Shown here piece by piece: positions 1 through 64,000 of a stretch of DNA of 64,000 nucleotides. Position numbers and translations under genes: made by a program. The notes under the pieces were generated by a model. The model made no database searches, had not been told where the DNA came from, and saw nothing but the letters and a program-made list of their open reading frames with translations. Each line of letters opens with the position of its first letter. The first letter of the stretch is position 1. This DNA is from an uncultured bacterium (GTDB lineage: Bacteria; Cyanobacteriota; Vampirovibrionia; Gastranaerophilales; Gastranaerophilaceae): positions 1 through 64,000 of the forward strand of contig CASDOW010000006.1 in assembly GCA_949282195.1 (NCBI GenBank), in the 5' to 3' direction.

Positions 1-66
1 TCAGCCTAAAATGCCAATGCTCAACGCATTGTCATTTTTTAACGGCTTTCACTCTGGCTTGCGCTT

Positions 67-102
67 CTAGTTCGCCCTGCGAACTACGGTTCGCTTCGCT
101 CA
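67..102 (+). repeat. 36-bp direct repeat, copy 1 (copy 2 at 186-221)
   Basis: The unit begins CTAGTTCGCC and ends TTCGCTTCGCTCA, and it is identical in both copies. Each copy holds two mutually exclusive hairpins: AGTTCGC/GCGAACT around CCT, or GCGAAC/GTTCGC around TACG. After copy 1 the sequence continues into the 103-167 region. After copy 2 it leaves the island within about 20 bp. Confidence 0.8.
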
Positions 103-185
103 AGCGGTACGGACTCCGTGCTCTGCGCCAAGCTCCACGCTTGCCGCATACGCACTGCGCACACCTTTGCCTTCGCTTTGCTCAC

Positions 186-221
186 CTAGTTCGCCCTGCG
201 AACTACGGTTCGCTTCGCTCA
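186..221 (+). repeat. 36-bp direct repeat, copy 2
   Basis: Exact second copy of the unit at 67-102, with the same pair of alternative hairpins (188-204 or 198-213). It marks the right-hand end of the first GC-rich island, after which base composition drops to the AT-rich background. Confidence 0.8.
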
Positions 222-402
222 GGTACGCAATTATCAGCCGACTTTTTTAATTATTATAACATTAATATTTTAAATAATAACCACCAATTTAAAACATACA
301 ATTCATTTACTAATTTTTTATTATATTTATGTACTATTTTCAAACATAATTATGCTTCATTATAGGATTAAATTTCTGCTTTAAAAATTCCATAATTTAG
401 TT

Positions 403-507
403 ATGACAGATTTTCAAAAACAATTTGCAAATAAATTAAAAGAAATTAGAATTATGGCTGGGCTATCGCAGGAACAATTACTCAAAAGCAAAAGGTGTTT
501 GAAATGA
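403..507 (+). pseudogene. truncated XRE-family HTH regulator (5' fragment)
   Basis: An ATG at 403 opens 34 codons reading MTDFQKQFANKLKEIR, then IMAGLSQEQLLKSK, then a TGA at 505-507. The pattern KLKEIRIMAGLSQEQL matches the first two helices of the XRE/Cro-C1 helix-turn-helix family, which is normally 60 or more residues. Recognition helix 3 and everything after it are missing. The stop lies ten bases before the first copy of the 40-bp repeat that opens the second GC-rich island, so the gene was probably cut by that island. No strong ribosome binding site is seen. Confidence 0.6.
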
Positions 508-516
508 ATTTTAAAT

Positions 517-556
517 AAAACTCAACGTTTTGGTCTTCACTCTGGCTTACGCTTTC
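517..556 (+). repeat. 40-bp direct repeat, left copy
   Basis: Starts AAAACTCAACGTTTT (a 5-bp stem with loop TCAAC), followed by the TTCACTCTGGCTTACGC core. It is identical to 923-962. Degenerate copies of the core occur at 45-66 and 811-838. Confidence 0.8.
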
Positions 557-914
557 CGCCTGTGGGTATTTCGCAAAACTCACTATCGCTTGCGCTGTCG
601 TTCGTTTGCTCAATTATCCTACGGCGGTATCGTACGGTTTCAACAAAGCCAAGCTCAACGCTTATTTATGCTCCTGAGGGACTGCGTCCCACGTCGCCTT
701 GGTACGGTATCCGCACTTGGCACGAGCTCAACGCTCCTGCCTGTGTGCTTCACACACCTCAGCCTTTTTTGTTTTCATTGGGCGCGCCGCGCCACAATTC
801 AAACTTCAAAAGGTCTTCACTCTGGCCTTGTGCTTTTTTCTGGCTGTGGGTATCTCGACTCTGTTCGGCTAAAGACGCCTCACAGTCTCGATATCCTACG
901 CCAGCTATCAATAG

Positions 915-1100
915 TTACGACCAAAACTCAACGTTTTGGTCTTCACTCTGGCTTACGCTTTCTTTTTCGACCCAGATATAAGTTTGTTCGTATATTGATT
1001 TAAAAGGGTTATATTGAAAATCGTTACTTATAAAAGGATTTGAGGCTTTTTTATCATATTTTTTAGTTTTATTTAATAAGAATTTCATATATCTTAGCAT
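915..1100 (-). CDS. small hypothetical protein, 3' end replaced by repeat
   Basis: The 61-codon frame begins MLRYMKFLLNKTKKYDKK and has an excellent ribosome binding site (GGAGG, seven bases before the ATG at 1100). About 46 codons are AT-rich native sequence. From position 962 downwards the frame is translated from the 40-bp repeat (residues ESVSQSEDQNVE). A good start signal with a repeat-derived tail suggests a once longer gene cut by the island. I recognise no family; the native part is lysine-rich. It may now be a pseudogene. Confidence 0.45.
   Translation of the reverse strand: MLRYMKFLLNKTKKYDKKASNPFISNDFQYNPFKSIYEQTYIWVEKESVSQSEDQNVEFWS
923..962 (+). repeat. 40-bp direct repeat, right copy
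   Basis: Identical to 517-556. Here the leading hairpin is extended to 9-bp perfect arms (919-927 with 933-941). The copy replaces the 3' part of the minus-strand gene that starts at 1100, whose frame runs into the repeat after about 46 codons. Confidence 0.8.
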
Positions 1101-1270
1101 ATTCCTACCTCCATTTTTAATGGGTTTTTTTTATTATCGCAATTTTTTAATTTTTTAAATTGCCTGATAGCATAAATTTTTAATTAAATAATTTAGCTGA
1201 GTTGTTAAAATTAATATTGTTCTTTTAAATAATAGATTGACTACACTGTTTAGATGATTTTTATTCTATA

Positions 1271-1293
1271 TATAATTTGATTTATGCTAGAAT
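1271..1293 (+). promoter_or_regulatory. possible promoter of the RND efflux operon
   Basis: There are two -10-like sites: TATAAT at 1271-1276 and an extended TGC-TAGAAT at 1285-1293. The latter resembles the TGC-TATAAT form seen elsewhere in the window. No convincing -35 lies at 17 bp. The ribosome binding site GGGGAG (1305-1310) follows. Confidence 0.3.
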
Positions 1294-1323
1294 GAGGTCA
1301 TTAAGGGGAGATATTATTTTATT

Positions 1324-2490
1324 ATGAAAAAAGTACTGATTATCACATCAGCAGTTATTTTGGCTTTAATTCTGATTAGATTTACAACTACTAAATATGG
1401 TGAATATTCAAGAGCTAAATCGCTTGCTATGACTTCAACTCCTGAGGTTCAATTGGATGAAGTTAAAGAAATAGATATATATAAATCAATTGAAATTCCG
1501 GGGCGTGTTCAATCTATGAATAAAGTAGATTTGGTTGCTCGTATAGACGGATATCTTCAAAAGAAGCATTTTAAGGAAGGCGATTTTGTTAAAAAGGGGC
1601 AAGTTCTTTTTACAATTGAACCGACTCAATATCTTAATGCCCTAAATAAGGCAAAAGCGGATTTGCAAAATGCAAAAGCAACTTTATATAAAGCACAAAG
1701 AGATTACGACAGAGGAAGCGAGCTTGTTAAGAAAGATTTTATTTCAAAATCAACTTATGACGGTTTATATGCCGATAAAATGGCAGCTGCGGCTGCTGTT
1801 AAATCGGCAAGCGCTCAATTAGCGGAAGCTCAAAGAAATTACGGCTATACATCCATAAAAGCTCCTGTTGACGGCAAAATAGGTTCCTTGCAAATTCAAG
1901 AAGGAAATTATGTTACAGTTTCATCAGGAACATTAGCTACAATCACAAAAACAAATCCGATATATGTAAAATATAGCGTTGATTCAAAAATGTTTGAAGA
2001 ATTAAGAGAAAAAGATTTTATTCCTAAAAAAGGCAATGCACCCATTAAAGTGGATGTTATTCTTCCTAATGGTGAAACATATCCAATTAAAGGTGTTCAA
2101 GATTTTTGGGACAATCAAATATCAACAACAACGGGCACAATTGATTTTAGGGCAACTTTTAATAACGATAATAATATTTTAATCCCCGGAGATTTTGTAA
2201 AAGTAAAAGTTTATTCTAATCAAAAAAATACTGTTCTTGTTGTTCCTCAAAATATTGTTTTGCAAGATTCCAGAGGCAGATATGTTTACACTGTTTCAAA
2301 TGATAAAACAGTTACACAAAAATATTTTAAAGATGACGGTCAATATGAAGGCTATTGGATAGTTAAAGACGGTCTTGTATTAAATGATAAATATATTGCA
2401 ACAAACATAACAAAATTAATGCCCAAAATGGCGGTTAAAGTTGTCGAAAAACAAGAAAACACATCTGACACAGAGGGTAAAAAAGAGTAG
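1324..2490 (+). CDS. RND efflux periplasmic adaptor (membrane fusion protein, AcrA/MexA family)
   Basis: The 388-residue protein would bridge an inner-membrane RND pump and an outer-membrane channel. Residues 1-22 form a hydrophobic signal/anchor. The lipoyl half-motif ([20 protein letters not shown]) lies near residues 75-95. A coiled-coil hairpin spans about 100-165, followed by the second lipoyl half ([18 protein letters not shown]) and beta-barrel/membrane-proximal domains. There is no lipobox cysteine, so it is anchored by the N-terminal helix or free in the periplasm. It is the first gene of a three-gene operon, 17 bp before the pump. Substrate cannot be told from sequence. Confidence 0.93.
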
Positions 2491-2507
2491 AAGGTAATAA
2501 AAAATAT

Positions 2508-5500
2508 ATGTTTTCATCTAAATTTTTTATAGAACGTCCAAGATTTGCGTTTGTAGTTTCAATTGTAATAATGCTTATAGGTTTTATTGCAATGAAAAGC
2601 TTGCCTTTAGAAGAATACCCGACAATTACCCCTCCTCAAGTTACCGTTAGTGCAACATATATGGGTGCAAGTTCAGATGTTATTGAATCAACGGTTGCAG
2701 CACCTATTGAATCTGCGGTTAATGGTGTTGAGCGAATGTTATATATGACATCTGATTCAAAGGACGGTCAATATAAACTGACCATATATTTTGAAGTAGG
2801 TTCTGATCCTGATATGAACGTAGTTAACGTTCAAAATAAAGTTTCATTGGTAACGTCAAGATTGCCTTCTGATGTATCAAGATATGGTTTAACCGTTAAA
2901 CAAAATACAAGCGGCGGCGGTTTATTATATTATGGTATATATTCGCCTGATAATTCCGTTGATTTGGTTACTTTATCAAATTATGCATCAATATATTTAA
3001 AAGATGAATTGGCGCGTATTTATGGTGTTGCAGAAGTTCAAGTTTTTGGCGGTAAAGATTATTCAATGAGAATATGGCTTGATAGCCAAAAAATGGCAGC
3101 TCTTAATGTTTCGCCGTCTGAAGTATCTGCTGCAATTACCGCGCAAAATGCGCAAGTTTCAGCAGGTTCTCTGGGTAATGAGCCTTTGGTCAATAAACCC
3201 GATATGGCATTAACGTTAAGAACTCCCGGGCGTTTAAAAACAAAAGAAGAATTTGAAAATATTATTGTAAGATCAGACAAATACGGTCAGGCAATTAAAT
3301 TATCGGATGTTGCAAGAGTTGAGCTTGCAGGTGAAAATTATGTAACAAACGGTATGGTAGATAATAAATCCGTTGCTGTTATGTCTGTTATGCAATTATC
3401 ATATGCAAACGCAATAGATGTAGCAAATAAATGTAATAAAAAAATGGAAGAATTGTCAAAGTCTTTCCCTGAAGGAATTGAATATTCCGTATTCCATAAT
3501 GCTACTGATTCTGTTAAAGATTCATTATCTGAAGTTACCGAAGCAATTATCTTAGCGGTTCTTATTGTTGTAGCAACGGTATATTTATTCTTGGGCGATT
3601 GGAGAGCAAGTATTGTTCCGTTTTGTGCAATTCCGGTATCTTTAATCGGTACTTTTGCCGCTTTTGCGGTTTTAGGCTTTTCAATTAATACCTTGACTTT
3701 GTTTGGTCTGGTGCTTGCGGTAGGTACTGTTGTAGACGACGCCATTGTTGTTGTTGAAAATGTACAAAGACATATTGAAAAAGGATTAAAACCAAAAGAA
3801 GCGGCTATAATATCCATGGAAGAAGTATCGGGAGCGGTTATTGCAACTTCTTTAGTGCTAATGGCGGTGTTTGTTCCGGTTGCATTTATCCCCGGAATTA
3901 CAGGCAAAATGTACCAGCAATTTGCTGTAACAATTGCTGTTTCTGTTGGTATTTCAACAATCATGGCATTAACTTTGGCTCCTGCTTTGTGTGCAATTTT
4001 CTTAAGAAGCAAAGAAGATATGCCTCAAAGAAGTTATTATGATAAATACAGACAATTATATAAAGATTATTGGCAAGATAAAAATAATTTAAAAGGTATT
4101 GAATTAATAAAAGCATGGGGTGAGTTTTTAGCTTATGCTTGGGACGTATCTTTAAAAAAATTCGATAGAGCATTTGAAAGAACAAAAGAAAGTTTCTTAG
4201 AGGGTTCAAAATATTTTATTGAAACGCCAAAAAGAACGATAATAACTTATATTGTTCTTGTTGTTGCTTTGATTGGTATGTTTAAATTAATTCCTTCAGG
4301 ATTTTTGCCTACCGAAGATTCGGGTGCCGTATTTACGAACGTTCAATTAAAAGACGGTACATCATTAGCTAAAACAACTGAAATGGTAAGTTCGTATACG
4401 GATGATTTATTGAAAACTCCGGGGGTTCATTCTGTTCTTTCAATGATTGGTTTTCAAGGTCAAAATACGGCTATTTTAATTGCTCATCTTGACAATTGGA
4501 AAACAAGATTGAAGCCAAAGTTTGTTCAATCTTTATTTATGTCAAAGGAAGAAAGGGAAAAACAATCCCATAAATCAATTGATGATATTATACAAAAAGC
4601 AAACTCTCTTGGGGCAAAATATCCAAATGCTACAATGTTTTCTTTTGTTCCGCCTGCAATTACAGGTTTGTCTATGTTTGGCGGTTTTGAATATCAATTG
4701 TTAGATAAAGGGGAAAGAACTCCTCAAGAACTTCATAACGAAGCTAAGAAATTAATCTTAAAAGCTAATCAAGATCCTAAATTGACCAGTGTATTTACTC
4801 AATATAACTCACAAACTCCTCAATTAATGGTAAACATTGATTATCAAAAAATATTAGCTCAAGGTATTGATATAAACGATGTTTATACTGCCTTATCAAG
4901 CCAATTTGGTACATATTATGTTAATGACTTTAATTTATACGGACGTGTATTCAGGGTAATGATGCAGGCAAGTGAAGAATACCGTTCAACAATAAATTCT
5001 ATTGATAAGGTTTATGTTAAAACAGCTTCAGGTGCTTCTGCTCCTTTATCTTCCATAATCAGAATTGAGCCTACGACAGGTCCATATGATATAACCAGAT
5101 TTAACATGTATAAATCTGTTCAAATTCAAGGCTCACCCGCAAAAGGTCAGTCTTCAGGTAATGCCATTAAAGAAATGGAAAAATTATCAAAAGAAAATCT
5201 GCCTGAAGATATGAGCTTCGCTTGGTCAGGAACATCACTGCAAGAAATTCAATCAGCAGGTCAAACAGGAATAGTGTTATTAATGGCTTTGACATTTGTA
5301 TATTTATTCTTGGTTGCCTTGTATGAAAGCTGGATGCTGCCTATAGGTGTTATGTTAATTGCTCCTATTGCAATGCTGGGTGCGATTTTATTCCAATATT
5401 TATGGGGCTTATCGCTTGACTTATATGCTCAAATCGGGCTTATTATGTTAATCGGTTTGGCTGCAAAACAAGCAATTTTGATTATTGAATTTGCTAAAAC

Positions 5501-5810
5501 AGAACACGATGAAAACGGCTTATCTATAATTGAGGCTGCTGAAAAAGCTGCAAGAACAAGATTTAGAGCGGTTATGATGACTGTATTGGCGTTCATATTT
5601 GGTATATTGCCGCTTGTATTTGCAGTGGGTCCGGGGTCTAATTCAAGACAGTCACTTGGCGTAACCGTATTTGGCGGGATGACAGCTGCTGCTGTTATAG
5701 GTACGATAATGGTGCCGGCATTTTATGTAGTAATACAAAAATTAAGAGAAGATACTAAAAATAAATGTCATAATAAAGATAAAGGGGTAGAAAAAAAGAA
5801 TGAAGAATAA
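2508..5810 (+). CDS. RND-family multidrug efflux permease (AcrB/HAE1 type)
   Basis: This is the inner-membrane proton/drug antiporter, 1100 residues against the usual 1030-1050. It opens with [20 protein letters not shown] (TM1) and has the typical [16 protein letters not shown] porter start. The paired aspartates of TM4 ([17 protein letters not shown]) and the TM10 lysine ([15 protein letters not shown]) of the proton relay are intact. The extra length comes largely from the cytoplasmic loop between TM6 and TM7 (about residues 495-575), rich in Lys, Tyr and Trp and about 40 residues longer than in AcrB. A ribosome binding site AGAAGG precedes the ATG. It overlaps the channel gene by 11 bp. 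Confidence 0.95.
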
Positions 5811-7347
5811 ATTTAAAATTTCATTTCTTATTCTTTGTCTTTTGTTGACGATACTAGGCGCATATTGCGATGAAGATAACAACAAAGATTTAGATATAGG
5901 TAAGAAAATCTTTAAAAAAGAAAAGAAAGAAAAGAAGCCTAAAAAGGTTAAAGTTAAGCCTGCAAAATTAAAAAAACAATATCAGGTTACAGACAAAGTA
6001 AAACAGGAATATTCAATTCCCACTGATATTTATATGAATGTAGGCGAAAAAAGCGACAAGGTAGTTAAGCTTGAAGGCGGAGTTTCAAAGTCAATTGAGC
6101 TTAATATGGCAGATTGTCTTGAGCTTGCTTTAATAAACAGCCCAAAGATTAAATCAGCTTATGCTAAAACAGAAATTGCAAAATATAAAAAATGGGAAAC
6201 TCTGTCAGGCTATACTCCCAGCCTTGATTGGTCTACATCAATTAACCATAATATGCCTGACCTTAGTATGATTAGAAACATGAAAGCAAGTTCATTTAAT
6301 AAATATACTCTTGGTCAAATTGGTATCAAACAGCTTGTTTGGGATTTTGGTTATACGCAAAATCAATATACTATTGATAAAATTACATATGAAAAAGCCA
6401 AAACGGATATTGATACAACCGTAAACGAGGTTGTGTGCGCGGTTAAAGATGCATATTATAATCTTTTATATGCTTTTGATAAAAAAAGAGTAGCTCAAGA
6501 AACACTTGATAATTATACAAAAACTTATCATCAGGCAATGGCTTTTTGGGAAGTGGGCACTAAAACAAAAGTTGATGTATTGTTTGCACAAACTAACATG
6601 GAAGATGCCAGAGCACAATTGATTTCAGCAGAAAATAACGTTGATATAGCATATTCTCAACTGAATAATGCTATGGGTTTGCCTTTTTCTGATCCTTATA
6701 TGATAGATACATCTCTAAGATATGAGCCTGTTACAATAACCATGAGAGAAGCGGTTGAAATAGCAAACGAATCTCGTCCTGACTTAAAAGGGGCAATGCT
6801 TAATGTTGATGCTGCTAATCAAGGGGTGAAGTTAGCTTGGAAAACTTTTTTACCAAGGCTTGAATTTCAGGCAAATTTTGCAAAGGGCGGTGTAGATAGC
6901 TGGACAGACAGAGATTGGTATAACTATGGCGGATTTTTGACTTTTCCTACGGTAAATCCTGTATTAATCAGAAATCAAATCAAAGAGGCAAAAGCAACTT
7001 ATCAACAAGTGCAATATGATACAAAAGCACAAATTAATGATATATATTATGAAATTCAATCCGTTTATACAAGATTAAAAGACGCAAAAGCAAGAATACC
7101 TGTTGCAAAAACTGCCATGGATAAAGCAATTGAAAATTATGAGCTTACTTCAGGCAGATATAAAGTCGGTTATGGTGATGTAATTGAATTAAAAGACGCT
7201 CAAGTTGCCCTTGCAACTGCAAAAATGAATTACTATCAAACAATTTATGATTATAATTCAGCCAGAGCTAACCTTGAAAAATCAATCGGTCAAACTCTAA
7301 AACCCGATACATCAGAATTAATTGATAATTCATCAGACGATATTTAA
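5800..7347 (+). CDS. TolC-like outer membrane efflux protein
   Basis: The 515-residue outer-membrane channel completes the tripartite pump. Residues 1-23 look like a Sec signal peptide. The first Cys is preceded by GAY, a poor lipobox, so it is probably not a lipoprotein. Residues about 35-70 are an unusual lysine-rich linker ([16 protein letters not shown]) not typical of TolC. Two outer-membrane efflux repeats follow, starting near [20 protein letters not shown] (about 100) and [20 protein letters not shown] (about 315). The start overlaps the end of the permease gene by 11 bp, implying translational coupling. Confidence 0.92.
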
Positions 7348-7613
7348 AAAATTAAAGGATAGAATTTGACAAAACAAACATAGTAAAATATGGCTAAAAT
7401 TATTACTTTGATTTGTTGAATATAGAATTTTGGTGAAAAAAGATAGAAAATGCTTGCAATTAACAATAAGAAAAATTCAATTTGAACATAAATATATTCT
7501 TTAATATGAAAAGAAGTTTTAAATCTTATAATTGCAGGCAGAAAAGTTATGCATATCATTGCTGTTAAAAGAAAAATTGAACCTATTAGAAAATATTTTG
7601 TTTGTCTTTTCAT
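7344..7613 (-). CDS. small three-helix membrane protein, hypothetical
   Basis: Its 89 residues contain three predicted transmembrane segments (about 8-28, 42-60 and 66-86) and little else. The start follows the stop of the upstream regulator by only four bases, so it is likely translationally coupled. Only a weak AAAGAA precedes the ATG. Its last four bases overlap the end of the convergent TolC-like gene. I do not recognise a family. Confidence 0.55.
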   Translation of the reverse strand: MKRQTKYFLIGSIFLLTAMICITFLPAIIRFKTSFHIKEYIYVQIEFFLLLIASIFYLFSPKFYIQQIKVIILAIFYYVCFVKFYPLIF

Positions 7614-7617
7614 TTCT

Positions 7618-8490
7618 TTAAAATTCCGTTTTTAGTTTTTTAAGCGAATTATTTATAAGATTTTGAAATTCTTTTGCATCGTTTTTTGGAAATAGTATTT
7701 TACACAATATATCATAGCGCAATAATCTTTTAAATAAAACTGTTTTATCAGAGCTTGAATTTGCGATGATAATTTTATTTGCTTGGCTTTCAATTAATCT
7801 TTCATTTTCTTTCAGGCGATAATTTTTTGCTAATCTTCCGTATAATTCAAAAATTATCTCTTTCTTGTATTCGAAATTATTTTCGCTTTCATCTATCGGA
7901 ATAATTTTAACAATATCTTCAATTGATATTGTTTTATTTTCGTCTTTTTCTTCATCATAAAAATGAAAGTAGATGTTGTTTTCGTTTCTTTTGATGTCGA
8001 TTGGTTTTAGAATATAGGTTTTATTTTGTAGTGTAATTATTTTAGTTATTTTGTTTTTATTTATAAATTCTTCAAAAGCACTGACTTTATTGCCGTAATC
8101 TGTTTGATTTTTGGCATTTTTAAATAATTCCAGTTTTTTTAGTGTTTCATTATATTTTTCTTTTGAAGACAAGAGAAGAATTTTCTCGAGAACTGCTTTA
8201 AGCTTTTTTGTTCTTTTCTTGCTTGAATTAAAATGTGATAACACTAAAAGATGAGCAATAATACTTGTGTCAATGTTTGTCAGGTCGAATATATTGCTAA
8301 AAGCCCTCACTTTATAATTAGGACTATCCTTAATTATTTCAAAACCGGACTGCTTAATTTCTGTTAAATGTTTAAAAAAAGCACCTGATTTAATATTATA
8401 TTTTTCAATTAGTTCTTCTTTGTTTGAATATTTTTTTAATAGTTCATAAAGAATTTTAATTGAGTTTTTATCAGTCTGTTTTGTTGTCAT
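7618..8490 (-). CDS. WYL-domain-like transcriptional regulator
   Basis: The 290-residue protein has an N-terminal winged-helix region (about 8-65, with SIKILYELLKKYSNKEELIEKY and a following TEIKQSGFEIIKD wing). A middle helical region and a WYL-like beta domain (about 155-220, KITKIITLQNKTYILKPIDI and IYFHFYDEEKDENKTISIED) follow. WYL domains commonly bind ligands or nucleic acids and regulate transcription. The start overlaps the preceding paralogue by 20 bp. Divergence is strong, so the assignment rests on fold pattern and on the paired neighbour. Confidence 0.6.
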   Translation of the reverse strand: MTTKQTDKNSIKILYELLKKYSNKEELIEKYNIKSGAFFKHLTEIKQSGFEIIKDSPNYKVRAFSNIFDLTNIDTSIIAHLLVLSHFNSSKKRTKKLKAVLEKILLLSSKEKYNETLKKLELFKNAKNQTDYGNKVSAFEEFINKNKITKIITLQNKTYILKPIDIKRNENNIYFHFYDEEKDENKTISIEDIVKIIPIDESENNFEYKKEIIFELYGRLAKNYRLKENERLIESQANKIIIANSSSDKTVLFKRLLRYDILCKILFPKNDAKEFQNLINNSLKKLKTEF

Positions 8491-9367
8491 AAGATGATTT
8501 TAAAATCTCCAATTTTTCAATAATTAAATCTTTAATTCTGCCTTTTGAAATATAGGTTAAATCGGGGCAAAATTCAAAAAGTCTTTGAACTAAATAAAAT
8601 TCATCTACAATTGGTGCTTGAATTTCATAGTAGTTTTCATCAAAATCATTGACTTTTTCTTTTGGGTCAAATTGTGCATTTTTCCAAGCACTTTTTAATA
8701 CCCTATATGTTATTGTATCTGTTTCAATATCAAACATTACTTTTTTTCTGATTATTTTTTTAATCATATAAATTCTGTCAATCGGGAGTTTTGAGAATGT
8801 TTTTGTTCCTTTAATTATTCCTTCAATATAGAGCCTGTTTGATGTTGAAGAGGATTTTATTTTATCAATATGTATTTCAATCGGTTTATTTGTGCCATAG
8901 GGTAAAATATAATCGATTAAAATTATATCTTTATCTTTGCAATGATTTTCCAATTTATAAATTAAATCCCAGTTTAATTCGGAATAATAACTGAAATCTA
9001 AAAGTTCATATTTTAATTCTTCATTTTTTATTAACTTAGAGATTTTATAAAAAAATCTCATGACCATTCTTATTGTTTTATAGTCTTTTTTGCTTATAAC
9101 AATCTTTTTTATGTCGTTTAGAGCTTTTATGTTGTCTTTTGATAATTCAAAATCATAATAAGAACTGTCAATATAATAATTTAATCCTTCTTTTTTAATT
9201 TGGATATTATTGTCTTTGAGTTTTTTCAGGTAATTATTCAGGGTTGCAAGAGAAATTTTATTGTCAAGCGAGCTAAACTTTTTGAGAATTTCTTTTTTGC
9301 TTAATTTATTCTCTAATAAAAGATTTGCTAAAAATAGCGTATTGTATGTGCTTTTAGCGTAATTCAT
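8471..9367 (-). CDS. WYL-domain-like transcriptional regulator
   Basis: 298 residues: an N-terminal winged helix (about 5-65, LSKKEILKKFSSLDNKISLATLNNYLKKL), then a WYL-like domain (about 150-215) with the pattern IDYILPYGTNKPIEIHIDKI, RLYIEGIIKGTKTFSKLPID and RI, then a C-terminal extension. It is a paralogue of the next gene, and the pair overlaps by 20 bp. Upstream, a TATAAT (minus strand, 9374-9379) ends six bases before the ATG and no Shine-Dalgarno is present, so the message may be leaderless. Confidence 0.65.
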   Translation of the reverse strand: MNYAKSTYNTLFLANLLLENKLSKKEILKKFSSLDNKISLATLNNYLKKLKDNNIQIKKEGLNYYIDSSYYDFELSKDNIKALNDIKKIVISKKDYKTIRMVMRFFYKISKLIKNEELKYELLDFSYYSELNWDLIYKLENHCKDKDIILIDYILPYGTNKPIEIHIDKIKSSSTSNRLYIEGIIKGTKTFSKLPIDRIYMIKKIIRKKVMFDIETDTITYRVLKSAWKNAQFDPKEKVNDFDENYYEIQAPIVDEFYLVQRLFEFCPDLTYISKGRIKDLIIEKLEILKSSYDNKTD

Positions 9368-9373
9368 AAATAA

Positions 9374-9379
9374 ATTATA
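9374..9379 (-). promoter_or_regulatory. -10 element TATAAT, predicted leaderless start
   Basis: Perfect TATAAT on the minus strand, ending six bases before the ATG at 9367. This is the distance at which transcription would begin at the start codon. No ribosome binding site lies between. Confidence 0.5.
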
Positions 9380-9470
9380 TTAAAAAAAATTCAACTGCTC
9401 AATTGTGGTTTTATTGTCGTACAAATGTAGTAAATTAATGTTAAAAAGCACTATTTTAGCTAAAAACGGC

Positions 9471-9476
9471 TATAAT
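9471..9476 (+). promoter_or_regulatory. -10 element of the S1 gene
   Basis: TATAAT preceded by GGC. A normal AAGGA ribosome binding site follows before the ATG at 9512. No clear -35 was found. Confidence 0.4.
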
Positions 9477-9511
9477 AAAAGTTATAAATAAGGTTATATA
9501 AGGATTACACT

Positions 9512-10543
9512 ATGATTAGCGATGTTGAATTTGAGCAATTGATTGAAAAATATAATTATTCTTATAAGCCTAAGGAAATAGTAAAAGGCAAAGTTGCAGG
9601 CTATGACGGCAACTTTGTTTTAGTGGATATATGTGCAAAAACAAATGCAAAGTGTCCGTTAAATGAAGTTTTAATGTCTAAAGAACAAGATATTAAAGAT
9701 GTTTTAAAATTAAATGAAGAATATGATTTTGTTATAAATAGCCCTGAAGATGAAGACGGTGTTTTTTATCTTTCTCATAAAAAAGTTATGCTTTCTCATA
9801 ATTTAGAAATATTAGAGGAAAAATTTAAAAACGATGAAACCGTTATAGGTTCAATAATTTCAATTGTAAAAGGCGGTGTGTGCGTTAATGTTATGGGTGT
9901 AAAGGGTTTTGTTCCTTCGTCACAGATATTGTCTGAGGATATGAAAATAGGGCAAGAACTCGAATTTAAAATTCTTGCGCTTGATATGAATAAAAGTAAT
10001 TTTGTTTTATCAAATAAGAAAGTTTATCAAGAATCAATTGAAAATGTTAAAAAAGAAATTTTAGATAAAGTCGAACTTAACATGGTTGTAAAAGGCAAGG
10101 TTGTAAGGATTGCAGACTTTGGCGCGTTTGTTGATATAGGGGGAATTGACGCGTTATTGCCTTTATCTCAAATATCTTGGAGCTGGATAGATAATCCGAG
10201 CGATGTTTTGTCATTAAATGAAAAAATAGATGTTGAAATTATAGGAATAGATAAAGAAAAGCAAAGAATTTCCTTGAGTTTGAAATCATTAGAAAAAAAC
10301 CCTTGGCTTGACGCTAAAGATGAATTGGATATTGATAAAAAAGTTAGAGGAAAAGTTACAAGAATAAAGCCTTTTGGTGCTTTTGTTGAGGTATATCCTA
10401 AGGTGGAAGGGCTTTTAAATAAATATCAACTTCAAGAATATAAAAAGCATTACAACAAAGATTTATTGGAACAAGACGAAATTGATGTTGTGATTAAAAA
10501 ATTTGATGTAGAAAATCAAAAGATTAATCTTGATTTAATTTAA
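9512..10543 (+). CDS. rpsA: 30S ribosomal protein S1 (S1 RNA-binding domains)
   Basis: 343 residues made of four S1-type OB folds at about 19-85, 105-165, 190-260 and 272-340. The last two are the clearest (VKGKVVRIADFGAFVDIGG and VRGKVTRIKPFGAFVEVYP). It would bind mRNA on the small ribosomal subunit to help initiation. The length is close to the short S1 of cyanobacteria rather than the six-domain S1 of E. coli (557 residues). It has its own promoter and an AAGGA ribosome binding site. It overlaps the convergent methyltransferase gene end by 20 bp. Another S1-domain translation factor is possible but less likely. Confidence 0.85.
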   Translation: MISDVEFEQLIEKYNYSYKPKEIVKGKVAGYDGNFVLVDICAKTNAKCPLNEVLMSKEQDIKDVLKLNEEYDFVINSPEDEDGVFYLSHKKVMLSHNLEILEEKFKNDETVIGSIISIVKGGVCVNVMGVKGFVPSSQILSEDMKIGQELEFKILALDMNKSNFVLSNKKVYQESIENVKKEILDKVELNMVVKGKVVRIADFGAFVDIGGIDALLPLSQISWSWIDNPSDVLSLNEKIDVEIIGIDKEKQRISLSLKSLEKNPWLDAKDELDIDKKVRGKVTRIKPFGAFVEVYPKVEGLLNKYQLQEYKKHYNKDLLEQDEIDVVIKKFDVENQKINLDLI

Positions 10544-11330
10544 ATTTTTTATAATGAGAAAGAGTAATAAGATTAGAATTTTTTAATTCTTTTTCTCTGT
10601 TTTCAATAATTTCTTGATGAGTATAATTTAAAAAAGGGTCCTTATAGGTTATTGCGCTTTTTGTATATAATTCTCCTAATTCATAATTATTTAGCGGATT
10701 AACTATATTTTCTTTATTGAATGAAGCACAAGTGCCTATTATTTTATTATCTTTTAGGGTTTTTCCCAAAAATAAACCTGTGTTCAACAGTGCTTTTAAA
10801 ACGGGTTTTGAATGATTATATGTGCAATATAATCCATTTTTATCCAATAATTTTGAAATATAAAAAATTAATTCTTCACTCCATAATTCACTTTGTTTAT
10901 ACGGCGCAAAACCGTCATGGAAAATGATGTCATATTTTTTATCTAAATTTTTTATAATTTTTCTAACATCATCAATATAAAAATGAATTAAATCATTTCT
11001 TTCTATGTTAGATTTAATTATCTTATCTATGTCATCTCTGTATTTAAATTTGTAAGACTCAAGAATTAGATTTTTATTTATTTCAATACAATCGATTAAA
11101 GTAATATTTTTAAAGTTTTCAATGGCACATTTTGTGTTATAGCCTATGCCATAACAAATATCGAGAATTTTTAGAGGTCTTTTATCAATAATTTTAGCCG
11201 GTTGAACAAATTTTTCAAAGGCTTCTGTTTTAGCGCCATATTTTGAATGAAAAATTTCATCAAGAGTTTTGTCATACAGCCCTAAGGAGCCGTCTTTTGT
11301 TTTGATTATTTCGATATTATCATCCAGCAT
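10524..11330 (-). CDS. MnmC-like SAM-dependent methyltransferase
   Basis: 268 residues from the ATG at 11330. It has a Rossmann methyltransferase core with LKILDICYGIGYNTKCAIE as the SAM loop. The signature FHDGFAPYKQSELWSEELI followed by GLYCTYNHSKPVLKALLNTG matches the methyltransferase half of MnmC, which finishes methylaminomethyl-uridine in tRNA wobble positions. The FAD oxidase half is absent. An upstream in-frame TTG at 11366 would lie inside the terminator of the response regulator gene, so I prefer the ATG, though no ribosome binding site precedes it. Substrate is inferred. Confidence 0.75.
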   Translation of the reverse strand: MLDDNIEIIKTKDGSLGLYDKTLDEIFHSKYGAKTEAFEKFVQPAKIIDKRPLKILDICYGIGYNTKCAIENFKNITLIDCIEINKNLILESYKFKYRDDIDKIIKSNIERNDLIHFYIDDVRKIIKNLDKKYDIIFHDGFAPYKQSELWSEELIFYISKLLDKNGLYCTYNHSKPVLKALLNTGLFLGKTLKDNKIIGTCASFNKENIVNPLNNYELGELYTKSAITYKDPFLNYTHQEIIENREKELKNSNLITLSHYKKFKLNQD

Positions 11331-11348
11331 AAAAAAATAATAAAATAA

Positions 11349-11374
11349 AAAGGCAGTTTTTTTCAACTGCCTTT
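11349..11374 (-). terminator. rho-independent terminator after the response regulator gene
   Basis: Perfect 10-bp inverted repeat (AAAGGCAGTT and AACTGCCTTT) with a six-base loop. On the minus strand it is followed by TTTTTATTTTATT. It lies seven bases past the stop of the regulator gene. Confidence 0.85.
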
Positions 11375-11380
11375 AATATA

Positions 11381-12079
11381 TTATACGGATACAAGACCTT
11401 CTTTAATTGCCTTTACGGCTGCTTGGACTCTATCATCCACGCATAATTTTTGCAAAATTGAACAAACGTGTGCTTTTGCTGTATGCACTGAAACAATTAA
11501 TTCTTGGGCAATTTCTGTGTTAGATTTCCCTTGAACCAAAAGTTTTAAAACTTCACTTTCTCTTTCTGTTAATTTTGCTTTTATGTCCATGGAATGACCT
11601 GAATTTAAAATTTCTGTGTTTTCAGGTTTCGGGAATAATTTAAGTGCTAAATGTGCAACATTTGAATCTATCCAACACGCACCTTTTGCCACGTTTTTAA
11701 TCACGTTTGATAATGTGTTTGGGTCAATATCTTTCAGGCAATATGCGCTTGCGCCTGAACCTAAAGAAGCAACAACTTCTTCTTCTCTATCGTGAGAGGT
11801 CAAAATAATTACTTTTGTATTTGGGGAAATTTCTTTTACTTTGCTTGTTGCTTCAAGTCCGTTAATCCCCGGTAGACCTAAATCCATAAGTACAACATCG
11901 GGTTGTTCTTTTTTAATTATTTCTAAGCCTGTTTCGGCGTTTTGTGCTTCTGCTATAACATTAATGTTTTCAATTTCATTAAGAGCGTACCTTAAACCTA
12001 CTCTTGTTAGCTTGTAATCTTCAACAATAATTACTCTTACATCCTTTGTTTGAGCTGATTTAACAGTTTGTTGAACCAT
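11381..12079 (-). CDS. NarL/FixJ-type response regulator
   Basis: 232 residues. The receiver domain (about 14-130) has the acidic pair E20-D21, phosphoacceptor D66 in VVLMDLGLPGINGLE, and the T/K switch residues (ILTSHD, CLKDI). The C-terminal LuxR-type helix-turn-helix (about 168-230, LTERESEVLKLLVQGKSNTE) would bind DNA. No histidine kinase is adjacent, so it is an orphan. It has a good ribosome binding site (GGAAGGA) and its own terminator, indicating a monocistronic unit. Confidence 0.92.
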   Translation of the reverse strand: MVQQTVKSAQTKDVRVIIVEDYKLTRVGLRYALNEIENINVIAEAQNAETGLEIIKKEQPDVVLMDLGLPGINGLEATSKVKEISPNTKVIILTSHDREEEVVASLGSGASAYCLKDIDPNTLSNVIKNVAKGACWIDSNVAHLALKLFPKPENTEILNSGHSMDIKAKLTERESEVLKLLVQGKSNTEIAQELIVSVHTAKAHVCSILQKLCVDDRVQAAVKAIKEGLVSV

Positions 12080-12207
12080 AGTTAATAATCCTTCCTCTTT
12101 TGTATCGTTATATATTGCCTATGGATTAATACTAATTGATTGAGCCTAAATAACCAATTAGCCCACTGTCTAATTTAATATTGTCCTCTTTGGCAATAAA
12201 AAGCCTT

Positions 12208-12489
12208 TTAAGCAGCTCCAACAGAGGTTTCGTTTTCTTCTTTTTCTTTTAATTGTTTTTGTTTTATTAATTTTCTTTTATAAATAACGCTGCTTAAAAG
12301 ATTATAAGCATTTTCGTTATTTATGCAGTTAATGTGTATGGCATCATCGGTTAGTTCAATATCTATTGATTTTGTTTCAACAAAATCTGATTTAAAGCCT
12401 GTTATCTGTATTATTCTGTTTTTCAGAATAGACAAGGGTAAGGCAATAAATTCTTCAAATGAATCTAAGATTTTATTTTTGCTTTTCAT
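12208..12489 (-). CDS. small hypothetical protein
   Basis: 93 residues, beginning MKSKNKILDSFEEFIALPLS, with a central beta-rich part (IDIELTDDAIHINCINN) and a charged C-terminal tail. No family is recognised. A TATAAT on the minus strand (12498-12503) ends eight bases before the ATG and no ribosome binding site is present. It stands between the orphan response regulator and the divergent spermidine synthase gene. Confidence 0.6.
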   Translation of the reverse strand: MKSKNKILDSFEEFIALPLSILKNRIIQITGFKSDFVETKSIDIELTDDAIHINCINNENAYNLLSSVIYKRKLIKQKQLKEKEENETSVGAA

Positions 12490-12497
12490 TAAAATTA

Positions 12498-12503
12498 ATT
12501 ATA
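12498..12503 (-). promoter_or_regulatory. -10 element TATAAT, predicted leaderless start
   Basis: TATAAT on the minus strand ending eight bases before the ATG at 12489, without a Shine-Dalgarno between. Confidence 0.4.
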
Positions 12504-12524
12504 ACAAATAAGCTGATTTTTTTG

Positions 12525-12530
12525 TATAAT
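12525..12530 (+). promoter_or_regulatory. -10 element of the speE-aroA operon
   Basis: TATAAT preceded by TTTG. The speE ribosome binding site AAAGGA and ATG follow 36 bases later. The -35 region is unclear. Confidence 0.4.
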
Positions 12531-12566
12531 ATTAAAACATGTTTAGATTAAATAAAGGAAAAACAA

Positions 12567-13418
12567 ATGTCAGAAAATTTATACCATGAAATTACGCCCG
12601 AGGGTTTCGGTATTGCAATAGAAAAAGATAAAGATTTATTTTCGGATAAATCAGATTTTCAAGAAGTGGATGTTTTCCATTCTCGTGCTTTCGGTAATGT
12701 GCTAACTTTAGATGGATTGATGATGGTAACTGAAAGAGATGAATTTTTCTATCATGAAATGATAGCCCATATTCCTATGTTAACTCATAAAAACCCTGAA
12801 AATATTTTAGTTATCGGCGGCGGTGACGGTGGAACCGTTAGAGAATTATTAAAACACCCCTCTGTAAAACACATAGACATGGTTGAAATTGACAAAATGG
12901 TTATAGACGCTTCAAAAGAATTTTTCCCAACTGTGGCTTTAGAATTAAACAATCCAAAAGTTGATGTTAGAGTTGAAGATGCAATTGATTTTATTAAAGG
13001 CAAAGAAGATGTTTATGATGTTGTTTTAATTGATTCAACAGACCCAATAGGCCCTGGGGAAGGCTTGTTTAACGAAGGCTTTTATAACAATGTTAAAAAA
13101 GCTTTAAAAAAAGGCGGTATTGTTGTTCCTCAAACAGAAGGGCCTTTTGCGCAAAGTGAAAACATGAAAAAAACCTATGCGCTATTAAGAAAAGTATTTA
13201 AAAATGTGGCTCCTTATTGCGGTCCTATGCCTACATATCCAGGGGGGTATTGGTCTTGGGGCTTTTGCTCTGATGACGTTGAAATTCCATTGGATTATAC
13301 AAAAATTGATGAAAAAAGAGCGCAAGAAATTTCTAAAACTTGTAAAATTTATAACAGAAGGCTTCATAGCGCAGTTTTCTGTGTGCCCAATTTTGTTTCA
13401 GAGTTAGCTAATGGATAA
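12567..13418 (+). CDS. speE: polyamine aminopropyltransferase (spermidine synthase)
   Basis: 283 residues, the normal length. It would transfer an aminopropyl group from decarboxylated SAM to putrescine in the cytosol. Family features are all present: the N-terminal beta-sheet with HSRAFGNVLTLDGLMMVTERDEFFYHEM, the nucleotide loop VIGGGDGGTVRELLKH, the acidic MVEID, and the catalytic loop DSTDPIGPGEGLF. A ribosome binding site AAAGGA precedes the ATG. Its last eight bases overlap aroA, indicating co-translation. Confidence 0.95.
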   Translation: MSENLYHEITPEGFGIAIEKDKDLFSDKSDFQEVDVFHSRAFGNVLTLDGLMMVTERDEFFYHEMIAHIPMLTHKNPENILVIGGGDGGTVRELLKHPSVKHIDMVEIDKMVIDASKEFFPTVALELNNPKVDVRVEDAIDFIKGKEDVYDVVLIDSTDPIGPGEGLFNEGFYNNVKKALKKGGIVVPQTEGPFAQSENMKKTYALLRKVFKNVAPYCGPMPTYPGGYWSWGFCSDDVEIPLDYTKIDEKRAQEISKTCKIYNRRLHSAVFCVPNFVSELANG

Positions 13419-14712
13419 TATTTTAAAAACAAAAGAATTAATAAAAGGTTTAAAGGGGGAAATAACCATTCCCCCTGATAAATCTATTTCTCATAGGGCT
13501 TTGATTTTTGGAGCTTTGACCAATTCAAAAATCAAAATAAAAAATCTTTCAAAAGGCGAAGATTGTATTTCTACTCTTGAGATTTTAGAAAAATTAGGGG
13601 TAAAATATGAATTCATTTCTGAAAGAGATTTAATTTTAAATTCATCAGAAGGCTTGAGTGCCTCAAAAAAAGTTACCCTAAATTGTAATAATTCAGGGAC
13701 AAGTGCAAGATTGTTATCAGGATTATTTTCAAGATGTGATTTTTCTTGTGTTTTAATTGGTGATAACAGTCTTTCAAAGCGTCCGATGAAAAGAATAATT
13801 GAGCCTTTAGGGCTTATGGGAGCTAAGATAAAATCAAATGATAACAAGCTTCCATTGGAAATTGAAGGGACAAAATTAAAAGCAATTACGTATTATTCTC
13901 CTATATCTTCTGCTCAGGTTAAAAGTGCGTTGATTTTGGCAGGGCTTGGAGTTGATGAACCAACAAGAATATATGAAAAAACTCTATCCAGAAATCATTC
14001 TGAAATAATGCTTTCGTATTTAGGGGCGGATATTAAAACAGGACAAGACGATAAAGGATATTTTGTCGAAGTTAAAAAGTCAAAATTAATTCCAAAAGAT
14101 ATAGAAATTGCGGGCGATATTTCTTCTGCTGCGTTTTTTATGGTTGCAGGCGCAATTGTTCCAAATTCTGATATAACAATTAAAAATGTCGGAATAAATC
14201 CTACAAGAACAGGGATTTTAGATGTATTCAAACAAGCTGAAATTGATTTTACAATATTAAATAAGAGAAAGGTTTCATCTGAACTTGTGGGCGATATTAG
14301 GGTTAAGTATACAAAAAACATTAAACCTTTTGAAATAAAAGGTGATTTAATTCCAAGATTAATTGATGAAATCCCGATTTTAGCCGTTTTGGCTTCTAAA
14401 ATACAAGGAATAAGCACAGTATCTGACGCTCAAGATTTAAGAAACAAAGAATCAGACAGGATAAAAACCATTGTTGATGCATTTTTGAGCCTTGGAATAG
14501 ATATAAAAGAAAAACCGGACGGTTTTATAATTAACGGATGTGCGGAAATTAATAAATCGGCTATTCTTGAAACACATTTAGACCATAGGCTTGCAATGAG
14601 CTATTATGTATTATCTTTAATTAACAATCAATCCATGGAAATCAAGGGTTTTAATTGTGTAAACACTTCATTTCCGGAGTTTTTAAAACTCATGGATAAA
14701 TTAAAGAATTGA
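13411..14712 (+). CDS. aroA: 3-phosphoshikimate 1-carboxyvinyltransferase (EPSP synthase)
   Basis: 433 residues, usual length. It carries out the sixth step of the shikimate pathway, joining PEP to shikimate-3-phosphate. Signature motifs: PPDKSISHRALIFGALT near the N-terminus, NNSGTSARLLSGLF for PEP binding, and near the C-terminus DLRNKESDRIK and DHRLAMSYYVLSL. It is coupled to speE by an eight-base overlap, an unusual pairing functionally. It ends with TGA, which shows the standard code is used. Confidence 0.96.
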   Translation: MDNILKTKELIKGLKGEITIPPDKSISHRALIFGALTNSKIKIKNLSKGEDCISTLEILEKLGVKYEFISERDLILNSSEGLSASKKVTLNCNNSGTSARLLSGLFSRCDFSCVLIGDNSLSKRPMKRIIEPLGLMGAKIKSNDNKLPLEIEGTKLKAITYYSPISSAQVKSALILAGLGVDEPTRIYEKTLSRNHSEIMLSYLGADIKTGQDDKGYFVEVKKSKLIPKDIEIAGDISSAAFFMVAGAIVPNSDITIKNVGINPTRTGILDVFKQAEIDFTILNKRKVSSELVGDIRVKYTKNIKPFEIKGDLIPRLIDEIPILAVLASKIQGISTVSDAQDLRNKESDRIKTIVDAFLSLGIDIKEKPDGFIINGCAEINKSAILETHLDHRLAMSYYVLSLINNQSMEIKGFNCVNTSFPEFLKLMDKLKN

Positions 14713-14838
14713 TTTCCCTTTTTGCCAAAGTCCGTTCGTTTGCAACCTTAGCTATTTTTAACATGCTATTAAACTAACTATCGTCTTAATTAGCACGCTC
14801 TTGTATTTCATAAATCAATAAAATTACTCAAGGGAAAA

Positions 14839-15045
14839 TTAATTGTTGCTAACTAAAATTGTTCTAAAAGCTGCCAAGCTTCTAACGGATAAACCTTTTG
14901 AGGTTTCTTTTTGTTCACGTGCGATATTAAAGATTTTTACTATTCTCCTGATTTCATCAGCACTTTTTGTAGAGTTTGTAGCATAAACATTTTTAATTCT
15001 TTCAGGGGAAATGTTAAATAGTGCGTTTAATTCAACTTCTGTCAT
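14839..15045 (-). CDS. small hypothetical protein
   Basis: 68 residues (MTEVELNALFNISPERIKNV and so on), mostly helical with RSADEIRRIVKIFNIAREQK-like charged helices. GAGAGAAAAG precedes the ATG. No family recognised. It lies downstream of the FlhA_C-like gene on the same strand, about 100 bp away. Confidence 0.55.
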   Translation of the reverse strand: MTEVELNALFNISPERIKNVYATNSTKSADEIRRIVKIFNIAREQKETSKGLSVRSLAAFRTILVSNN

Positions 15046-15145
15046 AGCTTTTCTCTCAATTAACTATTTAATACCTTATGTATTAATAAAGTATTTAAAA
15101 TATAATCAATTGCATAAAAAGCTCAAAAGTTTACAAAAGTTAACA

Positions 15146-16597
15146 CTATATTTTGCCCAAAACATTCAATTTGTAGTCAGGGGCCACTTCTTCAAAGCAT
15201 ATAGTCGGGATATCCATAAATAATTGTGAAACAAGAATGAAGATAACCTGTCTGTATTGTTGCGGTGCAATTAAAACAGCATTTTGGTTGATTAAATCAT
15301 CCTTTGTTTCTTTGAGGATTTTTTTGAATTTTGTAAATTTGGATAGGTCTATTTTAACGCTTGATTCTTCATTATTTGTTTGTTTTTCTAATAATTCCAA
15401 TGTGTCATTATCTACTTCATAGGCAAAAATTTCTTTATCTTTATTAGATACGCTTTGAGAAATCTGCCTTGAAAGTGCCATTCTTAATTTGTCCAATAAA
15501 TCCGCTTTATTTGGATCATCAGAAAAATCGTTTAATTTTTCAAAAATATAAACAATATCTTTAATGCTTACTTTTTCTCTGATTAATTGACTTAAGAGAT
15601 ATTTAAGCTCCGAAATACTGATATAATCACCTAAAATTGTATCAGTAAGGAATGAATTTTGGTTGCTTACAAATTCGACGTACCTGTTTAAATCATTGTA
15701 ATCAAAGATTTCATCAACATGTGCAATAGAATAATAGCTTAAATATCCTGCTATATATTCGGCAGGCTCAATTCCTTCTACCCAAAAATTTTCGCATTGA
15801 CTTTTTTCAATCCAGACTATTTTTCTTTTGGTTAGAGGGTCTTTAGCTTTATAAGAATTTTTTGGAAGCTTGTCTATATTTAGTTCATCTTCAAAAAATG
15901 CAAGATGATTAGGATAAGCTTTTGAGTTTATAACGCTAACTCCATGGATATTGATTGAAAAATCATAAGCATCTAAAGATGTATTTTCGATAAATTGTAC
16001 TTTTGGGATAATATAACCTAGTTCATGGGTTAATTCTTGTCTTACTTTAACGGTTTGAGATAAAAGATTTTTTTCGGTTTTTAAGTCGCAAAGAGAATAG
16101 TTTTCGCTTGACAGGCTGATTGAAAGTTTTTCTTCGCCTAAGAATTTAACCATTTTAGACGGCGCCAAGATGTCTTTTAAATCTTTTTTTAAGTTGTTTA
16201 ACTCATCAATATCTTTTTTGATTTCATCGTTTAAAATTTCTCTTTCTTCGTCTTTTGATGTTTCAAGAAATTTTTTGACACGTTCGATTTTGTCTTTTTT
16301 ATCTCTGATTTTCTTTTGCAAATTTAGGCAAAGTTCATAGGGCTCTTCTTTAGAATATAACATTTTTTCAACAGAATTTCTGAAGCTGATAATGTCGTCA
16401 TTTCCTTCTGTTTCTTGATTTTCAATTTCTTTTACAAAGATACAGTTGTAAACTATTTTTGAATTTTGCTCCGCTTCATAAATAGAATATAATTCCCAGC
16501 CTGATACAGACATTGCATTAAGCGTGTTTTCAAGCATTAGAGCGTCTTCTGTCGGAATTTGTTTAATGGAATATTCTTGTCTAAATTGTTTCATCAT
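15146..16597 (-). CDS. soluble FlhA C-terminal-domain protein with DUF4177-like N-terminus
   Basis: 483 residues without any transmembrane segment. Residues about 5-60 (EDALMLENTLNAMSVSGWEL, then IVYNCIFVKE) resemble DUF4177. About 75-145 is a charged coiled coil. About 185-430 parallels the cytoplasmic domain of the FlhA encoded at 31352: VRQELTHELGYIIPKVQF against VRQRVTDDLGYIIPNIRI, then LSQLIREKVSIKDIVYIFEK against FVNLIREKVSIKDVIFIFER, then LRMALSRQIS against LRAALGRQIC. In flagella this domain docks export chaperones and substrates. The whole FHIPEP membrane part is absent. It lies 10 kb from flhA, among unknowns. Two adjacent ATGs, neither with a Shine-Dalgarno; an extended -10-like TGT-TAAACT ends six bases upstream. 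Confidence 0.85.
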   Translation of the reverse strand: MMKQFRQEYSIKQIPTEDALMLENTLNAMSVSGWELYSIYEAEQNSKIVYNCIFVKEIENQETEGNDDIISFRNSVEKMLYSKEEPYELCLNLQKKIRDKKDKIERVKKFLETSKDEEREILNDEIKKDIDELNNLKKDLKDILAPSKMVKFLGEEKLSISLSSENYSLCDLKTEKNLLSQTVKVRQELTHELGYIIPKVQFIENTSLDAYDFSINIHGVSVINSKAYPNHLAFFEDELNIDKLPKNSYKAKDPLTKRKIVWIEKSQCENFWVEGIEPAEYIAGYLSYYSIAHVDEIFDYNDLNRYVEFVSNQNSFLTDTILGDYISISELKYLLSQLIREKVSIKDIVYIFEKLNDFSDDPNKADLLDKLRMALSRQISQSVSNKDKEIFAYEVDNDTLELLEKQTNNEESSVKIDLSKFTKFKKILKETKDDLINQNAVLIAPQQYRQVIFILVSQLFMDIPTICFEEVAPDYKLNVLGKI

Positions 16598-16603
16598 ATT
16601 TTT

Positions 16604-16612
16604 AGTTTAACA
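16604..16612 (-). promoter_or_regulatory. extended -10-like element, possible leaderless start
   Basis: Minus-strand TGT-TAAACT (hexamer 16604-16609) ends six bases before the ATG at 16597. The hexamer is only a 4/6 match to consensus, so this is weaker than the others. Confidence 0.3.
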
Positions 16613-16682
16613 TCATTTGAATTATTTTAAAGTATTTTAATTTGTAAATTATTATAAATTAATCTTTTTTGTAAATTAAATA

Positions 16683-16691
16683 TGCTATAAT
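16683..16691 (+). promoter_or_regulatory. extended -10 element TGC-TATAAT, predicted leaderless start
   Basis: Perfect extended -10 (TG at 16683-16684, TATAAT 16686-16691) ending nine bases before the ATG at 16701, with no ribosome binding site between. Confidence 0.55.
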
Positions 16692-16700
16692 TGTTTTAAG

Positions 16701-17333
16701 ATGAATTTTAAAAATTTCATTAAAAGATATATTGATTTTAGTTTCAATAAATTCAATATCATCCCAATAACTGTCTTAATTATAAATTTTCTGGTCTTAA
16801 GGGTATTTAACATAACTGTAATTTATGAAAACAGTTGGCTTGAAAATATTCAATTGGTTGCCTTAATAATCCCTATTTTCTTTGCCCTGAAAGTAAAAAG
16901 TCATAAGGCTCTTTTTAATTTTGCTGCTATGTTTTTAATTTTGATGATTGGAAGAGAAATCAGCTATGGCAGAGTGTTTTTTGGTGCAATAGAAGGGCAG
17001 CCTGACGGGTTTTATCAATGGAGCGATTATAAATACGGTTTTTTAGCTAATTATATTGTAGCTATTTATATTGTATTTATGTTTTTATATGGTTTGTTTA
17101 ATAAAATTTATCTTGATATTCCTTTGATATTAAGAAAAATCAGATTGCCGTTTTGGTCTGTTTTTGGCTGCGCGTTGTGTACATTTGCTCAAATTTTAGG
17201 CGAGGGCATACTTCACAACACTGTTTTAGAAGAAACGGCAGAGCTTGTTTTATATACAATTATAGCAACATTGGTTATATATTATTATAGAAGATTAAAA
17301 CGTCCTATTCGTCTAAAACAGATTCATCAATAA
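16701..17333 (+). CDS. polytopic membrane protein, hypothetical
   Basis: 210 residues with about five or six transmembrane helices. Conserved-looking polar motifs sit at membrane edges: ENSWLENIQ, GREISYGRVFFG and HNTVLEETAELVLY. These recall a family of uncharacterised integral membrane proteins carrying a GEE-SWGQ-type motif and a later HN/EE motif, but I cannot name a function. It is transcribed alone from an extended -10 nine bases upstream. Its 3' end overlaps the convergent gene by 29 bp. Confidence 0.7.
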   Translation: MNFKNFIKRYIDFSFNKFNIIPITVLIINFLVLRVFNITVIYENSWLENIQLVALIIPIFFALKVKSHKALFNFAAMFLILMIGREISYGRVFFGAIEGQPDGFYQWSDYKYGFLANYIVAIYIVFMFLYGLFNKIYLDIPLILRKIRLPFWSVFGCALCTFAQILGEGILHNTVLEETAELVLYTIIATLVIYYYRRLKRPIRLKQIHQ

Positions 17334-17649
17334 TTTCATCTGTTGAATTTTCTTCTTTTTTCTTGGATTTATTCTTGGATTGCTTTTCTGATAATTCTTT
17401 TTCTTTAAGCGTTTTCATAAGCATAATGGAACCTGCATTTGCCATAGCAAGCCCGTTTAGAGAAGCACGAAGCTGCGCGGATCTGTCTTGAAAATTATTT
17501 TGTTCTTGAATTTCTTCTTCGGCCATTTCTTGAGCAAAATATTCTCCGCCTTGTCCCATTTTTTCTTCTGACATTTTATTTGCCATAGCAGAGCCGTCAC
17601 TTGCTTTAAAATAACCGCTAACAGGAGTTATGCCTCTGTTGTCGACCAT
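17305..17649 (-). CDS. small hypothetical protein, Glu/Lys-rich C-terminus
   Basis: 114 residues, MVDNRGITPVSGYFKASDGS onwards. The middle is helical (NNFQDRSAQLRASLNGLAMA), and the C-terminal 30 residues are charged (KQSKNKSKKKEENSTDE). GAGGT eight bases before the ATG gives a good start. No family recognised; no signal peptide or membrane segment. It overlaps the convergent membrane-protein gene. Confidence 0.65.
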   Translation of the reverse strand: MVDNRGITPVSGYFKASDGSAMANKMSEEKMGQGGEYFAQEMAEEEIQEQNNFQDRSAQLRASLNGLAMANAGSIMLMKTLKEKELSEKQSKNKSKKKEENSTDEIIDESVLDE

Positions 17650-17754
17650 TATTTTACCTCGTGCAAAATATTTTTATGATAATAGCATTTTTTAAAGTAA
17701 AAAACAACACTATTTTACTATACAAAACATGAAACAAAAATTTTTTGCGCTTGG

Positions 17755-18483
17755 TTAGCTTTTAAAGAAAGTTTTTATTCTTTCAATTGCTTCTTTTTCG
17801 CTATAGCCTTGGCTTTTTGGTTCGCAATTTCCCCAAAGAGCTAAAATAGTTTCGATTTTGGGGTTATCTTTGCAAGAATTTATGTTGTTTATATTGTCAT
17901 CCACAAATATTGCTTTTTGATAGTTGTTTTTTCCCATATAATTTTTGAAAAATTCGCCTTTTGATGAGAATTTATCTAGTTCATCTCTTGCAAAAACTTT
18001 ATTTTCATCAATGTTAAAATTGTATTCTTTAAATCTTTTTAAAATGGATGATTTATTTTTTTTAGACGCAACAACTATGTCGATTTTTTCTTCATCATAG
18101 AAATCTTTAATATCAAGGAAAAATTGATAAGGTGTTTCTAATGTTTGCCAAAAGTCATAATGATTTTTTATTAAATCTGCTCTGATTTGAAGAAATTTTT
18201 GGCAAAATTCTTCTTCTTTTTTTATGTTTCTGTTTGAAATCAAGTTTTTATATTGCGCTATAATATCATCTTCTTTAGTATTAGAAAAAAGAAGATGATT
18301 GTAGTAGAAAAACATCCAAATATTGTAAACAAGAAATTTATATTTAGAAAAAAGCTTATAAGAGCTTTCTTCAACCGGCTCAAATAAATCAATACCTGTT
18401 TTAATATATCTGTTTACAAGATATACTTCTTTTATGGTGTCAAAAAGCACTCCGTCAAAATCTAAAAATAATATTTTCTTCAT
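17755..18483 (-). CDS. HAD-superfamily hydrolase
   Basis: 242 residues. Motif I is ILFLDFDGVLFDT near the N-terminus, with nucleophile and acid/base aspartates D7 and D9. Motif II is IDIVVASKK, and motif III/IV is KAIFVDDNINNINSC. A helical cap occupies about 20-130. These are the marks of a small-molecule phosphatase of the HAD family. Substrate unknown. The start follows the small gene at 18505-18666 by 21 bases on the same strand. Confidence 0.82.
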   Translation of the reverse strand: MKKILFLDFDGVLFDTIKEVYLVNRYIKTGIDLFEPVEESSYKLFSKYKFLVYNIWMFFYYNHLLFSNTKEDDIIAQYKNLISNRNIKKEEEFCQKFLQIRADLIKNHYDFWQTLETPYQFFLDIKDFYDEEKIDIVVASKKNKSSILKRFKEYNFNIDENKVFARDELDKFSSKGEFFKNYMGKNNYQKAIFVDDNINNINSCKDNPKIETILALWGNCEPKSQGYSEKEAIERIKTFFKS

Positions 18484-18504
18484 ACAAAGAAAATATCACA
18501 AAAA

Positions 18505-18666
18505 CTAATAGCTATAAAGCCTGATTTTAGGTCTTATATTTTGGCTTTTAATTTTTTCGGCAAGAGCCTGAAGTCTGTATTCTCTATATTCTGTAACTAA
18601 AGAACCTAAATAATCATTGGATTTTTCGTCTTCAAAAAGAGAATGTAATTTTTCATACTTTTCCAT
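18505..18666 (-). CDS. short hypothetical protein, 53 residues
   Basis: A compact gene: ATG at 18666 preceded by GGAG at ideal spacing, 53 codons (MEKYEKLHSLFEDEKSNDYL, then a basic tail RPKIRLYSY), stop TAG. An in-frame ATG five codons upstream is possible but has no better signal. The protein is helical and charged, with no membrane segment. It lies between the DUF4145-like gene and the HAD gene on the same strand, probably co-transcribed. Confidence 0.55.
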   Translation of the reverse strand: MEKYEKLHSLFEDEKSNDYLGSLVTEYREYRLQALAEKIKSQNIRPKIRLYSY

Positions 18667-18742
18667 TTTTACTCCATCCATAACAATAGTAATATCTTAT
18701 GTATATATAAAGTATTTTTGATGAAAAAAAGTGCTAAAAAAA

Positions 18743-19543
18743 TTAAAAAATTAGTAACATTTTTAATATAAAAATTAAAGAAATTATGACAAAGATGATA
18801 AATAATGCGTGTTTTAGCTTATTATTTTTCTTTTGTTTTTTGTTTTTTTTCTTTTTGTTGTTTTTGCTGGGGGCATTAATATTTTGTTTTAAATTTTTCT
18901 TTGCTTGTTTAACTTTCTCTTTTATTTTCTTTTGAGTCGGGGTTAGTTCTTTCTTTTTGTATTTTTTTGCATTGTTTATATAATTTTTATCGCTAAAACC
19001 GTTTTCATCTTTTTTTTCAACTTGAGAATTAAATTCACCTTGTTTTGTGTTTAAGAGTTCTTCTTTTTGCTCTTGTGCTAATTGGACGTATTTTTCTACA
19101 AGTTTATTTTCTTTTAGAGGCTTTTGAGTAACCAAAAGAGTGATGTCAAATTGCAGTTTATTGATTTTTTCATCTTTCTTTTTTGAATATGCGTAATTAA
19201 TTCCTGCTTCAAAGGCTCTCTCAAGTCCTTCAAGGGTATCTTTTGGGCTTATGTCTTCTCCGTGAGCTGATTTATTTCCTAATTTTTTAATAAAAAATAA
19301 ATCATCAATGAATTCTTTTTCTTTTTCTGTTTTAATTTTGTCTTTAAGGCAATTCAGTGTATCATCAAAAGTTAAATTGGGGTCATTATGGTTTAAGATT
19401 TTTTTTGCCATTTTTTCGGCAAAAATTCTCAACTGAACGCAAGTTTGATTAAAATATTCATCTCGAAATAATTTTTCTGAGTCTAAAATTATTTCATAAA
19501 GTTCTTTGTCGACTGTTTTTAAAAAATCAAAATTACTTGCCAT
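18743..19543 (-). CDS. DUF4145-like protein with C-terminal membrane anchor
   Basis: 266 residues. About 5-125 resembles DUF4145, the helical domain found at the N-terminus of some type I restriction and other nucleic-acid proteins: QLRIFAEKMAKKIL, FIKKLGNKSAHGEDISPKD and ALEAGINYAY-type helices. Residues 190-240 are very lysine-rich (PSKNNKKKKNKKQKKNNK), and the last 22 residues (ALFIIFVIISLIFILKMLLIF) form one transmembrane helix. The predicted product is a tail-anchored cytoplasmic protein with a basic linker near the membrane. It follows the REC/GGDEF-like gene by five bases, so they are probably one operon. Confidence 0.68.
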   Translation of the reverse strand: MASNFDFLKTVDKELYEIILDSEKLFRDEYFNQTCVQLRIFAEKMAKKILNHNDPNLTFDDTLNCLKDKIKTEKEKEFIDDLFFIKKLGNKSAHGEDISPKDTLEGLERAFEAGINYAYSKKKDEKINKLQFDITLLVTQKPLKENKLVEKYVQLAQEQKEELLNTKQGEFNSQVEKKDENGFSDKNYINNAKKYKKKELTPTQKKIKEKVKQAKKNLKQNINAPSKNNKKKKNKKQKKNNKLKHALFIIFVIISLIFILKMLLIF

Positions 19544-19548
19544 TTAGG

Positions 19549-20898
19549 TTATTGTGCTTTTTTTCTTAGAATGATGATGAATTTATCGATTAATTCGCTA
19601 AGCATAAGTGAAACTTTGCGATAATTCAAAATTGTGAAATCAACCGTTTCTGTTTCAAAAAGCCTTTTTTGGTCATTATCGGTTATGCTTAAGCGAACAA
19701 GCGCATTTGCAACGCCGTCATATTCAATTGCCATTGAAGCATTAACATCCTTTGATGAAACGCTGAAAAGAGATTTTGTTCCTGTGTAGGAGTTGATTGC
19801 AAATTCTTGCCTTTTAATTTTCAAGATATTTTCATATTTTTTAAATACCGGCGCAATAACTACTTTCAGTTTTCTTTGATATGCCTGATTGAAAAGCCTT
19901 ATGCTGTTTTTGTCGAAATTATTTTGTGCTTCATTTAAAGGAGGTAAATCTTGGTTTTCATTGAAGCCGTTCATTTCTTTTTGTTTTTCAATAATATTTT
20001 TAGGGCTTTCAAGCATGATTTTGTTTTCTTGGGTATTAGAATAAAAATCAGAAGCCACAATTAGAGAATTTGTATTTTCGCTTGCTTTTTCAAGGGCAGC
20101 TTCCAAGGCTTCTTTTATATCTTCAAATTTTTGTTCCTGAACTTCAACAACACCTGCATTAGCACCCGAATCAATGCCAAGGTTTGTGTTAATTCTTTCA
20201 AATACGCTATATGCGCCGTTTAGTTTTGTTTTTTGAAGATATACATAGAATTTATCTACATCTTTAATTATTATTGAGTCATTCAAACGAATTGATTTTT
20301 TAATGATTTCAATGAATTCTTTGGGATTTTTGTAGTTGGGGTATTTTTTATCAGGAGCAATCAAAAGAATACAGGCTCTTTGAGAGTATTTTCTTGATTG
20401 AGCTATTTCATTTTTCAAAAATTCATCGCAATATTTTTGAGTGTAAACCCCTGTATCAGGTTGCACAACCCCTAAAGTGGTTAAAAAATTTGTTTGAGAT
20501 TCGATATTTAAATTTAACTCATTCTTTTGTAAACACCAGATAACCCTTATTAATAATTCATAGTCAATAATGGGCATAAATAATACATCGCTTATGCCGT
20601 TATCAAAGGCTTCAATTATAATTTCTCTTGAACAATTTTCGTTTATCAAAAGTATGGGCAGATTTTTGTAGATTTCTTGTTTTTTAAGGCTTTTAATCAG
20701 ATTGATTGCTTGAATATTGTTGTTGTCGCAATGTAAAATTAAAACATTGGGATTAAAACCGTCAAACATGTTTTGGGCTTCTTCAATAGAGCAAGATTTA
20801 ATCTTATCAAGATTTCTCAACAATACTAATTTTTGAGAAATTTGATTTATTAATTCCTGTCTGTTACTAACTATTACGACGGTGTTCACATCTGCCAT
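19549..20898 (-). CDS. pseudo-receiver plus degenerate GGDEF-like protein
   Basis: 449 residues. The N-terminal 1-125 has a receiver fold (VVIVSNRQELINQISQKLVL), but the acidic pair is replaced by S11-N12 and the phosphoacceptor position is H56 (VLILHCD). About 135-275 looks like a GGDEF domain (TGVYTQKYCDEFLKNEIAQS) that has lost the GGDEF signature. About 325-449 is an unrecognised beta-rich domain. It is unlikely to take a phosphate or make c-di-GMP, and may instead act as a scaffold or sensor. GGAG lies 13 bases before the ATG. Divergent from the glycosyltransferase gene. Confidence 0.7.
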   Translation of the reverse strand: MADVNTVVIVSNRQELINQISQKLVLLRNLDKIKSCSIEEAQNMFDGFNPNVLILHCDNNNIQAINLIKSLKKQEIYKNLPILLINENCSREIIIEAFDNGISDVLFMPIIDYELLIRVIWCLQKNELNLNIESQTNFLTTLGVVQPDTGVYTQKYCDEFLKNEIAQSRKYSQRACILLIAPDKKYPNYKNPKEFIEIIKKSIRLNDSIIIKDVDKFYVYLQKTKLNGAYSVFERINTNLGIDSGANAGVVEVQEQKFEDIKEALEAALEKASENTNSLIVASDFYSNTQENKIMLESPKNIIEKQKEMNGFNENQDLPPLNEAQNNFDKNSIRLFNQAYQRKLKVVIAPVFKKYENILKIKRQEFAINSYTGTKSLFSVSSKDVNASMAIEYDGVANALVRLSITDNDQKRLFETETVDFTILNYRKVSLMLSELIDKFIIILRKKAQ

Positions 20899-21033
20899 TA
20901 AATACTATTACTCCAAAATAATTCTACTTAATTATTACAATACTACAAAAACCGCTTTTGTAAAAGAAATTTAAAAAACATAACATACCTGATTTAAAGT
21001 CCTCTTAATTTACGACGACAAAAATTAACTGTT

Positions 21034-21042
21034 TGCTAGAAT
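21034..21042 (+). promoter_or_regulatory. extended -10 element TGC-TAGAAT, predicted leaderless start
   Basis: TG at 21034-21035, TAGAAT at 21037-21042, ending six bases before the ATG at 21049; no ribosome binding site. Confidence 0.5.
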
Positions 21043-21048
21043 AAGTTT

Positions 21049-22440
21049 ATGAAAGATTTATTAAAAGATAACAAAGTAATTTTAGTTTTAATCATACTAT
21101 TGGGTTTAGCCTTAAGATTGTGGAATTTAAACAAGCCCGAAGGGTTGTGGAATGATGAATATATTACATATTCAATTTCAATGTTGAAATTTCCTTTTGA
21201 TTTTTTTGACGGAATCAGAACAAATTGCCATGCACCCTTGCATTATTTTTATTTAAAACTTTGGATGATGATATTTAAAAATTCCGATTTTATGTTGAGA
21301 TTATCATCTTTAGTTCCTAATATTTTAGGCTGTTTTGTAATGTATCATGTCGGAAAAAATTATCAAACAAAATTTCATTCAATTCAAATCGGTTTAGCTT
21401 GTGCTTTGATTGCTTCTATCAGTTCATTTTTAATTTATTTTTCTCAGGAAGTTAGAATTTATTCAATGATATTTTTCTTGTCTTCAATGATTTTATTATA
21501 TTCGATAAAAATGTTTGAAGCGCCGTCAAGGAAAAATGCCGCTTGGCTTAGCGTGTTTTCCGTTTTGTTGATTTTAGAGCATACAATCGGTTTTGTGTAT
21601 GTTTTATTTAATATTTTCGGTTTAATTGCATTCAGACCTAAAAAGAAAAAAGAAACAGATTTATACATGCCGATTGTGGCGGGCTTAATTTTGTGTTTAC
21701 CTATAATACCTTTTATTTTAAGAATATTTGTTCATCCTACTTATTTTTCTCAATGGTGGGCACCATTTAGTTGGTCTAAGATATTTTTCTATTTTACGGA
21801 TTTATTCTCGCCTGTTTTAAAAAACATAACAAATTCACCTATGAGTTTTTATCATCAAATAATTAACCATGATGTTATTAATATTGGGTTTGTTATGTTT
21901 GCTCTTGTTCCTGCGGGAATTTGCTTAATGATGATAATAAAATCCAATATAGATTCAAAAAGAATTAATAAATATCTTTTAACTGTATTTTTAGCAACAT
22001 TTTTAACAATATTAATTACTGCAATTGCAGGAAAAATAATCTTTTTAACAAAATATTTAACTGAATTATATCCGATTTTAATTTTAATGACAGCAATAGG
22101 CTGGGCGCAGTTAAATTCAAAAAGTACAAAAATCACTCTTGCAACAATTTATGTTTTTATGACTTTGTTTTTCATTGTTGTTTCTCATACATCCGCTATA
22201 AGACTTGTTAGACAAGAAGGACAAAGATTGCCTGTTTTGGCTATGCAAAAAATGGGTATCAAAAAACAAGATAAAATTCTATTTTTATTTTATCCAAAGA
22301 CACATTTTACAAAATATTATAACGATAACGACTATATAGCCATGTCAATTGATAAATATAATTTTCCCTATGTTTTAAATGCGGGAACGACTTATGACGC
22401 TTTTTTAAACGGACATTCGATTTATAAAGTTTTTTTTTAA
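21049..22440 (+). CDS. GT-C family glycosyltransferase (GT39/ArnT-like), frame ends at a T9 run
   Basis: 463 residues with about ten transmembrane helices. The first external loop carries LWNDEYITYS (D36, E37), the acidic pair expected for lipid-phosphate-sugar-dependent mannosyl/arabinosyl transferases of the GT-C fold. The second half has IFLTKYLTELYPILIL, usual for the family. The frame ends YKVFF-stop inside a run of nine T (22430-22438). Adding one T would continue it into the frame at 22443-22727, giving about 560 residues. It could glycosylate lipid or protein on the outer face of the inner membrane. Confidence 0.82.
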   Translation: MKDLLKDNKVILVLIILLGLALRLWNLNKPEGLWNDEYITYSISMLKFPFDFFDGIRTNCHAPLHYFYLKLWMMIFKNSDFMLRLSSLVPNILGCFVMYHVGKNYQTKFHSIQIGLACALIASISSFLIYFSQEVRIYSMIFFLSSMILLYSIKMFEAPSRKNAAWLSVFSVLLILEHTIGFVYVLFNIFGLIAFRPKKKKETDLYMPIVAGLILCLPIIPFILRIFVHPTYFSQWWAPFSWSKIFFYFTDLFSPVLKNITNSPMSFYHQIINHDVINIGFVMFALVPAGICLMMIIKSNIDSKRINKYLLTVFLATFLTILITAIAGKIIFLTKYLTELYPILILMTAIGWAQLNSKSTKITLATIYVFMTLFFIVVSHTSAIRLVRQEGQRLPVLAMQKMGIKKQDKILFLFYPKTHFTKYYNDNDYIAMSIDKYNFPYVLNAGTTYDAFLNGHSIYKVFF

Positions 22441-22727
22441 AAAACAATTCACCTTTGTTGGATGAAAAGTTGAACAAAGAAATTTTATCTGATATGAAAA
22501 AGGGGCAAAAGCTTTTTGTGGTTGATCTTGAAAGCGTCAGTTTATATAGCGATGAGCAGATGAAAAATCTTTTATCGGATGAAGGAAAATATAATAAGAC
22601 CCCGTTTTTATTTTTAATTGCTTCATATATGAGAAATAAATCTCTTGATTGGGCGGCTCGTAATCTTTTATATCAAGGAAAAATAAAAACAGGCTCTTGG
22701 ATGATTTATTCTTTTGTTAAAACATAG
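22441..22727 (+). pseudogene. frameshifted C-terminal part of the glycosyltransferase
   Basis: This frame encodes LKNNSPLLDEKLNKEIL and then about 80 residues ending GSWMIYSFVKT. It has no ATG or ribosome binding site of its own (only a TTG at 22455). It continues directly from the gene upstream if one T is added to the nine-T run. Soluble C-terminal tails of this kind (KKGQKLFVVDLESVSLY) are normal in GT39-like enzymes. It could be a sequencing error, a slippage-controlled phase switch, or a recent mutation. Confidence 0.6.
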
Positions 22728-22767
22728 TTTAAAAAAGTAAAATTTGTTTGTTTATAAATTATGTTTT

Positions 22768-22776
22768 TGTTATCAT
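22768..22776 (+). promoter_or_regulatory. extended -10 element TGT-TATCAT, predicted leaderless start
   Basis: TG 22768-22769, TATCAT 22771-22776, ending six bases before the birA ATG at 22783; no Shine-Dalgarno. Confidence 0.45.
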
Positions 22777-22782
22777 CTAGCT

Positions 22783-23349
22783 ATGTATGATATTATTCAT
22801 TTCGATGAGTTAAATTCAACAAGCGCTTACGCTCATCAACATCTTGAGGAGTTGAAAGATTTTCAAGTGATATCTTGTGACCTGCAAACACAAGGACATG
22901 GTCAATTTGAGCGTAGTTGGTATTCGTCAAATAAAAATGGCGGTAATTTATATATTTCCCTGATTTTAAAACCTCAAAATTTACTTCATCTTAATGAATT
23001 AACAAGATTTGCTGCTCTGATTGGCGCAAAAACTCTTGAAGAATATGGACTGAAACCCCATTTTAAATATCCTAACGATATATTAATTGAAGGAAAAAAA
23101 ATAGCAGGGATTTTGGCCGAGTCTGAATTTATCGGACAAAATTGCAAAGGCGTTATTTTGGGCTGCGGAATTAATTTAAATCTTGAAGAAGATGAATTGA
23201 AAAATATCGACCAAAAAGCAACATCAATCTTTGTTGAAACAAATAAAAGAGTTGATAAAAATGAATTTTTAGATAGATTTTTATCAAATTTTAAAGAAGA
23301 ATATAATGACTTTTTAAAAAACGGAATAAAAGGAGAAATACTATGTTAA
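22783..23349 (+). CDS. birA: biotin-protein ligase, catalytic domain only
   Basis: 188 residues from the ATG at 22783; an upstream TTG is unlikely. Motifs: ELNSTSAYAHQHL, the biotinyl-AMP loop QTQGHGQFERSW, NLYISLIL, KYPNDILIEGKKIAGILAES and GCGINLN. The N-terminal repressor helix-turn-helix of E. coli BirA is missing, so it is a non-regulatory (class I) ligase. It would biotinylate the lysine of OadA encoded 0.3 kb downstream. Its last seven bases overlap oadG. Confidence 0.92.
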   Translation: MYDIIHFDELNSTSAYAHQHLEELKDFQVISCDLQTQGHGQFERSWYSSNKNGGNLYISLILKPQNLLHLNELTRFAALIGAKTLEEYGLKPHFKYPNDILIEGKKIAGILAESEFIGQNCKGVILGCGINLNLEEDELKNIDQKATSIFVETNKRVDKNEFLDRFLSNFKEEYNDFLKNGIKGEILC

Positions 23350-23576
23350 ACCCTGAATTATGGACAACAGGCGGTACGGCAATGGTTGTCGGAATGGGAA
23401 TTGTTTTTTCATTTCTGATAATTCTTGTTGGCGCAATCGCCCTAATGGCAAGATTTGTTGAATTTTTAAACAAAGTTTGCCCTCTACCTGTTGTTGAACA
23501 AAAAGCAAAAAAAGTTAAAACAACAGATGACGCTGATATTGCTCTTGCAATTGCGGTTGCTGTTGCTCAAGGTTAA
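23343..23576 (+). CDS. oadG: oxaloacetate decarboxylase gamma subunit
   Basis: 77 residues. A single transmembrane helix (about 12-38, TAMVVGMGIVFSFLIILVGA) is followed by a short cytoplasmic tail, the form of OadG, which joins the alpha and beta subunits of the sodium pump. The ribosome binding site AAAGGAG is ideal and lies inside the end of birA. The tail lacks the histidine cluster known from Klebsiella OadG. Position between birA and oadA supports the call. Confidence 0.88.
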   Translation: MLNPELWTTGGTAMVVGMGIVFSFLIILVGAIALMARFVEFLNKVCPLPVVEQKAKKVKTTDDADIALAIAVAVAQG

Positions 23577-23611
23577 TTTTTTAAGTAAATACGATTTATG
23601 AGGATAAAAAA

Positions 23612-25420
23612 ATGACAAAAAAACAAATTAAAGTTATGGATACGTCGTTTCGTGACGGTTTCCAATCAATTTACGGAGCTAAGGTTTTAGTTGATGATTT
23701 TATTCCTGCGCTTCAAGCTGCGGTTAATGCAGGTTTAAGACATTTTGAAACAGCCGGCGGTGCTCGTTTCCAAGCTCCTATATTTTTCTGTAATGAAAAC
23801 GCTTTTGAAACAATGGATAAAATCAGAGCCGCTGTTGGTCCTGATGTAGTTCTTCAATCATTGGCTCGTGGTGTTAATGTTGTTGGTTTAAATTCTCAAC
23901 CTCGCGATATTATTGACTTACACGCAAAAATGTTCGCTAAACACGGCGTTAATGTTATTAGAAACTTCGACGCATTAAATGATGTTAACAATTTAATTGA
24001 TTCAGCAAATTCAATTAAAAAACATGGTTTAAAACACGAAGTTACAATCACAATGATGGAACTTCCATATGGTTGTGAAGGTGCTCATGACGTAGCATTT
24101 TACGAAAGAGTATTAAGAAACATTCTTGATTCAGGACTTCCTTTTGATTCATTAGCATTTAAAGATGCTTCAGGTACTTCAAACCCAAGAAAAGTATATG
24201 AAACAGTTAAAATGGCTCGTGAATTATTGGGCGGCGAAGCTCATATTCGCTTCCATTCACATGAAACAGCAGGAACTGGTTTAGCTGCATATTTAGCTGC
24301 TCTTGACGGTGGTGCAGATGGTATTGACCTTGCTATGAAACCTGTTTCAGGCGGTACAGGTCAACCTGATATTATTTCTATGTGGCATGCTTTGAAAGGT
24401 ACTGAATATGACCTTGGTTTAGATATTAAGAAAATCATGGAAACAGAAGAAATCTTTAAAGAATGTATGAAAGATTATCCGATTTCACCAATTTCATTAG
24501 CAGTTAACCCAATCTTAATTCAAGCTCCACTACCTGGAGGTGCTACAGCTACAACTGTTAACCAATTAAAAGATATGGGTATGTTAGATAAATTCCCGAA
24601 ATTAATTGCAAATATGAAAGAAGTTGTTGAAAGAGGCGGTTTTGCAACAAGTGTTACACCTGTTTCACAATTCTATGCTCAACAATCATTCTTAAATGCT
24701 ATTACTGACCAACCTTGGGAAAAAGCTAACCCAGGATATGCTAAAATGCTATTAGGTTACTTTGGTAAAACTCCTTGTGAACCTGATCCTGAATTAGTTA
24801 AATGGGCTGAAGAAAAAACAGGTTTACAACCAACAAATGAAAAAGTTGTAGATTTGAATGACAAAGACCCTGAAAAAGGTGTTGAAGCAGCTAAGAAAAG
24901 ATTACAAGAAGCAGGCTTACCTCTAACTGAAGAAAATATCTTTATTTCAGCAGCTTGCAAAGACGGCAATGTTGATAAAGGTATTGAATTCTTACTTGGT
25001 AAAGGTACTGTTTCAGTTAATAAAGTTTCAGCTGATAAAAAAGAAGTTTCAACTGTTTCATCAGCTGACGGTTATACAATAACTGTTAACGGCAAAAAAT
25101 ATGCTGTTAAATTGGACGGCTCTAAAGCGGTTGTTAACGGCAAAACATATGATATCGGTGTTAAAGCAGGTGTTGAAGAACAAGCAAAATCTTCTTCAAA
25201 TGCTGAAGGTCAAGAAGTTAAAGCGGCACTTCCCGGTAATGTTTTACATGTTGAAGTATCTGAAGGCGACGAAGTAGCTGAAGGCGATGTTTTATTAGTT
25301 ATTGAAGCAATGAAAATGGAAACAGAAATTAAATCTCCTGTTTCAGGTAAAATCTCATCAATTGAAGTTGCTCAAGGCGACCAAATTAAAACAGGTCAAG
25401 TATTGGTTGTTGTAGGTTAA
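23612..25420 (+). CDS. oadA: oxaloacetate decarboxylase alpha subunit (biotin carboxyltransferase)
   Basis: 602 residues, normal length. The carboxyltransferase TIM barrel is about 1-290, with metal-site residues in MDTSFRDGFQS and IRFHSHETAG and the lysine of AFKDASGTS. A PYC/OADA conserved region covers about 300-460, and a biotinyl domain covers the last 75, with biotinyl lysine about 568 in EAMKMETEI. It takes the carboxyl from oxaloacetate onto biotin and hands it to OadB. Codon choice suggests high expression. Methylmalonyl-CoA decarboxylase alpha is excluded by the PYC-type barrel. Confidence 0.95.
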   Translation: MTKKQIKVMDTSFRDGFQSIYGAKVLVDDFIPALQAAVNAGLRHFETAGGARFQAPIFFCNENAFETMDKIRAAVGPDVVLQSLARGVNVVGLNSQPRDIIDLHAKMFAKHGVNVIRNFDALNDVNNLIDSANSIKKHGLKHEVTITMMELPYGCEGAHDVAFYERVLRNILDSGLPFDSLAFKDASGTSNPRKVYETVKMARELLGGEAHIRFHSHETAGTGLAAYLAALDGGADGIDLAMKPVSGGTGQPDIISMWHALKGTEYDLGLDIKKIMETEEIFKECMKDYPISPISLAVNPILIQAPLPGGATATTVNQLKDMGMLDKFPKLIANMKEVVERGGFATSVTPVSQFYAQQSFLNAITDQPWEKANPGYAKMLLGYFGKTPCEPDPELVKWAEEKTGLQPTNEKVVDLNDKDPEKGVEAAKKRLQEAGLPLTEENIFISAACKDGNVDKGIEFLLGKGTVSVNKVSADKKEVSTVSSADGYTITVNGKKYAVKLDGSKAVVNGKTYDIGVKAGVEEQAKSSSNAEGQEVKAALPGNVLHVEVSEGDEVAEGDVLLVIEAMKMETEIKSPVSGKISSIEVAQGDQIKTGQVLVVVG

Positions 25421-25438
25421 GATTGGAGGAAATAAATT

Positions 25439-26617
25439 ATGAATATAGGAGAAGTTTTCCAACAATTATGGCATACAACAGGTATATATAACTTTGTTCA
25501 ACCTGCTGATCCTAACATTACAAACGTTTGCGAACAATTTATGCATCAATACGGTTCACCTATTATGCTTGTTGTTTGCTTGTTTTTAATGTGGTTAGGT
25601 ATTAAAAAACAATATGAACCTTTGCTTTTGGTTCCGATTGCTTTTGGCGGTTTCTTGTCAAATATTCCAAACGCTGGAATTGCTGAACCCGGCGGATTTT
25701 TAAATATCATTTATGAAGCAGGTATTCACCAAGGTTTATTCCCATTGATAATTTTCATGGGCGTAGGCGCTATGACAGACTTTGGTCCATTATTGGCAAA
25801 CCCAAGAACTTCGCTATTAGGCGGTGCTGCTCAATTTGGTATTTTTGGTGCATTATTGTTAGCGCTTTGTGTGTTTGGTTTTACTTTGCCGCAAGCGGGC
25901 GCAATCGGTATTATTGGTGGTGCGGACGGTCCGACATCAATCTATGTTACATCTAAATTAGCTCCTGAATTATTAGGTGCAATTGCGGTTGCCGCATATT
26001 CATATATGGCATTGGTTCCTGTAATTCAACCGCCGATTATGAAACTTTTGACAACTAAAAAAGAACGTGAAATTCAAATGAGTCAATTAAGAGAAGTTTC
26101 TCAACGTGAAAAAATTGTATTTCCTATTTTAGTTCTTTCTTTATGTATTTTATTGTTGCCTGATGCTTGCCCTCTTGTTGGTGCTTTGGCTTTCGGTAAT
26201 TTATGTAAAGAATGTGGTGTTGTTGAAAGACTTTCAAACACAATGCAAAATTCTTTAATCAACATTATCACAATTTTCTTGGGATTATCTGTTGGTTCAA
26301 AATTATCAGCAGACCAATTCTTAACTGTTCAAACATTATTTATCTTAATTCTTGGTATTGTTGCATTCTCACTTGCAACTGCAGGCGGTGTTGTAATGGC
26401 AAAAATCATGAATTTATTCTCAAAAGATAAAATCAATCCGCTTATCGGTTCAGCAGGTGTATCTGCGGTTCCTATGGCAGCTCGTGTATCAAATAAAGTT
26501 GGTTTAGAATATAATCCAAACAACTATTTGTTAATGCACGCTATGGGTCCAAACGTGGCAGGTGTTATCGGTTCAGCTGTTGCAGCGGGCGTATTATTGA
26601 CAGTTTGTGTTCAATAG
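25439..26617 (+). CDS. oadB: oxaloacetate decarboxylase beta subunit, Na+ pump
   Basis: 392 residues with about nine to eleven transmembrane helices. It decarboxylates carboxybiotin and exports Na+. The key region IIIa motif [20 protein letters not shown], holding the essential aspartate, and the C-terminal [14 protein letters not shown] and [15 protein letters not shown] segments are intact. The ribosome binding site TTGGAGG precedes the ATG. It is the last gene before a strong terminator. With oadA and oadG it makes a full sodium pump, pointing to fermentative growth. Confidence 0.95.
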
Positions 26618-26636
26618 TTGAAATATAAAAATAAAT

Positions 26637-26670
26637 AAAAAAGCAGAGTTATTTTTAGCTCTGCTTTTTT
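26637..26670 (+). terminator. rho-independent terminator of birA-oadGAB
   Basis: Stem AAAAAGCAGAG with CTCTGCTTTTT around a ten-base loop, ending in TTTTTT, 20 bases after oadB. Confidence 0.9.
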
Positions 26671-26702
26671 GCTTTTTGTCTAAAAATAATTAAATATTGT
26701 AT

Positions 26703-26732
26703 AAGATTTTAGATTTCCCTTTTATAAAATCT
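26703..26732. other. inverted repeat upstream of the flagellar cluster
   Basis: Nine-bp perfect arms (AAGATTTTA at 26703-26711 and TAAAATCTT at 26724-26732) with a 12-base loop, about 90 bases before the transglycosylase gene. It could be an operator or a weak terminator; purely AT-rich, so chance is possible. Confidence 0.3.
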
Positions 26733-26820
26733 TTTAACTACGTTAAATGTATGATTTTTTGAAATTTGATTTAACAAAAATTTCTTAAAGTCGAGAATTA
26801 ATAAGGGGGATAAAGGTAAA

Positions 26821-27483
26821 ATGTTTAGTCCGCAATTGCAAAATTACATAAATTCTTCTTCTCAAGCTCAAGCGTTTAATCGCGTTAATGAGCTAAATCG
26901 TTATATAAATTCAATTTATCCTCAGCAACAACAAGAAATTAATAAAACTTCTGCCTTTGATGAGATTTTGGCGGAATCAAAAAAAGAAGTTGAATCAAAC
27001 AGTGTTTTTGAACTTGATACTCCTCCCATGGTTAAAGAAGATATTAAAACTCTTCCTTTTGGCTCCTTGAGCAGATTAAAAGGAGCGGAAGAAAAAGTAT
27101 CAAACACTAAAGCTGCAATTTTAGGTTATATCAAAGACGCAAGTGAAAAATATAATGTAGATGAAAAATTAATTAAAGCTTTAATAAAACAAGAATCAAA
27201 TTTTAATCCCAATGCTGTTTCATCGGTTGGCGCAAAGGGTTTAATGCAGTTAATGCCTCAAACTGCTAAGGCTTTAGGAGTTGTTAATTCTTTTAACCCT
27301 AAAGAAAATATCGAAGGCGGAGTTAAATATTTAAAACAAATGCTTGATAAATATAATGGAAATAAAATATTGGCTCTTGCCGCATATAACGCTGGCCCCG
27401 GAGCTGTTGATAAATATAACGGTATTCCTCCTTATAAAGAAACGCAAAATTATGTTAAATCTGTATTAGCTAATTACCTATAA
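26821..27483 (+). CDS. lytic transglycosylase (SLT domain)
   Basis: 220 residues. The C-terminal SLT domain (about 105-220) has catalytic E125 in [14 protein letters not shown], then [20 protein letters not shown] and [14 protein letters not shown]. The N-terminal 100 residues are low-complexity, and no signal peptide is visible. Because it is first in a flagellar gene cluster, it may open peptidoglycan for the basal body and be exported by the flagellar apparatus. A ribosome binding site AAGG precedes the ATG; fliE follows by 11 bp. Confidence 0.85.
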
Positions 27484-27494
27484 AGGATAAGAAA

Positions 27495-27803
27495 ATGGAT
27501 AAAATAAATCAAATAAATTTTTTTAGAACAAATCGCATGGAGCCATTGGAAGCAAATATTTCAATAAGCTCTGACGATACCAATGTGAAAAGTTTTAAAA
27601 ACGTTGTGGCTGATATGATGCAAGAATTAAACGAAGTTACAAATAAACCGCAACAACTAACACAAGACGCTATGCTTGGAAAAGCTGATGTCCATGATGT
27701 TATGGCGGCAATTGCCCAAAGTGAGATTACGGTTCAAGCGGCAACCACAATAACAGGTAAAATCCTACAAACATATGAGAAAATAATGCAAATACAGATT
27801 TAG
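27495..27803 (+). CDS. fliE: flagellar hook-basal body protein FliE
   Basis: 102 residues. The C-terminal helices (DAMLGKADVHDVMAAIAQSE, then TVQAATTITGKILQTYEKIM) carry the FliE pattern of a V/MHDVMIA motif and the ending YQEIMRMQI-like. FliE joins the MS ring to the rod and is the first rod substrate exported. AAAGGA lies seven bases before the ATG. The position just before fliF supports it. Confidence 0.88.
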   Translation: MDKINQINFFRTNRMEPLEANISISSDDTNVKSFKNVVADMMQELNEVTNKPQQLTQDAMLGKADVHDVMAAIAQSEITVQAATTITGKILQTYEKIMQIQI

Positions 27804-27828
27804 TCTTAACTTTAGCAGATTATGATAG

Positions 27829-27834
27829 TATAAT
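27829..27834 (+). promoter_or_regulatory. -10-like element before fliF
   Basis: TATAAT, 17 bases before the fliF ATG. There is no Shine-Dalgarno in the gap, so fliF may have its own start with a very short leader, in addition to readthrough from fliE. Confidence 0.35.
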
Positions 27835-27851
27835 TTAATTAATAGAACAAT

Positions 27852-29564
27852 ATGGAAAAATTTGACCTAAAAAAATTAACTGAAAATAAGCCTTTTTTAT
27901 ACGCTATAGTGGTTGCTATAGTGGTTGTTTTAGTAATGTTTATTATTATGATATCCGTTATGGTTAGTGTTGGTTCTAAGGGCAATCAAGCGCAAGAAAA
28001 TCAGATAAAACAGGCTGAAAAAGTTATCAAAAATGATCCTGTAACTCTTTTTACAACGGAAAATACGGGAAAGGCTCTTGAAGTTCAAGCGCTGTTAGCA
28101 CGCGAGCAAATTGTAGCCACAAAAGTTGATAACGGGTCAAAAGTAAGTATCGTATTAAAAGAATATACTCAAGACCAAAGAGATAGGGCGCTTTTAGCTA
28201 TTGTTAAAAGCGGGCTCTTAGATGAGCATACAGGCTTAGAAATATTTGATAAGGGCGATTTTACTTCTACTAAAGACGATAAAAAAATTAAACTCATAAG
28301 AGCAATTAATGGCGAATTAGCTCGTTTGATAAGGAAAATTCCGCCTATTGAAAATGCGCAGGTATTTATTTCTATTCCTGAACAAACTTTCTTTTCTCAA
28401 GATCAAAAACCGACGACAGCAACCGTTCAAATTACTATGCCATCAGGCGAAAGACTTGATAATATGAAAGTAAAAGCAATTTCTAATTTGCTTTTAGGAG
28501 CGGTTCATGGGCTTCAAGCCGATAATATTTCAATAACGGATACGAACGGAACTGTTTATAATTCAATAATTGGCGCTTCTGATGATGCTATTGCAAAATT
28601 AGAAGAAAACGATAAATACATGCAATCAAAAGTAAACGCTCAATTAGATAAACTTATAGGCAAGGGTAATTATATAGCAACTGTTTCAACATTTTTAACT
28701 CAAGCTCCCGTTGAAAAAACAAGCATATTATATGATCCTGATCAAAAAACTTCTGTCTCAGAACAGCAATTCAGTGAAAATTTAGGTGATAATCATAACG
28801 ATTCAACTACATCCGGCATGAATCCTGTTAGTGTTTATGTTCCTGACGGCGTGAAAGGGGCAGTGCAATCAGGTTCATCAAGCCAAGATAGACAATATTC
28901 ACGCTCTGCTGTTGAAACTCAATACGGTGTATCTAAAACTCAAGTCAGCGAATTTACTCAAGCCGGAACTATTGAAGAAATAACGGTTGCCGTTTCAATT
29001 GAAGAAAATTCAATTCCTACAAATATGAGTTTGTATGAATTAAAAACTTTAATTGCCCATGCTGCAAGTCCTAAAGTAGACCCTGAAAATGTATCTATTG
29101 CTTTTGTTGAGTCTAATAGTCTTGTTTTGGCTCCTGAGAAAGAAAACGAACTTCCAAAAGTTGAAGAGTCAGGTAATCCTTGGTGGGTTGTGGGCGCAAT
29201 TCTTTCAATAGGGCTTATTTTGGGGCTTGGTCATATTGGTAAAAAAGTTAAAGATGAAGCAAGAAAACAAGAAGAAGAACTTGAATATTTAAGACAAATA
29301 GCGGCAAATCAAGAACAACAATTAAAAGATGTAACTCAGCAAGCTTCAAATTTAATTGCTCAACAAGAACAAATGGCACAAAGTTTTATTGAACAAAAAA
29401 ATCAATATGCACTTGCCCTAGAACAGGCAAAATCAGCTGCGGCTGCCACAAAAGCACCAAGACATAATCTGTCTGAGGCTATTGATGAATTAGAGTCTGA
29501 TTTTAATTCTATGGATGAAAATGAAGCAATAGAAAAAATAAAAAACTGGATTGAAAATGCTTAA
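27852..29564 (+). CDS. fliF: flagellar MS-ring protein FliF
   Basis: 570 residues, standard length. TM1 is about 15-38. The ring-building RBM1/RBM2 domains follow (NDPVTLFTTENTGKALEVQA; AINGELARLIRKIPPIENAQ; VFISIPEQTFFSQDQ), then RBM3 and a beta-collar, TM2 at about 445-465 (WWVVGAILSIGLILGLGHI), and a cytoplasmic tail of coiled coil plus acidic FliG-binding-type end (DELESDFNSMDENEAIEKIK). It forms the membrane ring of the flagellar motor and houses the export gate. No Shine-Dalgarno is seen before the ATG. Confidence 0.92.
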   Translation: MEKFDLKKLTENKPFLYAIVVAIVVVLVMFIIMISVMVSVGSKGNQAQENQIKQAEKVIKNDPVTLFTTENTGKALEVQALLAREQIVATKVDNGSKVSIVLKEYTQDQRDRALLAIVKSGLLDEHTGLEIFDKGDFTSTKDDKKIKLIRAINGELARLIRKIPPIENAQVFISIPEQTFFSQDQKPTTATVQITMPSGERLDNMKVKAISNLLLGAVHGLQADNISITDTNGTVYNSIIGASDDAIAKLEENDKYMQSKVNAQLDKLIGKGNYIATVSTFLTQAPVEKTSILYDPDQKTSVSEQQFSENLGDNHNDSTTSGMNPVSVYVPDGVKGAVQSGSSSQDRQYSRSAVETQYGVSKTQVSEFTQAGTIEEITVAVSIEENSIPTNMSLYELKTLIAHAASPKVDPENVSIAFVESNSLVLAPEKENELPKVEESGNPWWVVGAILSIGLILGLGHIGKKVKDEARKQEEELEYLRQIAANQEQQLKDVTQQASNLIAQQEQMAQSFIEQKNQYALALEQAKSAAAATKAPRHNLSEAIDELESDFNSMDENEAIEKIKNWIENA

Positions 29565-29588
29565 ATCACCTGAGGATAAAAAGGAAAA

Positions 29589-30542
29589 ATGGCGGAAACA
29601 AACGTAAAAACATTTGATTATAAAGCTTTTGCCAAAGACTTGTCCGGTCAAGCCGCGCAGGTTATTCCCAAGGACATTAAAAAACCCGATAGAGATTTTA
29701 TTGTTGAAATTATCTATCGTTTTTGTGTAATGGCAGGGGACGCTTTAGTTAAGGAGGAAAATTCTAAACTATCTGCTCAAGAAGCAAGCCTTGTTACTCA
29801 ATTTATCGGTGAATGGATTTTTCATAAATCAGTTGATTTAATTAGAGCGAATATTGACCCTCAATATAGAGAAGGAATTTTGCAAAAAGTTGCTTTTACG
29901 GTTTTTGACATAGCCAAAAAGGCAGTTGAAAAGCAAATTCCCCAAGAACAGCTTATATCTTTAGTTGAAGCGCAAGTTAAAAAATCTTTCACAAAAGCAA
30001 TGGAAGATTTAAAAAATAGAGGCGTAATATCTGAAGAACTTACTAAAAATGCGCTTTCTCAATCTAATATTGACGCTATGGCGCAAGAGCAATTAAAAGA
30101 AGAAACAATGACAGATATTGCCTGCATGAGCGATGAGAAGATAATTAAGCTAGCGTCTTTGGCAATTTTGATGAGAAATTTTTCAAGTGAAAAAATGAAA
30201 AGCATATTGCAAAAGTTTAATAAGCCTGAAAGAGAAGTTTTGATTAAATATTTAAAAATGCCTGATTTGGAAGAAAAACTGGATACCAAGGCTACTATGA
30301 GGTGTTTTGAAGAAATGAAAAATGCATTGCCTGAGGCAGTTACCGTAAGTTACGATAAAGCCTATAAAAAATTGTGTAAAATTGTTAAAAATTCGGACAA
30401 AAATAAAATTTTGAATATTATAGAAAATGAAAGACCAAATGTTCAAGAATACATTTTATCTTGTTACAACAATAAAAGAAAAAAAATCCCTGCATATGTT
30501 GCAGATGTTATATCTAAATATTTAGAAGAAAATGTTTCATGA
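29589..30542 (+). CDS. unrecognised helical protein in the fliG position
   Basis: 317 residues, all helical and soluble. Gene order (fliF - this - fliH) and the size (FliG is about 330) make it the FliG candidate. However, I cannot find the FliG EHPQ motif, the MFxFEDL helix or the charged torque helix. The C-terminal half (LASLAILMRNFSSEKMKSIL; KNSDKNKILNIIENERPNVQ) is arranged as short armadillo-like helices, compatible with very divergent FliG. The N-terminal half has no counterpart known to me. It overlaps fliH by four bases (ATGA). Either a remote FliG or a replacement switch component. Confidence 0.6.
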   Translation: MAETNVKTFDYKAFAKDLSGQAAQVIPKDIKKPDRDFIVEIIYRFCVMAGDALVKEENSKLSAQEASLVTQFIGEWIFHKSVDLIRANIDPQYREGILQKVAFTVFDIAKKAVEKQIPQEQLISLVEAQVKKSFTKAMEDLKNRGVISEELTKNALSQSNIDAMAQEQLKEETMTDIACMSDEKIIKLASLAILMRNFSSEKMKSILQKFNKPEREVLIKYLKMPDLEEKLDTKATMRCFEEMKNALPEAVTVSYDKAYKKLCKIVKNSDKNKILNIIENERPNVQEYILSCYNNKRKKIPAYVADVISKYLEENVS

Positions 30543-31351
30543 TAATAAGAAAACAAAATATTCAAAATAAAAAATCTCAACAATCTTCTTCGAATAAGAT
30601 TACCAAAAAAGGTAATATTATAAAAAAAGAAGATTTACTTTCTGCTGTTGAAGAAGCTTTGGAAAATACAGAAGATATTGAGCCAAAAGCACCTCTCGAA
30701 AAGCCAAAAGCAAAAGAAGAAGTAACAGCTGAAAGTTTTGAAAAAATTGATATTTCATCAATTGAATTTAAAGAAAGAGTTGAAAGAAGACGAGGTGACA
30801 GAAGACGCGGTTATCGAAGAATTGATGAAAGGTCTTTAGTTTCAAGAGCACAGCAAGAAGCTCATTCAATTAAAGAATTAGCAGCCAGAGAAGGCTATCA
30901 AAACGGGCTGAAAAAAGCCCAAGATGAGATAGAGGCAATAAAGGCTTCTTTAAACGAGTTTTTGGCTATGAGAGATGAAATGTATGAGGAGTTTTATCCT
31001 CATATTATGGAAATAGCTATGGAAATAGCTAAAAAAATCATTAAAAAAGAAGTAGATTTATCACAAGATGTATTAAAAAATATTATTATGTCCGTTTTAG
31101 ATGAAATTCATTCTGATTGCGAAAAAGTAACAATAAAGGTAAACCCTGATGATGTCGAATTTGCTTCTGCTTCATTACCTGAAATATTGAATAGCAAAAA
31201 TATAAGTGCTAAAGTTAATGTGGCTGCTGATGAAACAATAGAAAAGGGCAGCTGTTGTGTTGTTGCAAATAACGGCGTAATAGATGCTAATTTTAAAACA
31301 CAATTGGCGGTTTTACAGAGTGCTTTTGGAATTTATAAAGGAGGGGTCTAA
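30539..31351 (+). CDS. fliH: flagellar assembly protein FliH
   Basis: 270 residues. The C-terminal FliH/YscL domain (about 145-265) has EFYPHIMEIAMEIAKKIIKK, then VTIKVNPDDVEF and DETIEKGSCCVVANNGVIDA, typical of the stator-like regulator of the FliI ATPase. The N-terminus is disordered, with an odd arginine-rich stretch at 79-98 (FKERVERRRGDRRRGYRR). It overlaps the preceding gene by four bases and abuts flhA. No fliI follows, which is the usual partner. Confidence 0.85.
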   Translation: MIIRKQNIQNKKSQQSSSNKITKKGNIIKKEDLLSAVEEALENTEDIEPKAPLEKPKAKEEVTAESFEKIDISSIEFKERVERRRGDRRRGYRRIDERSLVSRAQQEAHSIKELAAREGYQNGLKKAQDEIEAIKASLNEFLAMRDEMYEEFYPHIMEIAMEIAKKIIKKEVDLSQDVLKNIIMSVLDEIHSDCEKVTIKVNPDDVEFASASLPEILNSKNISAKVNVAADETIEKGSCCVVANNGVIDANFKTQLAVLQSAFGIYKGGV

Positions 31352-33436
31352 TTGGCAGCTCCTCAACAACAGTCTAATCCGATTTCAGAAATTGCTTTAG
31401 CCGGTTTTGTCATAGTTTTAATATTGATTTTGTTATTGGAAATGCCTAATTGGGTTATTAATTTCTCAATCAGTTTCAATATTACACTTGGAATTGTTCT
31501 GTTGATGATTTCCCTGTATGTTAATAAACCTCTTGAATTGGCGGCATTTCCTTCAATTCTTTTGATTGGTACTGTGTTTAGGCTTGTTTTATCTATTGCT
31601 TCCACCCGTTTAATTTTGGCTAAAGGTGATGCAGGACAAGTTGTTGAAGCATTTGGTCACTTTGTAACAGGCGGAAACATGGTTGTTGGCAGTGTAATCT
31701 TCTTAATTATCACTGTTGTACAGTTTATGGTAATTACAAAAGGTGCGGAACGTATCGCCGAAGTTTCAGCCAGATTTGCACTGGACGCTATGCCGGGTAA
31801 ACAGATGACAATTGACGCCGATTTTAATGCGGGGTTAATTTCTCCTGAAGAAGCGGTTAAAAGACGTGAGGATTTACAAAGAGAATCAAGCTTGTATGGT
31901 TCAATGGACGGTGCCATGAAATTCGTTAAAGGTGATACCATAGCAGGTATTATCATTACTTTAATCAACATCATAGGCGGCTTGATTATTGGTATATTGC
32001 TAAATGGTATGGCTCCTGCTGACGCTGTTTCAAAATATACTATCTTAACAATTGGTGACGGCTTGGCAGCCCAAGTTCCCTCATTGTTAATGGCTATTTC
32101 ATCAGGTATAGTTATGACTCGTGCAACAGGGGGCGGTGTTGCTTTGGGTTCTGATTTAGCTATTGAAATTTTATCAAAACCGACAAGTTTGTTTTTAGCT
32201 TCAGGTTTTTTGATTTTAATTGCCTTAACATCAGGTGTTACAGGTTTGCCTTGGTTTCCTTTTTTAGTTTTTGCGGCAATTTTAATATGCGGCGGCTTAT
32301 CTGTTTTGGTTAATCAGGATGTTCAACAGCAATTAGGGCAGTTAGACGCGGTTAAACAAAATATGCAGGATTTGGTTAATCCTAATAAGATGTATGAAAG
32401 ATTGGGCGTTGATGTTTTATCTCTGCAAGTGGGGGCAGGGCTTTTAGTTATAGCAGACCCTGAACAAGACGGTCAATTATTGGCTAAAATTGCAGCCTTA
32501 AGACAAAGAGTAACGGATGATTTAGGTTATATTATTCCAAACATAAGAATTATGGATTCATCAGCAATCGGAGATAATGAATATTTAATTTCAATTCGTG
32601 GCAATCCTGTTGCAACAGGGACTGTTTACCCCGGAAAATTAATGGTTATAGCTGATCAATATGATTCTTTGGGTAAGAAATTACCCGAAAATGCCATTGT
32701 TTCTGTGGAACCCACATTTCAATCCCAGGCTTATTGGTTAAATCCGCAGCATATAGGTAAAAATGATAAAATCCAAGCGGTTGACGCTGTGGATGTAATT
32801 GTAACGCATTTACAAGAGTGCGTTCGTAAGTATGTTGATGAAATTATGACTAAAACTGATGTTTTAAAATTAATGGAGCTTGTTAAATCTCAAGACCCGA
32901 CATTGGTTAATGACCTTGTGCCTACAATTATTTCAACATCAGATTTAAGAAAGATTTTTGTAAATCTGATTAGAGAAAAAGTTTCAATAAAAGACGTTAT
33001 CTTTATTTTTGAAAGATTGTGTGATTATGCAAGATTTTCAAAAGAACCTGATATCTTATCAGAAAGATTAAGAGCTGCATTGGGTAGACAAATTTGCTTA
33101 TCCAACGTGAATAAAGAAAAAGTTTTATATGCTTTGACTTTATCATCAGAATGGGAAAAAACACTTGATGACAGCTGCCAAAGAACTGAATTGGGTACAA
33201 TGTTTTTATTAAACCCCATGCAAGTTCAAGAGCTTATTGAATCAACTGCAAATACTCTTATGAGGGCGCAAAGTGCTGTTGGAGTGCAGCCTGTAATATT
33301 GTGTTCTCCAAGGATAAGATTGCCTTTATATCAAATGTTAGAGCGTCATATACCTACTATTGTTGTTATTTCATATTCGGAATTAATAACTGATATTAGA
33401 GTTGAAGCAATAGATACAATCGGAGAGGGTTATTAA
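31352..33436 (+). CDS. flhA: flagellar export gate protein FlhA
   Basis: 694 residues, full length. Start is TTG at 31352, chosen because AAAGGAGGGG sits ideally before it and the fliH stop directly abuts. It has about eight transmembrane helices (20-320) with the FHIPEP region FPSILLIGTVFRLVLSIAS and the cytosolic loop MPGKQMTIDADFNAGLI holding the conserved aspartate. The C-terminal cytoplasmic nonamer-ring domain (about 350-690) starts near RLGVDVLSLQVGAGLLV. It forms the proton-driven gate of flagellar type III export. The closest relative in the window is the soluble protein at 15146-16597. Confidence 0.95.
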   Translation: MAAPQQQSNPISEIALAGFVIVLILILLLEMPNWVINFSISFNITLGIVLLMISLYVNKPLELAAFPSILLIGTVFRLVLSIASTRLILAKGDAGQVVEAFGHFVTGGNMVVGSVIFLIITVVQFMVITKGAERIAEVSARFALDAMPGKQMTIDADFNAGLISPEEAVKRREDLQRESSLYGSMDGAMKFVKGDTIAGIIITLINIIGGLIIGILLNGMAPADAVSKYTILTIGDGLAAQVPSLLMAISSGIVMTRATGGGVALGSDLAIEILSKPTSLFLASGFLILIALTSGVTGLPWFPFLVFAAILICGGLSVLVNQDVQQQLGQLDAVKQNMQDLVNPNKMYERLGVDVLSLQVGAGLLVIADPEQDGQLLAKIAALRQRVTDDLGYIIPNIRIMDSSAIGDNEYLISIRGNPVATGTVYPGKLMVIADQYDSLGKKLPENAIVSVEPTFQSQAYWLNPQHIGKNDKIQAVDAVDVIVTHLQECVRKYVDEIMTKTDVLKLMELVKSQDPTLVNDLVPTIISTSDLRKIFVNLIREKVSIKDVIFIFERLCDYARFSKEPDILSERLRAALGRQICLSNVNKEKVLYALTLSSEWEKTLDDSCQRTELGTMFLLNPMQVQELIESTANTLMRAQSAVGVQPVILCSPRIRLPLYQMLERHIPTIVVISYSELITDIRVEAIDTIGEGY

Positions 33437-33437
33437 G

Positions 33438-33668
33438 CTATTTTTCCATTTGTTTTTTAAGAGCTGCTTCAAGGGTTTTGATTTTATTTTCAAGAGTCTT
33501 AACTCTTAAAGATGAGTCGTCAGCTCCTATGGATTTTTTTTCATATTGTCTTTTTAGGCTTTTAATTTCTTTTTTCATTTTTGAAATGTAGAACATAAAA
33601 ACAATTCCTGCCATTATAAAACCAATTATCATATAGCATATATCGAATAATTCAAGATTAATGTTCAT
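33438..33668 (-). CDS. small membrane protein with coiled coil
   Basis: 76 residues: one transmembrane helix (about 8-30) and a heptad-rich tail (SLRVKTLENKIKTLEAALKK). AAGGAG before the ATG gives a strong start. It overlaps the end of rluD by 11 bp, so it is translationally linked to that gene. Its shape is like LapA-type or phage-shock-like small proteins, but no family is assigned. Confidence 0.65.
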   Translation of the reverse strand: MNINLELFDICYMIIGFIMAGIVFMFYISKMKKEIKSLKRQYEKKSIGADDSSLRVKTLENKIKTLEAALKKQMEK

Positions 33669-34635
33669 TTTTACTCCTTAAAAAATTTAAAACTTTTATA
33701 AAATCTTTGCTGAATTTATCTTCTTTTAGTTGAAATTCCATAAATTCTTTTGTTTTTGGATGAATGAAAGATAAATAATAGGATTGAAGCAGTTGTTCTT
33801 GAGTTTTCAGGTTGTAAAACTCGTTTCTCATAAAGCTTTTAGCTCCATATAAGCTATCTCCAAATATAGGATGATTAATTGAAGCTAAATGTGCCCTTAT
33901 TTGATGAGTTCTGCCTGTTTTTAGCTCTAATTCAACTAAACTTACCCCCTTAAATTCTTCAATAACTTTATAATGAGTTATGGCTTTTAAGCCTTTATCA
34001 TCATCTGATATATTCATTTTAACATTGTTTTTAAGATAGTGAACAAGCGGTTTATCTATTGTTCCTTCTTTTTGTTCAAAATTACCTAATGCAAGGGCTA
34101 AATATTTTCTTTTTGCGTTTTTTTCTTTTATCTGATTTGCTAAATCAATATGGGTATCATTGTCTTTAGCTATAACAATCAGTCCTGCTGTATTTTTATC
34201 GAGTCTATGGACAATTCCTAATCTATCTATGCCTTGAATATCCGATAAATTATTTTGATAACGATATAAAAGCGCATTAACAAGAGTGTGTTCTCTATCA
34301 TATTTTGTAGGGTGGGATAAAATATTTTTTTCTTTGTTAATGACCGCCAAAAAATCATCTTCATAAATAACATCAAGGTCGAAATTCCAAGGAATAAGTT
34401 CATTATTCGGATTTAAAAAATCGTTTAGTGTGGTTTTATTAAAAGAAATGTTATCATTTAGTTTTAGCTTATATGAAGTTTTTTGTTTTTTTTGATTAAT
34501 CAAAAATATTCCTTCATCAATTAATGAAGCAATTTTTGCTCTTGGATATTTACTTTCAAAGTATTCAACAAGAAAGACATCAAATCTTTTTTTGTTATTA
34601 TCGTCTGTTATTGTAATTGTTTGAATTTCAGCCAT
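33658..34635 (-). CDS. rluD: RluA/RluD-family 23S rRNA pseudouridine synthase
   Basis: 325 residues. An N-terminal S4 RNA-binding domain (about 14-75) precedes a catalytic domain with the signature GIVHRLDKNTAGLIVIAK, catalytic D146, and the C-terminal TGRTHQIRAHLASINHPIFGDSLYG. It converts uridine to pseudouridine in large-subunit rRNA. RluD is the best guess from domain layout; RluC cannot be excluded. It overlaps lspA by eight bases, the common lspA-rluD pairing. Confidence 0.87.
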   Translation of the reverse strand: MAEIQTITITDDNNKKRFDVFLVEYFESKYPRAKIASLIDEGIFLINQKKQKTSYKLKLNDNISFNKTTLNDFLNPNNELIPWNFDLDVIYEDDFLAVINKEKNILSHPTKYDREHTLVNALLYRYQNNLSDIQGIDRLGIVHRLDKNTAGLIVIAKDNDTHIDLANQIKEKNAKRKYLALALGNFEQKEGTIDKPLVHYLKNNVKMNISDDDKGLKAITHYKVIEEFKGVSLVELELKTGRTHQIRAHLASINHPIFGDSLYGAKSFMRNEFYNLKTQEQLLQSYYLSFIHPKTKEFMEFQLKEDKFSKDFIKVLNFLRSKNEH

Positions 34636-35101
34636 TTATTTTTTCTTTGTCATCTTTAGAAAATAAAACAAAACAAATGTATAATATTACACCTATGCTA
34701 ATCATTATATCAAAACAATTAAATATCGGAAAATTAATGAAATTAAGTTTGATATAATCAATGACATAGCCGTTTTGTATTCGTTCGATTAAATTTCCTA
34801 AAGTTCCTGCGCTAAATAATGTTAGAGCTAAAAGGGTAATTTTATCTGAAAATTTAATATTCTGAAAAACATAAAAAGCAAGAACAATGAACGCAAAAAG
34901 TCCGATAAAAGATAAAAATATCGCATTATTTTGAAATAACCCAAAAGCGCTGCCTGTGTTATGAACATGTAAAATTGAGAAAATCGGATTGTCAAAGTCT
35001 TTTAAATAAGGACTGTAGCTTATTTTTCTGATTTGATTTCCAAAATCCAAAAGAATTATATTCATTAAAAAATAGAAAATACAGGCTTTTTTATCCTTCA
35101 T
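34628..35101 (-). CDS. lspA: lipoprotein signal peptidase (signal peptidase II)
   Basis: 157 residues with four transmembrane helices. The active-site aspartates are D115 (GYVIDYIKLN) and D131 (FNCFDIMISIG); the HNTGSAFGLF motif is present. The conserved GN..DR motif reads GNLIER, with Glu for Asp, a mild change outside the catalytic pair. It cleaves prolipoprotein signal peptides in the inner membrane. GGAG precedes the ATG, and the gene directly abuts the upstream secreted-protein gene. Confidence 0.92.
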   Translation of the reverse strand: MKDKKACIFYFLMNIILLDFGNQIRKISYSPYLKDFDNPIFSILHVHNTGSAFGLFQNNAIFLSFIGLFAFIVLAFYVFQNIKFSDKITLLALTLFSAGTLGNLIERIQNGYVIDYIKLNFINFPIFNCFDIMISIGVILYICFVLFSKDDKEKING

Positions 35102-35986
35102 TTATTTTTTCTCCGCAATATTTTTATTGGAGATACTGTTTTTATTCATGTTTATTCTTTTCATGATATAAGCAATTCCTAAAATTTCGATTTTGGCTTT
35201 TGTTATTTCTTCGTTTATTGAAACTTTGGTAAGTCCTACGCTTGCAAGCGCATATTCGTTTAAATTCTTGTTGTTTGCTTTAACATAGCGCTCTAAATCT
35301 CCTGTTTCGGGGATTTTTCTGAATTTTTCATTGTAGTCGGCAGGCGGATAAGTTATTTCTTCTCGTGAAATTGATGCAAGAGCAATTATATCTTCCGGTT
35401 TATTGGGCATTTTTAGTGAAATATCGTAGTTTTTATCGTTTTCAATAAAAATAGGTGTTTCAAGTTCCATATCTATTTTTTTAGCGACACCGTATTTTAG
35501 AGATGTTTCTTCCATTAGAATTTCATCTGCTACGATTTTCCATTTATCTTTATCTTTTTTGAAATACATTAAATATGAGCTTTTGCCTCTTAGTGTGCCT
35601 GCTTTTTCTTTGTTTTTCTTGTCTTTATCAAGATATACTTTTGCATATGTTTCATCGCTCATCTGAGCCAGCGCCCAGTTGTCATAGGTAGTTATATTGT
35701 TTATTTTTGTTTTATATTTGATATTTGTGTATGCTTGTTGGGTTTTTTCAAGCATGGATTTCATATCTTCAAGGTTAAATCCGTCTGCGCTTTTATAATT
35801 TTCATCATAATAAGATTGAACTAAATCAATATTATGGTTTGCCATTGCTTTGTTGTGTTTTTTTAAGACTTTTTTAATTTCTCTTTGAGGGTTGTCTTTG
35901 TTGAAAAAAGAAAAATCAAAAGCATATAAAGGGCAATTAGCTGATAAAACAAATAGCAAAATGAATGATGAAACAATTTTTTTCAT
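35102..35986 (-). CDS. secreted NTF2/SnoaL-like hypothetical protein
   Basis: 294 residues. A Sec signal peptide spans about 1-23 (LLFVLSANCPLYA). A domain of about 120 residues (REIKKVLKKHNKAMANHNID to KWKIVADEILMEE) has the cone-shaped NTF2/SnoaL-like pattern with helix 1, the YYDENY segment and final strands. A second part, about 170-294, is unassigned. Located in the periplasm or outside. It is in one transcription unit with lspA. Confidence 0.65.
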   Translation of the reverse strand: MKKIVSSFILLFVLSANCPLYAFDFSFFNKDNPQREIKKVLKKHNKAMANHNIDLVQSYYDENYKSADGFNLEDMKSMLEKTQQAYTNIKYKTKINNITTYDNWALAQMSDETYAKVYLDKDKKNKEKAGTLRGKSSYLMYFKKDKDKWKIVADEILMEETSLKYGVAKKIDMELETPIFIENDKNYDISLKMPNKPEDIIALASISREEITYPPADYNEKFRKIPETGDLERYVKANNKNLNEYALASVGLTKVSINEEITKAKIEILGIAYIMKRINMNKNSISNKNIAEKK

Positions 35987-36000
35987 TTATTTTTCCTTAT

Positions 36001-36597
36001 TTAATCTTTTTTAAACAAAAGATAGTATTTTTTATCTCCATAATATAATATCATATCCCAATACATTCCCATATCATTAAAATCAATATATGCTTTTGGG
36101 ATTGGTGTTCTTTGATTTTTATGTCCCCATTTTGTGCCGATAAAATCCATGGTTTTATTTCTTATTTTTTGATAAAAGTTAGGTTTTGGATGAGGAAATT
36201 TATCTTCATAAAATTCTTCAGGCACTGTTTCTTCTTTGTATATGGGTATTACATAAGAAACTTTTCCATTTTCTTTGAATAATATCCAAGTTTTGCCGTT
36301 TTTTTCCCTTGGGGTTAGAAGATAATACCCCGGGGGAATAGTTTTGGATTTAAAAATTAAATTTACACCTGTTCTAAATAGGGGATATGGTGTGTACATA
36401 TATTTTGTATATTCATCAGCTTGATACGGGTCAAGCCCGAAAATATATTCAAAATCGGGCTCTTCAAGCATTTCGTAAATTTCGTCATAGTTTTTAAGTT
36501 TTGAATTTGGTATGTTTTCGTTTGCAAAAGTATTGCAGTTAAAAAACAGTAATGCAATAAAAACAAATGATGTAATTTTAGCGATTAAATTTGCCAT
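36001..36597 (-). CDS. secreted hypothetical protein
   Basis: 198 residues with a signal peptide (about 1-25, LIAKITSFVFIALLFFNCNTFA). The mature part is rich in Tyr, Pro and charged residues (DPYQADEYTKYMYTPYPLFR; IPPGYYLLTPREKNG) and probably beta-structured. AAAGGAG before the ATG is a strong start. No family recognised. First gene of the run leading to lspA-rluD. Confidence 0.65.
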   Translation of the reverse strand: MANLIAKITSFVFIALLFFNCNTFANENIPNSKLKNYDEIYEMLEEPDFEYIFGLDPYQADEYTKYMYTPYPLFRTGVNLIFKSKTIPPGYYLLTPREKNGKTWILFKENGKVSYVIPIYKEETVPEEFYEDKFPHPKPNFYQKIRNKTMDFIGTKWGHKNQRTPIPKAYIDFNDMGMYWDMILYYGDKKYYLLFKKD

Positions 36598-36611
36598 AGG
36601 TACTCCTTTAA

Positions 36612-36620
36612 TGCTACCAT
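36612..36620 (+). promoter_or_regulatory. extended -10-like TGC-TACCAT, possible leaderless start
   Basis: The hexamer 36615-36620 ends seven bases before the ATG at 36628. It matches the consensus at four of six positions plus the TG extension. It overlaps the ribosome binding site of the divergent gene. Confidence 0.3.
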
Positions 36621-36627
36621 ATTGCGT

Positions 36628-38550
36628 ATGGAAAATAAAGTATTAAATGAAAATATAGCTCATGTTGCTAAATACAATAAAGAGCTTGCTGATGAAATTT
36701 TAAGGTTTAATTGCGAAAAATCAACTCTTGAGCTTGTGAAGTTGGAAAATGGAGAGTTTAATATATTTTCTTGTAATGATTTTATCCATGATATTAACGG
36801 TGCTGAAAATGAAGCAAAGAGAGTTATTAATTCTATTAAAAATAAAGAAGAAAAAAATACAGTAAGGTTAATTTACGGTTTAGGTTTAGGCTATTTAGTC
36901 GATGAGGCGGCAAATGAATTAAAAGGTAAGATTGTCATTTATGAACCTGATTTAAATATAGTTAAAACAGTTTTAAGCTTAGCTAAAATAGACGGTTTAT
37001 TTAAAGATAATGTATTTTTATGCTGTGATAAGGATACTTTATCTGATTATATTTATTCTTTAACTGATGAAAATACTGATATATCTGTCACTTTTTTGAA
37101 TTATCATAAAAAATTCTTTTTAGATGATATTAAAGATGTTTTATATACTGCCCAAAAAGCTCAAGCTCAACATCATGGCAATAAAGAAACATTATATAAA
37201 AAAATGCCCCATGCAATTTTAAATACGTTTGCAAATTTTGAAAAAGTATTAAAAACCCCAAATGTATTAACACTAAAAGATGTTTATAAGGGCAAAACCG
37301 CACTTTGTGTTTCGGCGGGACCTTCATTGACCGAAAATATAGAGATAATTAAAAAAAATCAGGATAAATTTGTAATTTTTGCACTTAATCCTACTATTAA
37401 ACTTTTAGATAAGCATAATATTCAGCCTGATTTTATTTTGTATATTGAAACAATAAACAACCAAGCTCAATTTGATTATGATATAGTAAAAAATTCATAT
37501 TTAATATTGGAGCCTTATTGTTATAGAGGGGTTTATAATTTAAATTCAAAAGCTATATTTAACTATATTTCCGAAAATACTTTTTTAAATCCTTGGGTTT
37601 TGGATTGTTTAAAAATTCAATCAAACCTTCAAACGGTTGGCACTGTCTCATACATGGCTTTAATTAGTGCTTTTATTATGGGGTTTGATGAAATTATTTT
37701 AATAGGACAGGATTTAGCCTATAAAGACGGAAATTGTTATGCTAAGGGAAGCCATTATGAAAATTTAAAATGTGTATTTAACAAAGAGCTTAATAAATAT
37801 GTGATTGAGCCTGATAATTATGAAGAATTTGAAAAAGCCGCAATGGTATCTGTAAGTAATAATAAAAATACAAAATTAAATGCGAAAAAATATTTAGAAT
37901 TTTTAAATAATAATATTGCAACAATTAAAGCTCAAGACGGATCTTTGCTTCCTACGCAGACAGGGTATGCTATTTTTGTTGATATATTTAAAAAAACTGC
38001 AAAAGAATTAAAGAGATTAAAGCCTTCGTTAAGGCTTATTAATTCTTCTTTTGGCGGTGCTCAAATAGATAATTTTGAAAACATTAAGCTTGATGAATTA
38101 ATTGAACATTTAAAACCCATAGAAAAGAAAAATTTAAATATTGCATTACCTGATTTAGATAAAAATCATATTAAAAATAGAGTTATACAAATGAAAGATA
38201 ATCTTATAAAGTTAAAAGATTACTTTGTTCAATTCCAAGAAACAGCTAAAGGTCTTTGTGATGAATTAAATAAAAAGCTCGAATTTAGTGAAAATATATT
38301 AAATTTATTAAGAAAACAGAATGACATTTTTAAAAAAGTTCAATTTTTGCCAAAAGAAAAATATTTTGATGTTGTTATACAAAGCGTGGAAAACAGAATT
38401 GCATTTTACTATGATGAAAATTATCTCAAAACACCTGATAATTGTTTAAATGCTAATACGCATGCTCTTCTTTATATAGGCGGAATGATTAAAATAATTG
38501 ATGCAAGTATTAAAAAATTAGCAGATTGTGAGCTTGTCGTCTTGCAATAG
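36628..38550 (+). CDS. DUF115/Maf-type (motility-associated glycosyltransferase-like) protein
   Basis: 640 residues from the ATG; an upstream TTG at 36622 is less likely. The central DUF115 (MAF_flag10) domain (about 215-420) is marked by GKTALCVSAGPSLTENIEII, the DFILYIET pattern, GTVSYMALISAFIMGFDEII and IGQDLAYKDGN. Maf proteins attach nonulosonic acids to flagellin; related DUF115 proteins act on pterins. Long helical C-terminal region. Upstream is divergent; the 3' end overlaps the tandem-CheW gene by 33 bp. No flagellin is in the window, so the acceptor is unknown. Confidence 0.78.
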   Translation: MENKVLNENIAHVAKYNKELADEILRFNCEKSTLELVKLENGEFNIFSCNDFIHDINGAENEAKRVINSIKNKEEKNTVRLIYGLGLGYLVDEAANELKGKIVIYEPDLNIVKTVLSLAKIDGLFKDNVFLCCDKDTLSDYIYSLTDENTDISVTFLNYHKKFFLDDIKDVLYTAQKAQAQHHGNKETLYKKMPHAILNTFANFEKVLKTPNVLTLKDVYKGKTALCVSAGPSLTENIEIIKKNQDKFVIFALNPTIKLLDKHNIQPDFILYIETINNQAQFDYDIVKNSYLILEPYCYRGVYNLNSKAIFNYISENTFLNPWVLDCLKIQSNLQTVGTVSYMALISAFIMGFDEIILIGQDLAYKDGNCYAKGSHYENLKCVFNKELNKYVIEPDNYEEFEKAAMVSVSNNKNTKLNAKKYLEFLNNNIATIKAQDGSLLPTQTGYAIFVDIFKKTAKELKRLKPSLRLINSSFGGAQIDNFENIKLDELIEHLKPIEKKNLNIALPDLDKNHIKNRVIQMKDNLIKLKDYFVQFQETAKGLCDELNKKLEFSENILNLLRKQNDIFKKVQFLPKEKYFDVVIQSVENRIAFYYDENYLKTPDNCLNANTHALLYIGGMIKIIDASIKKLADCELVVLQ

Positions 38551-39558
38551 TTTATCAACATCTAAAACTTGATAAATTTCTCCGTCTTTTACAAATTCAA
38601 GGGTGTTTGTTTCTTCTTGTTTTTGCAGTTTGTTTTGAATAATCTCTTCAAAGTTTATGTTTAAACTTTCGCAAATTTCGTCAGCCAAAATTCCAAGCTT
38701 AAATTCATTTGAGTTTAAAATAATAATTGTTGATTTTTCTTTTATGTGGGTTTTTGGGTTGTTGAAAAATCTTCTTATATCAAGAACGGTTATATATTCA
38801 CCTTTTATATTTGCAAGCCCGTATATGAAATCAGGAGTTGAGGGAACTTTTATGAATTTTGTATTGTTTACTTTGAAAAATTCCTTTACGCTCGCCATGT
38901 TGATGTAATATTTTACATCATTGATTGAAAAAGATACCCCCATGTCATATAGAGGAGTGTTTATTTGTACATCTTGGGTAATTTTAGTTAGAAAATTTTT
39001 TCTTTCGTTGAGTGTTTTTTTAGAAATTTCATCATCTATAATGAATTTTTGGGTGGTGCTTTCGTTTTTGTATTTATCGGGATTATTTTGGATATATTGT
39101 TCGAGTGCGTCTATATCTAAAATGTAAAAATCTTCATCATTTTCTATAAAAGCACCTTTGTAGAGGCTGTCTTTTGTTGTGTAGGGAATGTTTTTTATTT
39201 TTGTAAGACTGATTTTTTTAACATCCTTAACATTGTCGCAAATAAGAGCAGTTGTAGAGTTTTGTGTTTTTATAACAAGAACTTTAGCATTTAGATTGTA
39301 AACTATTCTTTCATTTTTCAATACTTCTCTTAAATCAATAACGGCGATTGGAGATTGTTCGTATTCCATAATCCCTAAAATGCAGGACGGAAGAGCATAA
39401 GGATAGTCTAATTCCATTATTTTGACTATTTCAAGCACTTTCTTTGTTTCAATGGCGTAGACTTTCTTGTCTATTTCAATAAGAGTGTATATTTCGTTTT
39501 TTTCTTCTTTAACTTCTTGAAGAAGGCTGTTTGGCTGAAGTGTTAAGCTATTTTCCAT
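38518..39558 (-). CDS. tandem CheW-domain protein
   Basis: 346 residues holding two CheW-like domains: about 20-155 (EIYTLIEIDKKVYAIETKKV; LPSCILGIMEYEQSPIAVID) and about 205-340 (VSFSINDVKYYINMASVKEF; PDFIYGLANIKGEYITVLDI). CheW links receptors with CheA. A two-domain form may bridge two receptors or two kinases. The start lies inside the end of the REC gene (11-bp overlap). It is transcribed away from the mcp-cheA pair. Confidence 0.82.
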   Translation of the reverse strand: MENSLTLQPNSLLQEVKEEKNEIYTLIEIDKKVYAIETKKVLEIVKIMELDYPYALPSCILGIMEYEQSPIAVIDLREVLKNERIVYNLNAKVLVIKTQNSTTALICDNVKDVKKISLTKIKNIPYTTKDSLYKGAFIENDEDFYILDIDALEQYIQNNPDKYKNESTTQKFIIDDEISKKTLNERKNFLTKITQDVQINTPLYDMGVSFSINDVKYYINMASVKEFFKVNNTKFIKVPSTPDFIYGLANIKGEYITVLDIRRFFNNPKTHIKEKSTIIILNSNEFKLGILADEICESLNINFEEIIQNKLQKQEETNTLEFVKDGEIYQVLDVDKLLQDDKLTIC

Positions 39559-40981
39559 TATTTTTTATTACCACCTTTTCATTGAGTGCTTCACTGTATG
39601 CTTTTTGTGCAATTTTTTGAGCTTCATAGATATTGTAATTTTCTTCAATCATGCAGTTAACTGCTGTGATAATTGCTTCAATGCCATAATTTTGATAAGT
39701 TATTTTATTTAAAAGTTCATATAGCGAATTAAGTCTGTTTTTTAGCTCTTTTTCGTCTTTTGTGAAGATAATTATTGCATATTCATCATCATAATTTTTA
39801 TGAATTTGTTCATTTTTATTTATGGTTTTTATGATTTTTTCAGAAATCTTTGAATTAAATATATCTAATTCTTGGGTTGAAAGATTGTCTTTAAGATATT
39901 GAAAATTAACTATATCAATAATTACAAGATATATAAAAGCATGTTGTATAAGGGCATTTTCAATTTTATTGAATAAGTTTAATTCTGTTTTGTTTAGAGA
40001 GTATTTTTTCTGTGAATCTCCTTTAGAGGATGAAAATTTGTATATATATCTGGCTTTGAAGAATTTTTCCAAAGTGTTTTTTATTTTTGAAATGGTTTGT
40101 TCATCTTGCCATTTTTCATTTTCAAATGAATAAAAAGCAATATTGGCAGTTTTTTTATTTAAATTTTCGAAATTAAATTCTATTTTTGAAGCAAATTCAT
40201 TTATGTCAAAAACTGTTCTTAAATTGGGGGCATAAGTTTTAAACATGGTATTATTTTTTGCTTTATATGTATGCAGGATGTTGTTTTGAAAAATAGGGCT
40301 TAAAATAATATCTCTAACATCTAAATATACTTTTTCTTCCTTTTTTTCAAATGAATAAACAGAAATTAAACCTAAGTCATATTTTAATAAAGGATGTAAA
40401 ATTTGAAATAAATTTTCTAATATTTCTTCATCATCCAATGTAAAGTCGTAAAGTTTTCTAAAATCTTGCGTTAATTTATTTTCATCAATTAATGAGATTT
40501 CGTCTTCAAAATTTTCTTCGTCTTCCTCAATCGGCTTATATTCATTAGGAATGATTTGGGTTTGTATAAGCGATTTTTCCAAGATTTGTTGTTTATATTT
40601 TTCATCAACCGGATGTTCATTGATTGCTTTTTGAGCTAATTCAACAAGAGAATTTACATTATCGCTTTTTGTTAAGAAATATTCATTTATATCGTCTTGC
40701 AGATAGTATCTGGCATGTTTGGCGTCAAGAATACTGTATATTATAACAGGAATTTTTGAGATAACGGGGTTTTCTTTTATTGATTTAACTAATTGAAAAC
40801 CTCCGACAAGAGGCATTATTGCGTCTGTTATAACTAAATCGGGAGCTATATCAAAAATCATTTCATAGCCGATTTTGGCACTTTTGGCACTGTAAACTTC
40901 CCAATCGTTTTTTGTCATAATGGTTTTCAAAAGATTTAATTGGGTTGTGCTATCATCTATTATGATTACTTTTTTTGTCAT
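39548..40981 (-). CDS. response regulator with degenerate GGDEF-like domain
   Basis: 477 residues. The receiver (about 1-125) is intact: IIIDDSTTQLNLLKT, phosphoacceptor D53 in LVITDAIMPLVGGFQLVK. About 170-310 could be GAF-like. About 340-475 is GGDEF-like, but the signature reads YDDEYAIIIF, so cyclase activity is doubtful. It shares a 65-bp divergent promoter region with mcp-cheA, so it is probably an output or adaptor of that chemotaxis pathway. No Shine-Dalgarno is seen. Confidence 0.8.
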   Translation of the reverse strand: MTKKVIIIDDSTTQLNLLKTIMTKNDWEVYSAKSAKIGYEMIFDIAPDLVITDAIMPLVGGFQLVKSIKENPVISKIPVIIYSILDAKHARYYLQDDINEYFLTKSDNVNSLVELAQKAINEHPVDEKYKQQILEKSLIQTQIIPNEYKPIEEDEENFEDEISLIDENKLTQDFRKLYDFTLDDEEILENLFQILHPLLKYDLGLISVYSFEKKEEKVYLDVRDIILSPIFQNNILHTYKAKNNTMFKTYAPNLRTVFDINEFASKIEFNFENLNKKTANIAFYSFENEKWQDEQTISKIKNTLEKFFKARYIYKFSSSKGDSQKKYSLNKTELNLFNKIENALIQHAFIYLVIIDIVNFQYLKDNLSTQELDIFNSKISEKIIKTINKNEQIHKNYDDEYAIIIFTKDEKELKNRLNSLYELLNKITYQNYGIEAIITAVNCMIEENYNIYEAQKIAQKAYSEALNEKVVIKNNGK

Positions 40982-41046
40982 AACTTAACTTATTGTTTAT
41001 AATTATTTATAATAAGATTATACATTTTTTTATATAAAGGTGAAAT

Positions 41047-42102
41047 ATGTCAAAAGAAGTAAATAATTCAAACCGAAAAGTAAATATAGCAAGAGAGCTA
41101 ACCAGAAAACAGATATTTGACTGTGCAATGATATTTATTGCGTTTGGTGTTAATTTTTATTTTGTAAAGATATTGGGGTATGTGAGTTATGATTTAATAA
41201 CTGTGTCAACAATAAGTTTAATTATATTGTTTTTTGCTTTTGAATACAGTAAAAACGCGGTTCAAACTCCTTTGAATAATTTAGTAATTGACGCATTGGA
41301 TGAAACATTGTCGTCTGTTAATTCAATTCAAGATAAAAATAATTTTCAAAAAGAAAATAATATAACATCTAACGATAGAATTAAAAGCGTTAAAGATTTA
41401 ATGATTAATCTTAAAAAATATTCCGATGAAATGGCGGAATTGACAGATAAAACAAGAGAAAAAACCGATCAATCAATTAGTTTTACAAATAATGAATATA
41501 GTGCGGTTAAAGCAAATATTGAAAAAATGTTTTCAATAAGACATAAAATTCAAACAATTGCAGAATTAATCTTGGAATTGTCTGATTTTGTTCAATCAAT
41601 TTCATCTACAATTGGTCTTGTTGAAGATATAGCAGAGCAAACAAATTTATTGGCGCTAAATGCGGCGGTAGAAGCAGCTCGTGCGGGTGAGCATGGTAAG
41701 GGTTTTGCTGTTGTTGCTTCTGAAATCAGAAAATTAGCCGATGAATCAAAACAAGCTACAACAAAAATCATTTCTTTAATTAATGATATTCAGCAAACTG
41801 CAAATTCAACAGTTTTAGCAACTGAAGAAGGTACAAAAGAAATTGAATCCGGTTTAGAATTAGCTCATACTATTAGTGAAAATATTGAACAGCTGATTAG
41901 TGCTATGAATGAAATTTCAAAAAATATGAATGAAATAATTATTTCGTCTTCTCAAATAAGCAATGATTCAAGAACGACAGACGGATTTATTGAAGAAATT
42001 TCTCAATATGTTGAACAAAGCCAAAAAATTACAAACGAAAACGAAGAAATGGTTTCAAAAATACAATCAACATCAAATAATTTAAAACAACAGGTTTTAT
42101 AA
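41047..42102 (+). CDS. methyl-accepting chemotaxis protein without a periplasmic domain
   Basis: 351 residues. Two close transmembrane helices (about 24-42 and 52-70) are separated by only a few residues, so there is no external sensor. The signalling hairpin is canonical: [40 protein letters not shown]. The protein must sense inside the cell or the membrane, or act as a signalling hub. AAAGGTG before the ATG. Followed by cheA after 28 bp. Confidence 0.92.
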
Positions 42103-42130
42103 AAAAAATTCTTCTTATGGGTAGAAAGAG

Positions 42131-45100
42131 ATGGAGTTTCAAAAAGAGGAATTAGATGAAATATTAAATATTTTTCAGCAGGAATCTACTGAAATAATTT
42201 CTTCTATGGATGGTAAGCTCTTAATGCTTGAAAAGGGCGGTTTTAATTATGATATCGCAATTCAACTATTCAGAGATGCCCATTCCTTAAAGGGCTCTGC
42301 GCGTATGCTTGGTTTTGAAGATATTCAAAATATTGCCCATAAAATTGAAGATGTAATCAGTTTGATTAAAGAAAATAAATTAAAAGTACAATCATCTGTA
42401 ACTGATGTGATTTCTGAGTGTTTGGAATTTATTTCGGATTTAATTAATAAAACAACTGCGCAGAAAACAGAATATAAAAGCCCTGATATTGGAAGATATA
42501 TAGAAAAACTTGAAAATATTGAAAAAATATCTCAAGATGAAGATTTAAGTATAGTTGCAAATGAAGATAGCCCCTCTAAAAAAGAGCTTTTAGAAAAATT
42601 GGGCGGGCTTGAAAATGATATTGTAGAAATTTTATATACGGTTTCTTTGGCAAGAGCGCAAAAGAATTTTGATGAAATAATTAAAATTGAAAGAACAGTT
42701 AATGATTTTATAACTCTGTTAAATAATTCCGGTGATAATTTAAGTTCAATTATAAATTTAGCGCAAAATATTTTAAATTCATTAGACAGATATAAAAATT
42801 CTGATAATAAAGAACTTTCTTTTATGGATGTAAATTCTTCTGTCATGGGATTAATTGAGGAATTTTCAACTTTATTGGATAAGGAAAATGTTAAAAGAAA
42901 GTCTTATTATGATATTGTAGATGAAAAATTAAATCAGCAAGAACCAATAAAAGAGCAAAAGCCTAAAGAAAAACAAGAAGAGAAAATTGAGCCGAAGCTT
43001 GAGGCAAAAGCCCCTCAGGTGGTTGAACTTAAAGGTGAAAAATTAAATGAATTTATTCAAAAAATTCCATTGTTGGAAATAAATGTTGAATTTATTCCCG
43101 ATACTGTTGAAATTGTTGATGAGTTAATTTCAAAAGAAAAAAATAATATTGTTTCTTCAATTTATAAAAATATAAAAGAAACAATGGAAGTTTTTAAAGA
43201 TAAAAATATACCCTTAACGCATGACGTTATATTGGGTTTTAAAGAAATTTCAGAAAATTTAAAAGAGGGCAATAACAGTACCTTAACAGAAATTTTGACA
43301 AAATCTGATGTGATTAAGACCATGGTTAAATTCCAGTATAAAAATCACAATAATAAAACAAAAAATCAACACGAATTATCTCAAAAAGATATTTTAAACA
43401 CCATTACTAATACCGAAATTAAAACCTTAAGGGTTGATTCAATAAAGCTTGATAATTTAGTGGGGCAAATTGGCGAACTTATTGTTTCAAAAATTAAGAC
43501 AAATGAACAGCTTTCGTTGGCAAAAAAAATCAATAATGATTTAATTGAATGGCAAAAAAACTTTATTAAAATGGGCTATTATATTAAATATTTTGATAAA
43601 AAATATTTGTCAAACCCAATTGGCGAAGATGTATACGATTTTAGAAAAATAATTGCTTATAATAAACAATTGTGCGCTTTATCCGAGCAGCATAATGAAA
43701 AAATTACTCTTTTAATAAAAGAAATGTCTTATCTTTTTAGGCAAATTCAAGAAAGCGAGACAAAGCTAAATTCTACCACAAATGAAATAGAAGCAATGGT
43801 AAAGAATATGAGAATTTTGCCTTTGTCTACAATTTTTCAATTATTCCCGAGAATGGTTCATAATATTGCAAGAGATAAAAACAAAAAGATAGATTTAATT
43901 ATCGAAGGGGCAGATATTACAGCCGATAAAACAATCATTGAAGAAATTAAAATTCCTCTTATGCATATAATAAGAAATTCAATTGACCATGGGATAGAAG
44001 AGGTTGAAACAAGAAAAACATTGGGCAAAAACCCCGTAGGCAGAATTGAAATTAATGCAAGTTATAAAGATAACAAGGTTGTAATTGATGTAAAAGACGA
44101 CGGCAGAGGCTTAAACATTGAAAAAATTAAAGAGAAAGCCCTTGAAAAAAAGCTATTAACGATTGAAGAGTTAAATGCAATTTCAGATGAGGAATTGACG
44201 AATTTAATATTCTACCCGGGATTTTCAACAGAAGATTTTGTAACCGAACTATCAGGGCGAGGATTGGGGCTTGATATTGTAAATAATAAAATTAGTCAAT
44301 TGCAGGGCAGAGTGGATATTTTTTCGCAAGTTAACAAAGGTACTGTTGTAAGAATTATTCTTCCTGCGACTGTTGCAACGAAAAAGGTATTTATAATTGA
44401 AGAACAAGGGCAATTATATGCAATTGAAACATCTGTTATAAGGACAATTACAAGAGTAAACGCAGATGAAGTTTTTGAAAAAGATAATAATAATTATTTT
44501 ATTTATAACGGTTCAGCTATTGTAATTTATACGCTATCACAAATTTTGGGACTTGAAAATAGACCCAGAGAAACGGTTAAATGTACATTAATGATAATAG
44601 AAACAGAAAATGCAATCTTTGGAGTTATTGTTGAAAAATTAATCTCTGATCAAGAAATTGTACACAAAAAACTTGCAGCTCCATTATATAAAGTAAAACA
44701 TATTTCAGGAATTACAACTCTGGCTAACGGCGAGGCTTGTTTAATTTTAAATATTAGCGATATTATAACAACAATCAGCTCTAAAAAGATAAGAAGCAGA
44801 ATTGTAGTTAAAAATGAAATCGCAAGAGTACAGGATAATTTTAAATATAAAGTTCTTGTGGTTGATGATTCAAGAACAACAAGAATGTTGCAAAAAAATA
44901 TTTTATCAAATCAGGGCTATAATGTTTCTACGGCAACAAACCCTATAAATGCTTTAGATAAAACAAAACAAGTAAAATATGATTTAGTTATTTCAGATAT
45001 TCAAATGCCTGAAATGAATGGTTTTGAATTTATAAAAGAGTTAAGGAAAAATCAAAACTATGAAAAAACCCCTGTTATTGTTGTAAGTTCTGAACCAAAA

Positions 45101-45208
45101 GAAAAATATATAAAAGAAATTGAGCAAACAAGAATTAAAAAATATATTCAAAAAAATACTTTTAGACAAGACGAGTTTATTCAAGTAATTGAGCATATAT
45201 TGCATTAA
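42131..45208 (+). CDS. cheA: hybrid chemotaxis histidine kinase CheA with C-terminal receiver
   Basis: 1025 residues. The Hpt domain (1-110) has phosphorylatable H51 in FRDAHSLKGSARMLGF. A long linker follows; the dimerisation P3 is about 435-560. The ATPase domain (about 560-740) has the N-box HIIRNSIDHGIEE, DVKDDGRGLN and the glycine box GRGLGLDIV. A CheW-like domain (about 745-880) and a receiver (about 905-1025, VLVVDDSRTTRMLQ; DLVISDIQMPEMNGFEFIKE) complete it. CheA-REC fusions are usual in cyanobacterial and pilus-type chemosensory systems. It overlaps the convergent gene by four bases. Confidence 0.93.
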   Translation: MEFQKEELDEILNIFQQESTEIISSMDGKLLMLEKGGFNYDIAIQLFRDAHSLKGSARMLGFEDIQNIAHKIEDVISLIKENKLKVQSSVTDVISECLEFISDLINKTTAQKTEYKSPDIGRYIEKLENIEKISQDEDLSIVANEDSPSKKELLEKLGGLENDIVEILYTVSLARAQKNFDEIIKIERTVNDFITLLNNSGDNLSSIINLAQNILNSLDRYKNSDNKELSFMDVNSSVMGLIEEFSTLLDKENVKRKSYYDIVDEKLNQQEPIKEQKPKEKQEEKIEPKLEAKAPQVVELKGEKLNEFIQKIPLLEINVEFIPDTVEIVDELISKEKNNIVSSIYKNIKETMEVFKDKNIPLTHDVILGFKEISENLKEGNNSTLTEILTKSDVIKTMVKFQYKNHNNKTKNQHELSQKDILNTITNTEIKTLRVDSIKLDNLVGQIGELIVSKIKTNEQLSLAKKINNDLIEWQKNFIKMGYYIKYFDKKYLSNPIGEDVYDFRKIIAYNKQLCALSEQHNEKITLLIKEMSYLFRQIQESETKLNSTTNEIEAMVKNMRILPLSTIFQLFPRMVHNIARDKNKKIDLIIEGADITADKTIIEEIKIPLMHIIRNSIDHGIEEVETRKTLGKNPVGRIEINASYKDNKVVIDVKDDGRGLNIEKIKEKALEKKLLTIEELNAISDEELTNLIFYPGFSTEDFVTELSGRGLGLDIVNNKISQLQGRVDIFSQVNKGTVVRIILPATVATKKVFIIEEQGQLYAIETSVIRTITRVNADEVFEKDNNNYFIYNGSAIVIYTLSQILGLENRPRETVKCTLMIIETENAIFGVIVEKLISDQEIVHKKLAAPLYKVKHISGITTLANGEACLILNISDIITTISSKKIRSRIVVKNEIARVQDNFKYKVLVVDDSRTTRMLQKNILSNQGYNVSTATNPINALDKTKQVKYDLVISDIQMPEMNGFEFIKELRKNQNYEKTPVIVVSSEPKEKYIKEIEQTRIKKYIQKNTFRQDEFIQVIEHILH

Positions 45209-45867
45209 TTTGTTTTTATATCATTTGCCATTAAGCCATCTACAAGGACAAATCTTCCTAAAGGAATAACTTCGCAATATTGCTTTAGGCTCTCAATAAA
45301 ACAGAGGTTTTCGCAAAATCCGCCCGAGATACATATTTTTGAGGGATTTTTTGCAAAGTTATAAGCGTTAAATGCAATACCATGGATAAATTTTGAAATA
45401 GCAGTTTCGGCACTTACTCCTTGTGCTATATCATCCATAATTTTTTCTAAACCAAATATACCGCAAGTTACAGAGTATTTTTGAGGATTATATTTTAAAT
45501 TTTTTACATCAACATTGTAAAATTTTAAAAGCATTTCAATGGTTGCTCCTGTGGCTGAAGCGCAAGAGGCATTCCAGTCCATGTCTTTAAATTTTTTATT
45601 TTGATATTGAACATATTTAATATCTCTTGAACCAAGGTCAAGAGCTATAAAATCATCTTCCAGATATTTTTTGGCTCCGTTTGCGAGAGCTACAACTTCA
45701 TTTTCATAAATATTTTTGTCTTTAGAAAGGCTATGACCCGTACATTTATCATATTTTAAATTTAGGGATTTTAAATCTTTAGTGGGAATGATTGAATATT
45801 CTTTTTTATCATTTTCCGTTTTTAAAATTTTTGTCCAAGTTGTTCCTGCGTCTATATAAATTTTCAT
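45205..45867 (-). CDS. ASKHA ATPase, 2-hydroxyacyl-CoA dehydratase activator-like (HgdC/BcrA family)
   Basis: 220 residues. The phosphate-1 motif is YIDAGTTWTKILKTE. Two cysteines stand where HgdC-type activators bind a bridging [4Fe-4S] cluster: ASCASATGATIEMLL and VTCGIFGLEKIMDDIAQGVS. The adenosine motif is KICISGGFCEN. Such activators inject a high-energy electron into dehydratases. No hgdAB-like dehydratase lies beside it; the upstream genes are an unknown protein and an FAD enzyme, so the real target may be novel. It abuts the upstream unknown gene (two-base gap). Confidence 0.78.
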   Translation of the reverse strand: MKIYIDAGTTWTKILKTENDKKEYSIIPTKDLKSLNLKYDKCTGHSLSKDKNIYENEVVALANGAKKYLEDDFIALDLGSRDIKYVQYQNKKFKDMDWNASCASATGATIEMLLKFYNVDVKNLKYNPQKYSVTCGIFGLEKIMDDIAQGVSAETAISKFIHGIAFNAYNFAKNPSKICISGGFCENLCFIESLKQYCEVIPLGRFVLVDGLMANDIKTN

Positions 45868-45869
45868 TT

Positions 45870-46631
45870 TTACCTCAATTTTAAAAACGCTTCAATTTTA
45901 GCTTTTGCGCTGTTAGACGGGATTGCATCTATATCGATATATAGCCCCTGATATTTATTGGCTAAATATTTTGCAAGAGTGGTTTTGGAGCAAAATGCTT
46001 GTGTGAAAAATACCGTAGGTAAGTTTTCATCAACATAAGTTTCTATTTCCCAATCCCCCGGATATCCTGCTTCAATTGCTCTAATCCAGCCAAAAAGTTC
46101 CGTATTATTTGGAAAAAGATTTAAAATATCAAGATCATTAGGAGGTACTCCCCAAAAACCAAAAGAAGGTTTTGTTTCCTTTAAATAAGAATAGTCTTTT
46201 TGTTCATAGATATTTTTGGTTATTATTTCAACTTTTTCTTTTAGGGGTAAATTACTTTTAGATATCGGCAATTTGATTTTAGATATATCAGGACATTTGT
46301 CTTCAAAAATACACTGAACGACATTAAAACCTTCATTTTTTAATATTTCAGAGATAAAATAAGCACTATCACATTTATCTTTTCCAATTGGTGCAAGAAC
46401 TGTGATTATTCTGTCTTTTAGGTAAAATGCGTTATTGCAGATGTTTTTAATTATTGTGCAATAAGCGTCAGGGGTGAATTTTAAATCAGGGTATTTATAG
46501 TCAATATCTAAATCTACCCATTTTGCCTTTGGGTATTTTGTTTTGTATTCATTGATTAAAGCCTTTTGGGGATAACCCCAAAAGGCAATTATGTTTTTAT
46601 TTATATTATCTGTTTGCGATAACTCTTGCAA
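45870..46631 (-). CDS. unknown protein linked to the activator ATPase
   Basis: 253 residues from a TTG at 46631, chosen because CAGGAG lies seven bases upstream; a GTG at 46649 without a signal is the alternative. Two similar halves seem to begin NIIAFWGYPQKALINEY and SFGFWGVPPNDLDILNLF. The C-terminal part has TVFFTQAFCSKTTLAKYLANK. I know no family. It sits between the FAD enzyme (26-bp overlap) and the activator ATPase (two-base gap), so it is likely a partner of both. A perfect 11-bp inverted repeat lies inside its first codons. Confidence 0.7.
   Translation of the reverse strand: MQELSQTDNINKNIIAFWGYPQKALINEYKTKYPKAKWVDLDIDYKYPDLKFTPDAYCTIIKNICNNAFYLKDRIITVLAPIGKDKCDSAYFISEILKNEGFNVVQCIFEDKCPDISKIKLPISKSNLPLKEKVEIITKNIYEQKDYSYLKETKPSFGFWGVPPNDLDILNLFPNNTELFGWIRAIEAGYPGDWEIETYVDENLPTVFFTQAFCSKTTLAKYLANKYQGLYIDIDAIPSNSAKAKIEAFLKLR
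46561..46586. other. perfect 11-bp GC-rich inverted repeat inside a coding region
   Basis: Arms GCCTTTTGGGG and CCCCAAAAGGC around ATAA. It lies 20 bases after the stop of the FAD gene and within codons about 16-24 of the next. It is not followed by a T run, so it is not a plain terminator, but could slow ribosomes, protect the upstream message, or attenuate. Confidence 0.6.
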
Positions 46632-47979
46632 CGTGAACTCCTGAAGCACTTGCTTGCATTAAGCCTCTTGTAACTCCGGCACCATCTCCGATTGCAAAGA
46701 GATTTTTAACTCCAAGTGTTTCAAGTTCGTTTGAAATTAATACTCTTGCTGAATAGAATTTAACTTCAATACCATATAAAAGAGTGTATCTTGAAGCTAC
46801 GCCGGGGGCGATTTTATCAAGGGCATATAACATTTCGATTATGCTCAATAGTTGTCTGTATGGTAAAACTAAGCTCAAATCCCCAGGAGTTGCACATTCA
46901 AGGGTAGGTTGAATGATTGATTCTTTAATTCTTTGAGGAGTTGAACGACGTCCGTCCAATAAGTCGCCAAATCTTTGAACTAAAATACCGCCTGATAGCA
47001 TATTTGCTAATGAAGCAATATGTTGACCGTATTTAATAGGTTCATGGAACGGTTCAGTGAATTTTTTAGAAACTAATAGAGCAAAGTTTGTGTTAGGAGT
47101 CTTTTTATCGGCATAAGAATGACCGTTAACGGTTGAAATGCCGTTATAGTTTTCATTAACAACTTCGCCGTTAGGATTCATACAGAATGTTCTAACTTCA
47201 TCACCAAAAGTCGGCGCATGGTAGATTAATTTTGATTCATATAGTCTTGATGTAATAGGCTCCATAACAGCAGCAGGTAATTCAACACGAACACCGACGT
47301 CAACTGCGTTGTTTACCATTTCAATTTTATGTTTAATGAATTGTTGACTTAGCCAATCTGCTCCTTCGCGTCCCGGGGCAACTACAACATAATCGGCAAA
47401 ATATTCACTGCCTTGACGAGTTGTGAAGCCTTTAATTGTGCCGTCTTTAATAATCAATTCTTCAACTTGTTCGTTGTTGATGATGTCAATTCTATCCATT
47501 AGATAGTCTTGCATTGATTTTAGTACAGCTAAAGATTTTTCTGTTCCCAAATGACGAACAGGAGAGTGTACAAGTTTTAATTCGGCTAATGTTGCAGCAT
47601 GCTCAATATCGGCAAAATCGGCTCTGTTTGTGCCAAAAACCGTTTGTGTTGCGCCATGGTCAAGATAAATTTTATCGCAATAATCGATTAAATTTTCAAC
47701 ATCATTGTATGGCATATAATCAACCAAGTGTCCTCCTACTTCAGGAGTTAAGGTCAATTTACCGTCTGAAAAAGCACCTGCTCCGCCCCAGCCGCACAAA
47801 AGTCCGCAAGTTTTACAACTTAAACATTTTTTTTGACCTTCTCTAATCGGACAAATTCTTTTTTCTATTTTTCTGCCTTTTTCAATTAATAAAACTTTCC
47901 AATCGGGTTTCAATTTAGTGATTTCTAATGCAGTAAAAATTCCCGCAGGACCGCCCCCAACTATTGCAACATTGTACAT
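46606..47979 (-). CDS. FAD-dependent dehydrogenase (COG2509-type)
   Basis: 457 residues. The FAD-binding N-terminus is VAIVGGGPAGIFTALEITKL. A cysteine-rich segment, CPIREGQKKCLSCKTC and then GLLCGWGGAGAFSDGKL, is typical of the uncharacterised FAD dehydrogenases of COG2509 and may hold an iron-sulfur cluster or disulfides. The C-terminal FAD contact is LFAIGDGAGVTRGLMQASAS. Cytosolic, substrate unknown. AAAGGA precedes the ATG. It is the first gene of the set with the activator-like ATPase, to which it could supply electrons (inference). Confidence 0.82.
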   Translation of the reverse strand: MYNVAIVGGGPAGIFTALEITKLKPDWKVLLIEKGRKIEKRICPIREGQKKCLSCKTCGLLCGWGGAGAFSDGKLTLTPEVGGHLVDYMPYNDVENLIDYCDKIYLDHGATQTVFGTNRADFADIEHAATLAELKLVHSPVRHLGTEKSLAVLKSMQDYLMDRIDIINNEQVEELIIKDGTIKGFTTRQGSEYFADYVVVAPGREGADWLSQQFIKHKIEMVNNAVDVGVRVELPAAVMEPITSRLYESKLIYHAPTFGDEVRTFCMNPNGEVVNENYNGISTVNGHSYADKKTPNTNFALLVSKKFTEPFHEPIKYGQHIASLANMLSGGILVQRFGDLLDGRRSTPQRIKESIIQPTLECATPGDLSLVLPYRQLLSIIEMLYALDKIAPGVASRYTLLYGIEVKFYSARVLISNELETLGVKNLFAIGDGAGVTRGLMQASASGVHVARVIANR

Positions 47980-48128
47980 CTTATTTCCTTTTATTTTACA
48001 GTGATAACTAAATTAACGGGAAAACATCCTATCTTATTTTACTACAAACAAACTAAATCTAAATATTTTTACTTGAATTTTTAACATTCGTTTAATATTA
48101 TGGTTTATATAGATAAAAAGGTTTTATT

Positions 48129-48740
48129 ATGTACGGAATAAATGAATATAAAATAATGGATTATGTGCCTACTGTTATTGAAGCATCAAGCAGAGGGGAG
48201 CGTTCATTTGATATTTTTTCAAGGTTATTAAGAGAAAGAATTGTTTTTCTGGGTTCTGAGATTGATGATGACGTAGCTAATTCAATAGTAGCTCAATTAT
48301 TGCTTTTAGATAGTGAAAACTCTGAAAAAGATATCATGCTTTATATTAACTCTCCGGGTGGTGTTATTACGGCAGGCATGGCAATATATGACACTATGAA
48401 ATTAATTAAAGCTCCTGTTTCAACAATTTGTCTTGGTGATGCTGCTTCAATGGGTGCATTTTTATTATCAGGCGGAACAAAAGGCAAAAGACTAGCTCTG
48501 CCAAACTCAAGAATTATGATTCACCAACCTTTAGGTGGTGCTAAAGGTCAAGCAACCGATATTGAAATCGAAGCAAAAGAAATTTTAAGAATGAAGGCTA
48601 TGTTAAATGAGCTTTTAGCTGAACATACAGGGCAAAAACTTGAAACAATCAAAAAAGACACAGAACGCGATAACTTCATGTCTGCTCAAGAAGCTCTTGA
48701 ATATGGATTGATTGATAAAATTATCACAAGAGAAAATTAG
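48129..48740 (+). CDS. clpP: ATP-dependent Clp protease proteolytic subunit
   Basis: 203 residues, normal length. The catalytic triad is intact: S107 ([12 protein letters not shown]), H132 ([19 protein letters not shown]) and D181 ([15 protein letters not shown]). [18 protein letters not shown] forms the substrate strand. AAAGG lies before the ATG. No clpX follows, which is common in lineages with scattered clp genes. Confidence 0.96.
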
Positions 48741-48748
48741 TTGTAATC

Positions 48749-48777
48749 TTGAAAAATTTCTTTATTGGTGCTATAAT
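48749..48777 (+). promoter_or_regulatory. near-consensus sigma-70 promoter of the small gene at 48804
   Basis: TTGAAA (48749-48754), 17-bp spacer, TATAAT (48772-48777) with extended TGC before it. It is the best vegetative-type promoter in the window, followed by a GAAAGG ribosome binding site. Confidence 0.75.
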
Positions 48778-48803
48778 ACAGTGTCAATTTTGAAAGGTTA
48801 GAG

Positions 48804-49055
48804 ATGTCTTTATTAACAAGTTTAGCAACCCAAAGTCTTATAGCTCAAAGGAATAATTTGCAATTTCAGATGTTGCAAAATAATTCTTTGCAAAGGGGAA
48901 TGTTAAGTAATCCTCTTTTTATGGGCAATCTTGAAATGGCAAATAGAGCTGAGTCATCACTTATGTTAGACAATCTCAATGCCTCCGTACAGCTAATGGC
49001 ACTTAATGCAGAGCTTAATGCTCTAAAAGAAGCCAAACTGAACTATTTAGCTTAA
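48804..49055 (+). CDS. small hypothetical protein
   Basis: 83 residues, rich in Leu, Asn, Gln and Met (SLIAQRNNLQFQMLQNNSLQ; LNASVQLMALNAELNALKEA), an amphipathic-helix composition like some structural or secreted helical proteins. It has a near-consensus promoter, a ribosome binding site and a terminator of its own, so it is a genuine, probably well expressed gene. No family recognised. Confidence 0.75.
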   Translation: MSLLTSLATQSLIAQRNNLQFQMLQNNSLQRGMLSNPLFMGNLEMANRAESSLMLDNLNASVQLMALNAELNALKEAKLNYLA

Positions 49056-49075
49056 TTAAACAAAATATTTTCTAA

Positions 49076-49108
49076 AAAAAGACCGATTTAAGAATAATCG
49101 GTCTTTTT
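49076..49108. terminator. bidirectional terminator between the small gene and hisS
   Basis: Stem AAAAGACCGATT with AATCGGTCTTTT around a six-base loop, A-rich on the left and T-rich on the right. It can end both the plus-strand small gene and the minus-strand hisS. Confidence 0.88.
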
Positions 49109-49112
49109 ATAT

Positions 49113-50348
49113 TTATAATAAATCACTAAAATTTTCTATTTTCCTTTGTTCGCCGCAATTTAGGTCTTTAACGCTATAAAATCCTTTTTCTATTTCATCT
49201 TCGCCTAAAATAACAGCGTAATTAGCACATTTTGAGGCTTTTTCCAGCTGTTTAGAGAATTTTCTTCCCTGCATATCAAATTCAACTTTTTTGTTTTGAC
49301 TTCTTAGTTTTTGAGCCAGCTTAAGAGCTTCTTTTGTGTTTGTTGAAACGATATAATAATCAAGTTTAGAAACTTCTTTTTTCTCAACAAGACTAAAAAG
49401 TCTTTCAACTCCCATGGCAAAACCGACGGCAGGAGTCGGCACGCCACCAAGCATTTCAACTAAGCCGTCATATCTTCCGCCGCCGCAAACAGCGCTTTGA
49501 GAGCCTAAAGCTGAAGATTTAATTTCAAATACGGTTCTGTTGTAGTAATCCAAACCTCTTACAAGAAGTTTATTTCTTTGATATTTTATATTTAATTCAT
49601 CTAAGTAGCTTAATAATGTATTAAAATGTGTTTTACATTCATCACAGATATAATCATTAAAAATGACTTTTTTTACTTCTTCTTTTTCAAATATTTTTTG
49701 ACAATTTTCATTTTTGCAATCGAGCATTCTTAATGGATTTTTTTCATAGCGCATTTTGCAATCATCACACATATCATCAAGATAAGGCGCCAAAACTTCT
49801 TTAATGGAATTTCTATAATCGTTTTTACATTTTGGACAGCCCAGAGAATTAAGTTCAACTTCTAAATTTCCTAATCCTATTGATTTTAAAAATTCAACAG
49901 CCGATAAAATAACTTCAGCATCAGCAGCCGGTTCATTTATTCCAAACATTTCAACACCAATTTGGTGAAATTGTCTTTGTCTACCTGCTTGAGGGCGTTC
50001 ATATCGAAACATCGGTCCAAAATACCAGAATTTTTGCGGCGGACTTTGGCGGTTTAGATTATGTTCAATATATGCCCTTACCACTCCGGCCGTATTTTCG
50101 GGTCGAAGCGTGATAGAAGATGAATTTTTATCAGCTCCCCCGACACTAAAAGTATACATTTCTTTATTAACTATATCGGTTGAATCTCCGACACCTCTTT
50201 GGAAAAGTTCGGTTGCTTCAAAAATCGGAGTTTTAATTTCGCTGAAACCTGCATTTTGAAATACATTTTTAGCATTTTCTAAAATCCACTGCCAAGTAGG
50301 GATTTCATCATTTAAAATATCTTTTGTTCCACGTTGTGCTTTAATCAT
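49113..50348 (-). CDS. hisS: histidyl-tRNA synthetase
   Basis: 411 residues. Class II core: motif 2 region FRYERPQAGRQRQFHQIG, histidine-specific LVRGLDYYNRTVFEI and CGGGRYDGLVEMLGG, motif 3 AVGFAMGVERL. The anticodon-binding domain fills the last 90 residues. An insertion between motifs 2 and 3 contains cysteine pairs (CPKC, CDDC, CQKI, CDEC), which suggests a zinc-binding knuckle. AAGGA precedes the ATG. Confidence 0.96.
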   Translation of the reverse strand: MIKAQRGTKDILNDEIPTWQWILENAKNVFQNAGFSEIKTPIFEATELFQRGVGDSTDIVNKEMYTFSVGGADKNSSSITLRPENTAGVVRAYIEHNLNRQSPPQKFWYFGPMFRYERPQAGRQRQFHQIGVEMFGINEPAADAEVILSAVEFLKSIGLGNLEVELNSLGCPKCKNDYRNSIKEVLAPYLDDMCDDCKMRYEKNPLRMLDCKNENCQKIFEKEEVKKVIFNDYICDECKTHFNTLLSYLDELNIKYQRNKLLVRGLDYYNRTVFEIKSSALGSQSAVCGGGRYDGLVEMLGGVPTPAVGFAMGVERLFSLVEKKEVSKLDYYIVSTNTKEALKLAQKLRSQNKKVEFDMQGRKFSKQLEKASKCANYAVILGEDEIEKGFYSVKDLNCGEQRKIENFSDLL

Positions 50349-50403
50349 AGTTATTTCCTTAAAATTTCAATTTTTATTTTACTATAAAAATAATTTTGAA
50401 ACT

Positions 50404-50443
50404 AAAAAGCCGATAAATCTTAAATGATTTAATCGGCTTTTAA
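50404..50443 (-). terminator. rho-independent terminator after pgk
   Basis: Stem AAAAGCCGAT with ATCGGCTTTT about a 17-base loop containing AAATC/GATTT, with an A-run on the plus strand that reads as a T-run in the minus transcript. Confidence 0.82.
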
Positions 50444-50462
50444 AATATTTTTTTAAATTAAA

Positions 50463-51662
50463 TTAGTCATCAAGTGCGTCAACGCCGGGAAGAATTTTAC
50501 CTTCAATAAATTCAAGTGAAGCTCCGCCGCCTGTTGAAACGTGTGTGAAATCTTCAGCTTTAGCAAATTTCTTAGCAGCTGAAACAGAGTCGCCGCCGCC
50601 GATAACTGATGTTGCGCCATTTTTTGTTGCTTCAACAATAGCTGCTAAAACTGCTTTTGTTCCGTTTGCAAATTTAGGATTTTCAAAAGCACCAACAGGG
50701 CCGTTCATAAGAATTGTTTTAGATGCTTTAATAACATCGGCGAATGCTTTTTGAGTTTCAGGACCTGCATCAACGCCTTCAAAACCGTCAGGAATGTTTG
50801 TAACATCAACTACTTTGTTTTCGCCGTTTCCTGAAAAATCATTTGTGGCTAATACATCAGTAGCTAAAACAAGTTTAACACCTTTTGCTTTTGCTTTTGC
50901 TTCGATAGCTTTAGCAGTTTCCAATTGGTCATCTTCGCAGATTGAATTTCCGATTTTACCGCCGTTAGCTTTAACAAAAGTATAAGCCATACCGCCGCCA
51001 ATGATTAAGTTGTCAACTTTTTCAATTAAGTTTTCTAATACACCGATTTTTGTAGAAACTTTTGCGCCGCCAACAATAGCTGTGAAAGGATGTTCGGGGT
51101 TATCAAGAGCAGAGCCTAAACATCTTAATTCTTTTTCCATTAATAAACCTGAAACGGCAGGTTTTAAAATTTTAGCTAATTTAGCTGTTGAAGTGTGTTT
51201 TCTGTGAGCTGCGCCGAATGCGTCATTTACATAGAAATCGCCAAGTTTAGCTAATTCAGTTGCAAAAGTCATATCGTCATCTTTTGCTTCTTCGGCTTTA
51301 TAAAATCTGATATTTTCTAATAATGCAACTTGACCGTCTTTTAGGTTTTCAAGTTCTTTATCGGCACCTTCACCAACTAAAGATTTAACAAATAATACAT
51401 CTTGACCTAAAACTTTTGATAAATATTTTGCAACAGGTTCAAGAGAAAATTCAGGTTTAACTTCTCCTTTTGGTCTGCCTAAATGTGCCATTAAGATAAC
51501 TTTAGCGCCTCTTTCTGTTAAATATTTAACAGTTGGGATAATTGCTTGTATTCTTGTATCATCTGATACGTTGTTGTTTTCATCTAAAGGTACGTTAATA
51601 TCAACTCTTACCAGAGCTCTTTTTCCTTTGATGTCACCTAAATCTTTAATAGATTTTTTCAT
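50463..51662 (-). CDS. pgk: phosphoglycerate kinase
   Basis: 399 residues, standard. Glycolytic ATP-forming step. Motifs: ALVRVDINVPLDENNNVSDD, LMAHLGRPKGE, VNDAFGAAHRKHTST, GGAKVSTKIGVLENL, and the nucleotide end GGGDSVSAAKKF and STGGGASLEFIEGK. The ribosome binding site AAGGAG is strong and codon choice is uniform. Monocistronic, with its own terminator. Confidence 0.97.
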   Translation of the reverse strand: MKKSIKDLGDIKGKRALVRVDINVPLDENNNVSDDTRIQAIIPTVKYLTERGAKVILMAHLGRPKGEVKPEFSLEPVAKYLSKVLGQDVLFVKSLVGEGADKELENLKDGQVALLENIRFYKAEEAKDDDMTFATELAKLGDFYVNDAFGAAHRKHTSTAKLAKILKPAVSGLLMEKELRCLGSALDNPEHPFTAIVGGAKVSTKIGVLENLIEKVDNLIIGGGMAYTFVKANGGKIGNSICEDDQLETAKAIEAKAKAKGVKLVLATDVLATNDFSGNGENKVVDVTNIPDGFEGVDAGPETQKAFADVIKASKTILMNGPVGAFENPKFANGTKAVLAAIVEATKNGATSVIGGGDSVSAAKKFAKAEDFTHVSTGGGASLEFIEGKILPGVDALDD

Positions 51663-51733
51663 ATTAAAACTCCTTATTAAGTCGTACTTTATAAGGTAAT
51701 TTTAAAATAAAGATAAAGATAGTTCAATAATAA

Positions 51734-52009
51734 TTATTTTTTAAAGAAGTTTTTAATTGCTTCAAAAAAATCTAAAAATAAATTTTTAATTATGGTTAAA
51801 AAATTTTGAGATTGAATTTCTTCTTCAATGCTGTCTTCTTTTTCAAAGGAATCCTCAGGATAATCTTTTACGGATGAAAAATCTATCTCTTCCTCTTCTT
51901 CTTTTTTGCCGCGTTCAAAATATCCCGTATTTCCGCCGCCGCCGGCACAGGATTTATGGCTTGCTTGAACATTAGAGAGGTTTCCTATGGGGTTAAAATC
52001 AAATGACAT
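51734..52009 (-). CDS. small acidic hypothetical protein
   Basis: 91 residues: SCAGGGGNTGYFERG near the N-terminus, an acidic middle (KKEEEEEIDFSSVKDYPEDS), and an amphipathic Phe-rich C-terminal helix (FLTIIKNLFLDFFEAIKNFF) that could touch the membrane. AAAGAAG before the ATG. The glycine run followed by Asn-Thr-Gly-Tyr-Phe may be a lineage-specific motif. No function known. Confidence 0.55.
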   Translation of the reverse strand: MSFDFNPIGNLSNVQASHKSCAGGGGNTGYFERGKKEEEEEIDFSSVKDYPEDSFEKEDSIEEEIQSQNFLTIIKNLFLDFFEAIKNFFKK

Positions 52010-52060
52010 TTATTTTCTTCTTTCTACTATGATTATAGCAGAAATTTGACTTTCTTTCAA

Positions 52061-52747
52061 CTATGAGAAGAAATGCCCTCTTTTTGAGTTAAGGGTGATA
52101 TTGTCAAATGAATATAGTGCCGCGGGTCTTTTCGAAACTGATTTTGTAAATTCATTTGTTTCAACAAGAATATTGGATGATAGCATTTTTTTTCTGAAGT
52201 TTCTTTTATCAAGAGTTTTATTCAAGATTAATTCATAAGATTTTTGCAGTTCGGTTAGAGTGAACTTTTTAGGAAGCAATTGAAATGCTATAGGACATAA
52301 TTCAAGGCGTTCACGTGTTCTTTTTAGAGAGTATTCAATAATTTCTTTGTGGTCAAAAGCCAAGGGCGGAAGATTTTCAACTTCATACCATTGAACATCT
52401 GCTACTCCTTCTGTTGCTTTAACATCAAGCTTGATATCTTCCGCTCTTAAAAGCGCAAAATAAGCACAAGTTATAACACGTGCGTTTGGATATCTGAGAG
52501 GATCGCCGAAAGTGTAGAGCTGTTCAAGATAAATGTTTGAAACGCTTGTTTTTTCTTTTAAAACACGCAAAGCTGCGTCATCAATATTTTCTGATAATCT
52601 GATAAAACCTCCGGGGATTGACCATTTTCCTCTGAAAGGTTCATTGGCACGCTTAACTAATAAGACTTTTAATTTGTTATTATTGATTGTTAAAATAACA
52701 ACGTCGACTGTGACTTCGTGTGTTTTTGTTTCCGCAAATGTTCTCAT
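52061..52747 (-). CDS. NrtR-like Nudix-domain regulator
   Basis: 228 residues. The Nudix domain (about 12-145) opens VDVVILTINNNKLKVLLVKR. Its Nudix box, GGFIRLSENIDDAALRVLKE, lacks the catalytic REUxEE residues (RV and KE instead). The C-terminal winged helix (about 155-225, LPKKFTLTELQKSYELILNK; LDKRNFRKKML) is that of NrtR, a repressor of NAD genes that binds ADP-ribose. So it is a regulator rather than a hydrolase. No NAD gene is adjacent; the ligand and targets are unknown. Confidence 0.85.
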   Translation of the reverse strand: MRTFAETKTHEVTVDVVILTINNNKLKVLLVKRANEPFRGKWSIPGGFIRLSENIDDAALRVLKEKTSVSNIYLEQLYTFGDPLRYPNARVITCAYFALLRAEDIKLDVKATEGVADVQWYEVENLPPLAFDHKEIIEYSLKRTRERLELCPIAFQLLPKKFTLTELQKSYELILNKTLDKRNFRKKMLSSNILVETNEFTKSVSKRPAALYSFDNITLNSKRGHFFS

Positions 52748-52798
52748 ATGCCTATAATATAATAAATATCGATTTATGGCAAGTTTTACACTTAATAA

Positions 52799-54586
52799 TT
52801 AGTCTATAATTCTTCCGTTGAATTGTTCAATCATTTCTTGAACTTTGTGGCTGTATTGTTTTTTCTCGTTTTCAGACATTTGTTCTTTTTCTTCAACTTC
52901 TTTTGGTTGACTTTCTTTAATTGGATTTTGCTGATTTGATTGAACTGTTTGAGGTGTATAAGATTGAGCTTGTATTTGAGGTCTGTTAATTGAAGGTTTT
53001 ATTTCAATAACTTTTGTGTTTTCGTCTATTCTTGTAAATTCGATTTTATAATCAACTCCTGAAGCTTTGATTGCATTTTCAAGCTGAGGCATTTTAGAGG
53101 GTGATTTTGCTTGGACTAAAGTGTTTTCATTTAAAAAGCCAAGAGTAATTATTTGATTTTCAATTTTTACAAGTTTTGCAACTCCTTTATAGAATGCTCT
53201 GGCTGGCATTGAAGGAATAAGAGAAATTATTTCCATCCAAACTTGAGCGCCGTCTTTTGATTGAACATTGTTTATTTGCGGTTTTTCAATTTGGACTTCT
53301 TTTATAGGTTCGATTTGTTGTGTTTGTTCTTGTTTAATTTCGGGCTCTTTGTTAATAGGCTTTTCGATTATTTTTTCAATCGGCTTTTCAATTGGCTTAT
53401 TTTGTTCAATTGGAGCCTGCATGTTAATTGCTGCAATTTTAGGATTTTGAATATTTGGTTTAATATTTTGAATTTGAGTTATGCTCAAATCTAGTCTTGA
53501 AGCTGCAATCACCGCAAGCTCCATCCATAAATAAGGATTTGTTGAAACTTTAATTTCTTTATAATATTCAATAATAGTATTTAAAATTTTAAATATTTTA
53601 TCTTTGTCAAAGTTTAGCGCTTTAATTTTTTCAATATCATCATCAATCAGTGAGCTAAAGTTTTTGATGTTTTCAAGATTGTCTGAATTTAAAACCAAAA
53701 TTACATTTCTTAAAAACTCGATGAAGTTTTCTGCTAAATTTCTCGGTTCATTTCCCTTTGAATAAATTTCATCAACGCAAATTATTGCATTTTGGGTATC
53801 TTGATTGTTAATTTGTTTTAATAAGTTTAATAAAATATCAAAATTAACTTTGCCTAAAAGTTCTTCAATTAAGTCTTTTGTTATTTCTTCTTTGACGCCT
53901 AAAATGCTGACTTGGTCTAATAGAGCAAGAGAATCTCTCAATCCTCCTGAAACATTTTTGGCTATTGTATATAGCGCTTCTTGGGTGATTTTAATGTTTT
54001 CGATATCTGCAATTTCTCTTAATCTTTTAACGATGTCTTGAGTTGTAATTCTTCTTAAATCAAACCTTTGACATCTTGAAACAATTGTTTCAAGAACCTT
54101 GTGAGGTTCTGTGGTTGCTAGAATAAAAATGACATTTTTGGGCGGTTCTTCAAAAGTTTTTAATAGTGCATTAAATGCATCATTTGAAAGCATATGGACT
54201 TCATCTATGATAAAAATTTTATATTTGCCATGGATAGGCGCGTATTGAACTTGGTTAATAAGTTCTTTTGCATCTTGTATACCTCTGTTTGATGCAGCGT
54301 CAATTTCAATTACATCAAGCCCTTGAGCATTTGTAATATCAATGCAGCTTGCGCATTTTTGGCAAGGTTCTAATGTCGGGCCGTGTTCACAATTAAGGGA
54401 TTTGGCTAAAATCCTTGCACTTGAAGTTTTCCCTGTTCCTCTCGGGCCGCAAAACAGATAGGCATTGGCAATTCTGTTTAACTCAATTGCGTTTGATAAT
54501 GCCTTAACAAGGCTTTCTTGACCCACTATATCTTTAAAAGATTGAGGGCGATATTTTCTAAATAGAGGCAAATAATTTTGTTCCAT
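52799..54586 (-). CDS. dnaX: DNA polymerase III gamma/tau subunit
   Basis: 595 residues from the ATG at 54586 (MEQNYLPLFRKYRPQSF); an open frame upstream of it is antisense to engB. AAA+ clamp-loader part: Walker A GPRGTGKTSSARILAKSL, zinc cysteines CEHGPTLEPCQKCASC, Walker B IIDEVHMLS and sensor TTEPHKV. A proline/glutamine-rich linker (about 400-500) leads to a tau-type C-terminus. The start has no Shine-Dalgarno; TATAAT on the minus strand ends seven bases before it. Confidence 0.95.
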   Translation of the reverse strand: MEQNYLPLFRKYRPQSFKDIVGQESLVKALSNAIELNRIANAYLFCGPRGTGKTSSARILAKSLNCEHGPTLEPCQKCASCIDITNAQGLDVIEIDAASNRGIQDAKELINQVQYAPIHGKYKIFIIDEVHMLSNDAFNALLKTFEEPPKNVIFILATTEPHKVLETIVSRCQRFDLRRITTQDIVKRLREIADIENIKITQEALYTIAKNVSGGLRDSLALLDQVSILGVKEEITKDLIEELLGKVNFDILLNLLKQINNQDTQNAIICVDEIYSKGNEPRNLAENFIEFLRNVILVLNSDNLENIKNFSSLIDDDIEKIKALNFDKDKIFKILNTIIEYYKEIKVSTNPYLWMELAVIAASRLDLSITQIQNIKPNIQNPKIAAINMQAPIEQNKPIEKPIEKIIEKPINKEPEIKQEQTQQIEPIKEVQIEKPQINNVQSKDGAQVWMEIISLIPSMPARAFYKGVAKLVKIENQIITLGFLNENTLVQAKSPSKMPQLENAIKASGVDYKIEFTRIDENTKVIEIKPSINRPQIQAQSYTPQTVQSNQQNPIKESQPKEVEEKEQMSENEKKQYSHKVQEMIEQFNGRIID

Positions 54587-54593
54587 AGAAATT

Positions 54594-54599
54594 ATTATA
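54594..54599 (-). promoter_or_regulatory. -10 element TATAAT of dnaX, predicted leaderless start
   Basis: Perfect TATAAT on the minus strand ending seven bases before the dnaX ATG at 54586; no ribosome binding site between. Shares the short divergent region with engB. Confidence 0.5.
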
Positions 54600-54618
54600 A
54601 TATAAAAAACCATGCCCA

Positions 54619-54627
54619 TGGTAGAAT
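54619..54627 (+). promoter_or_regulatory. extended -10 element TGG-TAGAAT of engB
   Basis: TG 54619-54620 and TAGAAT 54622-54627, 17 bases before the ATG at 54645. A ribosome binding site AAAAGG follows, so this start has a normal short leader. Confidence 0.4.
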
Positions 54628-54644
54628 AAATAAAAAAGGTAAAA

Positions 54645-55232
54645 ATGAAAATAAAAGACGCAAAATTTTTAATAAGTTCACCGAATTTGAAGCTTTGTCC
54701 TAAGACAGATTTAGCTGAGTTTGCGCTATTGGGGCGTTCTAATGTCGGAAAATCTACTTTTATTAATACTTTAGTTAATAGGCAAAAACTTGCAAAAACT
54801 TCAAATACTCCGGGGAAAACCAGATTAATCAATCTTTTTGAGATACAAAGCGAGAAAATGCCTTTTATTTTGGCAGATTTGCCTGGGTATGGTTATGCTA
54901 AAGTGTCTAAAAAAGAACAGGAGTCTTGGCAGAGAAATCTTGAAGAATATCTTTTAAAAAGAGAAAATTTAATTTGTTCAATCCAATTTATCGACGCTCG
55001 CCATGACATTCAAAAAAACGATATTCTGATGCAGGAATGGCTTAAATATAACAAACTCCCCTGTATTAATATTTTAACTAAATGCGATTATATTTCAAGG
55101 AATGAAATAGCTAAAAAAATAGCTATAATTGAAAAACAATTTAATAACAAAACTCTTGCTTTTTCATCTAAAAATCGAATTTATTGCGATGAAGTTGTTT
55201 CTTATTTGGTTGGTTTAATTCAGAATAATTAA
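54645..55232 (+). CDS. engB: ribosome-biogenesis GTPase EngB/YsxC
   Basis: 195 residues. G1 is LLGRSNVGKSTFINTL, G2 is TSNTPGKTRLINLF, G3 is LADLPGYGYAKVSK and G4 is NILTKCDYIS. It is needed for assembling the large ribosomal subunit. Divergent from dnaX. Its last 18 bases overlap the end of the convergent rsmG. Confidence 0.96.
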   Translation: MKIKDAKFLISSPNLKLCPKTDLAEFALLGRSNVGKSTFINTLVNRQKLAKTSNTPGKTRLINLFEIQSEKMPFILADLPGYGYAKVSKKEQESWQRNLEEYLLKRENLICSIQFIDARHDIQKNDILMQEWLKYNKLPCINILTKCDYISRNEIAKKIAIIEKQFNNKTLAFSSKNRIYCDEVVSYLVGLIQNN

Positions 55233-55847
55233 ATTTCTTTCATAAATTTCTTCTAAAGGCAATCTGTATGGAATGATTTCAAAATTACTTTTTGGATATC
55301 TTTTCTTAAACAATTTTACCTCGTCATCAGACAATTTTGCCTTATAAATCAAGAAATTACCTTGTTTTGTAAGGTGGGTTTTAGATAATTCCCAAACATC
55401 AATCATTTTTCCGACTGCTCTTGAAACAATCAAATCAACATTTTGATTTGGCGCTTCTTCAATTCTTGAGTATAAAATTTCAAGATTGTCGAGTTTTAAT
55501 TTTTCTTTAATTTCTTTTATGAAGTTAATTTTTTTAATGCGAGAGTCATTTGCAATTATTTTTTTATCTTTAAAACAAATTGCTAAAATTACGCTTGGAA
55601 AACCGCCTCCGCAGCCGACGTCGAGAATTTTTTTATGGTTTTTAAATTTATCCCATTTGTAAATAGCTAAAGAGTCAAAAACATGTTTTTCAAAAAGTAC
55701 CTGAATATCGTTTTGGCTCATTAAATTTGTATGAGAATTATATTGTTTAAAAATTTCTTCCCATTGGTTTAATTTATCGATTGTTTTATTGTCAAGTTCT
55801 AAATCAAGTTCTTTTAATAATATTTCTTTTTCACGATTTGCTATCAT
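55215..55847 (-). CDS. rsmG: 16S rRNA (guanine527-N7)-methyltransferase
   Basis: 210 residues. The SAM loop is KILDVGCGGGFPSVILAI, with LISRA-type motif LIVSRAVGKM and the ending IPYRLPLEEIYERNLIILN. It methylates G527 of 16S rRNA. The start overlaps the end of the TPR-ATPase gene by 17 bp, so the two are co-translated, an unusual partner for rsmG. Confidence 0.94.
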   Translation of the reverse strand: MIANREKEILLKELDLELDNKTIDKLNQWEEIFKQYNSHTNLMSQNDIQVLFEKHVFDSLAIYKWDKFKNHKKILDVGCGGGFPSVILAICFKDKKIIANDSRIKKINFIKEIKEKLKLDNLEILYSRIEEAPNQNVDLIVSRAVGKMIDVWELSKTHLTKQGNFLIYKAKLSDDEVKLFKKRYPKSNFEIIPYRLPLEEIYERNLIILN

Positions 55848-58152
55848 ATTTTTCCATAATTAAATCAAAAGTCATTTTATCAAGACGCATTTTGATATCT
55901 TCAATTCTTGAGTTAATTCTTGCCACATTCTCGCTTTTGGGGTTTGCCTTAAGTGCTGTTTTGGCATTTAAGAAATTGGTCAGCGCTTTTTTATCGTCTT
56001 CTTTGTCGTAGTAATATTCGCCTGCTTCAAAATATATTAGCGCAATTTTGAAGTTATCATTTAATTTTGTTGCCGAATCAAGCGCCTGTTTATAATAACC
56101 TATTGCAGAGTGCTCATCTATTCTTGAGTATAATTTAGCCAGTTCTTTTTGAGAGAAATACATATTGTTGAGGTCGTTATTTTCGCTGTCATATTGCAGG
56201 GCAAGTTTCAAAAATTCTGCCGCTTCGCGGTACTTTGATTCTTCAATATATATTAAAGCTAAATTTGTAAGCGAAATGCTATAATATTTATTTTCGCTTT
56301 TTTCAGAGCTTGTGGTGTAATTTTTTTGATAATATTTTATGGCGTTATCCCAATCTTGGTTTTCATCATAAATTAATCCCAATTTAAAATAGGCTCTTGA
56401 AACTATTGATTTATTTTTGCCTAATACTAATTTTAAGGCGTTATTGTATGATCTTATTGCGTTATCTATTTTTGAATCGGCTTCTTCTATTTCTCCGTAT
56501 TCAATAAAAGCATTAGCCCGATAACTTGTAGAATTGTTTTCATTTGTTGCAATTTTCATAAATTGAGTTTTGGCAAGCTCTGTTTTAAATAGTCTTACGT
56601 TTGTCATTGCAATTTTAAATTGCAGTTCGCATTTTCTTGAATCCCTTGTTTCAATAGCGTATTCAAGGGCGTCTGAGTAATATTTTTGTGCAATATTAAA
56701 ATCGTTTAAGGCTTCATAATTTTTAGCTATCAAAGAATAAATTTCAATTTTAAATTCATTATCGTGGTCTGTTTCTTCTGCTCTTAAAAGCTCATTTATC
56801 GCCTCTTTATATTGATAGTTTTTAGTGTAATCACGAGAAGAATTAATTAAGTTTATTATAAAATTATGATCTTGTTCTTTTTTTAATTCTTCTGTTCTTT
56901 TTTGAATGTTTGTAGTTTTAGAGAAGATGTTATTTTCTTTTGATAAAAGATTTCTTCTTTCTTTTATTTTGTTGAGTTTTTCGCTTAGTTTTAATTTTTG
57001 TTTTTCTTTTTCATTTACCCAAGAATTTTGCGAAATGCCCAGATATGAAAAAGGTTTAGACTCTGAATTAATTTGAGGTACAAGCATTTTAAAAGAGTCT
57101 ATTTCTTTTCTTATAGATTCTCTTGAGAGCCTTAGAAGTCTGTCTTTAGGGCTTTTGGTTAATTCATTTTCATATATTGCAATCAGATTTTTATAGCTTG
57201 TTATTTTTTCTTGAATTGAAAATGTTTTAACGATGTATTGTTTAAAATAGTCTTTAACATACATTTCATCTCTGAAATGACTTACAAGAAAATTTTTAGA
57301 AAGATAATCGATATAAGAAGTGTTTCCAAGTCTGTATTCTTTGAGAAAATCTATACTCACAGGGTGAGATAAAGTAGCTAATATTTTAAATAATCCTTGA
57401 TAAGCTAAAGGCGTTAATGAAACAAATTTTGATACCATGAATTCTTCAAAATCAATATTTTGGCTTTGATTTTTTCTTTCAAATTCCAATATTAAATCTT
57501 TTATGGAAAAACCTGTTGTGGCACAATATTTTATCCCCATTTTAAGATAAAGTTCAAGTCCGTCAGTAATATTATAGTATTTTTCTTTTAATTCTTCGTC
57601 TAAGACATCCCCTAAAACGGTGAGCTTAGACTTAAATTCCTCTTTGCTAATCGGATTTATTTCAAGAGTTTTTACTTTAATCGGTTTAAAGCGAAACAGG
57701 TTTTTGTTGTTGTTTCTTGCAACAATAATTATTTTAACATTTTCATAGCTTGCAAGATGAGAAAGAAAATCAATTATCTCAACATTTTCATTAACTTTTT
57801 CAAAATTCTCAACTGCAATAATGCAATTGGAATTAATTGTTCTAAAATAATGGCTTACTTTTTCTTTAAAATTATCAGTCATGAATTTTTTAAGAGAGAT
57901 TTTTTGCGCTAAAGAAAAATCTCTTAATGCATCATAAAAATTTAATAAAAAATCGTCTATAACTGTATTTTCGAAGCAAAAATGCTGAAATATTAAGTAA
58001 TCTTTAGAAAGTTCTTTGGCTAATTTCTCAATTGTTTCGCTTTTTGCTGAGCCTTTTGGACCGCTCATGTAGAGTAGGTCAAAAGATGATGTGGCAAAAT
58101 TTATTATTTCATTTATAATAGAATTATTAAATTGAAAAAAGCCTTGAGTCAT
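55831..58152 (-). CDS. STAND-like ATPase with TPR repeats
   Basis: 773 residues. The N-terminal NTPase domain (about 1-230) has the degenerate Walker A GPKGSAKS (31-38, Ala for Gly) and IIAVENFEKV in the Walker B place. A winged/helical region covers about 240-330, a charged coiled coil about 360-425, and at least six TPR units about 430-755 (EIYSLIAKNYEALNDFNIAQ; AYFKLGLIYDENQDWDNAIK; ALIYFEAGEYYYDKEDDKKA). The layout is that of signal-transduction ATPases, but no effector domain is attached. Possibly leaderless: TAAAAT ends six bases before the ATG. Confidence 0.75.
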   Translation of the reverse strand: MTQGFFQFNNSIINEIINFATSSFDLLYMSGPKGSAKSETIEKLAKELSKDYLIFQHFCFENTVIDDFLLNFYDALRDFSLAQKISLKKFMTDNFKEKVSHYFRTINSNCIIAVENFEKVNENVEIIDFLSHLASYENVKIIIVARNNNKNLFRFKPIKVKTLEINPISKEEFKSKLTVLGDVLDEELKEKYYNITDGLELYLKMGIKYCATTGFSIKDLILEFERKNQSQNIDFEEFMVSKFVSLTPLAYQGLFKILATLSHPVSIDFLKEYRLGNTSYIDYLSKNFLVSHFRDEMYVKDYFKQYIVKTFSIQEKITSYKNLIAIYENELTKSPKDRLLRLSRESIRKEIDSFKMLVPQINSESKPFSYLGISQNSWVNEKEKQKLKLSEKLNKIKERRNLLSKENNIFSKTTNIQKRTEELKKEQDHNFIINLINSSRDYTKNYQYKEAINELLRAEETDHDNEFKIEIYSLIAKNYEALNDFNIAQKYYSDALEYAIETRDSRKCELQFKIAMTNVRLFKTELAKTQFMKIATNENNSTSYRANAFIEYGEIEEADSKIDNAIRSYNNALKLVLGKNKSIVSRAYFKLGLIYDENQDWDNAIKYYQKNYTTSSEKSENKYYSISLTNLALIYIEESKYREAAEFLKLALQYDSENNDLNNMYFSQKELAKLYSRIDEHSAIGYYKQALDSATKLNDNFKIALIYFEAGEYYYDKEDDKKALTNFLNAKTALKANPKSENVARINSRIEDIKMRLDKMTFDLIMEKYDSKS

Positions 58153-58158
58153 ATTATT

Positions 58159-58164
58159 ATTTTA
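58159..58164 (-). promoter_or_regulatory. -10-like TAAAAT, possible leaderless start
   Basis: TAAAAT on the minus strand ending six bases before the ATG at 58152; no ribosome binding site. Low information because the region is very AT-rich. Confidence 0.25.
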
Positions 58165-58366
58165 AAAATTTTTTATAGTATTGGCAATAGGTTAAGTATT
58201 CGAACAATGTGTTGATGAAAATATTTGTATAAGTTCAAAAACTAGATTAGGTGTGCTTTTTACAGTTGTTGGTAATATTACAAATTGTTAAGAATATTTA
58301 ATATAAAAAGGCAAAAAATACAATTTAGTGTTGTTTATATAATTGTGTAGTTGTTTTGGAGTAAAT

Positions 58367-59398
58367 ATGCAACAAGTCCAAAGTCCTAGTGTTGACAGTC
58401 TTCCAAGAATAGGTTATTACGTATCAAAAGAAGAACAAAAGCAGAAATTCATAAGAAATGAGTCCCATATACATAAACAAGGGCCTTTATCAGGAGTAAA
58501 AGCAGGCGCACACAAACTTACAAATGATTTTTTAACTTATTTCCCAAAAGGGTTTGCAGGGTCCAAAAATAGCGATTTTTATGAATATTTATCTTTAGGC
58601 ATGGTTCCTTATGTGGTAGGTAGCAGCATGCTAATCGCTTTATATGGTGCTGCAAGAAATGCATTTAATTCAACCGATGCATGTGCTGCAGGCATGGGTT
58701 ACAGGAAAATGGCGGCCGGTGTAATCGCTTATGCGGTTGGTAAATGGGCTTCAACTAAATTATCAAGAACACTTGTAAATGCTTCAACAGGTGTTGATTT
58801 AGATTTATTGTATATTAAAAAGATTAATGAGCTTCCTGAACCCGGACAAGAAAAGGGGCTTGTCAGAATACAATACCCCGGAGTTTATGATTCAGCGGAA
58901 TTCTTTAGAAAAGATTTGCTTGCAAAAGATGCTGAATTAAACTATGGAAATGTGTTTGCGCTAGATGATAAAAAGGCTAAAAAGGCTGGGTTTAAAGAAA
59001 AATTAAATAACCCCGGTCAAATGGTAAATGATAAAACAAGAAAATTGAAAATAAGAGCCACTGCACTGGAAAATGTTGCAAAATACGTTGTTGCGGCAAC
59101 AGGTGTTGCGTTTGGCGCTCAAAAGTCATTTGAGGTAATGAAATTACCTAAATTAAATAGTTTAAGTAATGCAGTTTCTTTTGTAAGCGGAATTGCAAAA
59201 ACCGTTGTAGAAGCCGGAAAAGAATTATGGCATGGAACAGACAGAAACGTAATTACAAGAAATTACGGAAAAGTCTTAATAGGAGCAAGCGTAGTAACCA
59301 CCTTGCTGGCTTGGTTAATTCCTACAATCGGATTTAAATCAAATCCAAACACAATGAAATCCAAAGTTGATACAAACAAAGAATATGAGGTAAACTAA
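58367..59398 (+). CDS. membrane-associated hypothetical protein of the GH13 operon
   Basis: 343 residues from the ATG at 58367 with GGAG upstream; a TTG at 58343 is less likely. Hydrophobic stretches are at about 78-98 (SLGMVPYVVGSSMLIALYGA), 108-125, 230-250 and 303-325 (VLIGASVVTTLLAWLIPTIG). The rest is charged and helical. No signal peptide. I know no family. The next gene begins on the last base of its stop (TAATG), so the two are coupled. Confidence 0.68.
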   Translation: MQQVQSPSVDSLPRIGYYVSKEEQKQKFIRNESHIHKQGPLSGVKAGAHKLTNDFLTYFPKGFAGSKNSDFYEYLSLGMVPYVVGSSMLIALYGAARNAFNSTDACAAGMGYRKMAAGVIAYAVGKWASTKLSRTLVNASTGVDLDLLYIKKINELPEPGQEKGLVRIQYPGVYDSAEFFRKDLLAKDAELNYGNVFALDDKKAKKAGFKEKLNNPGQMVNDKTRKLKIRATALENVAKYVVAATGVAFGAQKSFEVMKLPKLNSLSNAVSFVSGIAKTVVEAGKELWHGTDRNVITRNYGKVLIGASVVTTLLAWLIPTIGFKSNPNTMKSKVDTNKEYEVN

Positions 59399-61884
59399 TG
59401 ACATATATAAGCCCTATTCTAAGCAGTACTTTAAATAAGAAAAATAATACAAATAAGGCGAGCGAAAATCATTATAATAAGATTTATGAAGAATTAACCC
59501 GTCATGCTAACGATGTAAAACCTAACGCACCAAAGGCAAGGTTAATCAAGGGTGGTCCTGTTCATGCCGTTCAAAACACAATTAAAGATACTAAAAATTT
59601 CTTTAAAGCTGTTAAAGACGGAAAATTGAGCGATAACAACCTTGGAAGAATTAATGATCTTGGCATGAAATTTGGTGCATTACTTATTGCTTCATTTTTA
59701 GCAAGTAAGGCAAAAACAAAAACAGAAGCAGTTATGCAGTTTATTGGCGGTGCAACATTCTTTGCTTCTATGAGTTTGTGGCCAAAATTATTCATTAATT
59801 TACCTGCAAGAATTGTACACGGTTTTGATATAGGTCAAAGATATGTTAGCGCACAAGGTGATGAAAAAGATTTCTTCTTGGATAATCAATTTGTACCTTG
59901 GGATGCTCAACCAAAAGAAGAATTAAGAAAAATAGGCAAAAGAACAGGCATTGACTATGATAGTCCAAACGGAGAAGAAAAAATCAAAGAAAAAATGCGC
60001 AAAACTGCTCTTCAAAACAGAACCCTTGGAATGGCAACAGCAGGTTTTGCAACTCCTTTAATGACGGCAATGGTGGGTAATGCTGTTGAGCCGAAGGTTA
60101 GAGATATAATTATTGAAAGAGTTTATAAAAAAGCAAAAGATATAATTACTCCTAAAAAATTCTACGAACAAGATGGCGGTGGCAGCATCAGAGAAATTGG
60201 CAAAAGCGGCTTAGAAGATTATTTAAGCGGCGCTAAAGCTGATGTTAGAAATGTTGACGGAATAGAAAATTTATTTAAAGAATACTCAGATAAAAATCTT
60301 GATAAAAATTTCTACGAAAAATTATGCAATATGCTGCAAGTAAATACTCCGGTAGATTTTGTTAAGGAAAGAAACGGAGAACTTGCAGAAAGAACTTATC
60401 AAATGTTTAAAGACTTGGATGATTATGCTCCAATTGAAAGCTTCCGCGCAGATAATTTGGCTGATGTAATAAGGAGTATTCAAGAACAAACTGCGGTAGT
60501 TGATGAACAAAGTTTAAAAGACGCCCTTAAAAAGTTGAATATAAATGTAGACATTGCTGATTATATTGATTCTGCAAATAAAGCGGTAAGTTCAAAAACA
60601 GTAACGGTTGATGTCGACGGCATTGTAAATGATTTTGCAAATAGTGCAGATAAAACCATAGGCGGATTAAAGAAAATATTAAAAACCCATGGTTTAGATG
60701 GCGTACAAATCGGTACCGTTGAAAAAGGTATTCGCATGGACAATGCACCTTTCTTTGAAGTAATTAAAAAATATAATGAATCTGTATTACCTGAGATTAG
60801 GGGCAGATTTAAATCATATATGGATTTATTTAATTCCGTAATGGGTTCAAAAACTGAATCTAAAACAACAAAAGAATATCTTATGGAATTAGATAAGTTA
60901 ATGAAGAGATTTAACTTTAGTTATGATGATTTAAAAGAAATGACAAATTCCGGTGTTGAATCAAGCGAAGCAAAATTGCGTTTGGTGAAATACTTTGAGA
61001 AATTTGCAGATAAAACAAAAAGTTTAACTCTTGAAGAATATAAAAAAGAACTTGGCAATTTCTTATCAATTCCATTGGATAAAGATTTATTAGACACAAT
61101 GGAACATTTGGTTGATCCTAAAAATATTCAAAGCATTACAGAAAATGCAAAATCAACAGGAGATAATGCATTCTTTAAATTGTTGAATACTGCATTTATA
61201 GGTGAAAACGGTAATAGAAAATCAGGCTTAATAGGTGCATTGGATAGGTTCAAACAAGAAAAAATCTTATCTCTTGATGCGATTAAGGCAAAAGCATTGA
61301 TTTGCAGTAATTTTGAAAGAAGAGTTGAAAGCCTTGACTTTAAAAGAGCTCTTGAAGAGACAGGATTGATATTAAGCGAAGCTAAAAAAGCAGGAATGAC
61401 TCCTGAAGAAATCGCTCTTAATAGCAGTATACCTTATGAAGATTGGATTAAATACGCGAGATCTGTTATTTATGACGGATCTATTGCAAAGGATGCTTGC
61501 AATGCTAATATAGGCGATAAAACTCTTTATGAAACTTTGAAAGGTATTATCTATAATCCTAAAGCTTTTGAAGTAGAAGATGTAATTCTAAATGGTGCAA
61601 AAGAAGGCAGAGAATATACAAACTTTGATATTAAAGGTGTTGTGGAAAGGTTGAAAAATCTAAATCAATCAGTTAAAGAAGGCAAAAATGATTATTCAAG
61701 ATCCTTGAGTTTCTCAAAAGCCGTTTCAGAGCGTGCTACTGCAATCTTCAATAATAAGAGTTGGAAAAGAATATTTGTTCCAATGACAGTAGCGCTTATT
61801 GCGGTAACTTTATTGGCTCAACCTTTCTTTGGAAATATCAAAAAAGAATTCCCCGAAGAAAATAAAAACGGAGGTACTAAATAA
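59398..61884 (+). CDS. large hypothetical protein, membrane-anchored, of the GH13 operon
   Basis: 828 residues. The hydrophobic part near the N-terminus is about 90-135 (FGALLIASFLASKAKTKTEA; FIGGATFFASMSLWPKLFIN). Another segment is about 205-225, and a final transmembrane helix is about 798-820 (FVPMTVALIAVTLLAQPFFG). Between them lie more than 550 helical, charged residues without recognisable domains. It resembles its upstream neighbour in design (basic N-terminus, early hydrophobic hairpin, C-terminal helix). It is joined to both neighbours by one-base TAATG overlaps. Confidence 0.68.
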   Translation: MTYISPILSSTLNKKNNTNKASENHYNKIYEELTRHANDVKPNAPKARLIKGGPVHAVQNTIKDTKNFFKAVKDGKLSDNNLGRINDLGMKFGALLIASFLASKAKTKTEAVMQFIGGATFFASMSLWPKLFINLPARIVHGFDIGQRYVSAQGDEKDFFLDNQFVPWDAQPKEELRKIGKRTGIDYDSPNGEEKIKEKMRKTALQNRTLGMATAGFATPLMTAMVGNAVEPKVRDIIIERVYKKAKDIITPKKFYEQDGGGSIREIGKSGLEDYLSGAKADVRNVDGIENLFKEYSDKNLDKNFYEKLCNMLQVNTPVDFVKERNGELAERTYQMFKDLDDYAPIESFRADNLADVIRSIQEQTAVVDEQSLKDALKKLNINVDIADYIDSANKAVSSKTVTVDVDGIVNDFANSADKTIGGLKKILKTHGLDGVQIGTVEKGIRMDNAPFFEVIKKYNESVLPEIRGRFKSYMDLFNSVMGSKTESKTTKEYLMELDKLMKRFNFSYDDLKEMTNSGVESSEAKLRLVKYFEKFADKTKSLTLEEYKKELGNFLSIPLDKDLLDTMEHLVDPKNIQSITENAKSTGDNAFFKLLNTAFIGENGNRKSGLIGALDRFKQEKILSLDAIKAKALICSNFERRVESLDFKRALEETGLILSEAKKAGMTPEEIALNSSIPYEDWIKYARSVIYDGSIAKDACNANIGDKTLYETLKGIIYNPKAFEVEDVILNGAKEGREYTNFDIKGVVERLKNLNQSVKEGKNDYSRSLSFSKAVSERATAIFNNKSWKRIFVPMTVALIAVTLLAQPFFGNIKKEFPEENKNGGTK

Positions 61885-63782
61885 TGTCAATAAATAACGT
61901 AAGATTAGCACAAGTACCGATACAAACATATAATACAGCAGCCCCTGAGGTTCAAACAAAAGAACCTGCAGAAATAAAAGGCGATTATCAATTGACAATG
62001 ATAAGTCCTCTGTTGGCTCAAATGTTATTAGCTCAAAGTAAAAAAATTACCCCTGCAAGTGTTTCTAATGTTCAAGGGGTAACAGAAGCTCAAAAAAGAG
62101 TTTCCGGTTATAAAAACGAGCTAAGAGATATGTTAACTCATAATAAAGCTAATATTATTGCCGTAATTTTAAGAACAATGAATGCTCAAGATAAAGACGG
62201 CAATGAATTAATCCAAGGTGATGAAATTTCAGGTAATTTTATTAACGCTGTAGATAGATTAGATGAAATTAAAGATTTAGGCTTTAATACTCAACACGTA
62301 TTACCTATTCACCCTCCCGGAAAAACTCATGCTATGGGTACAGCAGGTTCATTATATGCGCCAAAAGACTTTTTGACGCTTGACCCTGAATTGGTTGATG
62401 AAAATCCGCCTGAAGAAGTTAAAAAAAGGGTGGCAGAATTATATGAACAAAAAACAGGCAAAAAGCTTGAAAAAATGGATAAAAATGATCCTGAAGTAGC
62501 TTTTGCTCAATGTAAATATTATATTGATGAATGTCACAAACGCGGTATAAAAGTAATGCTTGATTTACCGTCTTGTGCAAGTGTAGATTTTGCAAGATTA
62601 CATCCTGAATTAATGGCAATCGGCCCTGACGGAAAAGAAAAAGTTCCCCAAGGCTGGCAAGATATCAGAATGTTGAAGTCATTTGTTGACGAACAAAATC
62701 GTATTTTGAACAAGCCTCTTGTTGATATGCTTAAAAAATACGTAGATATGTGTGTTGATTTAGGCTTCGACGGCATAAGAGCCGACGTTGGCAGAGCAAG
62801 ACCTGTTGAATTTTGGAATGTAATTATTAATTATTCAAGAGCTAAAGACCCTCAATTTGCTTGGTTGGCTGAAACATATACCCATGAAGATGCTTCACCT
62901 CAGCTAAATATGCCATATGACAGACCACAAGAGCTATTGGAAGTTGGTTTTGACAGTTACTACGGTCAATATCATAATTACAGCGATTGGTTAACTGCTG
63001 ATGTTTTATTTGACTATGTTAAAGAAAACATCGATATGAATAATAAAATAGGTGAAAAATGCGGACCTAAATCTTTAATCGGTTCTTTTGCAACTCACGA
63101 CGACCAATCACCAATGTTATACGGCGGTGCTCCTTGGGTAATGTTTACAACAATACTTCAAAGTATGCTGCCTCAAGTTAACCCATATATAGTTGACGGC
63201 ATTCAAACAGGCGATTTCTACTTGTATCCTTATGAACATGCGCTTGTAAGAGATTCTGAAACAGATAATCACGAATGTACCGTTCACACAGGAAGATTAG
63301 ATATATTTAATAAATCAAGAAAACCCGGCGGTAATTCTCCTGAAATTGCACAAGTTGTTAAAACCGCATTTGCTCTAAGGGATAACAGATATAATGAATT
63401 AAATCCAAATTCTAATGTTAAATTATCAATGACAAATGCGCAAGATGTAATTACAAAAGGTTCGTTCATAAAATTGCCTACAAATAATCCTGAAATTATT
63501 GCATTTGCAAGACATAAAGACGGTAAGACATTGTTGTTTGTAGGAAACAGAAATATCAACTTCAAAGTTGGCGGCAAGATTGAAATTCCGGGTTTAAAAC
63601 CTGAACAAAAATTCGCTAACTTAATGCCAAGCTACGGTGCTGAATCTAAATTCCAAAATGATAAGCAAGGTTCATTAGTTGTGGAAATGGGTGCAGGCAG
63701 AGCTTGTGTATTTGAAATAGATGATAAGGATATTGAAAAATTATCTAAACCCGAAAATGTACTACAACAAAAATATCTGTAA
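61884..63782 (+). CDS. GH13-family enzyme with GlgE-like motifs
   Basis: 632 residues, no signal peptide. An N-terminal extension of about 85 residues is unassigned. The TIM barrel follows: HVLPIHPPGKTHAMGTAGSL, region I GIKVMLDLPSCASVDFARLHP, region II GFDGIRADVGRARP (nucleophile D301), region III WLAETYTHED (acid/base E330), region IV FATHDDQSP (H405, D406). The region I form recalls GlgE (GH13_3, alpha-1,4-glucan maltosyltransferase) rather than classical amylase DVVxNH. A C-terminal beta domain occupies about 540-625. Probably acts on alpha-glucan in the cytosol. GGAGG lies 11 bases before the ATG. Confidence 0.83.
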   Translation: MSINNVRLAQVPIQTYNTAAPEVQTKEPAEIKGDYQLTMISPLLAQMLLAQSKKITPASVSNVQGVTEAQKRVSGYKNELRDMLTHNKANIIAVILRTMNAQDKDGNELIQGDEISGNFINAVDRLDEIKDLGFNTQHVLPIHPPGKTHAMGTAGSLYAPKDFLTLDPELVDENPPEEVKKRVAELYEQKTGKKLEKMDKNDPEVAFAQCKYYIDECHKRGIKVMLDLPSCASVDFARLHPELMAIGPDGKEKVPQGWQDIRMLKSFVDEQNRILNKPLVDMLKKYVDMCVDLGFDGIRADVGRARPVEFWNVIINYSRAKDPQFAWLAETYTHEDASPQLNMPYDRPQELLEVGFDSYYGQYHNYSDWLTADVLFDYVKENIDMNNKIGEKCGPKSLIGSFATHDDQSPMLYGGAPWVMFTTILQSMLPQVNPYIVDGIQTGDFYLYPYEHALVRDSETDNHECTVHTGRLDIFNKSRKPGGNSPEIAQVVKTAFALRDNRYNELNPNSNVKLSMTNAQDVITKGSFIKLPTNNPEIIAFARHKDGKTLLFVGNRNINFKVGGKIEIPGLKPEQKFANLMPSYGAESKFQNDKQGSLVVEMGAGRACVFEIDDKDIEKLSKPENVLQQKYL

Positions 63783-63832
63783 AAAGTTAAATAATCTCAT
63801 TAAAAGGGAAATTAAACAGTAAAGGATGAGTT

Positions 63833-64000
63833 ATGGATTTATCAATTAATAGATTTCAAAAGACAAGACAAAAGCAAATTTCATTTGATGGGGTGAAAAG
63901 CACATATTCTAAGACTGCAAGCCCTGTGTTTAATTTTACAATTCCTCCTTATGATTCTTCAAAAGAAGAACCGTTTTTGGAACTTGTGCTTTTAAATAAG
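63833..64000 (+). CDS. start of a hypothetical protein, cut by the window edge
   Basis: 56 codons are visible from the ATG (AAAGGATG ribosome binding site): MDLSINRFQKTRQKQISFDG and on, to FLELVLLNK. It follows the GH13 gene by 50 bases and is likely the fourth gene of that operon. No domain can be named from the part seen. Confidence 0.65.
   Translation, partial: MDLSINRFQKTRQKQISFDGVKSTYSKTASPVFNFTIPPYDSSKEEPFLELVLLNK

What the first reader, a model, noticed from the sequence alone, without database searches (positions are those of the whole stretch)
15146..16597. FlhA cytoplasmic domain as a separate soluble protein with DUF4177-like head
The protein keeps most of the FlhA C-domain (LIREKVSIKDIVYIFEK, LGYIIPK, ALSRQIS) but has none of the membrane gate. 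It carries a DUF4177-like N-terminus and a coiled coil. In normal flagella this domain forms the nine-member docking ring for chaperone-substrate complexes. A free copy could be a decoy, a second docking ring, or a cytosolic chaperone for special cargo. The true FlhA is present too.
Basis: partly seen in the sequence, partly recalled or inferred. Interest (0 to 1): 0.75.

Follow-up and report, generated by a model that had tools for sequence, protein, structure and literature searches.

The report
Membrane-free twin of FlhA's docking domain
Gastranaerophilales bacteria, non-photosynthetic relatives of cyanobacteria, carry a separate protein built from the inner docking domain of the export protein FlhA, without FlhA's membrane part and with a new head; it likely helps sort cargo for a flagellum-like export machine whose genes they keep even when no flagellin gene is found.

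Summary
Window 15146-16597 (-) encodes 483 aa: a DUF4177-like head, a predicted helical hairpin and a complete FlhA cytoplasmic domain (FHIPEP 153.8 bits, profile 321-656) with no membrane gate. It is not a stray fragment: it occurs in 150 of 154 Gastranaerophilales genomes that I scored, evolves under purifying selection (dN/dS 0.03-0.07 in five close pairs) and forms one clade. Its sister is not flagellar FlhA but the FlhA of a second, order-wide export system (the FlhA at window 31352-33436). FliP is in 240 of 241 order genomes, flagellin in only 97. The protein keeps the ring-stabilising linker motif, has lost the chaperone-dimple residues (Phe at the Phe459 position: 0 of 74) and the GYXLI switch glycine (0 of 74), and has invariant residues of its own. 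In two genomes of one family it is followed by FliJ, FliK, FlgD and FlgE. Best reading: an accessory cytosolic subunit of that second system's export gate, likely ring-associated, with re-tooled recognition. Partners and function are inferred; a decoy role or loss of any export role stays open. I found no account of it in the papers searched.

The parts
15146..16597 (-). Stand-alone FlhA cytoplasmic-domain protein, 483 aa
   Evidence: ORF; FHIPEP 153.8 bits; order-wide orthologues
16421..16597 (-). DUF4177-like head, residues 1-59 (predicted beta-alpha-beta-beta); N27, W34, F54 invariant in 74 of 74
16346..16420 (-). low-confidence spacer, residues 60-84
   Evidence: pLDDT under 50 over 60-84
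16163..16345 (-). predicted helical hairpin, residues 85-145; its end (121-145) aligns with the linker of the second-system FlhA
16130..16162 (-). linker motif, residues 146-156 (P146 in 74 of 74, M149 in 69 of 74), the segment that stabilises FlhA rings
   Evidence: role from PMC8213127 and PMC8166844 (passages)
15905..16129 (-). FlhA domain D1, first part, residues 157-231; GYXLI glycine replaced by Ser (72 of 74) or Asn
   Evidence: domain borders mapped by me from recalled Salmonella borders
15767..15904 (-). FlhA domain D2, residues 232-277; Phe459 and Leu461 positions changed; D253, W262, W272 invariant in 74 of 74
15707..15766 (-). FlhA domain D1, second part, residues 278-297; Thr490 position changed (Thr in 1 of 74)
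15464..15706 (-). FlhA domain D3, residues 298-378, the best-kept part (37% mean identity to the second-system FlhA)
15149..15463 (-). FlhA domain D4, residues 379-483, the least conserved part
31352..33436 (+). full-length FlhA of the second export system, the closest paralogue in this genome
26821..31351 (+). second-system genes beside it: SLT transglycosylase, FliE, FliF, a 317-aa protein of no Pfam family, FliH

Best explanation
[quoted passage not shown] Shown: the domain make-up of the sequence, one origin from the second-system FlhA lineage, order-wide retention under purifying selection, changed residues at the chaperone dimple and the GYXLI glycine, a kept linker motif, and a gene order with FliJ-FliK-FlgD-FlgE in two genomes. 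Inferred: that linker and D3 still pack against FlhA cytoplasmic domains to form a mixed or stacked ring; that the rebuilt D1-D2 cleft (D253, W262, W272) binds a partner other than the flagellar chaperones; that the DUF4177-like head adds recognition or self-assembly. Untested: every physical interaction.
For: Sister to second-system FlhA (support 99/95; 100/95 without the five long free copies), and grouping with flagellar FlhA rejected, p-AU 1.4e-9 (four second-system FlhAs in the tree). 28% identity and 150 bits to the window's second-system FlhA including its linker, against 20% and 64 bits to flagellar FlhA. Present in 130 of 131 order genomes with a match and 21 of 22 genomes of families f2-f7. 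dN/dS 0.032-0.068 for five close pairs, a sixth saturated. P146 74 of 74 and M149 69 of 74; Phe at the Phe459 position 0 of 74, Gly at the Gly368 position 0 of 74; D253, W262, W272, Y300 74 of 74. W272 has no counterpart in second-system FlhA and Y300 is Lys there. In G007 and G013 the next genes on the same strand are FliJ, FliK, FlgD, FlgE (Pfam run on G007), and in G007 the second cluster lies about 13 kb away. FliP 240 of 241, flagellin 97 of 241.
Against: In 11 of 18 sampled loci (17 of them of family f1) the genes before it are BamA and OmpH, often with a nucleoside phosphorylase, not export genes; in the window it stands alone between genes of the other strand. Control that weakens the domain argument: second-system against flagellar FlhA shows the same contrast, D3 34%, D1 35-37%, D2 18%, so a well-kept D3 and poor D2 are general; only the poor D4 (19% against 33%) is peculiar here. 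The linker proline also occurs in second-system, f8 and other FlhAs. The dimple was already changed in the second-system FlhA (Phe459 position F or Y, Leu461 position S or T; Thr490 and His491 kept) and in f8 (L, E, A). It diverges 6.6-8.6 times faster than the second-system FlhA. G135 (98% complete) has FlhA, FliP and FliI but not this protein, and the five f8 genomes have FlhA without it. No complex was modelled or measured.
Confidence: 0.37

Rival explanations
1. Decoy or brake: the soluble domain binds FliJ, FliH or cargo in the cytosol, or enters the FlhA ring as a dead subunit, and so holds export back until a signal sensed by the head releases it.
For: Lacks the membrane part; lost the GYXLI glycine that in Salmonella is needed for open-close motion (PMC9431611 passages); kept the ring linker motif, so it could poison a ring.
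Against: A decoy for flagellar chaperone complexes should keep the chaperone dimple; it is changed. Near-universal retention says that the protein is needed, not which way it acts.
Confidence: 0.26
2. Exapted scaffold with no export role: after the duplication the domain took a cytosolic job, perhaps with RNA or another ligand through the DUF4177-like head.
For: Housekeeping neighbours in 11 of 18 sampled loci; fast divergence; the head resembles, weakly and below significance, KCTD5 and the RraB-like VC0424 (the name RraB is recalled, and PF06877 RraB matched 3 of 24 relatives, best E 0.007); B. subtilis YjzH, a DUF4177 protein, is listed in an RNA-binding proteome (PMC12456014, one passage).
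Against: Each genome scored that holds it also has FliP or a full-length FlhA; linker motif kept; FliJ-FliK-FlgD-FlgE beside it in two genomes.
Confidence: 0.24
3. Flagellar accessory: it serves the true flagellum, for instance in the switch from hook to filament export.
For: Beside FliJ-FliK-FlgD-FlgE in G007 and G013, both with flagellin; a flagellin gene lies about 4 kb away in G006 (L087) and 2.6 kb away in G004 (L124).
Against: Kept in 93 of 94 flagellin-less genomes scored; derived from the second-system FlhA lineage, not the flagellar one.
Confidence: 0.08
4. Decaying remnant of a duplicated FlhA.
For: Truncated relative to FlhA; fast divergence.
Against: Open frame in 150 of 154 genomes scored, dN/dS 0.03-0.07, and its own invariant residues.
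Confidence: 0.01

Closest known systems
FlhA, cytoplasmic domain (flagellar export gate; PDB 6CH1, 3A5I, 7AMY)
   Different: Own gene, no membrane part; DUF4177-like head and predicted helical hairpin instead; chaperone-dimple residues and GYXLI glycine changed
FlhA of the Gastranaerophilales second export system (window 31352-33436)
   Same: Sister group in the tree; 28% identity including the linker
   Different: Full-length membrane gate, evolving 6.6-8.6 times more slowly; keeps the GYXLI glycine, Thr490 and His491
SctV/YscV/CdsV (injectisome export gate)
   Different: More distant in sequence (HrcV 91.6 bits against FlhA 145.7)
Other free or partial FlhA cytoplasmic domains found here in other classes of the phylum (L135, L136, L137, L139)
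   Same: FlhA cytoplasmic domain without the full gate
   Different: Other heads (HTH_17 in L135; by eye an N-terminal membrane stretch in L136); placed outside the second-system group in the tree, on long branches whose place is unsure; taken as separate events (inference)
FlhX, a separate copy of the FlhB C-domain in some bacteria (recalled; the search listed no paper holding the name among its 8 rows)
   Same: A cytoplasmic domain of an export-gate protein as its own gene
   Different: FlhB, not FlhA; no DUF4177 head

Membership tests
FlhA / SctV (FHIPEP) export gate | N-terminal membrane domain (Pfam positions 1 to about 320) | tested here: not met
   match covers 321-656 only; no membrane-like stretch
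FlhA / SctV (FHIPEP) export gate | four-domain cytoplasmic fold | tested here: met
FlhA / SctV (FHIPEP) export gate | NCBIfam FlhA equivalog cut-off (772.1 bits) | tested here: not met
   145.7 bits
FlhA / SctV (FHIPEP) export gate | flagellar chaperone dimple Asp456, Phe459, Leu461, Thr490 | tested here: not met
   only the Asp456 position is kept (D 74 of 74); Phe459 0 of 74, Leu461 0 of 74, Thr490 1 of 74 (register, numbering inferred by spacing)
FlhA / SctV (FHIPEP) export gate | ring-stabilising linker segment | tested here: met
   P146 74 of 74, M149 69 of 74, as P and M in second-system FlhA; that it binds a neighbour was not tested
FlhA / SctV (FHIPEP) export gate | nonameric ring | not testable with these tools
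   no multimer prediction or coordinates at hand
DUF4177 (PF13783) | match of the head to the family profile | tested here: inconclusive
   14 of 24 relatives at E <= 1, best 3.2e-4, window copy none
Paralogue of the second-system FlhA | groups with it rather than with flagellar FlhA | tested here: met

The most novel reading that the evidence does not exclude
The order Gastranaerophilales runs a second, flagellin-free rod/hook export machine with a two-component gate: the membrane FlhA ring and a membrane-free twin ring or mixed-ring subunit whose remodelled cleft and DUF4177-like head recognise a private class of cargo. Elsewhere in the same phylum free FlhA docking domains were made independently with other heads, one of them DNA-binding, so the FlhA docking domain is a portable module.
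Probability: 0.28. Interest if true: 0.85.

Novelty: new variant of a known kind. Interest (0 to 1): 0.68.

Why it matters
FlhA/SctV is known as one polypeptide that joins a membrane gate to a nine-member docking ring. A conserved, separate docking domain would show that gate and docking can be split, and it offers a natural reagent to ask which surfaces of the ring do what: this lineage changed the chaperone dimple and the switch glycine but kept the linker motif. It also draws attention to an export system kept in nearly every Gastranaerophilales genome examined, most of which lack flagellin, which earlier work read as incomplete flagella (PMC4040986, passages).

Full report

Where it comes from. 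The genome is a Gastranaerophilales bacterium: the closest records are named so (the window copy is 92-93% identical to four of them). It holds three FHIPEP genes: flagellar FlhA on C5 (866 bits), a second full-length FlhA in this window at 31352-33436 (719 bits) and the stand-alone protein (154 bits). BLAST puts the stand-alone protein nearest to the second FlhA: 28% identity and 150 bits, including the linker, against 20% and 64 bits to the flagellar one. In an IQ-TREE analysis of 60 cytoplasmic domains all 34 stand-alone copies of the order form one clade (100/100), sister (99/95) to the four second-system FlhAs sampled from the order; the single FlhA of class-level relatives (f8, four sampled) lies outside both, and the flagellar FlhAs lie far away. 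With five long free copies removed, support is 100/95; a clade of stand-alone plus flagellar FlhA is rejected (p-AU 1.4e-9); a clade with f8, or a place outside second-system plus f8 FlhA, is rejected mildly (0.022, 0.031). So one duplication in the second system's FlhA lineage gave rise to it, at or before the origin of the order.

The second system. In the window the second FlhA follows SLT transglycosylase, FliE, FliF, a 317-aa protein of no Pfam family, and FliH. Elsewhere in the genome lie FliP on C13 with FliO, FliQ, FliR and a protein with two FliMN_C stretches, a second FlhB on C11 and a second FliI on C27. In G006 the cluster also holds FlgB, FlgC and two FlgF/G-like proteins (Pfam run on FlgB, FlgC and one FlgF/G); G007 has relatives of all of these by BLAST and G012 the same run by eye. 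Over 241 order genomes FHIPEP is in 241, FliP in 240 (the exception G063 has a full FlhA), a rod-protein match in 237, flagellin in 97 and flagellar-type FlhA (817 bits or more) in 92 (counted). FliI over the cut-off was found in 15 of 15 sampled genomes, 13 of the order and 2 of f8. So 144 of 241 genomes have no flagellin match, while the export apparatus persists. Earlier papers reported incomplete flagellar gene sets in such genomes (PMC3787301 and PMC4040986, passages); a 'MEL-COG list' in PMC3787301, which I take to be shared genes, names two flhA genes, one of which may be the stand-alone gene (inference).

How general. In one search (292 genomes of the phylum) 131 order genomes had a match, and 130 hold the stand-alone protein (E 1.7e-84 or better); the exception is G135. 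The 120 unlisted genomes without a match could in principle include order members, though every order genome has a FHIPEP gene that should match. In families f2-f7, 21 of 22 genomes hold it (G028, 83% complete, does not); G224 and G230 of family f1, picked for having a single FHIPEP match, do not. In all, 150 of 154 genomes scored. Of the 94 flagellin-less genomes scored, 93 hold it. G122, G219 and G239 show it without a full-length FlhA but have FliP. The protein database gives 502 relatives of the window copy (E <= 0.001, candidates capped; the 120 listed carry FHIPEP as only domain). Five class-level f8 genomes have FlhA but no stand-alone copy.

Constraint. Five close pairs give dN/dS 0.032-0.068; a sixth had saturated dS. 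Across the order the protein changes 6.6-8.6 times faster than the second FlhA over the same six species pairs. Within the family, D3 (50%) and the head (48%) are the best-kept parts and D4 (28%) the worst (24 sequences). Against the second FlhA, mean identity is 37% in D3, 32-34% in D1, 22% in the linker stretch, 19% in D4, 16% in D2. As a control, second-system against flagellar FlhA gives 34% in D3, 35-37% in D1, 33% in D4, 18% in D2: the D3/D2 contrast is general and only the D4 loss is peculiar.

What was kept and lost. FlhA chaperone complexes dock in a hydrophobic cleft between D1 and D2 that holds Asp456, Phe459 and Leu461 (PMC5932034, PMC9431611, passages) and Thr490 (recalled; a T490M structure is listed). 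Mapped through the B. subtilis alignment, the Asp456 position is D in 74 of 74, but Phe459 became T or S in 73 of 74 (Phe in none), Leu461 K, R, E or N, and Thr490 mostly R, K, N, E or Q (Thr in 1). In the order-wide set of 24 the Phe459 and Thr490 positions hold no Phe and no Thr. The second FlhA has itself departed in part: F or Y at 459, S or T at 461, while Thr490 and His491 stand in 4 of 4; f8 has L, E, A. Gly368 of the GYXLI switch is Gly in all 16 full-length FlhAs compared but Ser in 72 of 74 stand-alone copies and Gly in none. Residues of its own are W272 and Y300 (74 of 74; gap and Lys in the second FlhA). The linker segment that stabilises the FlhA ring by binding the next subunit (PMC8213127, PMC8166844, passages) keeps its proline (74 of 74) and Met (69 of 74), as in the second FlhA. 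That this means ring membership is inference.

Neighbourhood. In 11 of 18 loci examined (17 of family f1, one of f6) the gene follows BamA and OmpH genes, often with a nucleoside phosphorylase, which says nothing about export. In G007 and G013 (family f7) it is followed on the same strand by FliJ, FliK, FlgD and FlgE (Pfam run on G007 only), and in G007 the second cluster begins about 13 kb further on. In the third f7 genome (G017) an opposite-strand ORF follows and the contig ends about 1.3 kb after the gene. FliJ is a known partner of the FlhA linker (PMC8166844, passages). In the window the gene lies about 10 kb from the second cluster, with other genes between.

Mechanism. I commit to an accessory, membrane-free subunit of the second system's export gate: ring-associated through linker and D3, with a rebuilt cleft and a DUF4177-like head for a partner that is not a flagellar chaperone, FliJ being the best single candidate. 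Confidence 0.37. A brake or decoy (0.26) and an unrelated cytosolic role (0.24) are not excluded.

Novelty. Free or partial FlhA cytoplasmic domains also turned up in other classes of the phylum, with other heads (HTH_17 in L135; by eye a membrane stretch in L136), placed away from the order's group in the tree on long branches. I found no paper on such proteins among the rows listed. It is a new variant of a known kind: the fold and family are known; the separate gene, the head and the changed docking site are what is new.

Noticed in passing
window 26821-33436; G000 C13, C11, C27 (L108, L109, L167): A second flagellum-like export system, kept in nearly all Gastranaerophilales genomes searched (FliP 240 of 241) although 144 of 241 have no flagellin match; no FliG match between FliF and FliH, and a FliM/N-like protein with two FliMN_C stretches.
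   Followed up: partly
window 29589-30542; L171:10872-11831 and 11843-12406: A 317-aa protein of no Pfam family sits between FliF and FliH, where the flagellar cluster of this genome has FliG (L168:11042-12064); in G007 there are two such genes side by side.
   Followed up: partly
L135:7315-8556 (-): HTH_17 DNA-binding head fused to an FlhA cytoplasmic domain in a genome of another class of the phylum: possibly a regulator that reads export cargo (guess).
   Followed up: partly
L136:6151-9077 (-), L137:6129-7910 (-), L139:1657-3114 (-): One genome (G257, 10 FHIPEP matches) holds several free or partial FlhA cytoplasmic domains with different N-termini, two of them side by side.
   Followed up: partly
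L157:3862-8087: In G012 flagellar FlhA and second-system FlhA genes lie next to each other, convergent.
   Followed up: no
L088:7261-7785: A PilZ-domain gene lies directly upstream of the stand-alone gene in G149.
   Followed up: no
window 38518-45208: A chemotaxis cluster (CheW-like protein, response regulator with a weak GGDEF match, MCP, CheA-like kinase with receiver).
   Followed up: no
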